Positions 1 to 64,000 of a stretch of 64,000 nucleotides of DNA are shown in pieces. Within the stretch, counting starts at the first letter, position 1, and the number at the start of each line of letters is the position of its first letter. The notes below the pieces were generated by a model that saw only the letters and a program-made list of their open reading frames with translations, was not told the origin of the DNA and did no database searches. The position numbers were made by a program, and so were the translations under genes. The DNA is from Bolinopsis microptera (taxonomy: Eukaryota; Ctenophora; Tentaculata; Lobata; Bolinopsidae), in NCBI RefSeq assembly GCF_026151205.1, contig NC_087077.1:12746983-12810982 (forward strand). The letters are read 5' to 3'.

Positions 1-26
1 TAAAACTGAAATAATTTAATCTCAAA

Positions 27-1253
27 TCAATAGAAGAATCCGAGAATTTTGCCTCCAGTGTGTTTCCGCCTTGCTTCTTCGTGATCCATAATTCCGGAAG
101 ACGTCGTCAGAACGAGTTTTCTGCAAATGGGAATGAAGTGAGCAAGGGTATGGGCTATCATTATTATCAAAGAGCACTGCTGAGTTCTCGGTTATACATA
201 ATTCCAGTTCGAACATGCCACGGAAGCAGTGTCTGATGTTACAAAACCAATAGTTAAAAGCAACATCTGGTTGCTTTTTGGGAATATGAATCTGGACTTT
301 TCAACATTAACCCTTAAAGCTCCGCTCTTACCTCAAGTCCCCACAGGGATAGACAAGAAAGTAAGTGTGAGAATGAACTTACCCGAACTGACGAGAAGGA
401 AGCAGATTGGTTGTCCACTTTTCGATATCAGTGACACACACGTCGAACCTTGGACTGATAACTCCGCACTTGTTTAATCGACCATTTAACATAACGACAA
501 TCTTGCCGGCTCTGTGGTCATCAACTACTTCGAACTCATCGATGTAACCTGTGAGAGGAGCCTGTCAGACGACTTGATTGTGAGCTGAAGTGTGACTGAA
601 CTCTCAAATAGCCAAAATATCATCAATCAGAGGACTGAGATGTAAAATTGGCGTCATTTCCGAGAGACTGTTTTGGAGGAAAGGGGTATCCCTTGAAGTT
701 AATAATTTCTTACCAGTAACATGAGAATAAGCTGGTACTAGTCCAGACTCAGTGCTCAATCATATCAGCAACAACTAACAATGGGTGCCAAAAATAACTT
801 GAGTTGTTGCTGATTTGTGTTAACAGGCCTGATTAACATAAATAGCAACGAATCTACAAGTTCATTTTGGTCCAAAGTTTCTTCAAAGAACTTTTTCAAG
901 CTGTGGAATAAAACCAACATAAGACTTGGAGTAGTCAAAGTTATTTTAATAGATGCACAATGCACACCTAAAGACTTTCATGCGATTTTTGCTTCAAAAA
1001 CATCCCAAGATTTTCTTTGGGGTAAATGAATAACGGATAAAAAGGGAAAGCAAATCGATGCAACACTATAATTTTAGATACGGAAACTAAAAACAGACAA
1101 ACAGAGCCAACAAAACGTACCGTGTTTCATCATAACAGTTAGAAATTTGATGATAACTTTAGAGCTGGGTCTGATAAGGACCTGTCGCTTGCCACGCTTC
1201 TCTGCGTTATAAATCGACTTCAGAGCGTCGTTCAACACATCCATTCGAACCAT
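27..1253 (-). CDS. RPS15A: Ribosomal protein S15A (uS8), three exons
   Basis: Small-subunit ribosomal protein uS8, a cytosolic component of the 40S subunit that binds 18S rRNA. The coding exons are 1121-1253, 383-548 and 27-120; all introns are GT-AG and the exon sum (393 nt) gives 130 residues plus stop, the usual metazoan length. The protein starts [19 protein letters not shown], contains [10 protein letters not shown] and [19 protein letters not shown], and ends GGKILGFFY; these are strongly conserved uS8 segments. The start is in a good Kozak context (CACCATGG). RPSA lies just upstream on the same strand, its stop codon 181 bp away. The last residue is Tyr where vertebrates have Phe. Nothing suggests a pseudogene. 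Identification is near certain. Confidence 0.98.
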
Positions 1254-1280
1254 GGTGATGCGGTGTTAGGGGCTACTTAG

Positions 1281-1306
1281 CTATAAAGGTAGGAAAGGTT
1301 AGATTG
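1281..1306 (-). promoter_or_regulatory. 3' splice site in the RPS15A leader (possible trans-splice acceptor)
   Basis: On the minus strand a CTAAC branch-point-like motif is followed by the pyrimidine-rich stretch CCTTTCCTACCTTTATAG and then 27 nt of leader before the RPS15A ATG. I see no strong donor (GTAAG or GTGAG) in the 181-bp spacer to the RPSA stop codon. It may accept a spliced leader, or belong to a 5'UTR intron with a weak donor. The same pyrimidine stretch could instead be a TOP-type transcription start, typical of ribosomal-protein genes. Confidence 0.5.
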
Positions 1307-1434
1307 GGTTGTAGTAACTGGTTGATAATTTAAAATGTGCTACGGGAATTTTAGGTAGAGATGACTTTTTGGAGTCAACTGATGCAGTAAAACTAGGTGG
1401 GTTAAAATAAATATTAAAACTGAACATTCAGGGT

Positions 1435-4400
1435 TTAGGTGGTCCAGTCAACAGTGCCTTCAGCACCCCAGTCAGTAGTAGTGGCCTCAGCTCCCCAATC
1501 AGCACCGCCAGTGGCAGGCTCGGCTACCCACTCTTCTTTAGCTGGGAAGGTGGAAGCAGGTGCGATCATGGTGAGAGGTTCAGCAGCAGCGGCCAAAGGT
1601 TCGGCGGCAACAGCGAAGGGATCAGCGACGACAGGAGCGGCGTTGTAAGTATCCTGAGCAGGTTGTACTTCAGGTACCTCGGCAACCTCTTCCTCCTCCT
1701 TGGTCTCCTCGCGGAAGAAGTACAGATCGGGCATGACATCCCAGTCGATGGTTCGTGGGGTATCTCCTCTCATTCTGCGTACTTCCCGAGCCAGCAGCCA
1801 CCACATAAGACCAACAGAGTGGATGCTCTTGATGTTAGCGGGGATGGCAATGTCGACGTACTTGGTGGGGGAATCGGTGTTGCAGAAAGAGATAACGGGG
1901 ATGTTAACGTAACTGCTCTCCATGATAGCCTGGTGATCGGCACAGGGGTCGGTCACAACCAGAAGTCTGGGCTCCTTGAAAGCAGCCTGGATCTGATTAG
2001 TGAATGTACCAGGGGTAAATCGGCCGGCGATGGCAGTAGCTCCGGTGTGAAGAGCAAACTTCAGGACGGCTCTCTGAAAGCAACGAGGGATTAATGTTAT
2101 TTTCCTCTAACTAAGAGCTCTGAAATCATTCAGTGATAACTGATAATTGTTCTGATGAAGTGAATACAGTATATTCTAATTGTTGCGTACGTTTCCAACC
2201 ACTGCCATAATATTACTGGCAAAGATGAACTGTAGGCTGGGTTCTCTCGCATAACTCCGTAGGAATATGTAAATTGGACTACATCTTCCAAAGATTTATG
2301 CTACCTTATTTTCCAGTAATGGAAATTATAATTTCAAAGAGAACAGGGTACACACCTGTCCGTAGTTTCTCGATGAGATGACACAAACGTCAGCGGGGTT
2401 CTCGATACTAGCGATCACACGTGCGGCTAGAAGGAGCTTCTCCCAGGTCTTTTTTACATCAATGATGCAAACGTCGTTCCTCTTCTTGAACACGTAACTC
2501 AACATCTGAAAACGATCTTGTTAAGCGTGAGGTAACATTAGGGATAATGACAAATCAACAAGGTTGGGTGCCATTTCTCAAAATTGATTTGCAGAGCAAA
2601 AAGGCGGGCTTACGCCAAGAGTTTATCTATTGCATGCACACAACTAGGACTATAGACGGCTAGGAACGGGTAAATAGCGGCTTAGAAAATAAATGCGCGT
2701 CGCGGTGCGCGCTAAAAATTTCTCTCAATTGCGAGAGGTGGTCTGGTTTTCTTAGAAGAAACCAACCGCGCCCGCCGTAAAGTCAGCTGCATCCTGTCCT
2801 TCGAGGACCGATTCGTCCCATTCTCCGCAGATTACTTATTGTGCGGAGGGTCCCTTGCTGGACCCCCAAACTTTAGTTATGTCCCATTTCCCATTTCCCT
2901 TACAGGATTGATCAATTTTAGCTTTCCATGATTAATTGTAGAATTACACGAAATTCAGGGTGAAAATTTGAAAATTGAAAGCCCCCCCCCCCCCCCCCCC
3001 ATCTTATTTCTCCCAAGTATGATGACCTGCAGAGTGTTTCTAACAGGCAATATGTTATTAAATTCAGGTGAACAAGAATATAGTGAAACCAGATTTTAGC
3101 ACGGTAGATTGACTAACTCTCCAACCAGTGGATAACAAATTTGACGTTGCATATAGGCCTAGCCAGATGGATGGCCAAAATACCTCGCGGACTAAAGCGC
3201 ACCCTAGGGCTGCTAAGTCATGTGTCACCAAGTTCAGCCTGGCCCTTTTATAACCATAACCTTAGCAAATGCCCTTATTTTAGGCTTACCTCTCTAGTTT
3301 ATCACAAATCAGATTTATGTTGGTGACAAGCAATCGCCGATACAATGCTCCACAATGTTTTGTTTCGCATAAAATTTTCAATAAATTCTAATTTAATGGC
3401 GAATTCAAAAGATTTATAACTTAACTTGCATTTACCCGTCTAGAAATAAGTCTAAATGATTATGCAAGTCATTATGATTATGTAATTTTAAACATGCATT
3501 TAATCAAAACTCTAAAGTTAACCTCCAAATTTAAATTGGGAACGGCATTTACCCTCAACTTTCAGGATTTACTAAATTTTCTTAGTTTGGGGCCGATAAA
3601 GCATGTTACCGCAAATAAAGGCCTACTACTCTACTGGAAGAATTACATAATCATATGATCTTCATTTTAGTATTCAAGAAGATTGGGATAATTGTTATCA
3701 GTTTAATGGCCCATGCAACAATAACTCATTCTAGTGGGGTTCAATTAGCGGCCTGGGAGCTCAATTATTATCCCAATTTAGAAGCCCTGAATTTTATTGT
3801 TTTGTTCCAGATCAGCGAACCTTCTACAAACAATTGTACAAGTATTAGGAAATGGGATTTGTTGTGGCATCTGCTGTAGTCTCGAACGAAAAATTCTCGC
3901 CTAAGAGGATAAAGATGCGAAATAGCTGGACAGAATTAAACCCACGCAATTGGTCCAGAATAGGCGTTGGCAGTAAAAGTGATCTTGCAGAGAGCGTCCA
4001 TTTAGCTAGTAGTATTTTAAGCTGATACAGGCATAGTCAAAAATGTGTTTCAAACGGTTATTAGTACCAACTTAATTGTTGTTAAATATCTTCGGAAAAC
4101 ACCATCTAGTTCCAGTTAAGTTTACTTCTGGGAAAATTTGGTCAAAATGGGAACGCCCGGGACACAGCAGAAACCAAAATATAATTTTTTTATCCTGATC
4201 CTAATCTTGGCGAAAATGTCAACTTGGCCAAGATTTTATTTAAGGGTCAGAACAAGGAAAAAAATAGTTCATTTTTAACACTCACTCACATTGCTAGTAT
4301 AGTGTGTTAAGTGTTCAATACAAATTTTGTTTTCCATATCTTTGCAAGATCCCAGCCCACCCAGAATTGAACCACCCTAACAGCAATATGCCACAAATAA

Positions 4401-5342
4401 TTGTATTTACGGAAAGTACACGTTTCAAAAGTTTGTCATTTTAAACTGAAGGTAGAGGTTGTAAAAACGTACAACGCCAGGGGGAGGCCGAGGGAATCAA
4501 TAGTCGGCACACAGAGGGTAGGTGTTAAGGTAGAGTTCGGACAATGTTAAGTTCAGCGGATGTCTAAGAAGACGTGGAATTCAGCGGAGCAAAGGCCAAA
4601 TAGTGAGCTCTTTGCAGTTGATCACTGCTCATGAAATACATTGTAAGCTCAAGTTTAAATAACGAGGAAGAAAGATAAGTTCGTTTACAACAAATGAAGG
4701 GCGCAACTGAGGCTTTAAGACAAAATACATGTATTGTGCAAAACTTTTTAAGATAGAGGAATTGATGGCATCGAAGTCAGTGAAAAACTAGAAATTGCAA
4801 ATATTTTCAGGTTTTCAAGATCGAGAACGAGCGATGCCCAGAGGGCCTCAGCGAGACGTGAGGTTCCCCGGGGTCCGGAGATTCGGCAAAAGGCTCCGAT
4901 TTCAGAAGAAAAAGAAGATGATACAGTGCCACCGGCAAAAATCTTATCATTTTTCCCTTTTGAGCCTATCTAAAGCAATTTTTGATTTCTTAGTTGAAAA
5001 ATCTGATGTTTCTATGAAAATATTAAAAAATCGTCCCAACATCTATGTAATCTATGAAATCTGATGTCTCTTAGACACTCTGGAGATAAATTATGTCATT
5101 TGAATAGACTTACAAAAGTTGAAAACAACTCCATTTCAGCTAAGTCGTATACTTAGTTACTAAATTTGGTTATACACCTTAAGTAGCAGAAGCAAAAAAA
5201 GGTGAAAATGTGGGTTCGCAAGGAATATGGAAAGTAGTCTTACTTGAAAGTTAACGTTTCCGGCTCCAAGATGGGTGCCAGCGGCCAGCATCTTCGTGAC
5301 ATCATCCTTTTGCAGAGCAAGAACTTTCAGACCTCCGGACAT
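1435..5342 (-). CDS. RPSA: 40S ribosomal protein SA (uS2, laminin-receptor homologue), three coding exons
   Basis: Ribosomal protein uS2 of the 40S subunit, needed for late pre-rRNA processing; vertebrate homologues are also called the 67-kDa laminin receptor precursor. The coding exons are 5244-5342, 2356-2505 and 1435-2073, all joined in phase 0, giving 295 residues, the same length as human RPSA. Visible landmarks are the start [85 protein letters not shown] and [16 protein letters not shown]. The C-terminal tail is acidic and Ala/Pro-rich with repeated D/E-W motifs ending in VDWTT, as in other RPSA proteins. Intron 1 is long (2.7 kb). A further splice acceptor in the leader (exon from 5374) and a donor at 5537 define a 5'UTR intron. 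It looks functional. Confidence 0.98.
2506..5243 (-). other. RPSA intron 1
   Basis: Large intron without recognised coding sequence. It holds a run of stem-loops at 2695-2865, a poly-C tract near 2983-3000, and otherwise AT-rich unique-looking sequence with only short unsupported ORFs. I looked for box C/D guide RNAs, common in ribosomal-protein introns, and found no convincing C/D pair with a terminal stem. Confidence 0.8.
2695..2865. ncRNA. Cluster of six consecutive small stem-loops (possible structured RNA or repeat)
   Basis: Perfect short inverted repeats follow each other: GCGCG/CGCGC (2695-2712), CTCTC/GAGAG (2722-2737), TGGTTT/AAACCA (2744-2764), GTCCT/AGGAC (2796-2808), CTCCGCA/TGCGGAG (2823-2848) and GGGTCC/GGACCC (2848-2865). 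The stretch is more GC-rich than the surrounding intron. It resembles no RNA family I recognise, and strand and function are unknown. It could also be the core of a short transposon. Confidence 0.3.
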
Positions 5343-5538
5343 GTTGAGTTGTTAAAGTAAAGTGACGGAACAACCTGAAACGAGAAAATAGTATAACTTC
5401 AGGAAGGTTCCTCTAGAAAACGTCTTCAAAATGGAAACGAGAAAATTTAAGTGCAAAAAGTGATCGAATTCAAGATTTCTTCATCAGCGGGTGGAAATCG
5501 AAGAGACGAAAAGGCCTCGAAACTTGGGGTGACTTACC
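5343..5538 (-). promoter_or_regulatory. RPSA 5' leader with a 5'UTR intron
   Basis: On the minus strand a non-coding exon ends at 5538 (GTTATCG followed by GTAAGT) and rejoins at 5374 (TTCTCGTTTCAG acceptor), leaving 32 nt before the ATG. The leader upstream of 5538 is AT-rich. The promoter must lie at about 5540-5700, but I see no TATA box that I would assign. Confidence 0.55.
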
Positions 5539-5904
5539 GATAACTGCCAAATAGAGATAAAATTGAATATTGAATCTAAAAGTGTAAAGGCGTTTGAAGC
5601 TCTATTTATCCAACGCGAAAATTTGATTCGAACATTACGACTTTGCTTACTTAAGCCGCGCGAAATATCAAACCAAAGTGACTCTTTTGCATGATATGAG
5701 TGCGTATTCAGTATTATTTGTATTTAATTGGAAGAACTGAAGAAGGCCGCTGCTGATATGTCATTTTCAGTACTGACAACCCTTGTTTTAATTTTTCGTC
5801 AATTCGTATCCAATTGTTGTTGTTGTTGAAACTGTAATTGTAAACTGAAACTGAAACTGAAAACGTGAAAATGTTGCGGATGTATCAATTTTTTTGCTTC
5901 AACT

Positions 5905-5990
5905 TACTGGGCCGCTCTCAGCTTGTCAATTGTCATTCCGCCTAATCTCTATTCTATGATTATGAACATTAATATAATAGCCCGAGGTCC
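5905..5990. repeat. Short dispersed repeat, family with TGTCATTCCGCCTAATCTCT
   Basis: About 85 bp beginning ACTTACTGGGCCG, containing GTCATTCCGCCTAATCTCTA and ending in CCCGAGGTCCC. Related copies lie at 20040-20110, 21553-21722 (two in tandem) and 62895-62985 (opposite orientation), several ending in CCTGGGGTCCCCAGG-like palindromes. Non-autonomous, MITE-like, no coding capacity. Confidence 0.6.
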
Positions 5991-7199
5991 CTTGTCATAC
6001 GTTGTATGACCCGCCGCGCACGAGTGCGCGGCTCCCCCTGTATCGTAGAAACTCTACAGTGACAAGTGAAGCGACAAAATGTAGTATTCAAATGCAAAAT
6101 GTAGTATTCATGATTCATGATTCATGAATACCAATTACAAACAACAAATTACGTCTTCGCGATTTCTTAGAAAGTACAACCACCCAGAAAGTATCGACCA
6201 ATCAAGAATTACGGGATAGAAATATACTTTACTTTATTATTTATGATTTATGTACTTGTAGGTTTGGCAGGGTAAATACTTGATTGACGATGTCAACCCT
6301 TCCAAATCGTTGCTCTGCGAATTAACAGAGCGACAACAGACAATCTCGTACCATGGATTCTGGACAAGGGGTCGTTCACATATTGTGTAATCATTTTTTG
6401 GAACATTTTTACCCCCCCCCCCCCCCCCCCCCCCCCCTCTGTAATCAGTTTCACACATAGCTATTGTGTCAAAATTACACTAGCGTAATCATTCTAGGTA
6501 GTGCGCCATCGACAGTGAGCCGCGCGCGCCGACTGTAGGATGGTTTTTTAGCGCTAATTTCGGCCAGCACAACTTTCTTCAAACAAATAGATATTAAGTA
6601 TCTTTCCCGACCTTCAATTGCAACAAAAATTGGCAAGCTTACTCATAGACTTACAAGGAAAGTGTCCGAAAAATTTAAAGCATATCCAACCATCAGACAT
6701 TATGTTACAGCTAAAAGCAGTGTATTTTGCCCCATTTTGATCACTATATCAACTCCGATATCAACCAAATTTTTCGGACAGTTGTAAAAGCCTTATTAGA
6801 AGGTCGTCGCCAATTTCCAGAATGATCTTATTTAAGGAACTGAAGATAAATCCAAATAATACGACAAAAATGGTCGAATTTGGACGAATTTGGTAAAATT
6901 ACGCGACTTTTACAGCTACTTTTGCTCCAAAAGCCGCGCACCATCAAATATGGCACCTAGGCTAAACTCACTGATCTTTCCAAAAAAGGTATGACAAATT
7001 TGGTATTGTGAAAATTCTCACAGTCTCTAGAAAACATGGTGGTACAAAAATTTTCAAAATCCGAGCAAGTTTATTTTTATCGTGCACCCCCTAATCATTC
7101 GGTAAACCCCCCCTCAGCTGATTATGTAATATGTGAACGACCCCCAACAGTGAAGTTGAACAGTGAACAGTATCAAGGGCGTTTTTTCCGAGCGTGCTA

Positions 7200-7330
7200 A
7201 ATCATTCTACACTCGATCTTCGCGATTTTTCTAAAATGTAAAAGGTTTTTTTGAAACCAACATCCAAACATAATCGATGTATTTTGAATTTTCAGACGCT
7301 GATTCCGAATCACCCCCCCCCCCATTAGTA
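7200..7330. repeat. Dispersed repeat family with GATTCGGAATCAGCG end
   Basis: The segment runs from a GAGCGTGCTAAATCA-like end through GCGATTTTTCTAAAA to CGCTGATTCCGAATCACCCCCC. Related copies lie at 18770-18885, 20703-20850 (inverse) and 21478-21525 (partial, inverse). Non-coding, MITE-like. Confidence 0.6.
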
Positions 7331-7349
7331 ATAACCATACGATATTAGA

Positions 7350-7652
7350 TTGACCATTGTTAATGATCTGGCCCGGCGCGCGCTTATACTTTGTAGCACT
7401 TGCCATCGGGCAACATTTTGAAGAGAAAGTTGACGGATGTTACTCGTCTAAATTTCTTCGAAGTAGCGCGCGCCGCTTTCGACGGCAAGTGCTACGAAGT
7501 TGGAAGTAGCGCGCGCCGGGCCATGGATCATTAACAATGGTCAAGGAGAAAGCGGCGCGCGCGCTACTTCGAAGAGATTTAGACGAGTAAGTGTTACGAC
7601 GGCAAGTGTTACGAAGTAGCGCGCGCCGGGCCAGATCATTAACAATGGTCAA
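7350..7652. mobile_element. GC-rich MITE with TGACCATTGTTAATGATC inverted ends
   Basis: The ends TGACCATTGTTAATGATC and GATCATTAACAATGGTCA are inverted repeats flanked by AGAT on both sides, a possible 4-bp target duplication. The interior alternates AT-rich and GC-rich blocks (AGTAGCGCGCGCCG, GGCAAGTGCTACGAAGT). Partial copies lie at 7777-7895, 21808-21950 and 21955-22068. No coding capacity. Confidence 0.65.
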
Positions 7653-8084
7653 GATAATCACATTTGTAATAAATAAAACCTCTCTGTACTAATCTTAACT
7701 GGCCTACCTGAATAACCAAACCTTTTCTTTTCCTCGGCCTCAACAATCAAACAGAGTTGTTCATATCGTATTTGGTTTTGACCATTGGTAATGATCAGGC
7801 CCGGCGCGCGCTACTTCGTAGCACTTGCCATCGAGAAGAAAGCGGCGCGCGCTACTTCGAAGAAATTTAGACGAGTAACATCCGTCAAATTTGGTTGTAT
7901 CATGTTGCGACTTAACGGGTGATACTCGTAAATTATTTGTTCCATATATTTGACCGTCGACGCGCGTCCTGGTAGGTTATAAACCTACAAGTTGCGACCC
8001 CCACGGTCGTTTCACTATGACGATATGGGGGGAGCCGCGCACTCGTGCGCGGCGGGTCACACAACGTATGACAAGTATTTGGTG

Positions 8085-9190
8085 GGTGATGTAAACATGC
8101 ACATTGGCGTAACGTTACCTGTTGGTGCCCCCACGCTTAAAAAACGCCCCCTGTTTGCACCGCCTCCCCTTTGGCGGCCCCTCACTGCACTTGCTCTATC
8201 AAGAGCCCTTGCGCTTGCAGTAGCGCCCGCCTCTTGACTTGTGAAACAAGCGCGCCCGCAGCGGCGCGAAAGCACATGGTTAGGTGAAGCCCCTCACTAA
8301 AATTGAACAACTTAAATGATTTTAGCTACAAGCTAAATTGTCCCACATTCAAGCGTCGATTTGGCGCCCCCTAAGATTGCGCCCCCACCCCGCACAGCTT
8401 TAGGTTAACCTGTAAACATCACGTTGCTCTATTATATCCAGAGCCCTCTCGCTTGCAGTAGTGCGCGACCGCCGAAACAAGCGCGTCACGCAGTAGGTGT
8501 GCGTACTACTACTACTACTAGACTCATGGCTAGGTGAAACATCAGGTGGAGCTTTCCTAGCACTGTATTATTACCTCCTCTGAGTAATATGAACTATAAC
8601 AACGTCGGATCATAATGTCCTTGGAAACACGATTTACCGTAATCAGTAATACCTAGAGGCTGGAACAAGTTTTTCATGTTGGCGGGGATCTCATGAACTA
8701 TGTAAATGTTGTTGAGTGCCATAATTTCTTTGACTTTTTCCGCCAAGGGACCCTTGAAAACATCATATACTATTACTAGTAAAGTTTTCTGTGCCTCTGG
8801 CAGACCAAGGTGAAGGAGAACCTTTCCGTCGTTAACTTACGCGGCACAATAAAGTTTTCATCGTTGTCATATTCTGGACAAATAGTTCGAAGTGGACATT
8901 TTTGAAAAAAATTCAGCGGACTTTAACTTGGATGGACCTTATATTAAATGAACGGACTTTATTTGAACGGACATTAAGATGAACGCATGAGGGCCTCCAG
9001 CGTTCAATTTATGTCCGTCCAAATAAGGTCCGATAAGGTTTAGGTAGGTCAAGGTGTATTACTCCGTCCACTAGAACATAGAAGTATAACGTTGTAATTG
9101 TGTCGACACCTAAAGTATTTGAGTATTTGGGGTACAAAATGCTCCCAGGGGCGGCAAAACGCTGCATCCCAATATTTTGGGATATTTAGA
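8085..9190. repeat. Intergenic repeats, including a partial copy of the GAACGGACATTAA family
   Basis: 8540-9050 is related to the right half of the tandem unit at 15118-16870: GTGGAGCTTTCCTAGCACTG, the segment around ATGTCCTTGGAAACACGATT, and the terminal GAACGGACTTTATTTGAACG repeats ending in GTCCGTCCAAATAAGGTCC. 8505-8520 is a short ACT microsatellite. No gene seen. Confidence 0.6.
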
Positions 9191-9386
9191 ATTAGTTATT
9201 ACAAATAAGCAATTACAACACCGCAATTTGCATGTAGATAGCAGAGACACGCAGATCAGTATCACAGCAGTTTGTATATCCCGTGTCAATTCGAGATATG
9301 CACCGTATTTGTTTTATTCATTCGTCAATTTGAATTAATAAATTAATAAATAAATTAATAAATTGATTAATCAAATTAATTAAATC

Positions 9387-9642
9387 TCGAAAGCTGATAG
9401 GTTCTTCGGAAAAAATTCAATCCGTCACGTTTATTCGTGATCAGGAGAATAGGAAGTATTTAGCGATTCCATGAAATAGTACAATATCAGACCGCAAATA
9501 GACCGTACGGGGTGCTCCCCGGGGTGCTCATTCGTCAATGTCGAAAGCTGATAGGTTGTTCGGAAAAATTAAATCCGTCACGTTTATTCGTGATCAGGAG
9601 AATAGGAAGTATTTAGCGATTCCATGAAATAGTACAATATCA
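9387..9642 (+). repeat. Two direct copies of a 100-bp segment
   Basis: The segment starting CGAAAGCTGATAGGTTCTTC at 9387-9487 is repeated almost exactly at 9541-9642, separated by about 54 bp. Both end AAATAGTACAATATCA. Non-coding. Confidence 0.8.
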
Positions 9643-9814
9643 TTGTGATTAGTTAACCGAAGCGTAGATAATGATGCTGTGAGAGTTATAAGATCTCGTA
9701 CAAAGTTAGGATTTTTATTTTTTTGCCTTTAACTTTAAGCGGGATGGTATTTTCCCAAATTTTAGATTTAAAAAATAAAAAGAATATGGGATATTTAGAA
9801 TTAGGTATTACATA

Positions 9815-10143
9815 TTTGACCAAAACCCATAATCATGGGTAGAGTGGACCGCTGCCAGTGTCTCTCTTTCCCAAACAAAAGGAAATGATATTAATTTGAC
9901 TGACCGTTCTCAAATGCAAATTCATACCGAGAATGAAATCGGTCGCTCGCTTTTCCTTTATTCAATAAGCTTTATTACAATTCGTAAGCCGTGAATGAAT
10001 GGGAAAAGCGAGCGACCGATTTCATTCTCGGTATGAATTTGCATTTGAGAACGGTCAGTCAAATTAATATCATTTCCTTTTGTTTGGGAAAGAGAGACAC
10101 TGGCAGCGGTCCACTCTACCCATGATTATGGGTTTTGGTCAAA
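9815..10143. mobile_element. Near-perfect palindromic (foldback) MITE
   Basis: Arms 9815-9957 and 10001-10143 are inverted copies with few or no mismatches; the spacer is 43 bp. The ends read TTTGACCAAAACCCATAATC. The flanks end and begin with TA-rich sequence (CATA / TATC), so a TA target is possible. A decayed relative is at 12705-12890. No ORF. Confidence 0.8.
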
Positions 10144-10144
10144 T

Positions 10145-11455
10145 ATCATCTCTTTTTGATTGAAATGTCAGAGTATTTTATAAAGTCGAAATATAAACTG
10201 ATATCTTCATTAATAAAGAGGAAGTTTCAACAATTTCGAAATTTTTCCTTTAAAAACATTTCCTTGTGTTTGGGTAAGCATATCTGTCGATCACTGATTG
10301 AATATGCAACTATATAATCTATCAAGTTGGCACTAAACTCAAATATAATGTCATTTAACTGTCATGTTACTGTTAAAGCAGGAACTAAATCTAATCGAAA
10401 TAAAGAGAGTGAAGTTCTCACTTTTTGCAAACTTTGAGCGGACGTTGCGTGCGCATCCAATATCAAATCACCGTAAAATTTTTAATTTTCGTATTTCTTA
10501 TGTATTTTAATAAGTGTGCAAAGTTTCAGAATATTTTAGCAAGAACTCGCATCACAACGGGACTCCAAAGCTGATAAAAATCGTGAAAATAACAATTTTC
10601 AGTGATTTTAGCAATTTTCTATCAATTTGGGCGTGTCCCCACGTGTGCAACTTTTCGATTTTCAACTTTAAAACTAACCTATAACACAATTTAGACCTTT
10701 AAGAAGCAAAATTGAGCTCCACCACCCAAGAGATGGCCCAACACCAGAGAATACTAATTCACAACTTTTGTGTTTTTATAAAATTATTCTTCAAAAAAGC
10801 ACTAACTTCAATAGCAAATATCTTTATGAAGGAGCAAGGTAGAAACATTTTCCGGTAGATTTTTAGAATGCTTGAACAATTATCTCAGGTAAAAATTTGC
10901 TCAGATTTTGAATAAAATTACTCCTTAATGGTGTTAAATTGATTTGAAAAGTTGTTATTTTGTCAATAATCAAGATTTAAAAATGCTTAATTTGATGACG
11001 TCATCAAGTGGTGACGATGACGTTAAATTGTTTTTTGATATAATGTAAACTAAAGTGTAAACGATTATCTTCAAGACCTATGGTTGGAGATGACTGTATC
11101 GTTTATACTTTTGAATCTACGGACACTTAAATGTAGGCTACAATTGACTGCCAAAGCGTCTATACATATATACCACTATACTATACTTCACGACAATCTG
11201 TTGTAAAACAGGGGTTCCAGGAAACCCACTTCCCGATACTCCTGAAACTTGAAATTTCATTTACACTCGATTTGGTCAACGTCTAGACACCCTGCAAAGT
11301 TTCAGATCTTTTACTCATTTTTAACGTGGTTTTTAAGGCACCTGAATATGGCGATTTTGGGTTTTTTACCTAATTTCGTATAACATGCTGGCGCGTATTT
11401 TGCACAAATTTCTTGAAAATCTCCAAATAACTATTTCTTATTCCTGTCAACTTTA
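10145..11455. other. Non-coding region, nothing recognised
   Basis: AT-rich sequence with no supported gene. Short ORFs here have no recognisable domains or composition. Confidence 0.6.
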
Positions 11456-11467
11456 ACATCGAATTAG

Positions 11468-11575
11468 AATGGGGGTAAGCAGTAAGGGGGGTAAATAATA
11501 AAGGGGGTAAATAGTAGAGGGTGTAAATAGTAAAGGTGGGTAAATAGTAAAGGGGGTAAATAGTATTGTGAATAT
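11468..11575 (+). repeat. Minisatellite, unit about 16 bp (AGGGGGTAAATAGTAA)
   Basis: Six to seven imperfect units of GGGGGTAAATAGTAA-type sequence in tandem. Confidence 0.9.
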
Positions 11576-11807
11576 AAGGGCGACGGTCATGCTTGCCAGC
11601 ATTGTGATTACAATTAAGCAATTACAACAATACAACCAAGAATGTTGAATACGTAGCGTATCTTATAAACGTACGGCATACGAATACGTCTTTCTCAAAA
11701 GTGTTTTGCGTACTTTACTTCGTTCAAATCTGTCATTTCGACCATCGATTCATTAAAATGAGCATTTTAAAATGCGCGTTTGTAAATATAAATATTACAT
11801 TTCATCG

Positions 11808-11925
11808 CATGACCTCATGGCTTAGTCGATTAGGGCGTCAATTTTAATCTGAAGCACCCGGGTTCTGGGCCGACCGGCCATAGTTTTAGTCTCACTTTTT
11901 GGCAATTATGACATCTTACTATAAG
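11808..11925 (+). mobile_element. tRNA-derived SINE
   Basis: An A-box-like TGGCTTAGTCGATTAGGG and a B-box-like GGGTTCTGGGCC are spaced as in a tRNA gene, followed by an unrelated body (TTTTAGTCTCACTTTTTGG) and an AT-rich microsatellite tail. The stems do not form a good cloverleaf, so a working tRNA gene is unlikely. RNA polymerase III promoter boxes are what the sequence shows; SINE status is inferred. Confidence 0.55.
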
Positions 11926-12002
11926 TATATATATATATATATGTATATAAAGCGTCTTACTATATATATATAAGTCTTACTATAAGTCTTACTATATATA
12001 TA

Positions 12003-12295
12003 TAAAGCGAGACGATATATATGGATGGATGGATGGATCCGTACCATTTTACTGACACCGCGGCATCAACTTTAACGCGACTTTCCGCAAAAACCCGTGA
12101 AAGATATACAACTGAAACTTTTTTGACTGGGTCAAATGCTTTAATGGCCTCCGAATCAGCATGAAAAATAAAAATTGGCCAAGAAATAGGAGTTTTTGGA
12201 CCCCCAAGTGGTGTCAAAAATGCGAATTAAATAGGTAATAATTATTTTAGTCTCTTGAATCTTGACACCATTTTAGGGTTATACGGGTTCCTGCT
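12003..12295 (-). mobile_element. Repeat family A, copy 1
   Basis: About 300 bp between GCGAGACGATATATAT and GGGTTATACGGGTTCCTGCT, with the internal landmarks ACTGACACCGCGGCATCAAC and TTGACACCATTTTAGGG. Other copies are at 25834-26149, the split copy 30544-30711 plus 33026-33168, and 61134-61400. Non-coding; in the plus-strand copies it starts AGCAGGAACCCGTATAA. Confidence 0.75.
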
Positions 12296-12299
12296 AGGA

Positions 12300-13085
12300 A
12301 AGTATAATTAAGTCATTATCAGGGTACCACATCACGATTGAGAAATTTAATTATATCTCCCCGAGAATTTTACCTAGGGACCTCGAGGCTTCTCTGTTCA
12401 TAAACAGATTGAATATATATTGGAATGAAAATTGATAGGCCTATCAGCGCCACCCGGCGCCCAGTAACAAGAATTTTGATAGTATTAATTTGTTTATAAT
12501 TATATGCTCTCTCGTACCGCAAAATTTTATTATTTTACTCTTCGTTCCCAAAAATTAGTTCAAAAAAATTTTGGCGGCCCTCTCGCAAATTAATGGCACA
12601 TATAAATGTTTGCATTGTATTAACACTTTTATTTGTCACTGACACTATACAACATACATATAGTTAAATTTAAATTATTTCATGTTCAATTCCATTAGGA
12701 ATAGTTTTCAACCAAAACCCAAAATTGGGTAATAATATAAAGTGCATGGAACGTTACAAAAAAGTTTCCTTTTTGAAAATAAAAGGAAATGAGATCAATT
12801 AATTACTGTTTCTGTACTAAACGCGAAATGTTGCCGAGAATAAAATCGGCCGTGAATGAATCAGAATAAGAAAAGCAAACGACCAACATAAAATGAAGTG
12901 TTTTTTTCACATTATCTGGCATCCTGAGGATAGAAATAGCCGCAGAGATGTATGTTTAATTTTATCTTAGAAACATAGTATTTCCGCAGGCTAGGTTATC
13001 GTCAAGGGAAGCATTACCTTACCGTAGATTTTTACTTAACGGCTAGGAAAGATTCGTAGATTCCTCTACTGGGTTAACTTTCGGT
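12300..13085. other. Non-coding region with a decayed palindromic MITE
   Basis: 12705-12890 resembles the left arm of the 9815-10143 palindrome (ACCAAAACCCAAAATTGGGT, AAAAGGAAATGAGATCAATT, GAGAATAAAATCGGCCG) but is diverged. No gene seen. Confidence 0.5.
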
Positions 13086-13109
13086 TACCTGTTTAAGATT
13101 TGTATGAAG

Positions 13110-13240
13110 TCGTGACCCCCATACCATTGTCGTGACCCCCATACCATCATGTCGTGACCCCCATAGTCCATACCATTGTCGTGAGCCCCATACCATTGTC
13201 GTGACCCTCATACCATTGTCGTGACCCGCATACCATTGTC
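13110..13240 (+). repeat. Minisatellite, unit GTCGTGACCCCCATACCATT
   Basis: Six imperfect units of about 20-25 bp, varying at the CCC block (ACCCTCAT, ACCCGCAT, GCCCCAT). Confidence 0.9.
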
Positions 13241-13299
13241 GGTCCACTTAGTATCGGGGTGCAAACGTGAGATAAAGTAAGATCATTTCCAGAAATCCT

Positions 13300-14023
13300 C
13301 CATAAATTCCAGAAATCCTCCATAAATTGCAGAATTTTTAAGGGCTGTTCCACACCAATTATACAGTTTTAAAATATTTCTTGTTTCATTGAATCATTCA
13401 GTCGGCTAAGCTAATTTATCATTCGATCCCATCGCCAGCTCTTATTATAATTATGTATAACATTTTGAACTTTATCCGATTGCATCGCTGCTCACTGCTG
13501 CCTTATTCTTTTATTAATAGACAGTCTTTGGGTTTTTCCAAATAGTTTCTGATTATTCTGATTTGCGACAAATGATATTGCACTGTTAGGATAAACGACG
13601 TTTCAAAGTAACAACTTCTTATTCATGCTGACAAAATTGGTAAATATGTGAGAAAACTGTCTCATAAAATTTATTAATCAAAAATGGCTAAACGACAACA
13701 AATTGTTCAAATACTCGACTAAAATTAGAATCAAAATCTATATATATACAACACTACTCGATCTGCTATTCAATAAACTTAAAACATCCACTAAACAGCA
13801 AGTACGTGATTGTGATCGTGTGATGGAATGACATGTACAGTGATAACAGATGATTTAAGATGTAAGTGATAACAGATGATAAGGTAAAAGATACAATACA
13901 TGTGAGATGGTGTATACACAATGTGAGTGATTGATTGTGAGCGAGATGTGAAAAAACATTAAAACTTACTACTGCTAGAAAACTTAAACTGTATGCAATA
14001 AAAAGGGAATGAAACTAAAATAT
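13300..14023. other. Non-coding 3' flank of the Penelope-like element
   Basis: AT-rich sequence. 13860-13940 has short GTGAT/GATGATAA-type repeats. The 3' untranslated part of the minus-strand Penelope-like element at 14024-15000 probably extends into it, but the boundary is not visible. Confidence 0.4.
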
Positions 14024-15000
14024 CTAAAATTCTTCAGTACTAGCTATGATAAAACGTTTAATAGTATCCAGTTCTTCTCTCTTGTTAATTGTAGGGTTCA
14101 GATTAATAATAAACATCGCTTCAAAAATCTTTCTTCTGACAGTATTGGGTTCAATTCTTAAAATATCTACTTCTAAACTGGGATTTAACCCCTCATGACA
14201 GCTCGAATAATGTATGGCAAAAGCTTGACTAACATTAGAAGGGGTAGCAGGGTAAGTAGCGTAACGTAAGTGTTCTCCTACGCGAGCATGTACTTTCCTA
14301 CTGCTTTCTCCAACGTACAGCTGGTCACATAATTTACACTTAATCTTATATACAACATTCTTCACTTCACAATCTTTATTACAAACTATCAAAGGACAAA
14401 TTTTACATGAATTAATACTGCACACACGTTTATCATACGGTCTGTTACTACATAAAATATTTCTCAATTTCGAAGTAGGTTTAAAGTTTACTTTAATAGG
14501 TAAATTGTTCTGCTTTACATAATTTCTAATCTTATTGCTAGTACTGTCCGAAATAAAATCTAAATTAAGAACTGTCCTGGAATCATCCTCGACACTCTGA
14601 CGCCTGTTAGAATTACTACTGTTACAATAACGTCTTGGGTTCTGGTAACCGTTTTTCTGTAATAGATCATCAAGGAGTCTGAGAGAGTGCTCCTTTTCCG
14701 CTGGACCAGATGAGATACGGCAAGCCTCGCTATATAGGTTCTTCACTGTATTAATCTTAACAGACTCAGGATGGCAAGAGTTGTTGTGCAGGGTAATATC
14801 CTTTTGTTGCGGCTTGCGGTACAATCTGCTGGTTAATTTACCGTTTGGCTCGATCCGGACCTCAGTGTTCAGGAAGGGGATAAAATCGTCCTGTTGTTCT
14901 GGAAAGTCGACCTCCCACTTCAACTTTTTGTCCGGATCTTGGTCTGCAATCTGTTTTTTTTTATTAATATTCTCCAGTTCAGCAAAGAATTTCCATTAGG
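14024..15000 (-). pseudogene. Penelope-like element, 5'-truncated (RT C-terminus plus GIY-YIG endonuclease)
   Basis: The reading frame (299 residues from 14923, open further upstream to about 15000) begins in the last part of the reverse transcriptase (FLNTEVRIEPNGKLTSRLYR, then NNSCHPESVK). A Cys-rich linker follows (C158, C168, C173, C176, C181, C185) and then a GIY-YIG nuclease domain from about residue 190: VVYKIKCKLCDQLYVGESSR with YVG at 203-205, the Arg region 210-214, Glu268 and Asn276. This order is diagnostic of Penelope-like retroelements. The RT fingers, palm and catalytic aspartates are missing upstream, where unrelated repeat sequence begins, so the copy is not autonomous. The remaining frame has no stop, so it may be fairly recent. 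Confidence 0.9.
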
Positions 15001-15108
15001 GCAGCTGTACAGCAGGGTTTTTTAAGGGATGATGATTAATCACTCTACACTCTACTGTCACGTGACCTTTTTAAACCCGTTCTCTAGCTGGTCCTGAATG
15101 ACTACCTT

Positions 15109-16900
15109 ATCGGACCTTATTTGAACGGACATTAAATGAACGGACATAATTATGAACGGACAATCAATGAACGGACATAATTATGAACGGACATTAATAT
15201 GAACGCTAGAAGTAGAAAGCATTCAAAGACAATACCATCAAAAATCCGAATTTTTTTGACGTTATTTTATTTCAGCAAAGCAAATGATTTTTAAATCCAT
15301 TTTTTATACAGTAAGTAAAAAAAGCAGTCGTTAAGCAGTAAAAATGTTAAAATATGTGTACATGATCAGTGTCTAATATCACATTGACATATCATCTTCA
15401 TCAAATGGGTTTTCGTGCATGAAATAGTCCATGCTTAAAGTTAAAGCATCAATGATTTCTAGCTTTAATATGGAAACCTTTTTTTTATCAAACTACGCCG
15501 GTCCTGCATTTCAGTGTTAACTTAATTACAAGCCATTCGGCGTAAGGTGGTTTATCTTAGACAACTTTAGGTTAACCTAAACATCACGTGGAGCTTTCCT
15601 AGCACTGTTACCTCCCCTGAGTAATATGAATTATAACCAACGTCGGAAAATGTCCTTGGAAACACGATTTACCGTAATATCTAGAGGCTGGAACAAGTTT
15701 GTCATGTTGGCGGGGACTAGCTCATGAACTATGTTGTTAAGTGCCATAATTTCGTTGACTTTTTAGTTTTTCCGCCAAGTGACCCTTGAAAACATCATAT
15801 ACAAGTAGAGTTTTCTGTGCCTCCGGCAGACCAAAGAGAACCTTTCCGTCATTAACTTACGGCACAATAAGTTCTCATAGTTGTCATATTCTGGACAAAA
15901 AGTTCGAAGTGGAAAAATTTTTGAAAAAATTTCAACGGACTTTAACTTAGACGGACCTTAAATGAACGGACTTTATTTGAACGGACATTAAATGAACGGA
16001 CATAATTATGAACGGACAATCAATGAACGGACATAATCATGAACGGACATTAATATGAACGCTAGAAGTAGAAAGCATTCAAAGACAATACCATCAAAAA
16101 TCCGAATTTTTTTGACGTTATTTTATTTCAGCAAATGATTTTTAAATCCATTTTTTATACAGTAAGTAAAAAAAGCAGTCGTTAAGCAGTAAAAATGTTA
16201 AAATATGTGTACATGATCAGTGTCTAATATCACATTGACATATCATCTTCATCAAACATGGGTTTTCGTGCATGAAATAGTCCATGCTTAAAGTTAAAGC
16301 ATCAGTGATTTCTAGCTTTAATATGGAAACCTTTTTTTATCAAACTACGCCGGTCCTGCATTTCAGTGTTAACTTAATTACAAGCCATTCGGCGTAAGGT
16401 GGTTTATCTTAGACAACTTTAGGTTAACCTAAACATCACGTGGAGCTTTCCTAGCACTGTTACCTCCCCTGAGTAATATGAATTATAACCAACGTCGGAC
16501 AATGCCTTGGAAACACGATTTACCGTAATATCTAGAGGCTGGAACAAGTTTGTCATGTTGGCGGGGACTAGCTCATGAACTATGTTGTTAAGTGCCATAA
16601 TTTCGTTGACTTTTTAGTTTTTCCGCCAAGTGACCCTTGAAAACATCATATACAAGTAGAGTTTTCTGTGCCTCCGGCAGACCAAAGAGAACCTTTCCGT
16701 CATTAACTTACGGCACAATAAGTTCTCATAGTTGTCATATTCTGGACAAAAAGTTCGAAGTGGAAAAATTTTTGAAAAAATTTCAACGGACTTTAACTTA
16801 GACGGACCTTAAATGAACGGACTTTATTTGAACGGACATTAAAATGAACGTGAGGGCCTCCAGCGTTCAATTAATGTCCGTCCAAATAAGGTCCTATAAG
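15109..16900. mobile_element. Tandemly duplicated non-autonomous DNA element with subterminal GAACGGACAT repeats
   Basis: A unit of about 851-856 bp occurs twice in direct tandem (about 15121-15976 and 15977-16827). Each unit begins with an array of TGAACGGACATAATTATGAA-type motifs. The outer ends look inverted: TCGGACCTTATTTGAACGGAC on the left and GTCCGTCCAAATAAGGTCC on the right. The units differ by small indels, for example an extra CAAAG near 15275. A further partial copy is at 8540-9050. No coding capacity recognised. The duplication probably reflects recombination or tandem insertion. Confidence 0.75.
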
Positions 16901-16904
16901 GTAA

Positions 16905-18560
16905 TAAAATTGGTCCGACTTTCGTGACAAAATAATAACAGGAATACTTGAAATGGCGCTACGCCGGGCACCTAATAACTTATGTCGCCGCATTCTTATT
17001 TCCATCATTAGAATAGTACCCCTGAGCTGTGCGTACTCCTATTGAGTATAATTGCAGTTATTCAAATTAATTTATTGTCTTAATAATTGTTTGATTCGGC
17101 TTTAGCATTCACTGGCACCAAAATCGTGGTTTGAAAATTGCATACATACCTGCCAATTTTACAACAATAGAAAAATAAGGTAAAAAACGGACACCATTTT
17201 GTTCAGAAAAATCTCGTACTTTAAAGTGGTTGTACGGTACGTACTATAATAAAAAACCTCGTACCGTACGTACTTTAAGCCGGGTACGGTACGTATTTCT
17301 CATCTTAGTCTGAGGGTTGAATAATATTTGCAAAACTCTCTCCTGCTGATTGCAAATCTAATTTTCCAGGCAGCAACCATTCCAACTGCTCTCTACTTAA
17401 TAAAAAACAGCGTACTATAAAGCATAAGTTTCCTGGTCATTGATCAATTTCTTTGATAAATTGTCTCCTGAATTTTTGAATGATGTTCCAAATCTTTTCC
17501 TAGATCGAAAGACATATACCTTTGCTGTGACGAAAGGCAAATTTCTGTCGATTCATAGTTATTAACTGCATTTAGAAAGTTAAGAATTTCACCTACAACA
17601 GAAATCAGGATACGTCGCGTCCATACGTTGTTAGCACAGCTGATGTGTCCAGCTTTATATCCACCAGCGGGCTATATTTGCGTAGCCCGCTTGTTAAAAG
17701 GCCTGATATTTCTCAGCCCGCTGTTACAGCCCGCTGATATAGCCCGCATGAAATTTTGCCAGTAGCAATATAGCCCGGAGGCCAAATAACAGAATTTCAC
17801 TTTATTTTGTGCCCGGTAGGGCTGCCGGCTGATGATACAGCTCTAAAACTTTAACTATTGCAATGCACGTGCACCATATTTATGATCGATACACATTACA
17901 CACTACACAATTATACACATCAGCACTATCCCCTTATCATTCATCCGTCATCGTCACTGACATAACATTGTAATAATTCCCACGGCCCAGGAATGCAGAG
18001 CCAGTATAGATCACTTATCCCCAGTCCCTAATATTATTATATTCGATTTTTTTTCTTCTCTTAGTCTTTCGTGAAATTCAAATTGTAACGCGGTTAAATG
18101 TTTAAGATTTTATTTTTTATAGCTTTCTCTCGATTTTTAGAGTTCTGATCGTCTTTATGAATTGTTGTATTACCAAAACGAGTTCGTAAGTGTTCTCCTT
18201 GGTCATTTCATGTTTAATTCCTGTTTAATTAATGGTTATTTGGCTGTTCTGAACCGTTGTAGCCGTGACCCAGCTCGGTTAACAGCAGTTTTGGGTCAAA
18301 TTAACGACCAAACTTTTAAAGTATGGGGCAAAATTTCGGTCTCATCAAATGCTGTTTTTTAAAATTTTCTGAAAGTTGAGTCTATAAAATACTATTAGGC
18401 TAGATTTCCTTATATACTTTGTTTTCTTTTCAAATTTTATAAACAGTGTGTAACCTAAACGGATTAAACGATTCAAAATTAAAATTACAATGTTAATGTC
18501 TGACCTAATATGAAAAATAAATTTAAAATATGAATTCGTATTTATTCCTCTTCTTTTTCA
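16905..18560. other. Non-coding region with local repeats
   Basis: 17215-17300 has four copies of a GTACGGTACGTACT-type palindromic motif. 17655-17770 has repeated AGCCCGCTG motifs in both orientations. 17980-18100 and the rest are unique-looking. No gene seen apart from the leader of the gene starting at 18583. Confidence 0.5.
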
Positions 18561-18582
18561 GTAGGCTCATGACAATATAAAG

Positions 18583-20437
18583 ATGCAGAGACTCTCGTTT
18601 TTGGTTTTTGCAGCTTTCTGTCTGGTTGTCAGTGATGCAGTGGATATTCCCGCACCAGGTTATAATATGACTTATATACGACATTTGCACTTTATTTAAT
18701 ATTTTGTGAAATAAGAATCAAATTTCATTCAATTTTATACAATGACAAATGAAGTATAAAAATTGCGAGCGTGCTAAATCACTCTACAGTCGATCTTAGA
18801 GATTTTTCTAAAAGGGCCCCCGGCAGTTGAAATCAACGTGAATCGATGTGTTCGGGCGCTGATTCCGAATCACCCCCCCATGGGCATTGGGCATGACATA
18901 GGGTTAAAATTCTCCCCTGGCGAGATATTGGCGAAAAACTGTCTCGATCACGTGATATGGTATAAGGAAGTTGGTCGAATTTCTCGTTAGAGTTTTAGCA
19001 TATGCTTCAGTTACAGATTGGGTTAGGGTCAGAGTTAGGGTTGGGGTCAGACACTCAGAGTAGAGGGTTAGGGTTTCGAATAATCTTTCTATCCAGGGCC
19101 ATGTTGATCTAGAGAACGTGTTATTCTAATGTAGAGCTGATTAATCATCATCCTACAAAAATAAAAATGACTCTTATATACTTGTCTTTTCTCAAAAATT
19201 GTTTTTTCTCTACAAATTAAACAACTCAAAACCTGCTAAAATAACAACGAACACATCAAAGACGGCTTAACTATTAAACTCATTCACATTGACCGCGTCG
19301 GCGTAATTGCTATGCGACCTTTTGCTTTTTATCTAATTTGCACGTGCAACGTGGGCGGAGTACATGCAAAAAGAAACTTTCAATACTGTAAACCAATAAC
19401 TTTTTAAACGAATTTGGACAGGAATTAGTGGTACTGGTAGCTAAATATCCTTTTTTTTACTTTTTAACTTCGCACGTCCATCAATACTCAAATTCAACTT
19501 ACTAACAAAAAAATACTATTAGCTTCTTCCCTGTGACCACGGGTTTTCTAGTGTTTTAATAATTCAGATATTTTGTTTTCAGAAGAGGCTTGGGAAACTC
19601 AACAAAAAGACGTTTGGTTTCCACACTCCTGGGAGGATACACCTTTTCAAGTGAAGACAACCTCCTCGATAGGAAGTGATGATGAAATCTTTTTTGAAGT
19701 TGGGCAATTTAAAGGCAACGATTTTGCAAGAATTGTAGTGCGATTAAGTAATACTCCTATCTTCTACATTTCCGAGTGCCAAAATGACACAACGCTACAA
19801 GATCTACCCGACGCCGAAAATGACGTGAGGATTTGGACATTCATTAAGCAGGGATTGGAAAGTATTTCAATCAAGTGTAACGGAGTATTGGTGGCAGAAA
19901 TGAATTTTGATGAATCTGATGAAGAGGGTTGTTTCTCCTCAGAGTGGATAAATAGTACAGTAGAATTCATCAAGTTAAATCCTGATTGGGATAAAACAGT
20001 GGGTTTCAGAGTTGTTGATACAGGTGGGTTAATATTGTGTTAATACCTGGGGAATCTAGGCTATTCCGCCAAATAGAAATTCTTCGGAATGACAGGCTGA
20101 GCACCGCGCCCAGTACATGCACAGTAAGTGTTATCACATTTGCATATCAATATGTAAATAGTGATAACATTAACCTGTACCACGAAATTGTGACCCTGTA
20201 CGCAAAATTTCCAAATAAGAGGTTAATGATTAACTTTTTTTGTGTGACAAATTCACCAATTCCTAATTTATTTCCAGCAATGGTAATTTCAATGGTGACT
20301 TTCTTACAGATCATCGGGTTGAACCTGTAGACGATGCTGTGGACGATGCTGTAGACGATGCTGTAGACGATGCTAAGGACGATACGATTGATCATCATTC
20401 TTTTGGTGAGGCATATATTCTTAATGGCTCTGAATGA
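18583..20437 (+). CDS. Secreted acidic protein with V-D-D-A repeats, three exons, function unknown
   Basis: Exons 18583-18658, 19583-20023 and 20310-20437 join in phase 1 and give about 214 residues. The start MQRLSFLVFAAFCLVVSDA is a clear signal peptide; a splice acceptor (CTTCTTTTTCAG) lies 21 nt before the ATG. The large middle exon (147 codons) reads QQKDVWFPHSWEDTPFQVK, IFYISECQNDTTL, SIKCNGVLVAEMNF and VGFRVVDT, and looks like a compact beta-rich domain with two or more cysteines and N-glycosylation sites (NDT, NST). I do not recognise the family with confidence; a distant link to the farnesoic-acid O-methyltransferase-like (FAMeT) domain is only a guess. Exon 3 carries four VDDA-type units encoded by a 12-bp tandem repeat. 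The end given assumes exon 3 runs on to the TGA at 20435-20437; the alternative donor at 20406 (GTGAGG) would need another exon not found here. Confidence 0.72.
18770..19140 (+). repeat. MITE-like repeats inside intron 1 of the secreted-protein gene
   Basis: 18770-18885 belongs to the GATTCGGAATCAGCG family. 18910-18985 (GGCGAGATATTGGCGAAAAA, CTGTCTCGATCACGTGATAT, ATAAGGAAGTTGGT) is inverse to 20590-20690. 19018-19078 has several GTTAGGGT motifs, not a regular telomere array. Confidence 0.55.
20328..20385 (+). repeat. 12-bp coding minisatellite (GTAGACGATGCT)
   Basis: Four full in-frame units plus a partial one encode Val-Asp-Asp-Ala repeats in exon 3 of the secreted-protein gene. The unit length is a multiple of three, so copy-number changes keep the frame. 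Confidence 0.95.
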
Positions 20438-20524
20438 CTATTCGAAACCCTAACCCTCTAATCTGAACCTAGTAACCTTAATGCTTAACCCAATCCCTAA
20501 CTGAAGCATATACTATATTACTAA

Positions 20525-20690
20525 AACCCTTACTGTCTCAATCACGTGATATTACCATATATATATAAGGAAGTTGGTAATATCACGAGATTGAGACAGA
20601 AATTAGACCAACTTCCTTATATATATATATATATATGGTAATATCACGTGATTGAGACAGTTTTTGCCGATATCTCGCTAGACTAGTATA
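20525..20690. mobile_element. Palindromic MITE with CTGTCTCAATCACGTGATAT ends
   Basis: ACTGTCTCAATCACGTGATATTACC runs into an AT microsatellite and GGAAGTTGG, and the mirror copy ends GGTAATATCACGTGATTGAGACAGT. The internal GGAAGTTGGTAATATCACGA segment is also mirrored. Related to 18910-18985. Confidence 0.65.
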
Positions 20691-21108
20691 GTATTAGTAT
20701 AAACCTATGATTCGGAATCAGCGTTTGAAAATACATCAAAACAATGAGGATATATTTCAACTGTCCGGGGCCCTTTATGCTTTAAAAAAAATCCCGAAGA
20801 TCGATAGAGTGAAATTAATTAGCACGCTCATCACCGACCGAAATGAAAATTATGCTTCAATTATATTCATAGGATTAAGAATAAGCCTGATGTGCTTTTT
20901 GTTTTTATTTGGCTTTTAATAATTCGCTCGCCTTAAAATTATCACGTGACTTTGGTTTTTATGATTTTGCAGCCGAACAAAACGGTTTTACATAAACCTT
21001 AATCCAAACCCTAATAGTATTGCCTAACCTTGCCATACTTTGTAGGCCCGCCGCTTGTATAGCGCGATGCACTACTGGCCCCACAGGAGGAGCAAAGTGC
21101 AAAGAAAC

Positions 21109-21320
21109 TGCTACTAACTGCTACTAACTGCTACTAACTGCTGCTAACTGCTACTAACTGCTACTAACTGCTACTGACTGCCACTAACTGCTACTTACTG
21201 CTGCTAACTGCTACTAACTGCTACTAACTGCTGCAAACGGCGCGCGAATGCGTGGGCGCGATTGCAGCAGTTAGTAGTTAGCAGTTAGTAGCAGTTAGTA
21301 GCAGTTAGCAGCAGTTAGCA
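21109..21320. repeat. 9-bp satellite (ACTGCTACTA) arranged as two inverted arrays
   Basis: About 14 units of CTGCTACTAA at 21109-21235, then a GC-rich spacer (GGCGCGCGAATGCGTGGGCG), then the inverse array TTAGTAGCAG at 21260-21320. The whole can fold as one long hairpin. Confidence 0.9.
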
Positions 21321-21552
21321 CACGTGCCACATTCCAATCTTCAAGCAGCCAGCATTCATTTAAAGTTAGGCCCCTACCAGTAAGGTATTCTGGGATGTCA
21401 ACTTTTCCAGATCGTTGCTTTGTGAATTAACAGAGCAACAATTTCGTTGTTTTACTAGCCTGGGTGGTAGTGGTGGTGATAATTCGGAATCAGCGTTCAA
21501 AAATACACACATTCAAATTCAGATTACTAAGCTTTTATTTCCTCAGTTCTTA

Positions 21553-21722
21553 CTGGGCCTTACTGGGCCGCGCTCAGCCTGTCATTCCGCCTAATCTCTA
21601 TTCTGTTGTTTACCAACATTTAAGCCTGGGGTCCTCAGGTAAACTGGGCCGCGCTCAGCCTGTCATTCCGCCTAATCTCTATGTTGTTTACCAACATTTA
21701 AGCCTGGGGTCCTCAGGTAACT
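21553..21722 (+). repeat. Two tandem copies of the TGTCATTCCGCCTAATCTCT family
   Basis: Two copies of about 85 bp in direct tandem, each containing GCTCAGCCTGTCATTCCGCC and ending AAGCCTGGGGTCCTCAGGTAA. Confidence 0.75.
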
Positions 21723-21807
21723 CAGTTCATGTCAATGCCTTTTCACAAAAAATCTTTTTAATTGAGGCGAGCGATTCAATGCATATAATAGTGCTTTAAT
21801 TTCCTTT

Positions 21808-22068
21808 TGACGGATGTTACTCGTCTAAATTTCTTCGAAGTAGCGCGCGCCGCTTTCTTCTCGAAATATTGATGCCTGATGCACGATGGCAAGTGCTACG
21901 ATGTACGAAGTTGCGCGCGCCAGACCCTACTATTAATAATGGTCAACTTTACCTTTGACGGATGTTACTCGTCTAAATTTCTTCGAAGTAGTGCGCGCCG
22001 CTTTCTTCCCGATGGCAAGTGCCACGAAGTAGCGCGCGCCGGGCCAGATCATTAACAATGGTCAACTT
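21808..22068. repeat. Tandem pair of GC-rich MITE segments
   Basis: Two units of about 145 bp begin TTTGACGGATGTTACTCG, contain GAAGTAGCGCGCGCCGCTTT and end AATAATGGTCAACTTTACC or AACAATGGTCAACTTTACC. They correspond to the right half of the element at 7350-7652. Confidence 0.7.
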
Positions 22069-22194
22069 TACCTAGGTTTGGACATTATTTACAATTACCG
22101 GATATTGCGCATACATGAGTGGACATAATTTTAAACGGACATTAAAATTATTGACAGAAGGCCTTAAAAATTAACAAGTGATACTTGTAAAATA

Positions 22195-23260
22195 TTTGTT
22201 TCGAATGGACCGTCGACGATCAGTCTTGATTCACGATGTCAATCCTTCGCAGCTCGGTGAGGCACAGTGGTGCATCTCGCCGATCTACCGAAGTGGTTGC
22301 GAGAAGCATTATTTGATGCGCGCGCGACCCAGTAGTGCATCGCGCTACAACGATCAGTCCAATTCGGCGCGCGTACTGGTAGGTTCTAAACGTACATTAA
22401 AAATCAAAAATAATTTATGGGCGTTTTTTCCAATTTTGTTTACAATTTAGCAAATAATTTTTGATACATGATAGATCTTGTAGTATATGTAATACATTGT
22501 ACATGGTAATTGTTAGTATAGCAAGAAAAGCAGTTGCAGTCGTTATAAGCGATAAAATTTTGATATAATTTATAATCCGACGACAGAAATTGACCGAAGG
22601 CAAAATTAAAAAATAGTTATATCATATATCCTGGACAATAATAAATAAGTTCGTAGTGCATGGAATACTTTTGAGAATAAAGTTGAACAAACTCAGGACT
22701 GTGTTCCATGCTTTGTAGCGTAACGTTGCCTGTTTGCGCCCCGCTGAAAAAGCGCCCCTGTTCATGGCTCCTCCCCTTTTGGCGCCCCTCCTTAAAATTG
22801 AAAAAATTAGATGATTTTAGAGGATACACCCCCGCACATCGGGGTCGGTGGGGCCCTTCGTTACGCCACTGATTGTGCTTGGACAGACTTTTAAAGGGCA
22901 GACTTTATTTTATTTGAAAGGACATTAAAATGCACGCTTTGGCCCCCATATAATACCAGCGTCCAATTAGTGTTCGTTTAAATAAATTCTTAATTGACGA
23001 TTCACTTCTTCGCAGCTCGGTGAGGCTTGTCATACGTTGTATGACCCGCTGCGCATGAGTGCGCGGCTCCCCTGTATCGTGGAAACTGTACAGTAAAACG
23101 ACCGCGTGGGGGTCACGACGTGATACAAGGCGAGGCACAGTAGAGCATCTCGCCGATCTAACTGTGGTTGCGAGAAGCATAACTGAGTGCGCGGCGCGGC
23201 CCAGTAACGCATCTCGCTACAAAATAAAGTCCTATGTAAGGTATTTGGTATGTTTAATAT
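22195..23260. other. Non-coding region with related GC-rich repeats
   Basis: 22246-22365 and 23005-23225 share GCTCGGTGAGGCACAGT, CATCTCGCCGATCTA and GGTTGCGAGAAGCAT, so they are copies of one element. The second is fused to a solo copy (23026-23116) of the CTTGTCATACGTTGTATGAC end family. No gene. Confidence 0.5.
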
Positions 23261-23264
23261 GAAT

Positions 23265-23990
23265 CAATCGCATCCCTTCCAAATCGATCCGATATAATAT
23301 TCATATCAACTTTTCAGAAAACACTGCCAGTTTGCGATCTAGATCTGCTTATCAATACCTAGCTGCAATCTTTGTCTGCTACATGATGTTCTTCTAGTTA
23401 TGGTAACTTTTATTTATTTTTAAATATTACCATTATTTTTTGGTAATTAAGTAAAACAACATTTTTAAGTAAAACAAAATTTAAATTTTATTGCCATATT
23501 ACAATAAATAATAATATTACGATAAACATAGTTAATCTTGAACATCCGATAATAAACTCATGAAAATTAGATATGCTATGTAAAATACGCTTTTTACTAT
23601 ATATACTCGAGAATTCATCTCAATCATAAATTTCTATCAGCGCGGTGCTAGTCACTTATCATAATGACGGCGCTGAGCCTAAACTAATGAATTCAAAAAT
23701 AAAATAAAAATTTCAAATCAGAAGTAAAAGTTATTCTAAAAATGTTTCATTAACTGACTTGTATTCTAAATATCTAAATTTCATAAATCGATAGTCCATA
23801 ATGTTATAACCCATTCACTACCCAATAAATACACTTAAATTGGGGATAATAAAATACAAAATAAAACGCGGAACTATAATAAATTAATTTGAAATATAAT
23901 GTGTTATTAAAATAACACTGGAAATATAAACCACTCACTGACTCTCACTAGTCACTAACCTAACTGTGATAAAAACAAAACCGAGTGCAT
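23265..23990. other. Non-coding AT-rich region
   Basis: No recognised gene or repeat. It may include 5' flank of the retrotransposon fragment at 23992. Confidence 0.5.
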
Positions 23991-23991
23991 A

Positions 23992-24906
23992 ATGATCGCA
24001 CCAGCATCCATAACTGCACCTGATGTCACAACCTTAAGTCCGTTAATTATTGGCAGCAGACCCATAACCTATACGTATCAATCAACTTTTCTCGGATTAA
24101 CAATCGACAACAAGCTCACATTCAAGGGTCACGCAAAATTCAAACTCAAGCAATGCTGGTTTGCCTGGCACAGGATCACCCAAAACTCCACCCGCCACAG
24201 AGGTCTGAATACAAGCTCACTCAGAATGCTCTTCAGAACAGTGGTACTCACAAAACTTCTATATGCTGCTCCTATATGGCTAAAAGATAACCTCGACACT
24301 TTCAAAGACTTTTATGCCAGGGTCCTCTTGAAGATAAGCGGGGCCACTCACCATCCTCCCAAAGATTTGACCTCTGTTGCGCTTGGGATTCCACCCCTTG
24401 AGATATCCTACAAGATGGTCACTATAAAATTTATAATAAAAGCACTTACAAGTGACCCATTTATACAAGGGCTCATCTTGCAGCTAGAGGAGGCAAAGGC
24501 CCACCGATACCAGCACCATATGGACGATATACGTAAGTTTCTAACGTGGAAAACTGGGTCCAAAGAACTAAACAGAAGCAAAATAGACCTTCTGACTAGT
24601 GTCCAGAACGATGTTGTCAGCTACTCAAAAGAAGAAATAATCCGCTTCATGGAGTTTACTTGGAATAAACATCTCCTGCTGAACCCAAGAATAAATCAGA
24701 GTGAGGGTCAGATACTGGATAACATTGATGAAAGGAGAAAACGATTATTTCCTCGCTACTCAAGCAGAAACACGGATACTAAGGTTATGTCTCTCCTACA
24801 TGGCCATTCTGAGACCAGAAATGGGACAGTACTTGAACTAAAAACGGCTGGCAAAAGGAACCAGTTGCTGCTTCCAAAGCACCACCCCAAGCCTGATATC
24901 AGCTGA
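23992..24906 (+). pseudogene. Non-LTR retrotransposon ORF2, C-terminal fragment
   Basis: An open frame of 304 residues resembles the thumb and post-RT region of LINE polyproteins: STFLGLTIDNKLTFKGHAKF near residue 30, LRMLFRTVVLTKLLYAAPIW near residue 75, then a helical C-terminus with Cys-poor linkers. The polymerase palm (YADD-type) motif is absent upstream, so the copy is 5'-truncated. The clade is uncertain (I/R1/jockey-like is my best guess). The lack of stops suggests recent insertion, but host exaptation cannot be excluded from sequence alone. Confidence 0.7.
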
Positions 24907-24909
24907 GCA

Positions 24910-25495
24910 CAAACAAGAAAACAACAATTTCAAGAAAACAACAATTTTATTTAGTATCATATACCTTTTACAAAGATACGTCGAGAAGAATCCAGGGTGA
25001 TACAGGATCGGAGAGTGCAGACCATAAAGTTTAGGCACCCACCTTTGCCTCCTGAGTTCTTGGTTGGATAGAAATTTATGCAAACTTGGTCGTTTATACT
25101 CCAAGTCCCTTTGTTGAAAGAAGTAATATTAACTATGTCTAGAGTTAGCTTCGTTCAATAATAACAATATCAATATAATCAATATCAATATAAATATCAG
25201 ATAAAACTACCGAATAAATTATTAAATATCAATTAATTCGTTCCGATAAAATTTTTTATAAATTTAGATATTCAGTATCTAAAAACATTACAACAAATGG
25301 TTAAAAGCGCCCAAAATCGATTTGAGAGATTTTCTGTCTATAGTACAATCATGATAGTAATAGTAAGTGTGTGCTGCTGCAATTAGACTTGATTACTGCA
25401 ATTTAAAATTGTTTGGAGTCCAAGTATCTTTTAAGTCAGCTGCCTGTGCTTGTATTAATAGTGCTTTGGTTCTCAATTTTATCAATTTAATGGAC
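24910..25495. other. Non-coding region, probable LINE tails
   Basis: 24920-24945 contains AAGAAAACAACAATTTC repeats, also present near 57590. The remaining sequence is AT-rich and without a recognised gene. The left part may be the 3'UTR of the plus-strand LINE fragment. Confidence 0.4.
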
Positions 25496-25497
25496 GT

Positions 25498-28185
25498 TTA
25501 TAAGCAGTTGCTTGAAGTTAAAATTTTTGTATGAACAGCGTTCCAAAGCTTGGCTGCATTAAACAAAAAGGTATTTAATTTATTTAGAAGAATAACCGTT
25601 AGACTCGTTGCACGGTTTGAAATGTTGATAGCCTCATAAAGGGAGTATGGGCAGTGGTACTTGATAATCTTAGAGAATTCTAAAATGCAGTGATATTTGT
25701 ACAAGTTTTGAGCCATAAGAATTTTTAATCTATTAAAAATAGGTTTTGTATGCTCCTTTTCAAAGTGTTTATGGTCTAATTTTTGCATACCGTATGGTCT
25801 AGTACGTGCACATGTTGATTGTTTATCTAAAGTAGCAGGAACCCGTATAACCCTAAAATAGTGTCAAGACTCAAGAGACTAAATAATTATTACCTATTTA
25901 ATTCGCGTTTTTGACACCACTTGGGGGTTCAAATTTTGGGCTCTAAAACTCCTATTCCTTGGCCAATTTTTTATTTTTTCATGCTGATTTAGAGGCCATT
26001 AAAGCATTTGACCCAGTCAAAAAAGTATCAGTTGTATATCTTTTACTGTTTTTGCGGAAAGTCGCGTTAAAGTTGATGCCGTGGTGTCAGTAAAATGGTA
26101 TGGATAAAAACATCCATATATATCGTCTCGCTTTATATATAGTAAGATATGAGTCAAGGTCGCCAAAAAGGATCCTTATACAGTGCTTCTGTGTGATAAA
26201 AAGACTATCATTGGACCGTTCTTTGAGGACAACACCCCAAACACTTATACCATAACTGAGATGTGATTCAAAAAGAGCATTATATTTTCAAATATAGTTC
26301 AGAAGGTATCGAGTGCCGAATTCTGCAGATTGCACCAGTCATAGATTGCAGTTTTTTACGGATGTAGTGCATGTGGGCAATCCAGTTTAGCTTACTATCT
26401 ATAACAACACCTAAGAATTTGGTATCCTTGACTTTAGTAATAACCTTATCATTGATGAATATTGATCTAGATTCATCTAGCAGGATAGCAAATGGTCTGG
26501 TCCGTGCACAGGTGTCATCATATTCAGAGGCAGGTTTAAAATGTATGTAGCAGCATTTGGATTGTTGATATGAAGTAGATTACATTTCATGTAAATCGAG
26601 ACATGTTTAAGTACTAAGTTGGCTTTTTTGTATGTTGCTTCTCTAGATGGTCCTGATATGAAGATATTAGTGTCATCAGCATAAAGTGCAAATTTCACCT
26701 CACTGTCTGAAAAGCAGTTTACTATATCGTTCATATACAATAGGAAGAGTAACGGCCCTAGAATTGACCCTTGTGGTACTCCAAATTTCACGTCCATTGT
26801 TTCTGATGGTACATCGTTATACATAACATACTGCGTTCTGTTAGTCAAATAGCTTTTAAGTAAGGTAAGTGCTGTGCCCCTAATACCGTAGGAATTTAAT
26901 TTGCATAAAAGAATATTGTGATCAAGGGTGTCGAAGGCTTTGCTCAAGTCAATGAATATCCCTAGGACATGTTTATTGCTTGCCAGAGACTTAGTAACGG
27001 AGTCTATAGATTTGTGTAGAGCATGAGTGGTAGAATGGCCTTTTCTAAATCCAAACTGTGAGTCTGTTAGTACACCTTTAGATGTGAAGAAATTATAGAG
27101 GCGTTTATAAATGACCTTCTCGAAGATCTTTCCAAATAAAGGTAATATTGATACAGGCCGATAATTTTCAATGTATTTCTTATTCTCTTTCTTGTAAATA
27201 GGAATAACTTTACCAGTTTTAAAAATGCTTGGGAATGTACCACTTTGTATACATGTGCTGTAAAGCCTAGCCAAGGTACCAGCAATGAGCTTTGCCGATT
27301 TTTTAACAACAACTATAGGTATGTCACTCGCCTTGCTATTTTGAAAATCTCTGATCACCTCGATAATCTCTTCTTCATTAGTTTCTTCCAGGTATATGGA
27401 GTCAGATTCCGAATTAGACATAAAGTGAGCAAATGATTCTATTGGTTCCAGAGAAATACTATTGTTTGACAGTACATTTTTATTGAGATTACTTGCAAGA
27501 GATGTAAAATATTCACAAAATTTGTTAGCAATTATTCGTCTGCAAGTAACTCTCTGGCCATCTATGACAAAATCGTCCTTACATCTAGACAAATTTTTGC
27601 CACGGAGTTCATTTATAACTTCCCAAGTCTTTTTTGCTGTACTTCTCGAATTTTTGAGTATAGCACATAGCCTTTGCCATCTTTATTGAGCTCTTGAGGA
27701 ACTTGTCGAATTCCTTGTAGTAGATGTGCTTGTTTGGATCCCCGCCAGGTAGTTTTAATGTACAAGTCTTCTTCCATTCGAAATACAACCTAGCTTTCTT
27801 GTCGATGGAGTTAATGAGGCCCTGGGTGATCCAAGGGTTGGTTATGCTGTTACGTTTAGTGGTTCTAGGAGTTAGAAGTTTGCAAGACAAATCTATCTTT
27901 TCTTGAAATAACTGCACGAAAAAGTCAAATGTGTTACAGCTGTGGTGGAACCTATCTATATCGTTTTCTATTTCAAGACAGAGCTTCTCTAAGTTAGCAT
28001 TACTAATTACTATAGTCCTAGTGTATAGTAATTTTGTCTGATGAATCAGGTGTTGGCACAGAGTCAGGGGAAAGTTCAGTAAGAGTGAATATATGGTGAT
28101 GGTGGGAGATCTTGTCAGATATCACACCAGAAATAAGGGATTGATCTACGACATCACACGAACGGAAACTGCTGCTTAATATCTT
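25498..28185 (-). pseudogene. CR1-like non-LTR retrotransposon ORF2, decayed
   Basis: On the minus strand the order is: endonuclease C-terminus (up to about 28185, with SDKISHHHHIF), linker (27609-27917, NPWITQGLINSI), reverse transcriptase (26477-27592) and C-terminal domain (26150-26480 and 25498-25830). RT motifs are GIFIDLSKAFDTLDH, FGVPQGSILGPLLFLLYMND and LYADDTNIFIS. A frameshift near 26550 moves the frame after LLHIN; the shifted frame continues with the conserved CARTRP segment. Stops also separate the linker from the RT. A family-A repeat (25834-26149) interrupts the C-terminal domain. It is related to the element at 44-50 kb but older. Endonuclease N-terminus and ORF1 are missing (5' truncation). 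Confidence 0.85.
25834..26149 (+). mobile_element. Repeat family A, copy 2, inserted in the CR1-like ORF
   Basis: It begins AGCAGGAACCCGTATAACCC and ends CGTCTCGCTTTATATATAGTAAGA. The CR1 protein frame can be followed on both sides (FGDLDS before, KQSTCARTRP after), so this is an insertion, apparently at a TA. Confidence 0.8.
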
Positions 28186-28189
28186 ATTA

Positions 28190-30540
28190 ATGACTCACTG
28201 ACTCAGCTTTGTAAAGGTTTTTATGTTTTATCCCAATAGTTCACACATATAATAACATCGGATAGCTATTTTTGTCTTTTTATCTAAGAATCTAATTTAT
28301 TTCAGGACGGACCACACAAAACGTTTCAGTCTGATTACATCACAGACTTTTAAATTTCAATGTAACCTACTACTTAGGGACAGTACAGAGTGTCCAATTA
28401 GAGACAGGAAGTTGTCAATGTTCGTGAGCTTGATCTTGTGGTACTTGAAGCTCTCAGCGGTGGTCACTTCTTATTAGCTATGGACGATTGAGTTACACTT
28501 TGACTTTTCTTTAAATATTTCTGTTTAATGTTGCAATGTTCAAATTGTCGATGTAGATTGTAGATTGTAATTTTATTTCAAGTCAGGCTCCCATCAGTTA
28601 CATTAGAACCACTATCTGCATTAATCATAATGAACAGGGCCTTTACCTTCATGATTTTATGATCCGGTTATTTTATATCCGAAATTTTATGATTCCTGAC
28701 TTTATAATCCTGATTTTATGATCCGTTCTGATTCCAAAATTTTCCTATAGTCCAAATGACTTAGCCCCTCTAGATTAATGTTAAATTATTGGTATCTTAT
28801 GCATCACGGCTGATTAACTTTGAATGGTATTGACCGTTCGCGTTATCTCGAATCAGTCGGACTCTTATGATAATTGATAATAGTATTATGAACTGTAGAT
28901 CGAATCATCCTGCAGGAATTTTAAACAAACTTTCTTGTGCAGTAATTTAGATTTTCATGAAGTTTATCAGAGCGCGTGAAGATAACAAGTTTCAAATTTG
29001 ATTGAGCCGATTCGAGACAAATATATTATATAGTACAGTGTGAACGTATTGTTTTATTCAGAATACGATTGAGATTAGATCATTTTAAAGATAAGAATTG
29101 AAGAATGATATTGTTTGAGTGCACGGAGACATGATTTTTAATTGGAAGCCGTTGCAGCATGTGTAGACATCAATAGCATGTATATTGTTTTACACCTTAA
29201 TACTTTTAAAAATACCAACAAATCCAAAAAAATTATGTTAAATTTAAGTTTAATGTTAAAGTTAAGTTTTGAAATCACAGCCTAGTAGTTGATAATTATA
29301 ACATGTAGTTGGTTTCTTTCTGTTGGTGATATTTGTCGGATTTTGAATGCAACAGTTAAAGTTATAACAATAACAAATTATTCCTATTTCAAAAATAATC
29401 CATTTCAAAAACTTTCACTTACTTTAGGCGGCAAAAACTGTGTTTTACTTTGTATCTTAGATCCAGAAAGAGTTTTAGAAAGAGTTTTAGCTCTCAGTGC
29501 TAGCAAAATCTGATGAATTTCTAATAAAAGTGCGCTGCACGAGAGTTACAGATTTGTTTTTGTGTGGATTTAAGGAACCCCAAACAAAATTTTAACATAA
29601 TGTTCAGTTTTAAGTAAGAAACCTTGGAGTTGGTGAGCGACACACTTATAATTCTTGAATACCGTGAGAATTGGTGCGCTGCGGTGGTTAATCTGACATG
29701 CGGTTCAAACACGCCCTCTTGTATATTTGACAGTGTTTCTGGCAATTCAATTAACATGTTGTCAAATTCCACAGAGAGCTTATAATTTAAGCTACAAAAG
29801 AAAACATTTCTAAGGGCATGAAGTTATCTTATGGCTACTACGAAAGATGTTAAAATAATAACAGGTTAATTTAGGTGAACTTGACTTCAATTTTAAAGCA
29901 AGATTACGTCACGAAATAGCCATAGGCCATCGACTGCGCAGGATACCCACTTACAATAGGGAACTTACGCCGGAGTACTGATAGTTTCAGACTCTGGCTT
30001 GCTAATAAAATTACAAAAATACAAAAACATGTATGTTATATATATAAGTTTTGGTTTAAAATATAATTTTTATCGATGTAATGAACAAAAAAGTTAAGGC
30101 AAAATTACTTAAGCAAAATTTACAATTCTAATTAGCAATCTAATTAGCCAATTTTGTGTTCTCAAGAAGCTAATGTGTAATTTTAATTATTGATAATATT
30201 TCTTTTTGAGTGGGCGGAAAGATATATCATTGTTATTGTTATGCAATAGAGATATTATTTTAAAGATATTATTTTTATTGAAAATTATTTGTTTAGACTA
30301 AAATATTTTACTTTCTCATTGTTGTATGTAAAATGTATGTGATGATTTTGTTGTAAAATTTGTATGATTATTTTGAAGAATGAACCCTCAAAACAAAAAT
30401 ATAAGTTTCATTTTAAAAACGGAGGTATGTTATGAGTATTGCTGAAAGCACAGTGTAAGGCCTACACGGACCGCCTCTAACTAGCCAATCCCTGTTTACA
30501 TGCCGTGTAGCAGGGGACTAGAAAGAGCTAAATTATATAC
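28190..30540. other. Non-coding region
   Basis: Mostly AT-rich, without recognised elements. 28357-28466 (minus) has a short frame with weak resemblance to a T-box segment (see findings). 30035-30430 is AT-rich low-complexity sequence. Other small ORFs have no supporting signal. Confidence 0.5.
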
Positions 30541-30711
30541 ACTAGCAGGAACCCGTATAATATAACCCTAAACGGTGTCAAGACTCAAGAGACTAAAATA
30601 ATTATTACCTAGTTAATTGGCGTTTTTGACACCACTTGGGGGTCCAAATTTTGGGCTCTCAAATCATTATTCCTTGGCCAATTTTATTTTTTTCATGCTA
30701 ATTCGGAGGCC

Positions 30712-33025
30712 CAATGTCAGCCCAATCCAGACAATGGATTTAGGAGACCTATTAATCTGTCCTGTTAGCAAGGCCAAGAACCTGGGATTCCTTTTCGATC
30801 ACCAAATGAATCTGGACTCTCAAATAAATGCTGTCTCCAAAGTATGTTATTTGAATCAAAGGGACTTATCAAGAATCGGTTCAAAGCTTTCCCATGAACT
30901 AAAAGTTCAGTTAGTTCACTCCAATATTCTCTGTTTCATAGACTACTGCAACTCAGTCTATTATGGTATAACAGAAAAGAATCTCCATAAGCTACAAAAG
31001 ATACAGAACAATGCTGCTAGATTTATCTTTGGTCTTTACGGAAAAAAGATACGTGAACCTATCATGCCTTACCTCAAAAAGCTCCACTTTTTACCTGTTC
31101 GGTTCAGAATCAAGTTCAAAATATCACTTCTGGTCTTCAAGTGTCTTAAGGGGAGATACACCAAAACCGTTTTTGCTCCGAACATCGATTTTATTTTATA
31201 TTATTTTTAAACAGACAAAAAGAATAAAATTGTACACCTTCAAAAATTTTTAAAAATATTCCCTCATCGAGAAAAAAAAATATTTTTCTTTTTCGAAAAT
31301 TTTTAAAATTTGGAGAAGTCTGTCACTGTAATACCGATAGTTCGGCCATTTAAAAAGTTTTTTGGCTGATTTTTTTACTGAACATTACTTACACTCCGTA
31401 CTAGAAGCCATTGAAAGGATTATATAATTGAACAATAAATGACCAAGTTACAGACCGAACAAGGTGAAAAAAGAAAAATTGGGATTTTTGCCTACCACCA
31501 AAGTTGTACATTTCACCACCCGCCCAGGTCATCAGATATCGCTTCAAAAATTCTTGTCAGTGTAGTTGATGATCATGGCAAGCTTTTTGGAACCGGATTT
31601 CTCTCAATTTTGAGTTTTAAGCTATGCAATGTGGCCTCAAACGACTTAGTAAAATTCATCGTAAAAAAGGGCTAAAAAGGCAGATTTAAGGCTTAAAATG
31701 CCTATAACTCAAAAAGTATCAGTTTTTCTGAAATAATTTTTACAAGATCGTAATCAGCTTGGTAAGACGAATCTTTTAGTACCAAATAGGTGCTTTTAGA
31801 AGACAAATTGTCTTAAATAATTTTCTAGCTCGAACACAAGGGTCCCCCCTTGTATAAATTTTGTACAAATTGTACACATTTTTTTACAATTTTTGTGGCT
31901 TTGAATATTATAAATGTCGTACTAAAAGATTCGTCTTACCAAGTTGATTACAATCCTGTAAAAATTATTTCAGAAAAACTGATACTTTTTGAGTTATAGG
32001 CATTTTAAGCCTTAAATCTGCCTTTTTTGCCCTTTTTTACGATGAATTTTACTAAGTCGTTTGAGGCCACATTGCATAGCTTAAAACTCAAAATTGAGAG
32101 AAATCCGGTTCCAAAAAGCTTGCCATGATCATCAACTACACTGACAAGAATTTTTGAAGCGATATCTGATGACCTGGGCGGGTGGTGAAATGTACAACTT
32201 TGGTGGTAGGCAAAAATCCCAATTTTTCTTTTTTCACCTTGTTCGGTCTGTAACTTGGTCATTTATTGTTCAATTATATAATCCTTTCAATGGCTTCTAG
32301 TACGGAGTGTAAGTAATGTTCAGTAAAAAAATCAGCCAAAAAACTTTTTAAATGGCCGAACTATCGGTATTACAGTGACAGACTTCTCCAAATTTTAAAA
32401 ATTTTCGAAAAAGAAAAATATTTTTTTTCTCGATGAGGGAATATTTTTAAAAATTTTTGAAGGTGTACAATTTTATTCTTTTTGTCTGTTTAAAAATAAT
32501 ATAAAATAAAATCGATGTTCGGAGCAAAAACGGTTTTGGTGTATCTCCCCTTAATAACATAGCCCCTCAGTACTTACAAGGACACATCAATCTAAGGGAA
32601 GTACGAAGACAAAGATCCAGACTAGATGATGACTTTTATTTGTTGAAAGTTCCTCCTTCTCCTCATTTCAGACGAACGGATGCTGCATTTATGTTTTGTG
32701 GACCAAAAATTTGGAATGAACCACCCTACTCAGTGAGATCATTATCATCTGTAGAATGTTTTAAAAATGCGCTAAAGACGTTTTATTTCCACCTAGCTTT
32801 TGATAATACTTCTAATATTTGTCCATAAAGTCTGAACTGATATGAAAGTGCATAATTTTGGGAACTTCATACAAATATTTGTTCATAAAATCTGAACTGA
32901 TAAAAAGTCCATAATCTTGGTATTTCAACACTAAGTCTCGCTTGAATGACTTAAATGTACATCTTTGTTGGGTATATTTTAATGCCGAAGCGTGTAATAA
33001 ATGTTAGAATTTATTTATTTTTATT
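30712..33025 (+). pseudogene. CR1-like retrotransposon fragment (RT C-terminus and tail), itself interrupted
   Basis: The left coding part (about 30712-31148) reads KNLGFLFDHQMNLDSQI, FIDYCNSVYYGI, KLQKIQNNAARFIFGL and LKKLHFLPVRFRIKFKIS, the typical post-RT C-terminus of CR1/L2 elements. The same frame resumes at 32551 (PQYLQGHINLREVRRQ, FCGPKIWNEPPYSV) and stops at 32828. The copy ends in TTTATTTATTTTTATT, a CR1-like simple tail. It is 5'-truncated just after the RT and split by the palindromic element at 31150-32550. Confidence 0.85.
31150..32550. mobile_element. 1.4-kb palindromic DNA element flanked by TTAA
   Basis: The element starts GGGGAGATACACCAAAACCG and ends with its inverse; TTAA stands on both sides (31146-31149 and 32551-32554). 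Arms of about 630 bp (31150-31781 and about 31918-32550) are nearly identical; the spacer (about 135 bp) is unique and contains GGGTCCCCCCTTGTA. Small ORFs of 78 and 85 aa in the two arms are the same sequence in opposite orientation and are probably not genes. TTAA target duplication is typical of piggyBac-type transposases. No transposase is present. With one TTAA removed, the CR1 frame around it is continuous. Confidence 0.9.
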
Positions 33026-33169
33026 AGGCCATTAAAGCATTTGAGCCAGTCAAAAAAGTTTCAGTTGTATATCTTTTACGGTTTTTGTGGAAAGTCGCGT
33101 TAAAGTTGACGCCGTGGTGTCAGTAAAATGGCACGGATATATATCGTCTCGCTTTATATATAATAAGAT

Positions 33170-33725
33170 AACATACCTCCGTTTTATATATAACAATTGT
33201 ATAGAATAATCCAGTACGTTTTCGGACGCTTTTAGAATAATGGAACTGTCCCTTTAAAGTGACTTTGCACTTACTACGCCGGCCTTACACCTTGTTAAAT
33301 AAGTTGAACAGTGACGTCACAATCACTGGTCAAGGCTGTTAATATGGTTACCATCTTTCCGCTTACCTGCTATAGACTGTCATTGGTTAAAACCTGCTCA
33401 CGCCATCAGTTATTTACCTGTTAAAACGATTAGCACGCGAGCCCCGACAGTTAAGTTAGTTAGCGTTTAATCACGTGATCTAAAACTAGGGTCTCGTGAT
33501 TAATAATATACTAGTTCAGATTTCTTCAAGAAGTCAGAATATTCTCTTTACGACTATCCTTAAACCTTTTTTAACGCTTTTTTCAAATCGATCGTTTCAA
33601 TTCAATGAAACAAAAAATTTTTCAATGAAACAAGAATTTTTAGCACATTTTACAGAATAAAAAGATGTAAAGCAATTCATAAGAATATAATGCTCATTTG
33701 GTGTATAACTTTTTGTCGTTGACTG
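33170..33725. other. Non-coding region
   Basis: 33172-33190 (AACATACCTCCGTTTTATA) is inverse to 30413-30432, so this may be part of an element flanking the nest. No gene. Confidence 0.4.
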
Positions 33726-33859
33726 TTAGTTTGATTTTGAAGAGACAAGGAATGACTGTCGAGTTGTGTGACGAGAGCTTACATTTCTTGGATATCTCAC
33801 TCAATGTAAGTGACAAATCACACAGACCCAACAAAAAGCCTAACGACACAACCCTGTAT

Positions 33860-34010
33860 AGCGTATTATAGTGTATATCAACACACCCCTGTATAGCGTA
33901 TTATAGTGTATATCAACACACCCCTGTATAGCGTATTATAGTGTATATCAACACATCCCTGTATAGCGTATTATAATGTATATCAACACACCCCTGTATA
34001 GTGTATTATA
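33860..34010 (+). repeat. 37-bp minisatellite inside the RT fragment
   Basis: Four to five units of CACCCCTGTATAGCGTATTA followed by TAGTGTATATCAACA. The same array continues at 38582-38635, on the other side of the inserted DNA. The unit includes RT coding sequence (CTGTATA and TATATCAACA), so the array grew from within the RT frame. Confidence 0.9.
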
Positions 34011-34503
34011 CATTTATCACATGCCTTCTCATGCGATATCAAAACTTTCGCCCACGAGGCTTGCCGAGTTTTGAAAATGTTGATATCGCATGAGAAGGCA
34101 TGTGATTAATGTTTTATCACACTTTCTTTGGATCAAATTTGGCTGGGAAAGCAGAATTTGATCAAACGTTAGTTATAAATCTCACCAAAGCAAACTAGAC
34201 ATGTCGAACTTATTTATGTTTATAATGTCCAAGCTATATATAGCTCTCGATGAGTTAGTATTTCAGATATCGAAGATACAATACGTACAATTAATATCTC
34301 ACGTGCTCATCACATTTATGACACAGTGAATGCTGTATGCCGCGCCCAATTTGCTTTCTACTGATAAGTGATACGTAGTGCATTGAATATTAATATATTT
34401 ATCGAGCATGGGACTTGTACTTATTGGCGTCTAGAATATTCCGCCACGATCAGCGCGTCTTATTACATACATACATACATGGCGAGATCTCCATCCAAAA
34501 GGA

Positions 34504-36144
34504 TTAGTCTGCGTCATCTGCGTCATTACTTTGTATTATACAACTTCGGCGGGTAATATTTCTCCATCCTTTTCGATCTGCAGCCAATCTTCTCATACAA
34601 TCAATCGTGAGTCCATTACGATCCAATCTCTGCTCAGCATCTTCAATAAATACATCATTTAAGCTCTTCCTAGGCCTGCCTCTTGATCGTTTCCCATGTT
34701 TGGGTTTCCATTCAAGTAGATAGTTAGGTAACCGATCTTCAGGCATTCTACTGACATGTCCAAACCAACGTAGCCGTTTTGTTGCTATTATGTCAATGAG
34801 AGCAGTTATTGAAGCCCTTCTTAAAACATCTTCATTTCTTACTCGATGGAACCACCTCACTCTCAGGATCCTGCGTAAGCAGTACTGATGGAAAGACTCT
34901 AATCTTCTTGTCTGCACTTGAGTCGTGTTCCATATCTCACTTCCATAGGTCAGAATGGTAAGAACAGCTGCGATGTAGATTCGCACTTTGTTGTTAATGC
35001 TTATGTTCTTATTCTTCCAAATGTTATTGAGTTGGTTAAAAGCTCCGGTTGCTTTTCCAATCCTGACACTTATTTCTTTATCGATCTTGCCATCCGATGT
35101 AATTTTGGCACCCAAATAAGTGAATTGAGTGACCTGCTTTGCAGAGTTTCCATTGACAGTAATATCTATGGTCCTATTCTCTGGGAGTGGGTGCTGCGAC
35201 GTATCTTTCCCAATTACCATGATCTCTGTTTTCTTTGCGTTCATCTTTAAACCCCCAAGCCCACAGTATTTCGCAATATTGTCCGTTGTTTCTTGCAGTC
35301 CCTCGACAGTGTCATCCATGCCTGCTATGTCATCAGCATAGTCCAAATCAATGACACATTTTTCCGGTTGTCTGGAACTTTGTCTGTACTGAAGAGTAAA
35401 ACCACGCGATATATTTTTAAACTTCTCGGCAAGTTCTAATCCCCAGTTAAGTACAAGGTTGAAAATGGGGGGCCCTTGCACATCACCTTGTCCAGTCCCC
35501 GAATCGACATCAAACCATCTTGTCAATTCCCCATTGACACGAACTGCACTTTCAGTTGCTCTAAAGAACGCTTTGAAAACATTGATGTATTTTGTTGGAA
35601 GACCATAATGTTCAAAAGCTTTCCAAATAAAGTCACGATTGATTGAATCAAAAGCAGCTTTAAAATCAATAAAGTTTATATACAAAGGGACGTTGAATTC
35701 TATACAATTGTGTATTATACAATGAAGGGAGTATAGCTGATCTATACAAGAACGGTTTCTCCTGAAACCACACTGATTTTCTCTAAGTAACTTTTCAAGC
35801 CCATTACTTAGTCTTTTTAACAACACGATTTGAAATAACTTCGATACGGTGGAGCGTAGAGTTATCCCTCTGTTGTTGTTGCAATATGTGAGGTCCCCTT
35901 TCTTTGGGATGATGGTGATGATTCCTTTCCTCCAATCACTAGGAATATCCTCACTTTTCCATACAGTTTCAAACAAATCTTTTAACCAAGGCAGAAGTCC
36001 AGGAGAACCGTACTTTAACTGCTCATTTGAAATTTCATCAATTCCAGCACTTTTGTAGTTCTTCAACTTCTTGATAGCTTCCTCAATTTCAAACAAGGAC
36101 GGTGGCTCATCATCATTACTAAGATATTCATTCTTATTAATCAT
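34504..36144 (-). CDS. RTE-like non-LTR retrotransposon reverse transcriptase, endonuclease missing
   Basis: An uninterrupted frame of 546 residues. RT motifs: IIPKKGDLTYCNNNRGITL (about residue 78), CGFRRNRSCIDQLYSLHCI (125), INFIDFKAAFDSINRDF with the first catalytic Asp at 160, GTGQGDVQGPPIFNLVLNWG (216) and DLDYADDIAGMDDT with YADD at 269-272. The C-terminus has the usual thumb (TYGSEIWNTTQ), KRLRWFGHVSRMPEDRLPNY and RGRPRKSLND. The endonuclease is absent: upstream sequence after 36144 is unrelated, so the copy is 5'-truncated. The full open frame suggests a young insertion. Probably not a host gene. Confidence 0.88.
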   Translation of the reverse strand: MINKNEYLSNDDEPPSLFEIEEAIKKLKNYKSAGIDEISNEQLKYGSPGLLPWLKDLFETVWKSEDIPSDWRKGIITIIPKKGDLTYCNNNRGITLRSTVSKLFQIVLLKRLSNGLEKLLRENQCGFRRNRSCIDQLYSLHCIIHNCIEFNVPLYINFIDFKAAFDSINRDFIWKAFEHYGLPTKYINVFKAFFRATESAVRVNGELTRWFDVDSGTGQGDVQGPPIFNLVLNWGLELAEKFKNISRGFTLQYRQSSRQPEKCVIDLDYADDIAGMDDTVEGLQETTDNIAKYCGLGGLKMNAKKTEIMVIGKDTSQHPLPENRTIDITVNGNSAKQVTQFTYLGAKITSDGKIDKEISVRIGKATGAFNQLNNIWKNKNISINNKVRIYIAAVLTILTYGSEIWNTTQVQTRRLESFHQYCLRRILRVRWFHRVRNEDVLRRASITALIDIIATKRLRWFGHVSRMPEDRLPNYLLEWKPKHGKRSRGRPRKSLNDVFIEDAEQRLDRNGLTIDCMRRLAADRKGWRNITRRSCIIQSNDADDAD

Positions 36145-36149
36145 AATTT

Positions 36150-37150
36150 ATATCCTGCATATTAATCGGTGTGAGGTAATTTTATACTTGATCATTACTA
36201 CCGAAAATATACAATGTATACTGTATAGAACATCCGTTCAACTTCAAGTGTTGATTAAAATTTAAATACATCAGAGTCCTTATCATAAATGTGTATCTGC
36301 GATAAGGTGAAAGTATTTCCTAGTTCTTGTATTTAAATAGAGTTGTGGAGCTATAATTAGTGTCTATAATCTATCAGTCCACATTATACACCACACGCCC
36401 TAATTCACATCAAAAATGTTATCGTCCGTTTTGATTCTTGATTGTCTGTTATTTCAGAATGATTTAATCAATGCAACTTGTAATCGTTGACTTAGAATTT
36501 TATCGAGTATAGTCTGCTTAGTTCTTAGTCAGTATTCATCTTTACTTGCCATTATTTGCCACTATGCATTATCTGCTCTGCTTCGCTAGAAATTATCTGA
36601 ACTGGAAATTATCAGAACAGTTGTAATAATTAAATGTATCTCTTTAACATTTTAGAACACAGTACTCAACCAGCCTATAACCACCCTGGTCATGGCCAGG
36701 TAGTTCACCCGTACTGTTACCAATATTGAATTGGTCTAAAGAATGGCAGCACATTAATCATCGGACCTGTTTGCCCCAGTGCCCAGACTAATTTATAACC
36801 AGATTAGCTGATTGAGTTACGTCATTCGTCCCTTGATATATTTATAAAGATAATATATTTTATAGGATGTTTTTATTGCACTTATTTGCACTAACTAAAA
36901 TTCAGTTAAAACTGGCCCTAGGATAGAATTTTCGCTCTTTATTGTACAGAATCTATAAGTCTCTTTATCAGTCTGTTTATAGATCAGCCACGAATTTCGC
37001 AAGCCAATCTAGGGGAAACCGGTTTGGAAAAGCCAGTATAATTTCTACACAATTTCTATATGGAATATGGCTCAAAGAAGGGATCAGAGGGGGTTAAAAG
37101 TGAGGTCTGAAATGGCTGAAATCTGGCTAAATTAATATGCGGATGGCCCC
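36150..37150. other. Non-coding region
   Basis: AT-rich, no gene recognised. 36690-36705 has a CCTGGTCATGGCCAGG palindrome. Confidence 0.5.
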
Positions 37151-37161
37151 ATATCGTAATG

Positions 37162-37772
37162 CAGGCACGTAGCCAGGGGGGGGGGGGGGCTAGGGGGGCG
37201 GCAGCCCCCCCGGAAAAAATCGAACCCCAGAAAAAAGATAAACCCCCTAGTCCCCATGGTCGCCTGGTAACTGGGCTGTGTTTATGACTGCAGTCAGTCA
37301 AAGATTTGAACTGTGGATTAGTAAATATATGTCATTAAATCCAAGCAAACATTCTAGAAGACTTCTATAATTATAGTCAATAGTGTCCCCTAGACCGTAG
37401 GAAATGTAAAAATCTTAAGACGATGAGGCCTGAGTAAGTCGTAAATTCTGATTGGAGAATGCAGATTACTGTTGTGAAGTTACCAAATTTACGTGAGTAC
37501 TTGATTCTTTTCAATCCCAGTTTATTGCTGTCCTACAAATTTCTTTAATGCCAAATGTCGTCTAAAACACCCTGTTTCGCAAAAAATTTCCGGGGGGCTG
37601 CGCCCCCCTAGCCCCCGCCAAGGGGCTCCGCCCCTGGACCCCGCTGGGGGCTGCGCCCCCAGACCCCTGCCACAGCTTGCTCGCTTCGCTCGCTGCGCAG
37701 CTTCATTGGACGCGTCGGCTTGCTTCGCTCGCCGACAGCCCCCCTCAAAGAAAAATCCTGGCTACGTCCCTG
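37162..37772. mobile_element. Non-autonomous hAT-type element, 611 bp, with 8-bp target duplication
   Basis: The ends are CAGGCACGTAGCCAGG and CCTGGCTACGTCCCTG, inverted with one difference. The flanks are exact 8-bp direct repeats TCGTAATG (37154-37161 and 37773-37780). An 8-bp duplication with CAGGG...-type ends fits hAT elements. Inside are G-runs, GGGGGCTGCGCCCCC hairpins and GCTTCGCTCGC repeats. No transposase. Confidence 0.9.
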
Positions 37773-39289
37773 TCGTAATGTATCATAATTCAAACTTAAA
37801 GCAATAAATTATGTTATGATTTGATGGCCAGCCCTTTATCAATTCTTGACAATAATTTTTTTTCAAACATAACTACTTGACACCAAGATTCTTGTTTTGT
37901 GTGTTTTCTTCCTTCGAATTGATCAAACATCGTTTAGTGTTTACTACTTTTTTTTATTTGTGACGGTGACTGTAGTTTGTTCTGACACTTCCTTTTTAAT
38001 TTCAAGTAAGCGATTAAGGAAATAAAAGGAGCCTGATTGATTGTATCGCTGACAAGTACCAAAACATTGTGCAACTTTCAAGTCTGCTTGTTAACTTTGA
38101 TCTCCTTTTCAGTAACTTCAATAGACTTAAAACTCGTACAAGCCAGGGAGTTTTTACTTTGTTTCATCATCCGAAGCCTAATTAGGCTTTGAACTATGAA
38201 GTGCAATAAAAAGGGAACAGCTTGAAAAAGTTTTACAACAAAAATTTGTATTTCGCTTAACGCATCTCAAACGCAAGGAAATGTTTTTAAAACCGATAAT
38301 AAATACACATTTTACCTCATTCTGGAAAGTTTATCTGATCATTGCATTAACGGTCATAGACTACTTCAGGTTGTTGATTAAAATCTTTATTTAAATCAGT
38401 ACCTCACAGTAGTAGAACAGTTGTTGAGAGTGGGCTCCTTGTTCCTATTATATGGAAATATCGGGCTCTCTCTGAGCAACTGATTGATATTTCATGCTCA
38501 CGGGTGAGAGCCAGTGCTCCCCATCGGGGCATGTAATATCAATTCTGCTTTCCTGCCAAATTTGGCTCGAAAGTGTGATAATATAGTGTATATCAACACA
38601 CCCCTGTATAGTGTATTATAGTGTATATCAACAAAATGTCCAACCATCCAAAGAGCATAATCAAGAACATGCCTGACATGGTCTCAAAACGACTCAGCAA
38701 CCTATCAAGGCATCAAGCGACAAAAGATCTTTCCTTGACACAAAACACGTATATGGGTCTGCTCTCAAACATAATGGATTTTATGAAGAGCTACAATACC
38801 AGAGGCACCCAGAAATAATACAAGAAGAAAAAGAAATGTAACATTGTTTAACCCACCTTTTAGCTCAAATGTGGAAACTAATATTGGGAAGAAATTCTTC
38901 AACATCCTAGACAAGTATTTCCCAAAGCACCACCACCTCCTGTTGTGTGCCCAACGTTGGCCGGCTACTAAAGGCACACAACCAAAAGGTTCTCAAACAA
39001 CAACAATGCGACTACACCGACCCAGATTCTGCAACTTGCAACTGTAGAAAGATCAAACCAAACTCGTATGAAGACTCAAGAGAGGCAATATAAAATATTA
39101 CACCATATTGACAGGCAAATATTAACAAGATGCAAACTCTGCACTGGCATAGGTGCGACCACGTTTGTAGGCGGCATTATGAAGGGTAGGACCAGCAGCT
39201 TTCGTCAGTTCATTGGGAATGCCATCTGGACCACACGCTCTAGTCTCTACCTGACTTGAGTTTCATGACAGTTTGGTGGTGTCCATACA

Positions 39290-40140
39290 AAACTTTTATT
39301 AGGTTGCTGTTTGGTGTAGGCTATCCATTATCGGTATGAAAGATTTAGGTTTTATCTAGATAAAACCGATAAAACCGATAATTTTTCTGCTGAGGGCCAA
39401 AGCCAAAATGTTTTTCAAATTTCAAAAAAACTAATTGTCGACTGTTATCACTGTTTACCAGTCATCTTGGTGAAGTACCACTTCCTTTCTTTTGAAAATA
39501 TTTGAGCCATCAGTTTGATTCTCCGGGGAACAGAAGAGCACCAGATCTCCTCAAAACAGTAGACCAACGGTTTCCTTCTCCTGAGAACAGTAGTGTACTA
39601 CCAGTTCTCTTCAAAACAGTAGACCAACGGTTTCCTTCTCCTGAGAACAGTAGTGCACCAAATACCAATTATCCTCGAAACAGTAGTAGTGTAGTCATCC
39701 TGGCATAAAATCCACGGAAATATGGACAATTTTTTTTACAGAGGATTTTTGATTTCTACGTGTAGATATAGGTCTCAGCTAACTTCTCTCAAAATTCCCA
39801 AGAAAAAAACCTTGTGCAGTTTGCGTTGCGGCCACGCCCCTTTTTTAATATTTGCTCGTAATCGGAAACTATTGAAAATCGTAATTTTCGTCAATTTTCA
39901 CAATTTTGATGGCTAAATCTATGTATTTTTGCACGAGAAATCGATTCTCGTTGATGTTTTTGCTCTATAACGAGTTTTTAGGCGACCACGCCCTTTTTAA
40001 ACAGACGCATGTGCCGATTTAATTTGAAAATCGAAATTTTTGTCAATTTTCACAAGTTTGATGGCTAAATCTATGTATTTTTGCACGAGAAATCGATTCC
40101 CGTTGGTTTCTTTGCTCTATAACAAGTTTTAAGACACTTC
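39290..40140 (-). mobile_element. Internally deleted copy of the RT family at 50.1-53.7 kb
   Basis: In inverse orientation this segment matches both ends of the 50.1-53.7 kb element: TAGGCTATCC and the ATTATCGG-rich tail at 39290-39400, and the TAGTGTAGTCATCCTGGCAT and GGCCACGCCC segments at 39690-40100. The RT coding region is missing. 39520-39690 has two to three tandem units of ACAGTAGACCAACGGTTTCC. The sequence at 39835-39850 is an empty site for the TTAA element found at 50320-51590. Confidence 0.6.
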
Positions 40141-40254
40141 TATAGATTTTTTTGTCAAAATTTATTTTTTTTAATTTTGAAGTGAATTTAGACGAAAACG
40201 TCTTGTAAAACGATAATATATTAATACATAATTATGAAACATAATATCGTCTGA

Positions 40255-40600
40255 CAATAAACAAATTATTGAATAATATATCATAAGCAAGTGTTGGATA
40301 ATTCAACCAATTAATAAGTTAAAAGTTTAATAATTTAAATTAAAAAGCTAAAATAGATAATGTAAAAACTTATCTCAAACAATTCACAATATTTGACTAT
40401 TTTGGTGAACCAATGATCCTCATAAAATAGGATTATATAGTGATGGTATTTGGTAAATGTATAATGTCATCATCGGCAACACCCAATGGAATAATTCAAG
40501 TTAATTGGGTATCTCTTAAACAATTAACAACAATTAACAAATTATTGAATGATATATCATAAGCAAGTGTTGGATAATTCAACCAATTAATAATAATGAC
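40255..40600 (+). repeat. Direct repeat flanking the RTE-like element end
   Basis: ATATCATAAGCAAGTGTTGG and following bases (about 55 bp) occur at 40258-40317 and 40534-40593. Non-coding. Confidence 0.75.
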
Positions 40601-40609
40601 TTGACTTGA

Positions 40610-43600
40610 CTTAAGGCGGGTAGTATTCCCGAGATCCATTGACAACAGTTCTCCACAGCTTTCTGTCCTCCATCAGTCTAGCTATCTCATCTACTGACTT
40701 CAGCCCAGTATCTGCTTTTAGGTTATCTAGTAGTGTTAAGTGAGGTCGCCCCCTGTTAGTATGCCCATGACTCGGCTTCCAGAGGATCAGTTTGTTCAGT
40801 GTCAGCTCCGGATGTCGGTGAGCATGACCTGCAAGTCTGAGCCTTCGTTGGGTTTTCTTGGAGCTGACTTTGGGAAGATCACCGTGGTTGCTGACATGGT
40901 CTTGCTGACATGGTCTCGATATTGATTGATGTTAAGGGCCATTCTTAACATTCGCGTATAGCAACCATCAACCATCTTTGCTAGCCTTTTCGTCATAGTC
41001 CAAGTCTCGGAACCGTACAGTAGCACCGACTCCACTAGTGCTGTAAACACTCTGATCTTGATAGACTTTCTAAGCTTAGAATTCCAAAGTTTTTTAGTAT
41101 GTGGCATGCTCCCCATGCTCTTCCTTTCCTAACCCTGATATCACTCTCACTGTCTCTGATTCTAGAACCCAGATAAGTGAAGTTTTCCACATGCTCTATT
41201 GTACTGTTACCCAGGGACTTGATGGTATCAGGGTTCACGATGTTCTGAGTAATGAATTTGGTTTTCCCTTCATTCATTCTAAGTCCAACTGTAGCAGGAA
41301 CCCTTTCTACCTCTAGCATCAGCGTCTCTGCCTCCTTTACAGTATCTGCTATCAGAGCAATGTCATCTGCAAAACCAGTGTCTGATATCTTCTCCGCCTT
41401 AACTCTCCTACTCCTATAAGGCTTAATGGTAAATCCTATTTCAGGGTGCTTGTTTAAGGCTTGTCTCATACAATAGTCAAGGGCTATAATGAACAAGTAT
41501 GGTGCTAACGTATCCCCTTGAAGAACTCCTGCCAGGATATCAAATAGCTCGGTATCCCCATCAGGTGTAATAACTTTGCCCTTCGTGTTTACATAGAGTA
41601 GATTAATGATATCCACAATACTGTCTGGTATCCCATATGCCTTTAGTATTTGCATCAAAATTCCCCGGTGAAGTGAATCAAAGGCCTTCTTAAAATCAAC
41701 AAACACCATAGCTGCCGGTAGATTTCTCTGTCTAGCCCCCTCTAGTTTCCTTCTGAGTGCCAAGATATGACTAGTAGTGGACCGTCCTTCCCGAAAACCA
41801 TTCTGAGTGTCCCTAAGTACCCCTTCTATAGCCGGCTGGATCCTATTAAGCACCATTCTATTGAGAGTCTTAGCTACAAGTGAAGTCAAAGATATCCCCC
41901 TCCAGTTTCCAGGGTTTGTCAAGTCTCCCTTTTTGGGGACCGGAATGATGTTGCTTATCCTCCACTGATCTGGCGCAATACCATCTGTCAGGGCTTTGTT
42001 GCAGAAGGACAACACGATTTCATCCAGGTCGCATCTTTTGAGGACTTCAGGTGGTATACCGTCATCACCTGGTGCTTTACCTTCTTTAATCCTGAGTTTA
42101 GCAGCTTTGAGCTCCTCTAGGGTAAAAGGTTCTGTACTGATGTTGAGTCCTTCAAATTGAGTCTCGATGCTAGGATGTTCGTTTTCCACATTAGGTGTAC
42201 TCCCTAACAGATTCGTGAAATGCCTAAGCCAATTTTCCTTCCTCTCTTCGGCTCCGTTGCCCCTTATTTGAGTTGCCCCCTTGGTCTTCCTACTAGTAAT
42301 CTCATTTATGACATTCCAACTTTCTTTATTTTTACATCTGTCTGCAGCCATTTCGACCCTTCTAACCTTGGCAACTAGATCTTCTTCAAAGATGTCCTGG
42401 TACACCTGATTCAATTCAGTTTTTAGTAGCTTAACAGATAGTCGACTGTCTTCACTAGGATCCCGGTGATAGACAGTCTCTGCTTGCTGCAACGCTGTAC
42501 GCACGTTTTGAACTCGCTGATCACCCGCGAAATCGTCACGTCTCTTCTTTTCTCTCTTAGGCAGTATGGCTTTGTTGGTATCAGCAATCGCATCAACAAA
42601 ATGCCCATACAGTTCCGTAACCTCACTTTCATCGGTTTGCTCGCATAAAGCAGAGTACCGATTCTTGACTTCTACTGCATATCTCTTCTGTTGGTCTTCA
42701 TCCGATTTTAGTGCTCCCCAATTATACCAGGTTTTCTTGGGTTGCTTTTTTGCTCGTCGAAGAGATAGCTTGATCTTAGACAAAACAAATCTATGATCAG
42801 TACCCAGTGTACTAAAGAAACTTTAGACTTCAGTGTCTTTGATACTGTTCCTCCACTTCTTCCTCACTAGAATAAAGTCTATCTGAGACTTATTCAGGGT
42901 TCCATCCGATAGGTGAGTCCATATCTTACCCCGCTTCTTTCTGAACCTGGTGTTTGTAATCTCCAGATTACATTCCAGGGCAGTATCCCGAAGCAGCTCC
43001 CCATTTCTGTTGGTTCTCTCATGAAAATACCAATCACAGTCATTCTCGTCCCTCTTTGATAGGTGAGCGTTAAAATCCCCAATCACCTCCAAGAAGTTGT
43101 GAGCAGGGATCTGTGAGACTGCACACCTTAGATCGTTATGAAACTTTTCTGCTGCTTCTACACTATCTGCCTCCGTAGGTCCATAGACACAGACGAAGGT
43201 TGGTTTAGGATTTCCATTGAGAGATATCTTAAAGATTCTCTCCGTCACTGGTGTTATCTCCGTAGTTGCATCAAATGCCTTGCTTGTTAGGATGAATCCC
43301 ACTCCACCCACTGCTGCCTGGGCCCTATTCCTAGTAGCTGATGAAGTAATTAGATAGCTGCTCTTGCCAACTCTCTCTACTCTGACAGGCTCTTCATGAA
43401 CTATCCTGTGCTCTTGGATACCTACAATCTCTGCGCCACTCTTCTCGAAAATATGTACCATCTCCAGTTTCCTTTGGGTAGTTCTTATCGTTCTAGTGTT
43501 AAGAGTGCCTACCCAGGTAATGTCGGTACATGAAAATAAACTTTTTTTGTTGTTTTCGTTTATGCTGTTGGGTGTTTCAGGTTGATTAGGCTCATCATTC

Positions 43601-43659
43601 ACCAACCTTCCATTCGGATTTAAGTTGGTGAAATCATTACCACCTTCACGTCCAGACAC
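40610..43659 (-). pseudogene. RTE-like non-LTR retrotransposon, nearly complete (endonuclease plus RT)
   Basis: The endonuclease part (42823-43659, 278 residues) has GTLNTRTIRTTQRKLEM, EIVGIQEHRI, VIGDFNAHLSKRDEND and LNKSQIDFILVRKKWRN, the APE-type fold of RTE/CFDP2-like elements. A single in-frame TAA after KDTEV separates it from the RT part (41035-42783). RT motifs are MVFVDFKKAFDSLHRG, GVLQGDTLAPYLFIIALDY and DTGFADDIALIADT. A frameshift near 41100 passes the frame to 40802-41116 (LLYGSETWTMTKRLAKM), and the typical end RGRPHLTLLDNLKADTGL runs on to about 40610. The tail is a TGACTTGACTTGACTTA repeat. Two lesions only, so moderately young, not functional as it stands. Confidence 0.88.
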
Positions 43660-43664
43660 AAAAG

Positions 43665-43860
43665 TAATAAAACAAATATTTAATAAAACAAATATTTATT
43701 TTTACGGCACAATCAAACAATATTAATAATAAATATATCAGGGGAGGTTTGAAGAGGTTTCAAGTGCCGAAGGCCACTGCTTATCTTTAGGATTTGAGAG
43801 TGACCTGTGCTTGAAACCCCCTCAACCATCCACTACGTCAATATACTTGTTATATAAACT
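43665..43860. other. Spacer between the RTE-like and CR1-like elements
   Basis: It includes an AACAAATATTTAATAAAAC direct repeat and a segment with GAGGTTTGAAG / CTTGAAACCCCCTC inverted ends (43742-43830). The 3'UTR of the CR1-like element begins near its right edge. Confidence 0.4.
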
Positions 43861-44052
43861 ATATAGAAAAATATAACAATCTAAAATTACTTATTGGTTT
43901 AGTTTGGTGACATAGGAGAGCCCAGTTGAGTTTTAGTTTAGGTTTAAGTTTTAAGTTATAGTTTAAAAGGTTAGCCATGTTTCATGGCAGAGAGAGATAT
44001 CATGTGTGCAGAGCCGTACCGGATTTAGAATTTGAGATATAATATAAATTAG

Positions 44053-46560
44053 TTACCATGTATTAGGGTCATCTCGATTTTGGAGGGATAGCAAGTGCTT
44101 TTTAAGGTTAGATTTAATAATACCTGACGAGGCTGACAAGTCTGAATTCTTGGAAGAACCCGGGATTATTATCCCATCTACATTAGCATCACATATTTCG
44201 AATACATAGGGGCTGAGGTCATTCCAAATTTTCGTAGAGGTGTACAAAAAGTTCTGTTGGGAGATATCCAACCTCAGTAATGGGACAATCAGACGAAGTT
44301 TTTCATTTCTAGGACAGAACTTGAAAAGATCTTTAATCGACTGGGGGACATCAAATTTAAGAATTTTGAATAGTTCCATAAATGTATGGTACATGTGCAG
44401 ATTCTCCAGGTTCATAATTTTCTGCTCAGTGAATAGCGGTTTAGTGTGTTCAAGACAGTAGTTCTTGCTAGCCATATGTTCGTTATAAGTTCTTGAACGT
44501 GCACAGGTTAAATAGTATTCCTTATGATCAAAATTGGGAATGTTACCAAATAGCAGTCTTATACATCGTTTTTGAATTGCAAAGATTTTATTCAGCTTAT
44601 GTTTAGGGATCCCACCCCAGCAACTTATACAATAGCTAAGATGTGACATAAAAAGAGCATTGTATAGTTTCAAATATTCAGATTTGGGAATGAATTTGCA
44701 AATTCTCTTAATCGATACAATACTGGAGTTCAGCTTTAAGGATAAATGATTAAGATGTGGTTCCCAGCTTAGCTGTTCGTCTATTATCACCCCAAGAAAC
44801 TTTGTACATTGAACTTTTTCTAGCTTTTTGCCATCTATTAAAATCGTTAGATTCCTGTTAAAGGGCCGTGTTCTGGCACAGGTCTGTGTTGCTCTTGACA
44901 AACCTGGCTGAAAATGCATGTAACAACTTTTCCCTGCATTTATATGTAACTTGTTAGACTCCATATAGTTACTGACCTGTTTCATTACATGATTAGCTTT
45001 TTCAAAAGCTTCCTGTGCTGAACTACCTATCACAAAAATATTTGTATCATCAGCAAACAGGACGAATTCAGCCAAGCTTGAGGAGCTCACAATATCATTT
45101 ATATAAATCAGAAATAGTAGAGGTCCTAACACTGACCCCTGGGGTACACCATACTCAACTGAACACTTGTCCGATTTTTCAGTTTGAAAAGAAGTTACTT
45201 GGCTACGGTTTGTTAGATAGCTAGCAAGAGTTTTTAGTGCAATACCTCTTACTCCATAGTGTTCAAGTTTATGCAGGAGTTTATCGTGCTCAATTGTGTC
45301 AAATGCTTTACTTAGATCAATAAATATTCCAATTACATGATTTTTCTGTTCAATCTCATTAAGTATATTATTGACAGAATAGTTTACGGCATGAGATGTT
45401 GAGTGTTGTTTTCTAAAACCAAATTGTCGATCATAAATCACGTTCATAGCACTGAGGTAATTATATATAACCTATTATAAATTATTTTTTCAAGTATTTT
45501 TCCAAATATCGGTAATGTAGAAACAGGTCTATAGTTATCAAGGCATCGTGAGTCTCCTTTTTTATAAATTGGTGTAATAGAGCCCGTTTTAAGCTTGTTT
45601 GGAAAGACCCCATTGTCCAAGAACCAATTAAAGAATCTAGAGATATGACCAGACAGATAATTTACACTCTTTTTTAAGACTTTAACAGAGATATCACTTG
45701 CCTTCCCATTTTCAAGGCTACCAATAATTTTACTTATCTCTTCCTCGTCACAGGGGCTGAGAAAAAAAGAGTTCACTATTCTTTCTCTGCCCTTGAGGTA
45801 TTGCTTAAACTTCGTTTTATTGAAATTGCCATCAGTTACCGTACGAGATGGTACAGAAGATTGAACTTTTGAATTAAGAGTACGAGCAATAGACGAGAAG
45901 TAGATGTTAAATCCGTTAGCAATCTCACGGCGTTCAGTTACAATTCTACCATCAATTAAGAATGATGCTTTTATATCTTTTTTAGATTTACCCCTGAGTT
46001 CGTTAATCAATTCCCAGGTTTTTTAAATATTTCCTTTAGCAAGTTCAAATTTTTTCCCATAGTGGGCTTTTTTCGCAGATTTTATAGCTTTGTTTAGGAT
46101 AGAACGATACTCCTTATACTTAAGATATAAAGTTTCCTCACCTAATGGGTTGATTTTTGTACACGAAGCCTTCCATCGCTTGTAGTGAAAGCCTTTAGTA
46201 AACACAGATTTAATTAACGCAGAAGTGATCCATGGATTCATCAATCTATTGCGTTTTGATTGAAAACCAGCAGTAGAGTCCACTTTGAAATTCAGTTCGA
46301 TTTTTTCATGGACAGTTTCGACAAATTTTTCAAAACCTTCCTCATCATACGAAAAGTTCGATTGGTAGATATCCCTTCCGATATCATTAAGGAAGCTTTC
46401 TATATTAGACTCACAGTAATCATACTTAGGTTTAAGTTTGGCATCATTTGGACTCTCTTTAGTATTACACGATATGAAACAGAAGATGGGGTTATGATGG
46501 GAAATCTTGGATTCAAGAATTCCAGATCCTAAGACACGCTCAGTAGAGTTCACTAAAATA
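44053..46560 (-). pseudogene. CR1-like ORF2, part B: end of endonuclease, reverse transcriptase, C-terminal domain
   Basis: It continues the frame of part A after the 770-bp insertion: endonuclease end with SKISHHNPIFCF, linker with NRLMNPWITSALIKS, RT motifs GSITPIYKKGDSRCLDNYRP, VIGIFIDLSKAFDTIEH, YGVPQGSVLGPLLFLIYIND and FVLFADDTNIFVIG (FADD catalytic box), then FLGVIIDEQLSWEPHL, CISCWGGIPKHKLNKIF and a C-terminus ending RDDPNTW. Two lesions: an in-frame TAA at 46023-46025 and a 2-bp slip in a TATATA run near 45460 that shifts the frame between the N- and C-terminal RT parts. Everything else is open, so inactivation is recent. Confidence 0.92.
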
Positions 46561-47330
46561 CAGGGTGGGCCAAAAGTCAGTACCCATACGTTGGCCTTAA
46601 TAGCTCCGCTGTGTTTTATATTTGAGAGCTGTTGCTTTGCAGATGGCATACTGTACTTACTGGTTCGAGGATTCCGTCGTCAAAATTTGAAAATTCGAAT
46701 ATTTTAGACCACGCCCATTCAATATTAAAACACCTTTATTGTTTTCTCTGAACATGCTGAACGCCTAATTTTTTCAGAGACGGTAGATAATCAAATGTTG
46801 CATATGATCTGAAAACATGAGGCAAAACGGATTAGAAATGACGAAGTTATCAAGCATTTTCTGTATCTCGTTAACAAAATTGACTGGGTGATTATGTGAC
46901 ACCGTGACACGACACCTTAATTGGGTACCCTTAACAATTCTCATATAATGTTTAACGGGGTAGTTAACGGGGGTCACCTTATCACGTGATTAGGTAAACC
47001 AATCACCTGATCACACGTAATGAATAAACTCGTTATGCTTCATATCTCGGTCATCTGAGAAGCTACAGTTCTAATTCTTTCAGGACAAACGTAATTGGAA
47101 TGGCCAAACACAATTCAATAACATTTAGCTTGATCTGACTATCCAAACTATCAAATAAATGTGAAAATGAACCTCTATTTGAAAAAAATGAACGCGAATA
47201 TTTTTCGAGTTGACAAATTCCTCGAACCAGTGGTGGTACTAAGTCATACCAGAAAGAAGTATTTAAATTGGGCACTCAGTGACTGAGCTATAAAGGCCAA
47301 CGCATGGGTACTGACTTTTGGCCCACCCTG
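46561..47330. mobile_element. 770-bp TA-flanked DNA element (Tc1/mariner-type ends) inside CR1 ORF2
   Basis: The ends CAGGGTGGGCCAAAAGTCAG and the inverse (CTGACTTTTGGCCCACCCTG) extend over about 35 bp and are flanked by TA on both sides. A TA duplication and CAGGGTG-type ends fit Tc1/mariner. The interior has two short minus-strand ORFs (67 and 70 aa) without a DDE motif that I can recognise, so it is non-autonomous. Confidence 0.9.
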
Positions 47331-48258
47331 TATTATCAATTAAGCTTTCGTTGCAACCCGGCTTGGCATGGGTGGCAATCGATATCAAAGGGATTAAATT
47401 GTTACTGTAGATAGTTTGTTCAAATTCGGCTATGTTTCGTCCCTGGGCCAAAAGATCAACATTGAAGTCACCTGTCAAGGCTACATTATTAGACGGTAGG
47501 AATTTCATCAACACATCAAGCTCAGCAAGTGCATCTAGAATATCACCACTAGGGGGCCTGTAAACAACACCAGCAATCTGTGGAACCTCTGTGTTAGTGA
47601 TCTCAACAAAAAGTGTTTCAAGATTGTCAGAGCATTTACATAACTTTTCGATTCGGCTGTATTGGTAGTTATTGTCAATATATACACCAAGGCCACTACC
47701 TTTCTTTTTCCCATCAGTTTTGGAGTTGTACTCACTGCTGTAACCATCAATTTTGTATAGATCTTTATTTTCCTCATCAATGTTTGTTTCAGCTAGCGCA
47801 ATAACTGCAAATTTCTCATCATATTGACTCATATCAGTAATAAAGCTGTCAAAGTTAGATGCGTTCCCATCAATGTTGTTAAACACAATAGATATGAACG
47901 GCTTGTTATGGTTAAGTATGTTTTTTGACAGCCGGTTGAAATTTGTCATGTTATAAGACCTACAGTCTTTTAGAATGTTTGAAATAGTCTCCATATCTTC
48001 GTCTCTTTCTACAGTGTTGGGATCATATTTGTCATAAATAATTGAGTTGAAAGGATTGTACCTTTGGGATTTGAAGGCGAAACATTGACTGCAGTGCCAC
48101 ATTTGTTTAACATGGTCAAATTTAAAGCTCTGTTCAGAACATTTGGCATGATATATTGTATCGCAACACTCACATATTATGACTTTATGATGGCTTAGTA
48201 CATTGCTATCACAACCTGGACATCTCTCTCTTGTAATATTAAAGTTTATTGAGGTCAT
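47331..48258 (-). pseudogene. CR1-like ORF2, part A: PHD finger plus APE-type endonuclease
   Basis: ORF2 begins with ATG at 48258, sharing ATGA with the ORF1 stop. Residues 13-59 form a PHD finger in Cys4-His-Cys3 order: C13, C16, C29, C32, H37, C40, C56, C59, with Trp54 before the last pair. The endonuclease follows: FISIVFNNIDGNASNFDSFI, VIALAETNID, VVYRPPSGD and VALTGDFNVDLL. At 47331 the frame enters the TA-flanked insertion and ends 23 codons later at an artificial stop. Across the insertion the protein continues in part B. PHD fingers commonly read histone H3 tails, so a role in chromatin targeting is a reasonable inference. Confidence 0.92.
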
Positions 48259-49670
48259 ATCGGTAAGATATCACCCCTACTACCCCTACTTAGGGCACTC
48301 CTATAGTCACCATTTCCACCTTTAAATCTTTCCGTGGACTGACTTCCACCACGTTGTACAATACATCGTTTTATATTCATGCAAAATATTTTCAGGCCTT
48401 CTCTTCCGAGATGTACAACATCATTGACCAATGGTGTTCCATCACGTGAGAATCTACCATACTTAGAAGGCATGCATCCGTTAACAGAACCTAGTACAGA
48501 GTTATCTATAATAAACATGTTTTTCCTATTATAAACCATGTCAACAATCAAACTGTTTAACTCCCCTATACGTGAGTTAACAAACTGTGATTTAGTGGGC
48601 AAGAGTAGACTAATATGAACTTTACTATTAGGATAAAATTGCTGAATTTCACTACATTTCTTCTTAAGCTTAGCAATAAGTGTTCTAGTAGATGGTCTGT
48701 TGTTATTGTCCCGAATATCATTGATTCCCGTGTGTATAACAATGTTCCGATAAGGGCCTATGTCTTTCGGAGAAGGAATATCATCAATTTTAGCAGCCCA
48801 CATTCGCTTACCAGGAACCCATTTTCCGAGAGTTCCAACATCTTTACCAAATTGAATGTATTTAGTGTTTGAGTCCCCAATTAAAACTGTGCTATTTTTG
48901 TAGTAAGGCGCAATATGCCTAAAGGTAAAGCTGTACCTCACAGAATTTGTCTCATCAGATTCCTCTTCATCTTCTTCATTAGCGAGGGGTTCAATACCAT
49001 GATTCCAGATTTCTTGGGACAACCTGGACATCACGTACACACTTCCATCTTTGAGCTTTAAGGACTTTTCAGTCGACTTATGCGTGAACTTTATTGTGCG
49101 TTCTTTACCAAGAGACACAGTGACTATTATTGATTCAGGGTCAATAAGTACCTCATTGTCACAGTGCTGAGGGATATGGCTACTGTTGCCTGTATATCTT
49201 GTTACAAGGCAAGAGTTCAGCCAGCTCTTCCTATTGGGGAGAGAGGGACGCACACAGTCCAAAAGATCTTGTATTTCTACTAGTACTGGAGTTTCCTTTG
49301 CCTGATGATATGCTCCTGTATACCAGTATCCATGTTCACCAAAGTAGATGACATCCCTGCTGCCACCAACCGAAGAAAAATCTGCACTACTGTCCTCCAG
49401 CAGCTTTATAAGTTTGCTGTGAAGCTCAACAGGCACTATATCTTCCTGATAAGTTATATAAGGGTCACATGCAGGGTCTATAGAAATTTGAGATGCAGTA
49501 AAGGCTGATACCCTAGTGCTGTAAGAACTATTCATCATGTTTCTTTTCTGTTGGCTATGTGACACGTGAGCCACCTGCGCCACTGGAATGGCTCTCTTGA
49601 TAGCTACTTCATCAGTAGATGTTCCCACATACAGTAAATAAAACGGTAAGATGACAGATGGTGCTCCCAT
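48255..49670 (-). CDS. CR1-like ORF1: AlkB-type dioxygenase fused to SGNH esterase
   Basis: An intact frame of 471 residues. Residues about 75-255 are an AlkB-like 2-oxoglutarate/Fe(II) dioxygenase: YTGNSSHIPQHCDNE with the iron ligands H169 and D171, IIVTVSLGKERTIKF, LKLKDGSVYVMS, WNHGI with the third ligand H224, and RYSFTFR giving the R245-x5-R251 pair expected to bind 2-oxoglutarate. Residues about 260-440 are an SGNH hydrolase: TVLIGDSN with the nucleophile S267, HTGINDIR with N317, and DVVHLG with D417 and H420. The tail (440-471) is basic and glycine-rich, a possible RNA-binding part. AlkB enzymes repair alkylated DNA or RNA; SGNH esterases are known in CR1-group ORF1 proteins. All catalytic residues are present. 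ORF2 starts inside the stop codon (ATGA), suggesting termination-reinitiation. Confidence 0.93.
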   Translation of the reverse strand: MGAPSVILPFYLLYVGTSTDEVAIKRAIPVAQVAHVSHSQQKRNMMNSSYSTRVSAFTASQISIDPACDPYITYQEDIVPVELHSKLIKLLEDSSADFSSVGGSRDVIYFGEHGYWYTGAYHQAKETPVLVEIQDLLDCVRPSLPNRKSWLNSCLVTRYTGNSSHIPQHCDNEVLIDPESIIVTVSLGKERTIKFTHKSTEKSLKLKDGSVYVMSRLSQEIWNHGIEPLANEEDEEESDETNSVRYSFTFRHIAPYYKNSTVLIGDSNTKYIQFGKDVGTLGKWVPGKRMWAAKIDDIPSPKDIGPYRNIVIHTGINDIRDNNNRPSTRTLIAKLKKKCSEIQQFYPNSKVHISLLLPTKSQFVNSRIGELNSLIVDMVYNRKNMFIIDNSVLGSVNGCMPSKYGRFSRDGTPLVNDVVHLGREGLKIFCMNIKRCIVQRGGSQSTERFKGGNGDYRSALSRGSRGDILPI

Positions 49671-49990
49671 AGTTCCGGAATCTGTTACATCTTAATTAAC
49701 CCACATCACCATCCTCACGGGCTTGTTCTTGAGGCTTGTTCTTGAGGATGCCCGGCTTTTTTTCGGGGGTGCACCCTTAGATCCGCTGTGTTCAGTTACA
49801 ACTCCATCACTGGAGTTGCATGCAGCCCCCACCTTGAGCAGGATGTGGCTCTTCACCACGCACAGACGGTCTGAATGTACAGAGTTGAATCTGCAGCATC
49901 CTAGGTCTACCCTAATAGAGCAAAACCTTTGGGGCCAATTATATATTATATGTCAAGTCAATAATAATATGACTTGACATATAATTGGTA
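49671..49990 (-). promoter_or_regulatory. 5'UTR of the CR1-like element and flanking hairpin
   Basis: It contains CTTGTTCTTGAGG in two copies and the GCCCGGCTTTTTTTCGGGGG stretch; an internal promoter is expected in LINEs but no motif is diagnostic. 49934-49989 is an AT-rich palindrome (CCAATTATATA ... TATAATTGG around TGTCAAGTCA/TGACTTGACA). The 5' end of the element is placed near 49935. Confidence 0.4.
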
Positions 49991-50319
49991 TTCACTGATA
50001 AAAGCGAGTACCGATTGAATTTGATATTGCAACATCTTCCTTCTTAAGGATACTTTTCACTGGCTCATGTTCATTCCTCTTTGGGAGAAGTTCCATAGAT
50101 TCGTCTATGTGAAAATTGTCCAAAATTTCGAATTTCAAATTAAATCGGCACATGCGTCTGTTTAAAAAGGGCGTGGTCGCCTAAAAACTCGTTATAGAGC
50201 AAAAACATCAACGGGAATCGATTTCTCGTGCAAAAATACATAGATTTAGCCATCAAACTTGTAAAAATTGACGAAAATTACGATTTTCAATAGTTTCCGA
50301 TTACGAGCAAATATTAAAG

Positions 50320-51590
50320 GATGAGGGGACCTTAGAAAAAGTTTTTTTCTCGTGCAAATCCTTTTATTACATTATTCGTATAAACCACTTTAGTGAAATC
50401 CGCAAAGTTGTATTTCATTCGCGCGCCGAGATATCCAGCCAAAACAATTTGAACCTGTGACGTCAATTATGTGAGTTGCTCTGATCCGCGCATATAGAAA
50501 TACAGGTAAAATGAGCGTGCGGGCCGACTAAATTACTAATTAAGAATAAATTAACAATTTACGATACTAACGAGCCTATAACCAATGGAGAAGAGACTTT
50601 TTATGACCGGTTGAAAAAAGAATTATCACCCTACGATAACCATGAGCCGAGATACACCTGGAATAAGATTGAAGTCACACAGAAAGGCATGTAAATTATG
50701 TATATTTATAGCTCCCAACGTAACACCTAGCAACTCCCTGTTTCGTACCACAGTTGATATATCAACATGTCATATCAACACAACACGGTCCTAATAAAAG
50801 TGGATCGGGTAGGTATGAAATGCATGTCTTCATTCCAGTTGGACAAGCACCAAGCACCAAGCTTTTAAGTTCTAACTCACTATGTGACACTACTTATAAC
50901 GTAAGCAAGATTTGCAACTATTACACCAAGCAATATTATACCAAGCATAGCAGACGAACACATCCACCTTCGTTACGCTTTACACTCAAGTCACAGCAAA
51001 CTAAAACGGTAAATTATAAATGAGTGTACAACTAAAGGCAGGTACACGCGCAGTGTCAAACCGCACGTGCGTACTCAGATAGGACTAGAGGCGCCAAGGG
51101 CCAGCTAGTAAAATGTCTTCTACTACAACATACATTCTTTTTAATTGTGTCCATATCGGGTTTCAAACAAGTCAAAACAAAATAGCAGTTTGTGGTTTGG
51201 TTAGCGGATACTACTTATCTTAGCTATTTATAAATAGAAATACCTACTACAACTACATAACAAGAAAGTCTTTCTGAGTTACATTTAACTATTATTATTA
51301 AAGAGAATTATTCGTAACTTAGACTAATTCAGTGCAACCAAAGATACCGCTCTCGCAAACGCCAAAGGTAACAAGACGTAATTAAAACAGAACGTGCGCG
51401 CGCACGTTGGTCTTAACACATAAGTGACGTCACAGCCCAAAATTGCTATCAGCCAATAGGAGCGCGGCGTGATATTGCACGAATTATCGATTTCACAGTC
51501 CGGCGTATTTTTTGATTCTACACACTTTCACAGGACTTAAACGCGAATATTTGGAAGTAAATTCTAAGGTCCCCTCATCCTTTAAAAAAG
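50320..51590. mobile_element. 1.27-kb DNA element with AGGATGAGGGGACC ends and TTAA duplication
   Basis: The left end AGGATGAGGGGACCTTAGAA and the inverse right end TTCTAAGGTCCCCTCATCCT are each bordered by TTAA. The uninterrupted relative at 39835-39850 has a single TTAA in the corresponding place (inverse orientation, CCTTTTTTAATATTTG). The interior (GC-rich 51030-51110, AT-rich rest) shows no transposase. TTAA duplication suggests mobilisation by a piggyBac-type enzyme. Confidence 0.85.
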
Positions 51591-52223
51591 GGGCGTGGCC
51601 GCCACGCAAATTGCACAAGGTTTTTTTCTTGGGAATTTTGAAAGAAGTTAGCTGAGACCTATATCTACAAGTAGAAATCAAAAATCCTTTGTAAAAAAAT
51701 TGTCCACGTTATTTTGCCAGAATGACTACACTATAGAGCATTTAAAATGATTCTGTGAACCGTTTCCTTATCCTGTGGATAACTTTTTGCAACAGATTCC
51801 ATTTCCTGAAGACAATGTTTCACGCCAAGAACACTTACGGAATTCAATTGAGTGCCCTGCTGGTATTTTTGACTCTTGTTAACAGTTAAATGCTCGTTCC
51901 CGTCTCCAGAATGGTTGGAAGGTAAAACGCCAGCACCCTCAAGAGAACAATGTCAATAACCTTCTATGGATTTCTACAGTTCATACAGTTCTACAGTTCC
52001 ATAGGTATAAAAATGTAAATAAACCTCTTAAGCTCATATCAAAGTAAACTACCTCTTCTATCATACTAGAAGACGTTTGGGACTGTTTCTTGGATTACTT
52101 GGGAACAGAGAGAGGCAAAACACTAATATTTCTTCTAGTGAATTTTTATACCGATAAAAATATGTTTTATCTAGATACATCAGACCTCTCACCCTCTCAA
52201 ACTGCTCCAGAAAATTACTGTCA

Positions 52224-53528
52224 ATGATTACCCTAAAACGTATCCAAGGCAAGCTAGATCAGTACACCGGTCCTACAGAAAGTGCTTACAAGAGAGGTAG
52301 AAGTTGTGGCGATATAGTTTGGTCTCAACGTATGCTAACCTCAGTGGTACTTAGAAAGCATTGGAGCTACCACAGAATGAGTATAGACATGTCAAGTGCC
52401 TTTGACACCATCAGCAGAGAAACAGGACTCAATGTTCTTGAAGATGCTGGCTGTACTAGTGATGAAATTAGGATGGTACGGCTCCTACTATCAAACACAG
52501 TGTTGAAAGTAAAAGTCAATAATACTGTATCAATTGAGTTCCAAAGCACAACTGGAGCATTTCAAGGAGATGCACTATCAGGTAATCTATTTACTGTTGT
52601 TGAAGCCGCTGCACTTATTCACCTCAGATCTGTACTCTCCCAAGTATCATCAACACCTTACCCAGTGAATCATCCAATCCCTAATCCTCCTATCTCAGAA
52701 GAATTCATGCCACTCGAAACAGGATACTCTGATGATATTGACTTTAATAACACTGAACTTGCTCCACTCAAAGAAATGCTTCCTATCGCTAAAGATATAT
52801 TCCAGCAGTGGGACCTTCATATCAATTCTTCCAAGACTGAATTTGTCCATTTTTATTTAGCAGATCCTAAACCCACTGTTAAACGCAAGGTGATTGTTGG
52901 AAAAGTGTATAGAGGTGATGAAGAGTGGCGCTCTAACAAAACTTTAGGATCGTTGATGTGCACTGTTAAGGATATCAAGAATCGAATATTCCTTGGTAAT
53001 GTTGCCTTTAGTAAATTTCAGAAAGTTTGGATGAAGAGCAAGATTTCAGTCCAAAGGAAGATCAAAATCTACGAGGCACAAGTAGTCTCTATTCTACTCT
53101 ACAACTGCAACTCCTGGGCTGCACCACTAGCTTCGTTGAATGAACTTGATATTGCTCATCGCAAACACCTCCGAAGAATCCTCAACATCAGATGGCCTAC
53201 TGGGGTTATTTCTAATGAGGCACTCTATGCCCGTTGTTATGTCACTCCCTTGTCTGTGAGAGTCTCTAAGTTTCGATGGAGAATGTTAGGACATATCTTA
53301 AGAGGACAGGAAGACTCACCAGCATACACCTCTATGTTATTTGCTATAAATTCTGATATTTTTATGGAAGGGAGACGGGGTAGACCATGTTTAAACTTAT
53401 TAGATGTTATTAGAAAAGACTTGACTAGTAGAAATCTTGATATTAGACTTAAGAATTTGACTGATTTCGAAGACCTCAGATTTTTAGCTTTAGATAGGGA
53501 GGAGTGGAAGAAGTTAGAAGATGGTTGA
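52224..53528 (+). CDS. Divergent non-LTR-type reverse transcriptase, N-terminus missing
   Basis: An open frame of 434 residues. RT motifs: YKRGRSCGDIVWSQRML (about residue 23), HRMSIDMSSAFDTISRET with the first Asp at 54, STTGAFQGDALSGNLFTVV, and LETGYSDDIDF, a YSDD active box instead of the common YADD/FADD. The C-terminus has LLYNCNSWAAPLASLNELD, RKHLRRILNIRWPTG, SKFRWRMLGHIL and GRRGRPCLNLLD, as in RTE/CFDP2-like elements. RT block 1 and any endonuclease are absent upstream. No stops. Related proteins are, as far as I recall, common in cnidarian genomes. Probably a retroelement remnant, not a host gene. Confidence 0.82.
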   Translation: MITLKRIQGKLDQYTGPTESAYKRGRSCGDIVWSQRMLTSVVLRKHWSYHRMSIDMSSAFDTISRETGLNVLEDAGCTSDEIRMVRLLLSNTVLKVKVNNTVSIEFQSTTGAFQGDALSGNLFTVVEAAALIHLRSVLSQVSSTPYPVNHPIPNPPISEEFMPLETGYSDDIDFNNTELAPLKEMLPIAKDIFQQWDLHINSSKTEFVHFYLADPKPTVKRKVIVGKVYRGDEEWRSNKTLGSLMCTVKDIKNRIFLGNVAFSKFQKVWMKSKISVQRKIKIYEAQVVSILLYNCNSWAAPLASLNELDIAHRKHLRRILNIRWPTGVISNEALYARCYVTPLSVRVSKFRWRMLGHILRGQEDSPAYTSMLFAINSDIFMEGRRGRPCLNLLDVIRKDLTSRNLDIRLKNLTDFEDLRFLALDREEWKKLEDG

Positions 53529-53724
53529 TGTTTTTGTTTTCTTTTTTATGCGTTTTGATATCTATAAGGTGCCTAGGATGCTCTTTTAAAGAGATATTTC
53601 GTACTTTGAAAGATTTACTATATTTATCTAGATAAACAGATAACTTTTTAAGGAATTATCGGAGATAATTATCGGTTACGATTATCGGAGTGGATAGCCT
53701 AGTTTGGTGTGAGCAATAGCGAAC

Positions 53725-54440
53725 AGCACGCTCACTCCTTTGCCCCGTCAACCTATATCTAATCTATTCAAAGAGTGACAGCCATACTACACACTGAATT
53801 AGGATTCCATTAAATATCAAATTGATTTATTGTAAACTTGTTTATTCTGTAATAAATGGCATAAAATTGAAATTTTTGTTTAACTGAAATTTTTTGTTTA
53901 ACTGAGTTTCCTCTGATGTTATAGTTTTATGTTTTTGGAGTTCGATATCTTTTTTACTTCCGGAGAGAGAACCTAGCCAGTAGGGTTTCCTGGGTGCAGC
54001 TTACGTGATCCAAACTTACGACTTTAACTTTTACTTCACGTTTGGGTCGTAATTTAAAAGTTAGTTTCATTTTTGGTCCCAATTCACGACTTTAGGAAAC
54101 TAAAAGCTGCCGTTTTTCTCCGTTAAACTACAGGTTATAGTGTTTATTTCATGTTTGGGTCGTAATTTAAGCTGAATGGGCATATGTGTATATTTGATTG
54201 TAATTAAAGATTTTAAGGCGTTAGTGCCGAGTAATACTTCTGGGTAGTGCTCCTCAATCAATCATTCAAGCTGAATATCCGGAGAAAACTGGGATGAAAG
54301 GAAAATTTTGAAAATTTCGTACCAGTGGGACATTTTCAGATTGAGGTACTGAATGCTAGATTACCAAGGAAAACTTTGATAAACAGAAAATCATTAGAAA
54401 AGACAGAGAAAATTGGGAAGATTTTTAATTAGAAGGTTTT
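53725..54440. other. Non-coding region
   Basis: It has short duplications (TGAAATTTTTTGTTTAACTG at 53870-53900; TTTGGGTCGTAATTTAA at 54040 and 54155). No gene. Confidence 0.5.
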
Positions 54441-54448
54441 GTGAAGCT

Positions 54449-55200
54449 GGGGGTGATGCAACGTCAATTAATGTCAGTATTCCATAAAAACCCCAAACTG
54501 ACATTGACATTAATTGACATTAATTGACATTAATTGACATTAATTTGTCTTGAAATTTGAGATTATCATTATTCGATAAATATTCAAGATATTCACGTCT
54601 ATGTAAGTTAGACCGGTTCAAAAAATCAAAATGTCCTTGAATAATTATGAGTATGTTCTTATCTGTTGATTCTTAGGTTCAAAGACCACCAAAAAAAATT
54701 TCAGCTTCCAACTCTTCCATCTTCGGTCCCCACCGGCCACGCCCATATTTTATTGGTTTCTTATACAGGTAAAATATCTAGAATCGGCTTTTTTAGTATG
54801 AAGGAGTAATGTTAGCTGTTTAAGATTCGTTATTCAAATATAAATGTCATGAAGGCATTTCGTTTAATGTGGGTTTTAAGTTCTGATGATGTTGAGAACC
54901 ACGCCCTTGGATGGCCACGTCCATTTAAGAAAATTTAATTTCGGAAAACCGTATTATTTTAGTTTTATTATTTAATGATCTGAATTTTTTTCACATTTCA
55001 CATTTCCATATGTGATAGTAGTGAATAAATTGATGATATAAACGTTCTAAAGTGCTAAAAATATGGTAGAACTACATAATCTCTGGTCGAAAAATATCGT
55101 GTCAATTAATGTCAGTATTCCAAAATTTTGCAAAACTGACATTGACATTAATTGACATTAATTGACATTAATTGACATTAATTGACGTTGCATCACCCCC
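54449..55200. mobile_element. 752-bp DNA element with 8-bp target duplication and subterminal hairpin arrays
   Basis: The ends are GGGGGTGATGCAACGTCAAT and GTTGCATCACCCCC; the flanks are identical 8-bp repeats GTGAAGCT (54441-54448, 55201-55208). Each end holds GTCAATTAATGTCAGTATTCC followed by an array of four to five TTGACATTAA units, so each end can form its own hairpin. No ORF of note. An 8-bp duplication suggests hAT-type or similar mobilisation. Confidence 0.88.
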
Positions 55201-55209
55201 GTGAAGCTT

Positions 55210-55920
55210 TCTTGACCAAACTGTGACAGTTTGACCGAATTTTTGACCAGTGACCAATCAGTGAGGTCAGTGTGAGTGACACAAGTCATGATCAATGTAC
55301 TGTAAGCTGAACATCCAGAGAAAACTTTGATAAAAGGAAAATTTTAAAAATGTCCTACTGGTAAAACATTTTAAGATTTCAGATTTCGGCGACCCAAATT
55401 TCACTGTTTCAACCTTTCAACTGAATGATTCTTGAATGAACAATTAGTGAATTCACCATGGATGACACAAGATACGATTGAGGTCAAAGCTAATTTACCG
55501 CTCTTGAAGAGATATTATGTGTAGAGAAAATCATCAGAACAGAAGTAATATTTTGGAGAACTTTTAAATGGAAGCTTTTATGATGTTTCATAGTTGTGGC
55601 TGATTATTGACAAAATAGACAAATAAACAGTGTAATAAATGGAATTAAATAAAACAATTTCTTTTAGGTTTTTTTATGATAAAGAGGATAGGAGGGTTTT
55701 CTGTCAGTTCACAAAGTGGATTATCTATTACTAGGTCAGTGTGTACTGTGTCCTATATTGATAGTGATTTCTTAATGATAGTGAAGAATTATACTTCTAG
55801 TTTTATAGTAGAACTAGTAATGCAATATAGGTAAACATATATATGTAAACTCTCCATCTCATTAATGCTTTTTAGTTATCATCTTTAAAATACGAATTTA
55901 AATCTGTTAACTGCATATTT
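55210..55920. other. Upstream region or 5' intron of the TBC1D16-like gene
   Basis: No repeat recognised. The first coding exon must end in phase 1; I found no convincing candidate here. Confidence 0.4.
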
Positions 55921-55923
55921 CAG

Positions 55924-58900
55924 GTAAAAATAATGTAGGCCTAAAAGATGACGATGGAAATTTGACCGACGGTTATTTCTCGCTTACCAACTTCCCTCAC
56001 GGTCTACAGCTCACTTGGATAGCTAACCAATCATGTGACGGTATAGTGTCACCGCATGGTGGTGCAGAAGTGTCACTTAATGGTTTGTTATCACGCGGAG
56101 GTAGTAGTGAAGGTAGAGAGGAGATTAAGATAGTTCTGGAATGGGTTAAGTGTGTGAAAACTCTTGACACCCTCATTGATCAGCATTTTCTAATCACGAA
56201 CAATAATCTTCAGAAAAAGGTTTGAACTGTTGTAATGATTTCAGTTATTTCTGCCATTTAATCTTGTTACCCGGTTTCTCCTATTTCATTCTTCTTACGA
56301 AGTTACGAGCATAAATATATTGCTGTATATATATTATCTTAATTTATATATGAAATCAATATTTTCAGCTGTTCGTGTTCAATAAAGGTGGCTTGGACCG
56401 ACTCACACAAGTTTTAAGAGGTTGGGCACGTGTTCAGAAGTCAGAAGTAGCTGAAACGCCACTAGGTGTGTAACCGATTAATTGTGATGTACCATTCTCA
56501 TAATTAAAAAAATGTATTGAATAATTGGACTTTCACACTGTACATTATACAAGTTTGTGCAATTTCTTTTATTCATTTGCAAAGAATGTACATTGTACAT
56601 CACATAACATTGCGTTCCCGACCATTTTATTGTTTGTTAATAATTGTTGTGGTAATTACAGGTATATTCATTGTCCCGAATAGACGAAGTATTGTGTATC
56701 CGACCGTAACATCAGAACTTTGGCAACGGTATCTCAACAAGAATGGAACTGTTACCGGTTAGGACCAATATTATTCCACCCAGTTTTTAAGTTTTAAGTT
56801 TGAAGTCATGTGACTTATTAGAATTAGAATTAGAATTAGAATTGGAATTAAATTTACAAAAAATTAATTTCATGTTAGGTTAATGTTTGTTATATTTTGT
56901 AGCACACATTTTCATTGCATTTTCCAATAATGTCTTGTCATAAAAGAAAAGAAAAAGAATTGCGCCCGTTTTTTCTTTGTGGCGGACGCTAAATTTCCAT
57001 TCATTACAAGCTCTGATCATTTAACTTTATAATATTATGTTTGATAATACAGGCAACACTTGTGATTCAATTCAATTGCCGTAGAACTTAACTTTAATCT
57101 GTAATCAAGAAATTGGAAGCAAAAAGTGAACTATACTCATGTTTTATACACAAGCAACCCACACACGCCCCACGCGTCTTTCTCGTTGTCATGGTATGAT
57201 GATGATGAAAATATTAAAATAACTGGCTACAATAAGCATTTTATTAACAATAAATAGTATAGTAGAGATCAAAATCTTTAAATTCCAACAGACTAATTTT
57301 AAATACCCACCTAACAACTTATACCCCGGTAAAACGTTATAAAACCTCAATGATTTAGTATAAAATTAAAGATCTTAACAATTACTACACTTCAAAATAC
57401 TAGAATTACTGTTCATAGAACAAAATATTTGACTTTACCAGTCACTTGACGTTTCAAAATGAAACTGAGGTAAAAGATGCAGTTGCATAAGACCACTGTA
57501 ATGGTAAAGTATGACGAACGGAAACGAAATCGAAACCCACCTTCCTCGCTCTCCAAAATCCCTCTTTTTCTGCAAAAACAGCCAAGAAAACAACAATTTC
57601 AAGAAAACAAACCATTCGTAACCTTTCACTTGAAATTTTTGCTTCGCAAAATGGTGAACGGAAAAAATGTACTCTGATGAAAAACATATCACAGAAAATG
57701 TCATGTTAGTTAAGTCACTTTTAGCTTTTGTTCCCTTGACTGCGTAATAATTTACCTAATGGTTCAGATGTAAGGCACGCTCGAAGATTGGTATACAAAG
57801 GAGGAGTTAGTGATGAAGCTAGGGGCGAAATCTGGCGTTGTTTGCTATCCTTGCACAATCACTCTCACACTCATCGACAAAAGTCGTTCAGAAACCAACT
57901 TCTCGCTGAGAAATACAAAGATATTAAGCTGAAGGTTGGTGAGACATTGAGACACGTACCCCATGTTGGTGATAAGGTCTACTTGTAAATTTAACGTAAA
58001 ACGCGATGATATTATTGATGATTTTATAGCGCACACGCGCGTATATAAAGCATATATGTGGATTTCTGTGGATAAATTGCCAGTCATTGGGACATCTTCA
58101 AGAAGGAATCCCAATAGCTAATAATAGGGTTAATACCGGTTAAATTGGTAGTCTGATGATCTAATTTAAATGTGAAATCCTCAGGTACCAGACCTTCAGT
58201 CCAACCCGGATGACCACTCTGCGTTTTGTACAATCGTATCTGAGATAGAAAAAGACGTTTGTCGAACTGATTCACATAACCCCTTGATATCAGGTACACT
58301 ATTGAAAAATTAAAGAGTAATTGTAGAAAAGTTTAGATTTCTTTGACCTCTGCTTGTCCCACACACACTTTACCGGACAGATAACGGACCATATTAATTC
58401 AGGAGCAGATAATCCTAACCAGGCGCTGCTGAAGCGGATTCTGATAAATTACTACCTGCACCGCCCCGAGATGGGATATGTTCAAGGAATGTCAGATCTA
58501 CTCGTACCCCTTTTTATCGTTGTCCGGTACTTTTAAAATGTTCACTGATTTTTAATTTAATATGGAATTAACTGGAAATTAACTGGGCGGCCATCACGGA
58601 TCGGGAAATTGAGCGGCCATCCACAAAAGAAAAGCGGCCGCATTTCTTGTTTGTGGTCGAAAACATTAGATTTCGAGGGTTCAAGAGCCCGATACTGTGC
58701 TTTATACCTAGAATTTCTAACATTTTCACCTCACCAGGGAAGAAAGTGAAGTGTTCTGGTGTTTTGACTTCTTCATGAACCGTTCAGCCTTCAGCAAACT
58801 ACAATACTGTAACCTTTACCAACAGCTAGCGTTTCTACGCGAAGTCCTGGGTTTACTGTTCCCTGATATTTACAGCTACCTAAGTACAACAGGTGACGCG

Positions 58901-59281
58901 AACATTTTACTTGTTATTTATTGCATGAAAGCGATTTAAGAATATTTTCTTGTATTCTACACTTAATATTTGAAATGCCGTGCCTATTTTATGAACTATA
59001 CCGGGGGGGACTATACCTCATCCCAAAAATCAGATTTTGATACTTAAATTTTAAATTAAAAGTTCAACTTTGCCAGTGGATAAACATGACTGATACATTA
59101 CATTTTCCTCAGTATGACTTGCTGAAATAGCAGTTTTATAAAATGTCTCATTTCAGGGGACGCCTTAACACTGACATGTTGCCATCGTTGGTTTCTTCTA
59201 TTCTTTAAGCGAGAGTTCGATCTGAACCCTTTACTGAAACTATGGGATGTGATGTTAGCCGCCCCTTCTCCGTTCTTTCAG
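55924..59281 (+). CDS. TBC1D16: TBC1D16-like Rab GTPase-activating protein, partial (eight exons)
   Basis: Exons 55924-56219, 56369-56465, 56662-56757, 57768-57934, 58185-58293, 58403-58526, 58738-58892 and 59157-59281 are all GT-AG and keep one frame. The N-terminal exons match the TBC1D16 arrangement: KNNVGLKDDDG then GYFSLTNFPHGLQLTWIANQ, and FVFNKGGLDRLTQVLRGW. The TBC domain begins at RRLVYKGGVSDEARGEIWRC and carries both catalytic fingers: Arg in IEKDVCRTD and Gln in GYVQGMSDL; later FWCFDFFMNR, QQLAFLREVLGL and CCHRWFLLFFKREF. TBC proteins accelerate GTP hydrolysis by Rab GTPases; vertebrate TBC1D16 acts on Rab4A. The start exon and the C-terminus after PSPFFQ (donor at 59282) were not found in the window. 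No disabling change is visible. Confidence 0.9.
56760..57765. other. Intron of the TBC1D16-like gene
   Basis: It has a GAATTAGAATTAGAATTAGA microsatellite at 56820-56850. 57480-57670 shares AAGAAAACAACAATTTC with 24920-24945 and may be a retroelement tail. No other gene. Confidence 0.5.
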
Positions 59282-59599
59282 GTGACCATTTTCTAATTTA
59301 TTGTTGATTTGATACGTTAGATTACAGACCTATTGAATGCAATGACAAACGATTGTGTTGGGAATCAAAAATAGTTTTCAATCTGAAAACCTCACAATAC
59401 AAGTCAAACTTATTTCCACATAGAATTTAAAATCAAATTATGTAATTAACAAGCGAGAAAGCACACAAATTAAGAAATGAAAAAGCAATGAAGCAAAAAC
59501 TGCAAACTGAACGACTATCATATCCAATCTAATAACTGAACGCAATGAAAAGTACCTGCATGTTGACTGTTTTTAAATTTCTTTACAAAAGTTGAAATA

Positions 59600-60928
59600 T
59601 CAGCCAGACAATGTACCAAAAGCCAACCCTGAAGCAACCATACAAGGAACACCTATCATGCTCAGGAAGGCCAGCTCCCCGAATAACAATTCTTCTCCCA
59701 ATTGTAGTAAAAAGAAAACTAAACACCCAAACCCAAGAGCAACAAGAGATGCCGCGTATTTTAAAGAAATCTCTCGCCCGCCAAAAAGCTCCTGGCACGC
59801 CGGGGCAATACAAGTAAAGATGCCTGTACAGAAGGTGGCGGAACACAGGTTAGCAAGATATCCGTACTTGCTCCATTTAGTGAAATGCAGTGAGATTGTT
59901 AGAGGTCCCATGAAAAAGAAGGCACAGGTAAAAGTGTAGCGGGTACCAATACGGTCCAGTATCATACCCCACATCATCATGCCGAATGCGTTAGAAAGCG
60001 ACCCTGAAGCCCCGACCATGTTGAGAAACCCGTCGTCGTCTATCGCTACCAATGCAATGATCTTGTATAACTGTGTTGTAGTGAGAAGAGTAAGTGATAA
60101 GGTTAGGACGACAAAAGAAAGAACGTAGAATTTGGGCTGTTTCAACGTTTCTACGATATTATAATCGGGATCTAATCTGCTGCAGTCCTTCTCCTCCTTT
60201 TTTATCAGTATCTCCTTCTCATTAGGAGCTGCGGTCTTGCGCAGCTCTGCCATTTCTTCCTCATCAGGAACTCGGAGGATGAACAGTCCTGGTAAGCAGA
60301 GTCCAGCTATGAAGCCAGCCCAGACAAGCCAGATTGTCTGGATGTGCTGCACAACTGTCTCATCAAGGAACAGCGTCTCCGTAGTGTTACCCATGTTAAC
60401 TTCCACTCGCTGTTTGTTTGATGGGTTGATAATGGTGGTACAGAGGCACGAACCTAAAACCCCTGAAATCCCCATGAAGAAACCCATAATGCCATTCACG
60501 GTGCCACTTTTCGTTGGATGCCATTCTGTCAATCTAGCTACATTACACACGTTTATCTGTCCTGAAAGTGTTCCAACAAATACCATATTTACGGTGAGGA
60601 GAATGTAACTGTCGATGAAGTATGATGAAGCAACCAAAGTCACGTACAGGATAACCAGGATAAAGTTGAGGAATCTGATATTAATATAGTTTTCCAGAAC
60701 TCCTGACAAAGACCCCGTCAGAGTAATCCCTAGTTCTAACATGACCGGTTGAAGGGACATGGCTGCTGAGCTGGTTATTTGGCCGGTATTGTGGTAGAAT
60801 AGTGATGAGAGATAAGGTAACAGTGCCCCGTAACTGAAGTAAGGTAAACCCACTGCTACGGATCGGAGACAGACACAGATCAGCACCCACCAGCTGTAGT
60901 GGCGGTGGAACCACGAGGACCCCGTCAT
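59600..60928 (-). CDS. Major facilitator superfamily transporter, oxalate/formate- or monocarboxylate-like
   Basis: A single open frame of 442 residues on the minus strand, convergent with the TBC1D16-like gene. Hydropathy suggests about 12 membrane segments: first SWWVLICVCLRSVAVGLPYF (residues 12-31), then a break with a charged cytosolic loop (220-262, VPDEEEMAELRKTAAPNEKE) between the two halves. GMILDRIGTR (321-330) is the MFS loop motif between segments 8 and 9. TEWHPTKSGTVNGIMGFFMG (134-153) resembles the OFA/MCT-like branch. Substrate cannot be told. An N-glycosylation site (NTT) lies in an extracellular loop. The frame is open further upstream to a TAA about 45 nt before the ATG, and a CACAG acceptor-like site is there, so the first exon may differ. 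Confidence 0.88.
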   Translation of the reverse strand: MTGSSWFHRHYSWWVLICVCLRSVAVGLPYFSYGALLPYLSSLFYHNTGQITSSAAMSLQPVMLELGITLTGSLSGVLENYINIRFLNFILVILYVTLVASSYFIDSYILLTVNMVFVGTLSGQINVCNVARLTEWHPTKSGTVNGIMGFFMGISGVLGSCLCTTIINPSNKQRVEVNMGNTTETLFLDETVVQHIQTIWLVWAGFIAGLCLPGLFILRVPDEEEMAELRKTAAPNEKEILIKKEEKDCSRLDPDYNIVETLKQPKFYVLSFVVLTLSLTLLTTTQLYKIIALVAIDDDGFLNMVGASGSLSNAFGMMMWGMILDRIGTRYTFTCAFFFMGPLTISLHFTKWSKYGYLANLCSATFCTGIFTCIAPACQELFGGREISLKYAASLVALGFGCLVFFLLQLGEELLFGELAFLSMIGVPCMVASGLAFGTLSG

Positions 60929-60997
60929 AGCTATTTGGTGTTTGCTACCTCCTTCATCTGTGCGAATGGTCGGTTAAATGGTTGTGTTTATAGTCAA

Positions 60998-61127
60998 AAG
61001 ACCATGAACTTATGTCTTACTTTCAAACTTTCACCAAAATTTCTTGCGCATTAATGATACTAGACCATGAACTTATGTCTTACTTTCAAACTTTCACCAA
61101 AATTTCTTGCGCATTAATGATACTAGC
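60998..61127 (+). repeat. 65-bp tandem duplication
   Basis: AGACCATGAACTTATGTCTT and the following bases to ATTAATGATACTAG occur twice exactly, upstream of the transporter gene. Confidence 0.95.
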
Positions 61128-61133
61128 AGAAAA

Positions 61134-61400
61134 CCGTCAAACCCTAATATAAAGTGGTGTCAAGACTCAAGAGACTAAAATAATTATTACCAAATTTTGG
61201 GCATTAAATTCTTATTCCTTGGCCTATTTTTTATTTTATTCATGCTGATTTGAAGGCCATTAAAGCATTGGAACCAGTCAAAAAAGATTAAGTTTTATAT
61301 CTTTTACGGTTTTTGCGGAAAGTCTTGTTAAAGTTGATGCCATGGTGTCAGTAAAATGGTACGGATATATATCTTACTAGATATAAAACGAGACGATATA
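61134..61400 (+). mobile_element. Repeat family A, copy 4, internally deleted
   Basis: GGTGTCAAGACTCAAGAGAC to the AAACGAGACGATATATAT end. It lacks the GTTTTTGACACCACTTGGGG segment found in the other copies. Confidence 0.75.
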
Positions 61401-63195
61401 TATATATATAGGGGTAATATGTTTAAAACTAATTACAACACTACAAATCTATTATATGTATTATATATATATATAATATACATAAGTCAAACCTGCCCAA
61501 GCTAGAGAGCCATGACAGGGCCAGCAGGTAAAGCCCGGACCAAAACACACTGAACCGACTACGTATATAAAATAACAATATATAGATAATAGAAAGGAGG
61601 GACAAACCGGGGGCCCTCAAAATCTATTACATTTTATTAAGCTATGTAAGAAGTTTCTGTAACATCTCGTCCATGACAAAGGCAATTATTTGTTTTAAAC
61701 ACTGAGTGGAGACTCTCACTTCATCCCCAACTATCAAATTATATGATCGACCAACTCATAAGAGCGAAAAAAGATTGCTAAAATACAATTTAGACACTAA
61801 ATAATAAATATGAAAGACAGGTATTTGCATTTTATACTTTTATAGCGAGCGTATACCTAGCATTAATGCTAATCTGCAACTGATAAAATTCTTAATCATA
61901 ACTGAATGCGATAAAAAAATACTTCTGTTACAATGTTAGCTACACCGTACCTTTTAATAGAGTAACAATTTCTCGTTAGGGTTATCATAATCCTGCCATT
62001 TATGGACCTTTACGGAAATAAACCTGCAAATTCTCTTAAATAGACCTTGTAAGTTAATTGTCGTGTTAACTAAAAGGTAAGGTAACATTGTATACTACGC
62101 TGTTGGATAGTCCAAGATGAGAGAACTTAAAGACTGCATTGGCGAATTGTTGGGATAGCAATACAAGCTGATACTCGATTGGCAGACTTTACTTTTAATA
62201 CTATCGATATTTGATTAAAAAAAAAACACAAATGAATTTGAATCTTGCCAAATGAATTATTCAACAAACTGAAATTGAGTCACACACCAAAGGTTATACA
62301 CAATAAACATGTGGTTGCTTATTTTTATTTAGTAATATCGTTAAGTTATAATATTGAATACTCTGCCTCAATTAGCAAACCTATTTTAAAAGATTCTATG
62401 AGGGTAATTCTTGGATTGTTAGGAATATCACCCTCATGAGAGCTACGTTTGCTCATGAATGATGAGATAAATCATAAATGGAGAGAAGGACTGTCACGAA
62501 ACTCGTTCCAGTCTATAAATGGATCGACCTAGGCAGGCAGGCTTTAAATAGTGGTTGTTATTCTAGACCCCGGACAGTTACTACCTGTCTTTCATTTCCG
62601 TGTTGAATCTTTGAATATGTTAGGCATGTTGCAGCGTGATCATTGTTTTGCTACATGGTACATGACCCTCACACACTAAGTAGTATCACACGTCGTGACC
62701 CACATTGTCGTTTCACTAAGTAGCACGTGTGCGCGGCAGGTCTACAACGTATGACAACACACGTCTTTTTTTTCATTTTGCTGCATATTTCACGTAAATA
62801 TTGGTTTAACAAACGTTATCAAAGATATTCTGCTGCCGCATCAGTTATGACCAGTACAGGCAGATCACAAGTGACCACCGGCTTAGCTTATCATTAACCT
62901 GGGGACCCCAGGCTATAATGTTCATAAACATATGAATAGAGATTAGGCGGAATGACAGGCTGAGCGCCGCCCAGTAACTTATCATTAATATACACATTGG
63001 GCGACTAAGCTCATGTTAAACGGAAAGTCATAGTTCACAGTCAGAGCTTTGGAGATTAACCTCTTGAAATGGTTTTACATTTGAGTAAGGACTTCATTTT
63101 AGAGATGATCCATCACATACAGGAAATATAGCAGCCCATACCAGTTTTCCAAATAAGATTTATATTGTTGGGGTTAAAATATATATCTGCATGCA
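61400..63195. other. Non-coding region with scattered repeats
   Basis: 61430-61500 is AT microsatellite. 62690-62757 is a solo copy of the CTTGTCATACGTTGTATGAC end family (inverse). 62895-62985 is an inverse copy of the TGTCATTCCGCCTAATCTCT family. I searched here for the missing TBC1D16 C-terminal exons and saw none. Confidence 0.5.
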
Positions 63196-63198
63196 TTA

Positions 63199-63611
63199 TG
63201 TTAGGTTATAGGATTAGATGATAGTGACATGGGAACAGGTGGTTCATCAATTGTGACCGGTCAATCGTGACCTGTCAAGTGTCAACATTGCCGTTCTAAA
63301 ATATGGGTGCAGAATATTCGCGAATTTTACGATTGGTCCAACAATAGGTGGGGCAGCCGTCCATTGGTTGTAAGTCATGTGACCTAGGTCACATGACCAT
63401 AGCAGGTGGACTAAGCCTCATTTAACCCCGGTCAGCTCGTGCACTAACATTAGTGTGACGTTAAAATAGTTATTAAGACCTGCAAGGTAGGTAATATAAA
63501 TACAGATGTTTTGTGTTGTAAAAGTTAGTTTTAGTTTTATTTTAAACCACTTCTCCTAAACTGTTGTTTCCGTTGTTCCCAAAACAATACAAGAGAAGAA
63601 CCCCGTTAACA
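63199..63611 (+). mobile_element. 5' LTR of a Ty3/gypsy-type retrotransposon (element runs out of the window)
   Basis: The segment starts TGTTAGG and ends GTTAACA, giving TGTTA/TAACA short inverted ends of 413 bp. It contains a TATAAA at 63495-63500. Directly after it stands TTGGCGACGAGGATTACG, a sequence typical of the primer-binding region of metazoan gypsy elements. The second LTR and coding part are beyond 64000, so the start is inferred from the inverted ends. Confidence 0.65.
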
Positions 63612-63733
63612 TTGGCGACGAGGATTACGACCGACGTTGGGACATCTTGCTGCTGAAGGCTACTACAATTACGCCTTACTGCAGAATAAATGATAGAGAA
63701 AAGGTAACAACGGACAACTGAGATCCTGGTTCA

Positions 63734-64000
63734 AGATAAAGTCCTTGCTGGGAGGTAACCCAGATAAAGTCCTTGCTGGGAGGTAACCCAGATAAAGTCC
63801 TTGCTGGGAGGTAACCCAGATAAAGTCCTTGCTGGGAGGTAACCCAGATAAGGTCCTTGCTGGGAGGTAACCCAGATAAAGTCCTTGCTGGGAGGTAACC
63901 CAGATAAAGTCCTTGCTGGGAGGTAACCCAGATAAAGTCCTTGCTGGGAGGTAACCCAGATAAAGTCCTTGCTGGGAGGTAACCCAGATAAAGTCCTTGC
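63734..64000 (+). repeat. 28-bp tandem array in the LTR-element leader
   Basis: About 9.5 nearly identical units of AGATAAAGTCCTTGCTGGGA followed by GGTAACCC, one unit with AAGGTCC. The array continues past the window edge. Each unit contains a CCTTGCTGGGAGG partial dyad. Confidence 0.97.

Follow-up and report, generated by a model that had tools for sequence, protein, structure and literature searches.

The open reading frame (ORF) at positions 48255-49670 (minus strand) of the window, a 64,000-nucleotide stretch of the Bolinopsis microptera genome, is, judging from its sequence, ORF1 of a non-LTR retrotransposon that carries both an AlkB-type dioxygenase and an SGNH esterase. Such a fusion had been proposed in a sequence-only reading, and all the AlkB and SGNH residues named there are present in the ORF. 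The significant Pfam match to 2OG-FeII_Oxy_2 (1e-19, residues 113-251), a test set beforehand, confirmed that an AlkB domain is followed by the esterase in one ORF; the match to Lipase_GDSL_2 was weak (0.025), and an NCBIfam search with the ORF returned no match. The frame had been described as an intact ORF of 471 codons, which holds for the AlkB and SGNH parts but not for the first ~56 codons. These are flanking DNA, because similarity to the closest relative begins at ~49502 (tblastn) and that to the genomic copies at 49503 (blastn); the longer tblastn extensions past ~49503 (P0002, P0039) are weak. The copy in the window is organized as follows.

43665..49503, minus strand: 5'-truncated copy of a ~7.2-kb LINE, equivalent to positions 3015-8079 of copy L039 (blastn against 20 genomic copies)
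49504..49670, minus strand: flanking DNA outside the element, the first ~56 codons of the listed ORF (tblastn, blastn)
48255..49503, minus strand: ORF1 remnant, the C-terminal ~415 codons of a ~722-aa ORF1 (similarity to relatives and copies)
48906..49478, minus strand: AlkB-type 2OG-Fe(II) dioxygenase domain, residues ~65-255 (H169, D171, E173, H224, R245, R251)
48351..48899, minus strand: SGNH esterase domain, residues ~258-440 (S267, G287, N317, D417, H420; transposon-type pair H313/S354)
48258..48350, minus strand: C-terminal tail of ORF1 with the motif QSxxRFxGxxGxYxxA (alignment consensus)
48255..48258, minus strand: ATGA, ORF2 start overlapping the ORF1 stop codon (overlap also in genomic copies)
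48082..48222, minus strand: PHD-like zinc finger at the start of ORF2 (Pfam PHD, E 0.022, below the Pfam cut-off)
47332..47847, minus strand: first part of the APE-type endonuclease of ORF2, interrupted (Exo_endo_phos, 0.0022, below the Pfam cut-off)
46560..47331, no strand: inserted terminal-inverted-repeat element (repeat search; gap in the alignment to L039)
46026..46559, minus strand: ORF2, end of the endonuclease and linker (open frames, alignment to copies)
44056..46010, minus strand: ORF2, reverse transcriptase and C-terminal region (Pfam RVT_1, 7.5e-31; one stop codon, one frameshift)
43665..44052, minus strand: 3' UTR ending in a ~16-nt tandem repeat unit (AAATATTTGTTTTATT-like; alignment to copies)

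Thus, the assignment to a retrotransposon ORF1 stands in that the frame covers most of ORF1 of a LINE, which we take, from its motifs, to be a CR1/L2-like member of the Jockey superfamily; the window copy itself, however, is dead, given its 5' truncation, the inverted-repeat insertion and the stop codon and frameshift in ORF2. The copy is 99.2-99.4% identical to copy L032 (blastn), and no target-site duplication was seen when sought at its ends. The inserted element (~770 bp) has 50-nt arms that are 96% complementary and a TA target duplication, and no long ORF was seen within it.

The window contains further traces of mobile elements. At 25420-27998 (minus strand) lies a further, diverged LINE of the kind just described, with a reverse transcriptase 55% identical in its best stretch and no ORF1 match within the window. 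Inverted repeats I2/I3 at 50314-51585 (24 nt at 100% and 29 nt at 83%, about 1.2 and 0.9 kb apart) are perhaps another non-autonomous DNA element. Four other retroelement frames, 34504-36144 (minus), 41035-43659 (minus), 52224-53528 (plus) and 14024-14923 (minus), comprise, by eye, three reverse transcriptase-like frames of different kinds and one Penelope-type, GIY-YIG-like frame; the 52224-53528 frame, the one of the four searched with Pfam, matched RVT_1 at 1.5e-11.

The genome search suggested by the sequence-only reading uncovered further copies, including full-length sister elements with both ORFs intact. Searched with the ORF1 query, the genome (264,652,675 bases, 232 contigs) gave 919 first-look candidates and 90 scored matches, and the 20 best-scoring copies of the window's subfamily (L032-L051) were fetched for comparison. 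The match to L039 starts at 849-850 in seven copies (L036, L040, L041, L044, L046, L047, L049), at 867 in L032 and at scattered positions further in for the remaining copies; a 3' end near L039 position 8080 is common to 18 of the 20 (L039 included; L049 and L051 are the exceptions). The 20 copies (blastn) thus display the LINE hallmark of a shared 3' end with variable 5' truncation. On these grounds we take the full element to be L039 850-8080, ~7.23 kb long, with a ~1.24-kb 5' UTR, an ORF1 of 721-722 aa, an ORF2 of 1143 aa and a ~0.4-kb 3' UTR that ends in the ~16-nt tandem repeat. ORF2 starts inside the ORF1 stop codon (ATGA), which gives an overlap of 4 nt. ORF1 encodes, in this order, a PHD-like zinc finger, a coiled coil, AlkB and SGNH, and ORF2 a PHD-like finger, an APE endonuclease and a reverse transcriptase. 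Of the 20 copies, 7 (L036, L039-L044) have both ORFs complete and open. Pfam detected AlkB (9.2e-19) and, below its cut-off, PHD (1.2e-4) in the intact ORF1, with Lipase_GDSL_2 not listed at E 0.01, and RVT_1 (3.6e-39), Exo_endo_phos (0.00023) and PHD (0.001), the last two below their cut-offs, in the intact ORF2, where the endonuclease motifs GDFN and SHH were recognised by eye. Throughout the genome, 17 of the 44 listed ORF2 matches are stop-free and complete (1-1143), and every one of the 17 is directly preceded by an ORF1 match; 13 of these ORF1 matches span residue 51-54 to 471, and the rest begin at residue 107, 161 or 238 or fall into two pieces. Short target-site duplication candidates were found in some of 12 copies (for example 9 nt in L040, 7 nt in L042, 7 nt in L043), with none convincing in the others. 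The elements form a dispersed family with several intact, nearly identical copies.

Five more families, L052 to L056, were examined. L052 has an ORF1 44% identical to that of the window, followed by an ORF2 that is 52% identical and has its PHD part in another frame. The ORF1 of L053 (68-2119), 28% identical over 683 columns, matches PHD (0.0017), AlkB (2.1e-13) and SGNH (0.0011) and overlaps an ORF2 that is 39% identical over the part compared. That the window ORF might instead be a host gene, or a chance fusion beside a transposon, could be argued from the truncated window copy and from nothing further; it is contradicted by the ORF1-ORF2 overlap recurring in dispersed copies and by the related ORF1s that stand ahead of related ORF2s in L052 and L053, and we rejected it as having practically no probability. 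In L055 (646 aa), an AlkB match (5.7e-23) is followed by an SGNH-like one (8.3e-6) and, behind, an endonuclease-like frame judged by eye; L056 (551 aa) likewise has AlkB (1.9e-18), then SGNH-like (9.1e-4), with an Exo_endo_phos frame (2.2e-6) behind. Both are called LINE-like from their ORF1 and endonuclease frame, the sequence examined stopping before any reverse transcriptase. L054 (G000:C10:16873500-16877500) has the reverse order, SGNH (3.1e-6) and then AlkB (1e-21), at the start of a giant repeat-rich open frame listed as 3388 aa; the sequence GDVETNPGP just upstream of this frame is presumably a 2A-like peptide. At six of the AlkB matches, the listed open frame is 2225-3388 aa long.

A search of 5.8 billion protein sequences yielded 209 relatives at E <= 0.001, of which 120, 40-89% identical to the query, were listed and aligned; the single organism named in that list is the ctenophore Mnemiopsis leidyi. 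Since they were found by whole-protein similarity, the AlkB-SGNH architecture that these relatives share is partly a selection effect of the search; the invariance of single residues is not. The iron ligands H169 (118/118), D171 (118/118) and H224 (119/119), E173 (118/118), Tyr159 of the N-x-Y pair (117/117) and the 2OG-binding R-x5-R (R245 119/119, R251 119/120) are kept in the aligned relatives, gaps making up the remainder to 120. At position 157, that of the Asn in the accessory N-x-Y, T is found in 81, S in 20, N in 13 and H in 3 of 117 relatives. In each of the 17 genomic copies checked (L032-L048, with L049, L050 and L051 left out), ten residues of the catalytic or active sites are retained. 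The random decay of catalytic residues that would have spoken against the sequence-only reading is therefore not seen among the copies, and across the 118-120 relatives aligned per position these residues persist with at most one exception each.

As a rule, LINE ORF1 proteins bind RNA. Esterase-type ORF1 proteins are said, in PMC3905857, to have no structural RNA-binding domains, and the AlkB fold could fill this role as a non-catalytic nucleic-acid-binding scaffold; the retention of the Fe ligands, R245 and R251 in relatives and copies argues against this, and we consider it very improbable.

Structure prediction (AlphaFold), also suggested by the earlier reading, gave two confident domains, one AlkB-like with the double-stranded beta-helix fold and the other a GDSL-type esterase. 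The structures closest to the modelled AlkB domain are those of ALKBH2/3, and dsDNA-bound DNA repair enzymes are among the nearest folds; ALKBH5 ranks 46th (Foldseek), and no ALKBH5 chain is among 33 profile matches at E <= 0.001. The HxD[DN]E signature is kept. These results bear on an alternative, modelled on the proposal for the AlkB of an orchid Gypsy element, in which the dioxygenase removes m6A written by the host, or some other regulatory mark, from the element RNA. According to PMC9289625, that orchid AlkB acts on m6A in ssRNA, with up to 60% demethylation, and a retained active site is compatible with any demethylase; nevertheless, the closer resemblance to ALKBH2/3 than to ALKBH5 and the kept HxD[DN]E make such evasion unlikely.

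The SGNH catalytic residues are equally stable among the relatives (S267, G287 and N317 in 120/120, D417 and H420 in 118/119), and the nearest structures to the modelled domain are GDSL-type esterases. The transposon-specific H191/S228 pair of ZfL2-1 aligns with H313/S354, kept in 115/120 and 117/120 relatives, respectively. In the far relative L053 the pair aligns with Met/Cys, possibly a coupled change, and in L054-L056 it is not kept (by eye). SGNH block I apparently reads SSS rather than GDS in L055, L056 and L057 (by eye).

The N-terminus is the least conserved part of ORF1: across 54 long forms, pairs share on average 25% identity in the part preceding the PNTxSPH motif, as against 49% in AlkB and 52% in SGNH. 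Of the 120 relatives, 49 show a PHD-like cysteine pattern, as do 38 of the 40 that have a long N-terminus, and P0068, P0102 and P0119 have a different N-terminus without a PHD match. From the model of a full ORF1 (P0002; mean pLDDT 70.8, pTM 0.50), only the succession of finger, helices, AlkB and SGNH was taken. The finger could guide the ORF1 protein to chromatin, where AlkB would strip methyl marks or damage from target DNA or integrated copies. Consistent with this are the PHD-like fingers in both ORFs, with Cys and His zinc-ligand columns invariant in 35 aligned long forms, the dsDNA-bound repair enzymes among the nearest folds and the N6-mdA and demethylase ALKBH1 reported for young L1 elements in mouse ES cells in the meeting report PMC6015446. 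However, the PHD profile matches are weak (best 1.6e-5) in this poorly conserved region, and PHD fingers occur in many LINEs according to PMC4120745; we therefore rate action on chromatin as quite unlikely, slightly more so than erasure of a regulatory mark.

To assess selection, as the earlier reading had also proposed, Nei-Gojobori dN/dS was computed between sublineages A (L039-L048) and B (L032-L038), aligned by position from the stop without gaps (10 x 7 copies = 70 pairs). The ratios are well below 1, namely 0.034/0.192 = 0.18 for AlkB and 0.012/0.216 = 0.057 for SGNH, the two sublineages amounting to one comparison although the mean takes in 70 copy pairs; for ORF2 the ratio is 0.16 (42 pairs). 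The 31-codon ORF1 tail has zero synonymous change between the sublineages and hence no ratio. Between L039 and L036, dN/dS is 0.43 in the N-terminus, 0.13 in AlkB and 0.035 in SGNH. To judge from these ratios, both enzyme domains are under purifying selection, which is evidence of function without telling which. Synonymous divergence between A and B is ~0.2 in the AlkB and SGNH parts of ORF1 versus 0.07 in ORF2, which suggests recombination or template switching between the sublineages.

Because the Fe/2OG ligands are conserved and dN/dS is low, dioxygenase chemistry appears to be needed for the spread of the element, and the conserved active sites suggest that these elements profit from repairing or editing methylation on nucleic acids. 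In the explanation that we propose, and to which we would give about an even chance, the ORF1 protein would clear methyl groups from the RNA or cDNA of its own element, keeping the template readable for reverse transcription, and the esterase would act on lipid. The protein would multimerise via its coiled coil on the element RNA, and the AlkB domain, with Fe(II) and 2-oxoglutarate, would remove Watson-Crick-face methyl groups (1-methyladenine, 3-methylcytosine) from this RNA and/or single-stranded cDNA, where such lesions would stop the reverse transcriptase. The esterase might position the particle by binding or editing lipid, in line with the proposal for ZfL2-1. A LINE whose RNA is coated by its ORF1 protein would gain from such de-blocking of the template. 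Lesions of the 1-methyladenine and 3-methylcytosine kind block reverse transcriptase, and tRNA sequencing uses AlkB treatment; their repair is favoured over m6A erasure because of the ALKBH2/3-type signature. Against template repair stand the Asn of the 2OG-stabilising N-x-Y pair, as given in PMC9289625, which is mostly Thr here, and the ORF1 PHD finger, which could equally point to chromatin. Moreover, demethylation need not help an element, since human L1 is suppressed by ALKBH5, as stated in PMC7873242. To the question of which roles ORF1 proteins have besides RNA packaging, an ORF1 with two selected enzyme domains adds the testable hypothesis of a retrotransposon repairing or editing methylation on its own template; if lesions that stop reverse transcriptase are indeed removed, this would be of practical interest for copying methylated RNA.

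The Pfam AlkB model gave 587 first-look candidates in the genome, of which 150 were scored, with 151 matches reported; 149 of 150 rows counted are stop-free, and frame lengths of 551, 593, 611, 646, 676, 707 and ~750 aa recur. Some of these matches are probably host AlkB genes, and the model also finds matches in 3 of 14 control genomes. In a 107-domain AlkB tree, which took 43 fused rows (about a third of the eligible ones plus named ones), the fused rows, without exception, group together with 10 AlkB-only fragments (SH-aLRT 94, not starred). In a 78-row tree, from which 10 fragments and 4 long-branch rows were dropped, the 24 fused rows (about a sixth, plus named ones) lie on one side of a branch (99, starred). 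Grouping all transposon AlkBs together was not rejected (p-AU 0.589, 28 rows versus 50; low supports). AlkB and SGNH distances are correlated (Mantel r 0.79, n = 107; none of 1000 permutations reached this value), as expected if both domains were inherited together. In a search for a viral origin or viral relatives, three viral-contig scans (queries A1, A3 and A4, two peptide patterns each) gave 6, 21 and 26 pattern matches and 0 relatives. Among prokaryotic contigs, 11 loci match the AlkB profile, none of them the SGNH profile; L001, the one locus whose ORFs were listed, is a 199-aa AlkB-like bacterial gene. The partial P0263, labelled Moritella AlkB, is 42% identical to the retrotransposon AlkB and, being absent from the AlkB-only rows, also matched the SGNH profile; it is possibly animal DNA in a bacterial bin. 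More broadly, and with more doubt than confidence, we suggest that AlkB plus SGNH could be a general retrotransposon module, one that this genome has in a number of widely diverged LINE-like lineages, in either order and combined with different ORF2s, that AlkB may be common in mobile DNA, and that element-encoded template repair would de-block methylated RNA or cDNA during target-primed reverse transcription. We know of no described LINE with a template-repair function of that kind.

The sequence-only reading knew of no AlkB-bearing CR1 element, and likewise no LINE with AlkB was found in open-access full texts; a description may exist in subscription papers or Repbase reports, which lay outside the search. 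AlkB was known from an orchid LTR element and SGNH from LINEs, and AlkB in a LINE is apparently undescribed. According to PMC3905857, CR1, RTEX and Penelope-like elements from many animal phyla carry SGNH esterases, whereas PMC4120745 found those in LINEs in vertebrate groups only; the words 'AlkB' and 'dioxygenase' occur zero times in the former, as does 'oxygenase' in the latter. The esterase-type ORF1 of CR1 and ZfL2-1 (PDB 4c1b) shares with the present one the SGNH catalytic blocks, the ORF1 position and the coiled coil ahead of the esterase but is without AlkB, here inserted between these last two parts. Bdelloid LTR and Athena elements with a GDSL esterase ORF3 (PMC5408684) illustrate that enzymatic ORFs are common to several retroelement types, although the paper contains neither the word 'AlkB' nor 'oxygenase'. 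Cellular ALKBH2 and ALKBH3 are 18-24% identical in the structural alignments shown, whereas the element AlkB is fused to SGNH and transposon-encoded. With the present element, the range of AlkB, so far including RNA viruses and a plant LTR element, would take in LINEs as well, and the domain would be tied to lipid-type esterases. The Phalaenopsis orchid Ty3/Gypsy element, as described in PMC9289625, likewise encodes an AlkB with intact Fe/2OG residues and is, by analogy, a precedent that a transposon AlkB can be active. That AlkB is an ALKBH5-like additional ORF of an LTR element, called a recent acquisition; the one described here, in contrast, is ALKBH2/3-like, fused to SGNH in a LINE and has relatives down to 40% identity.
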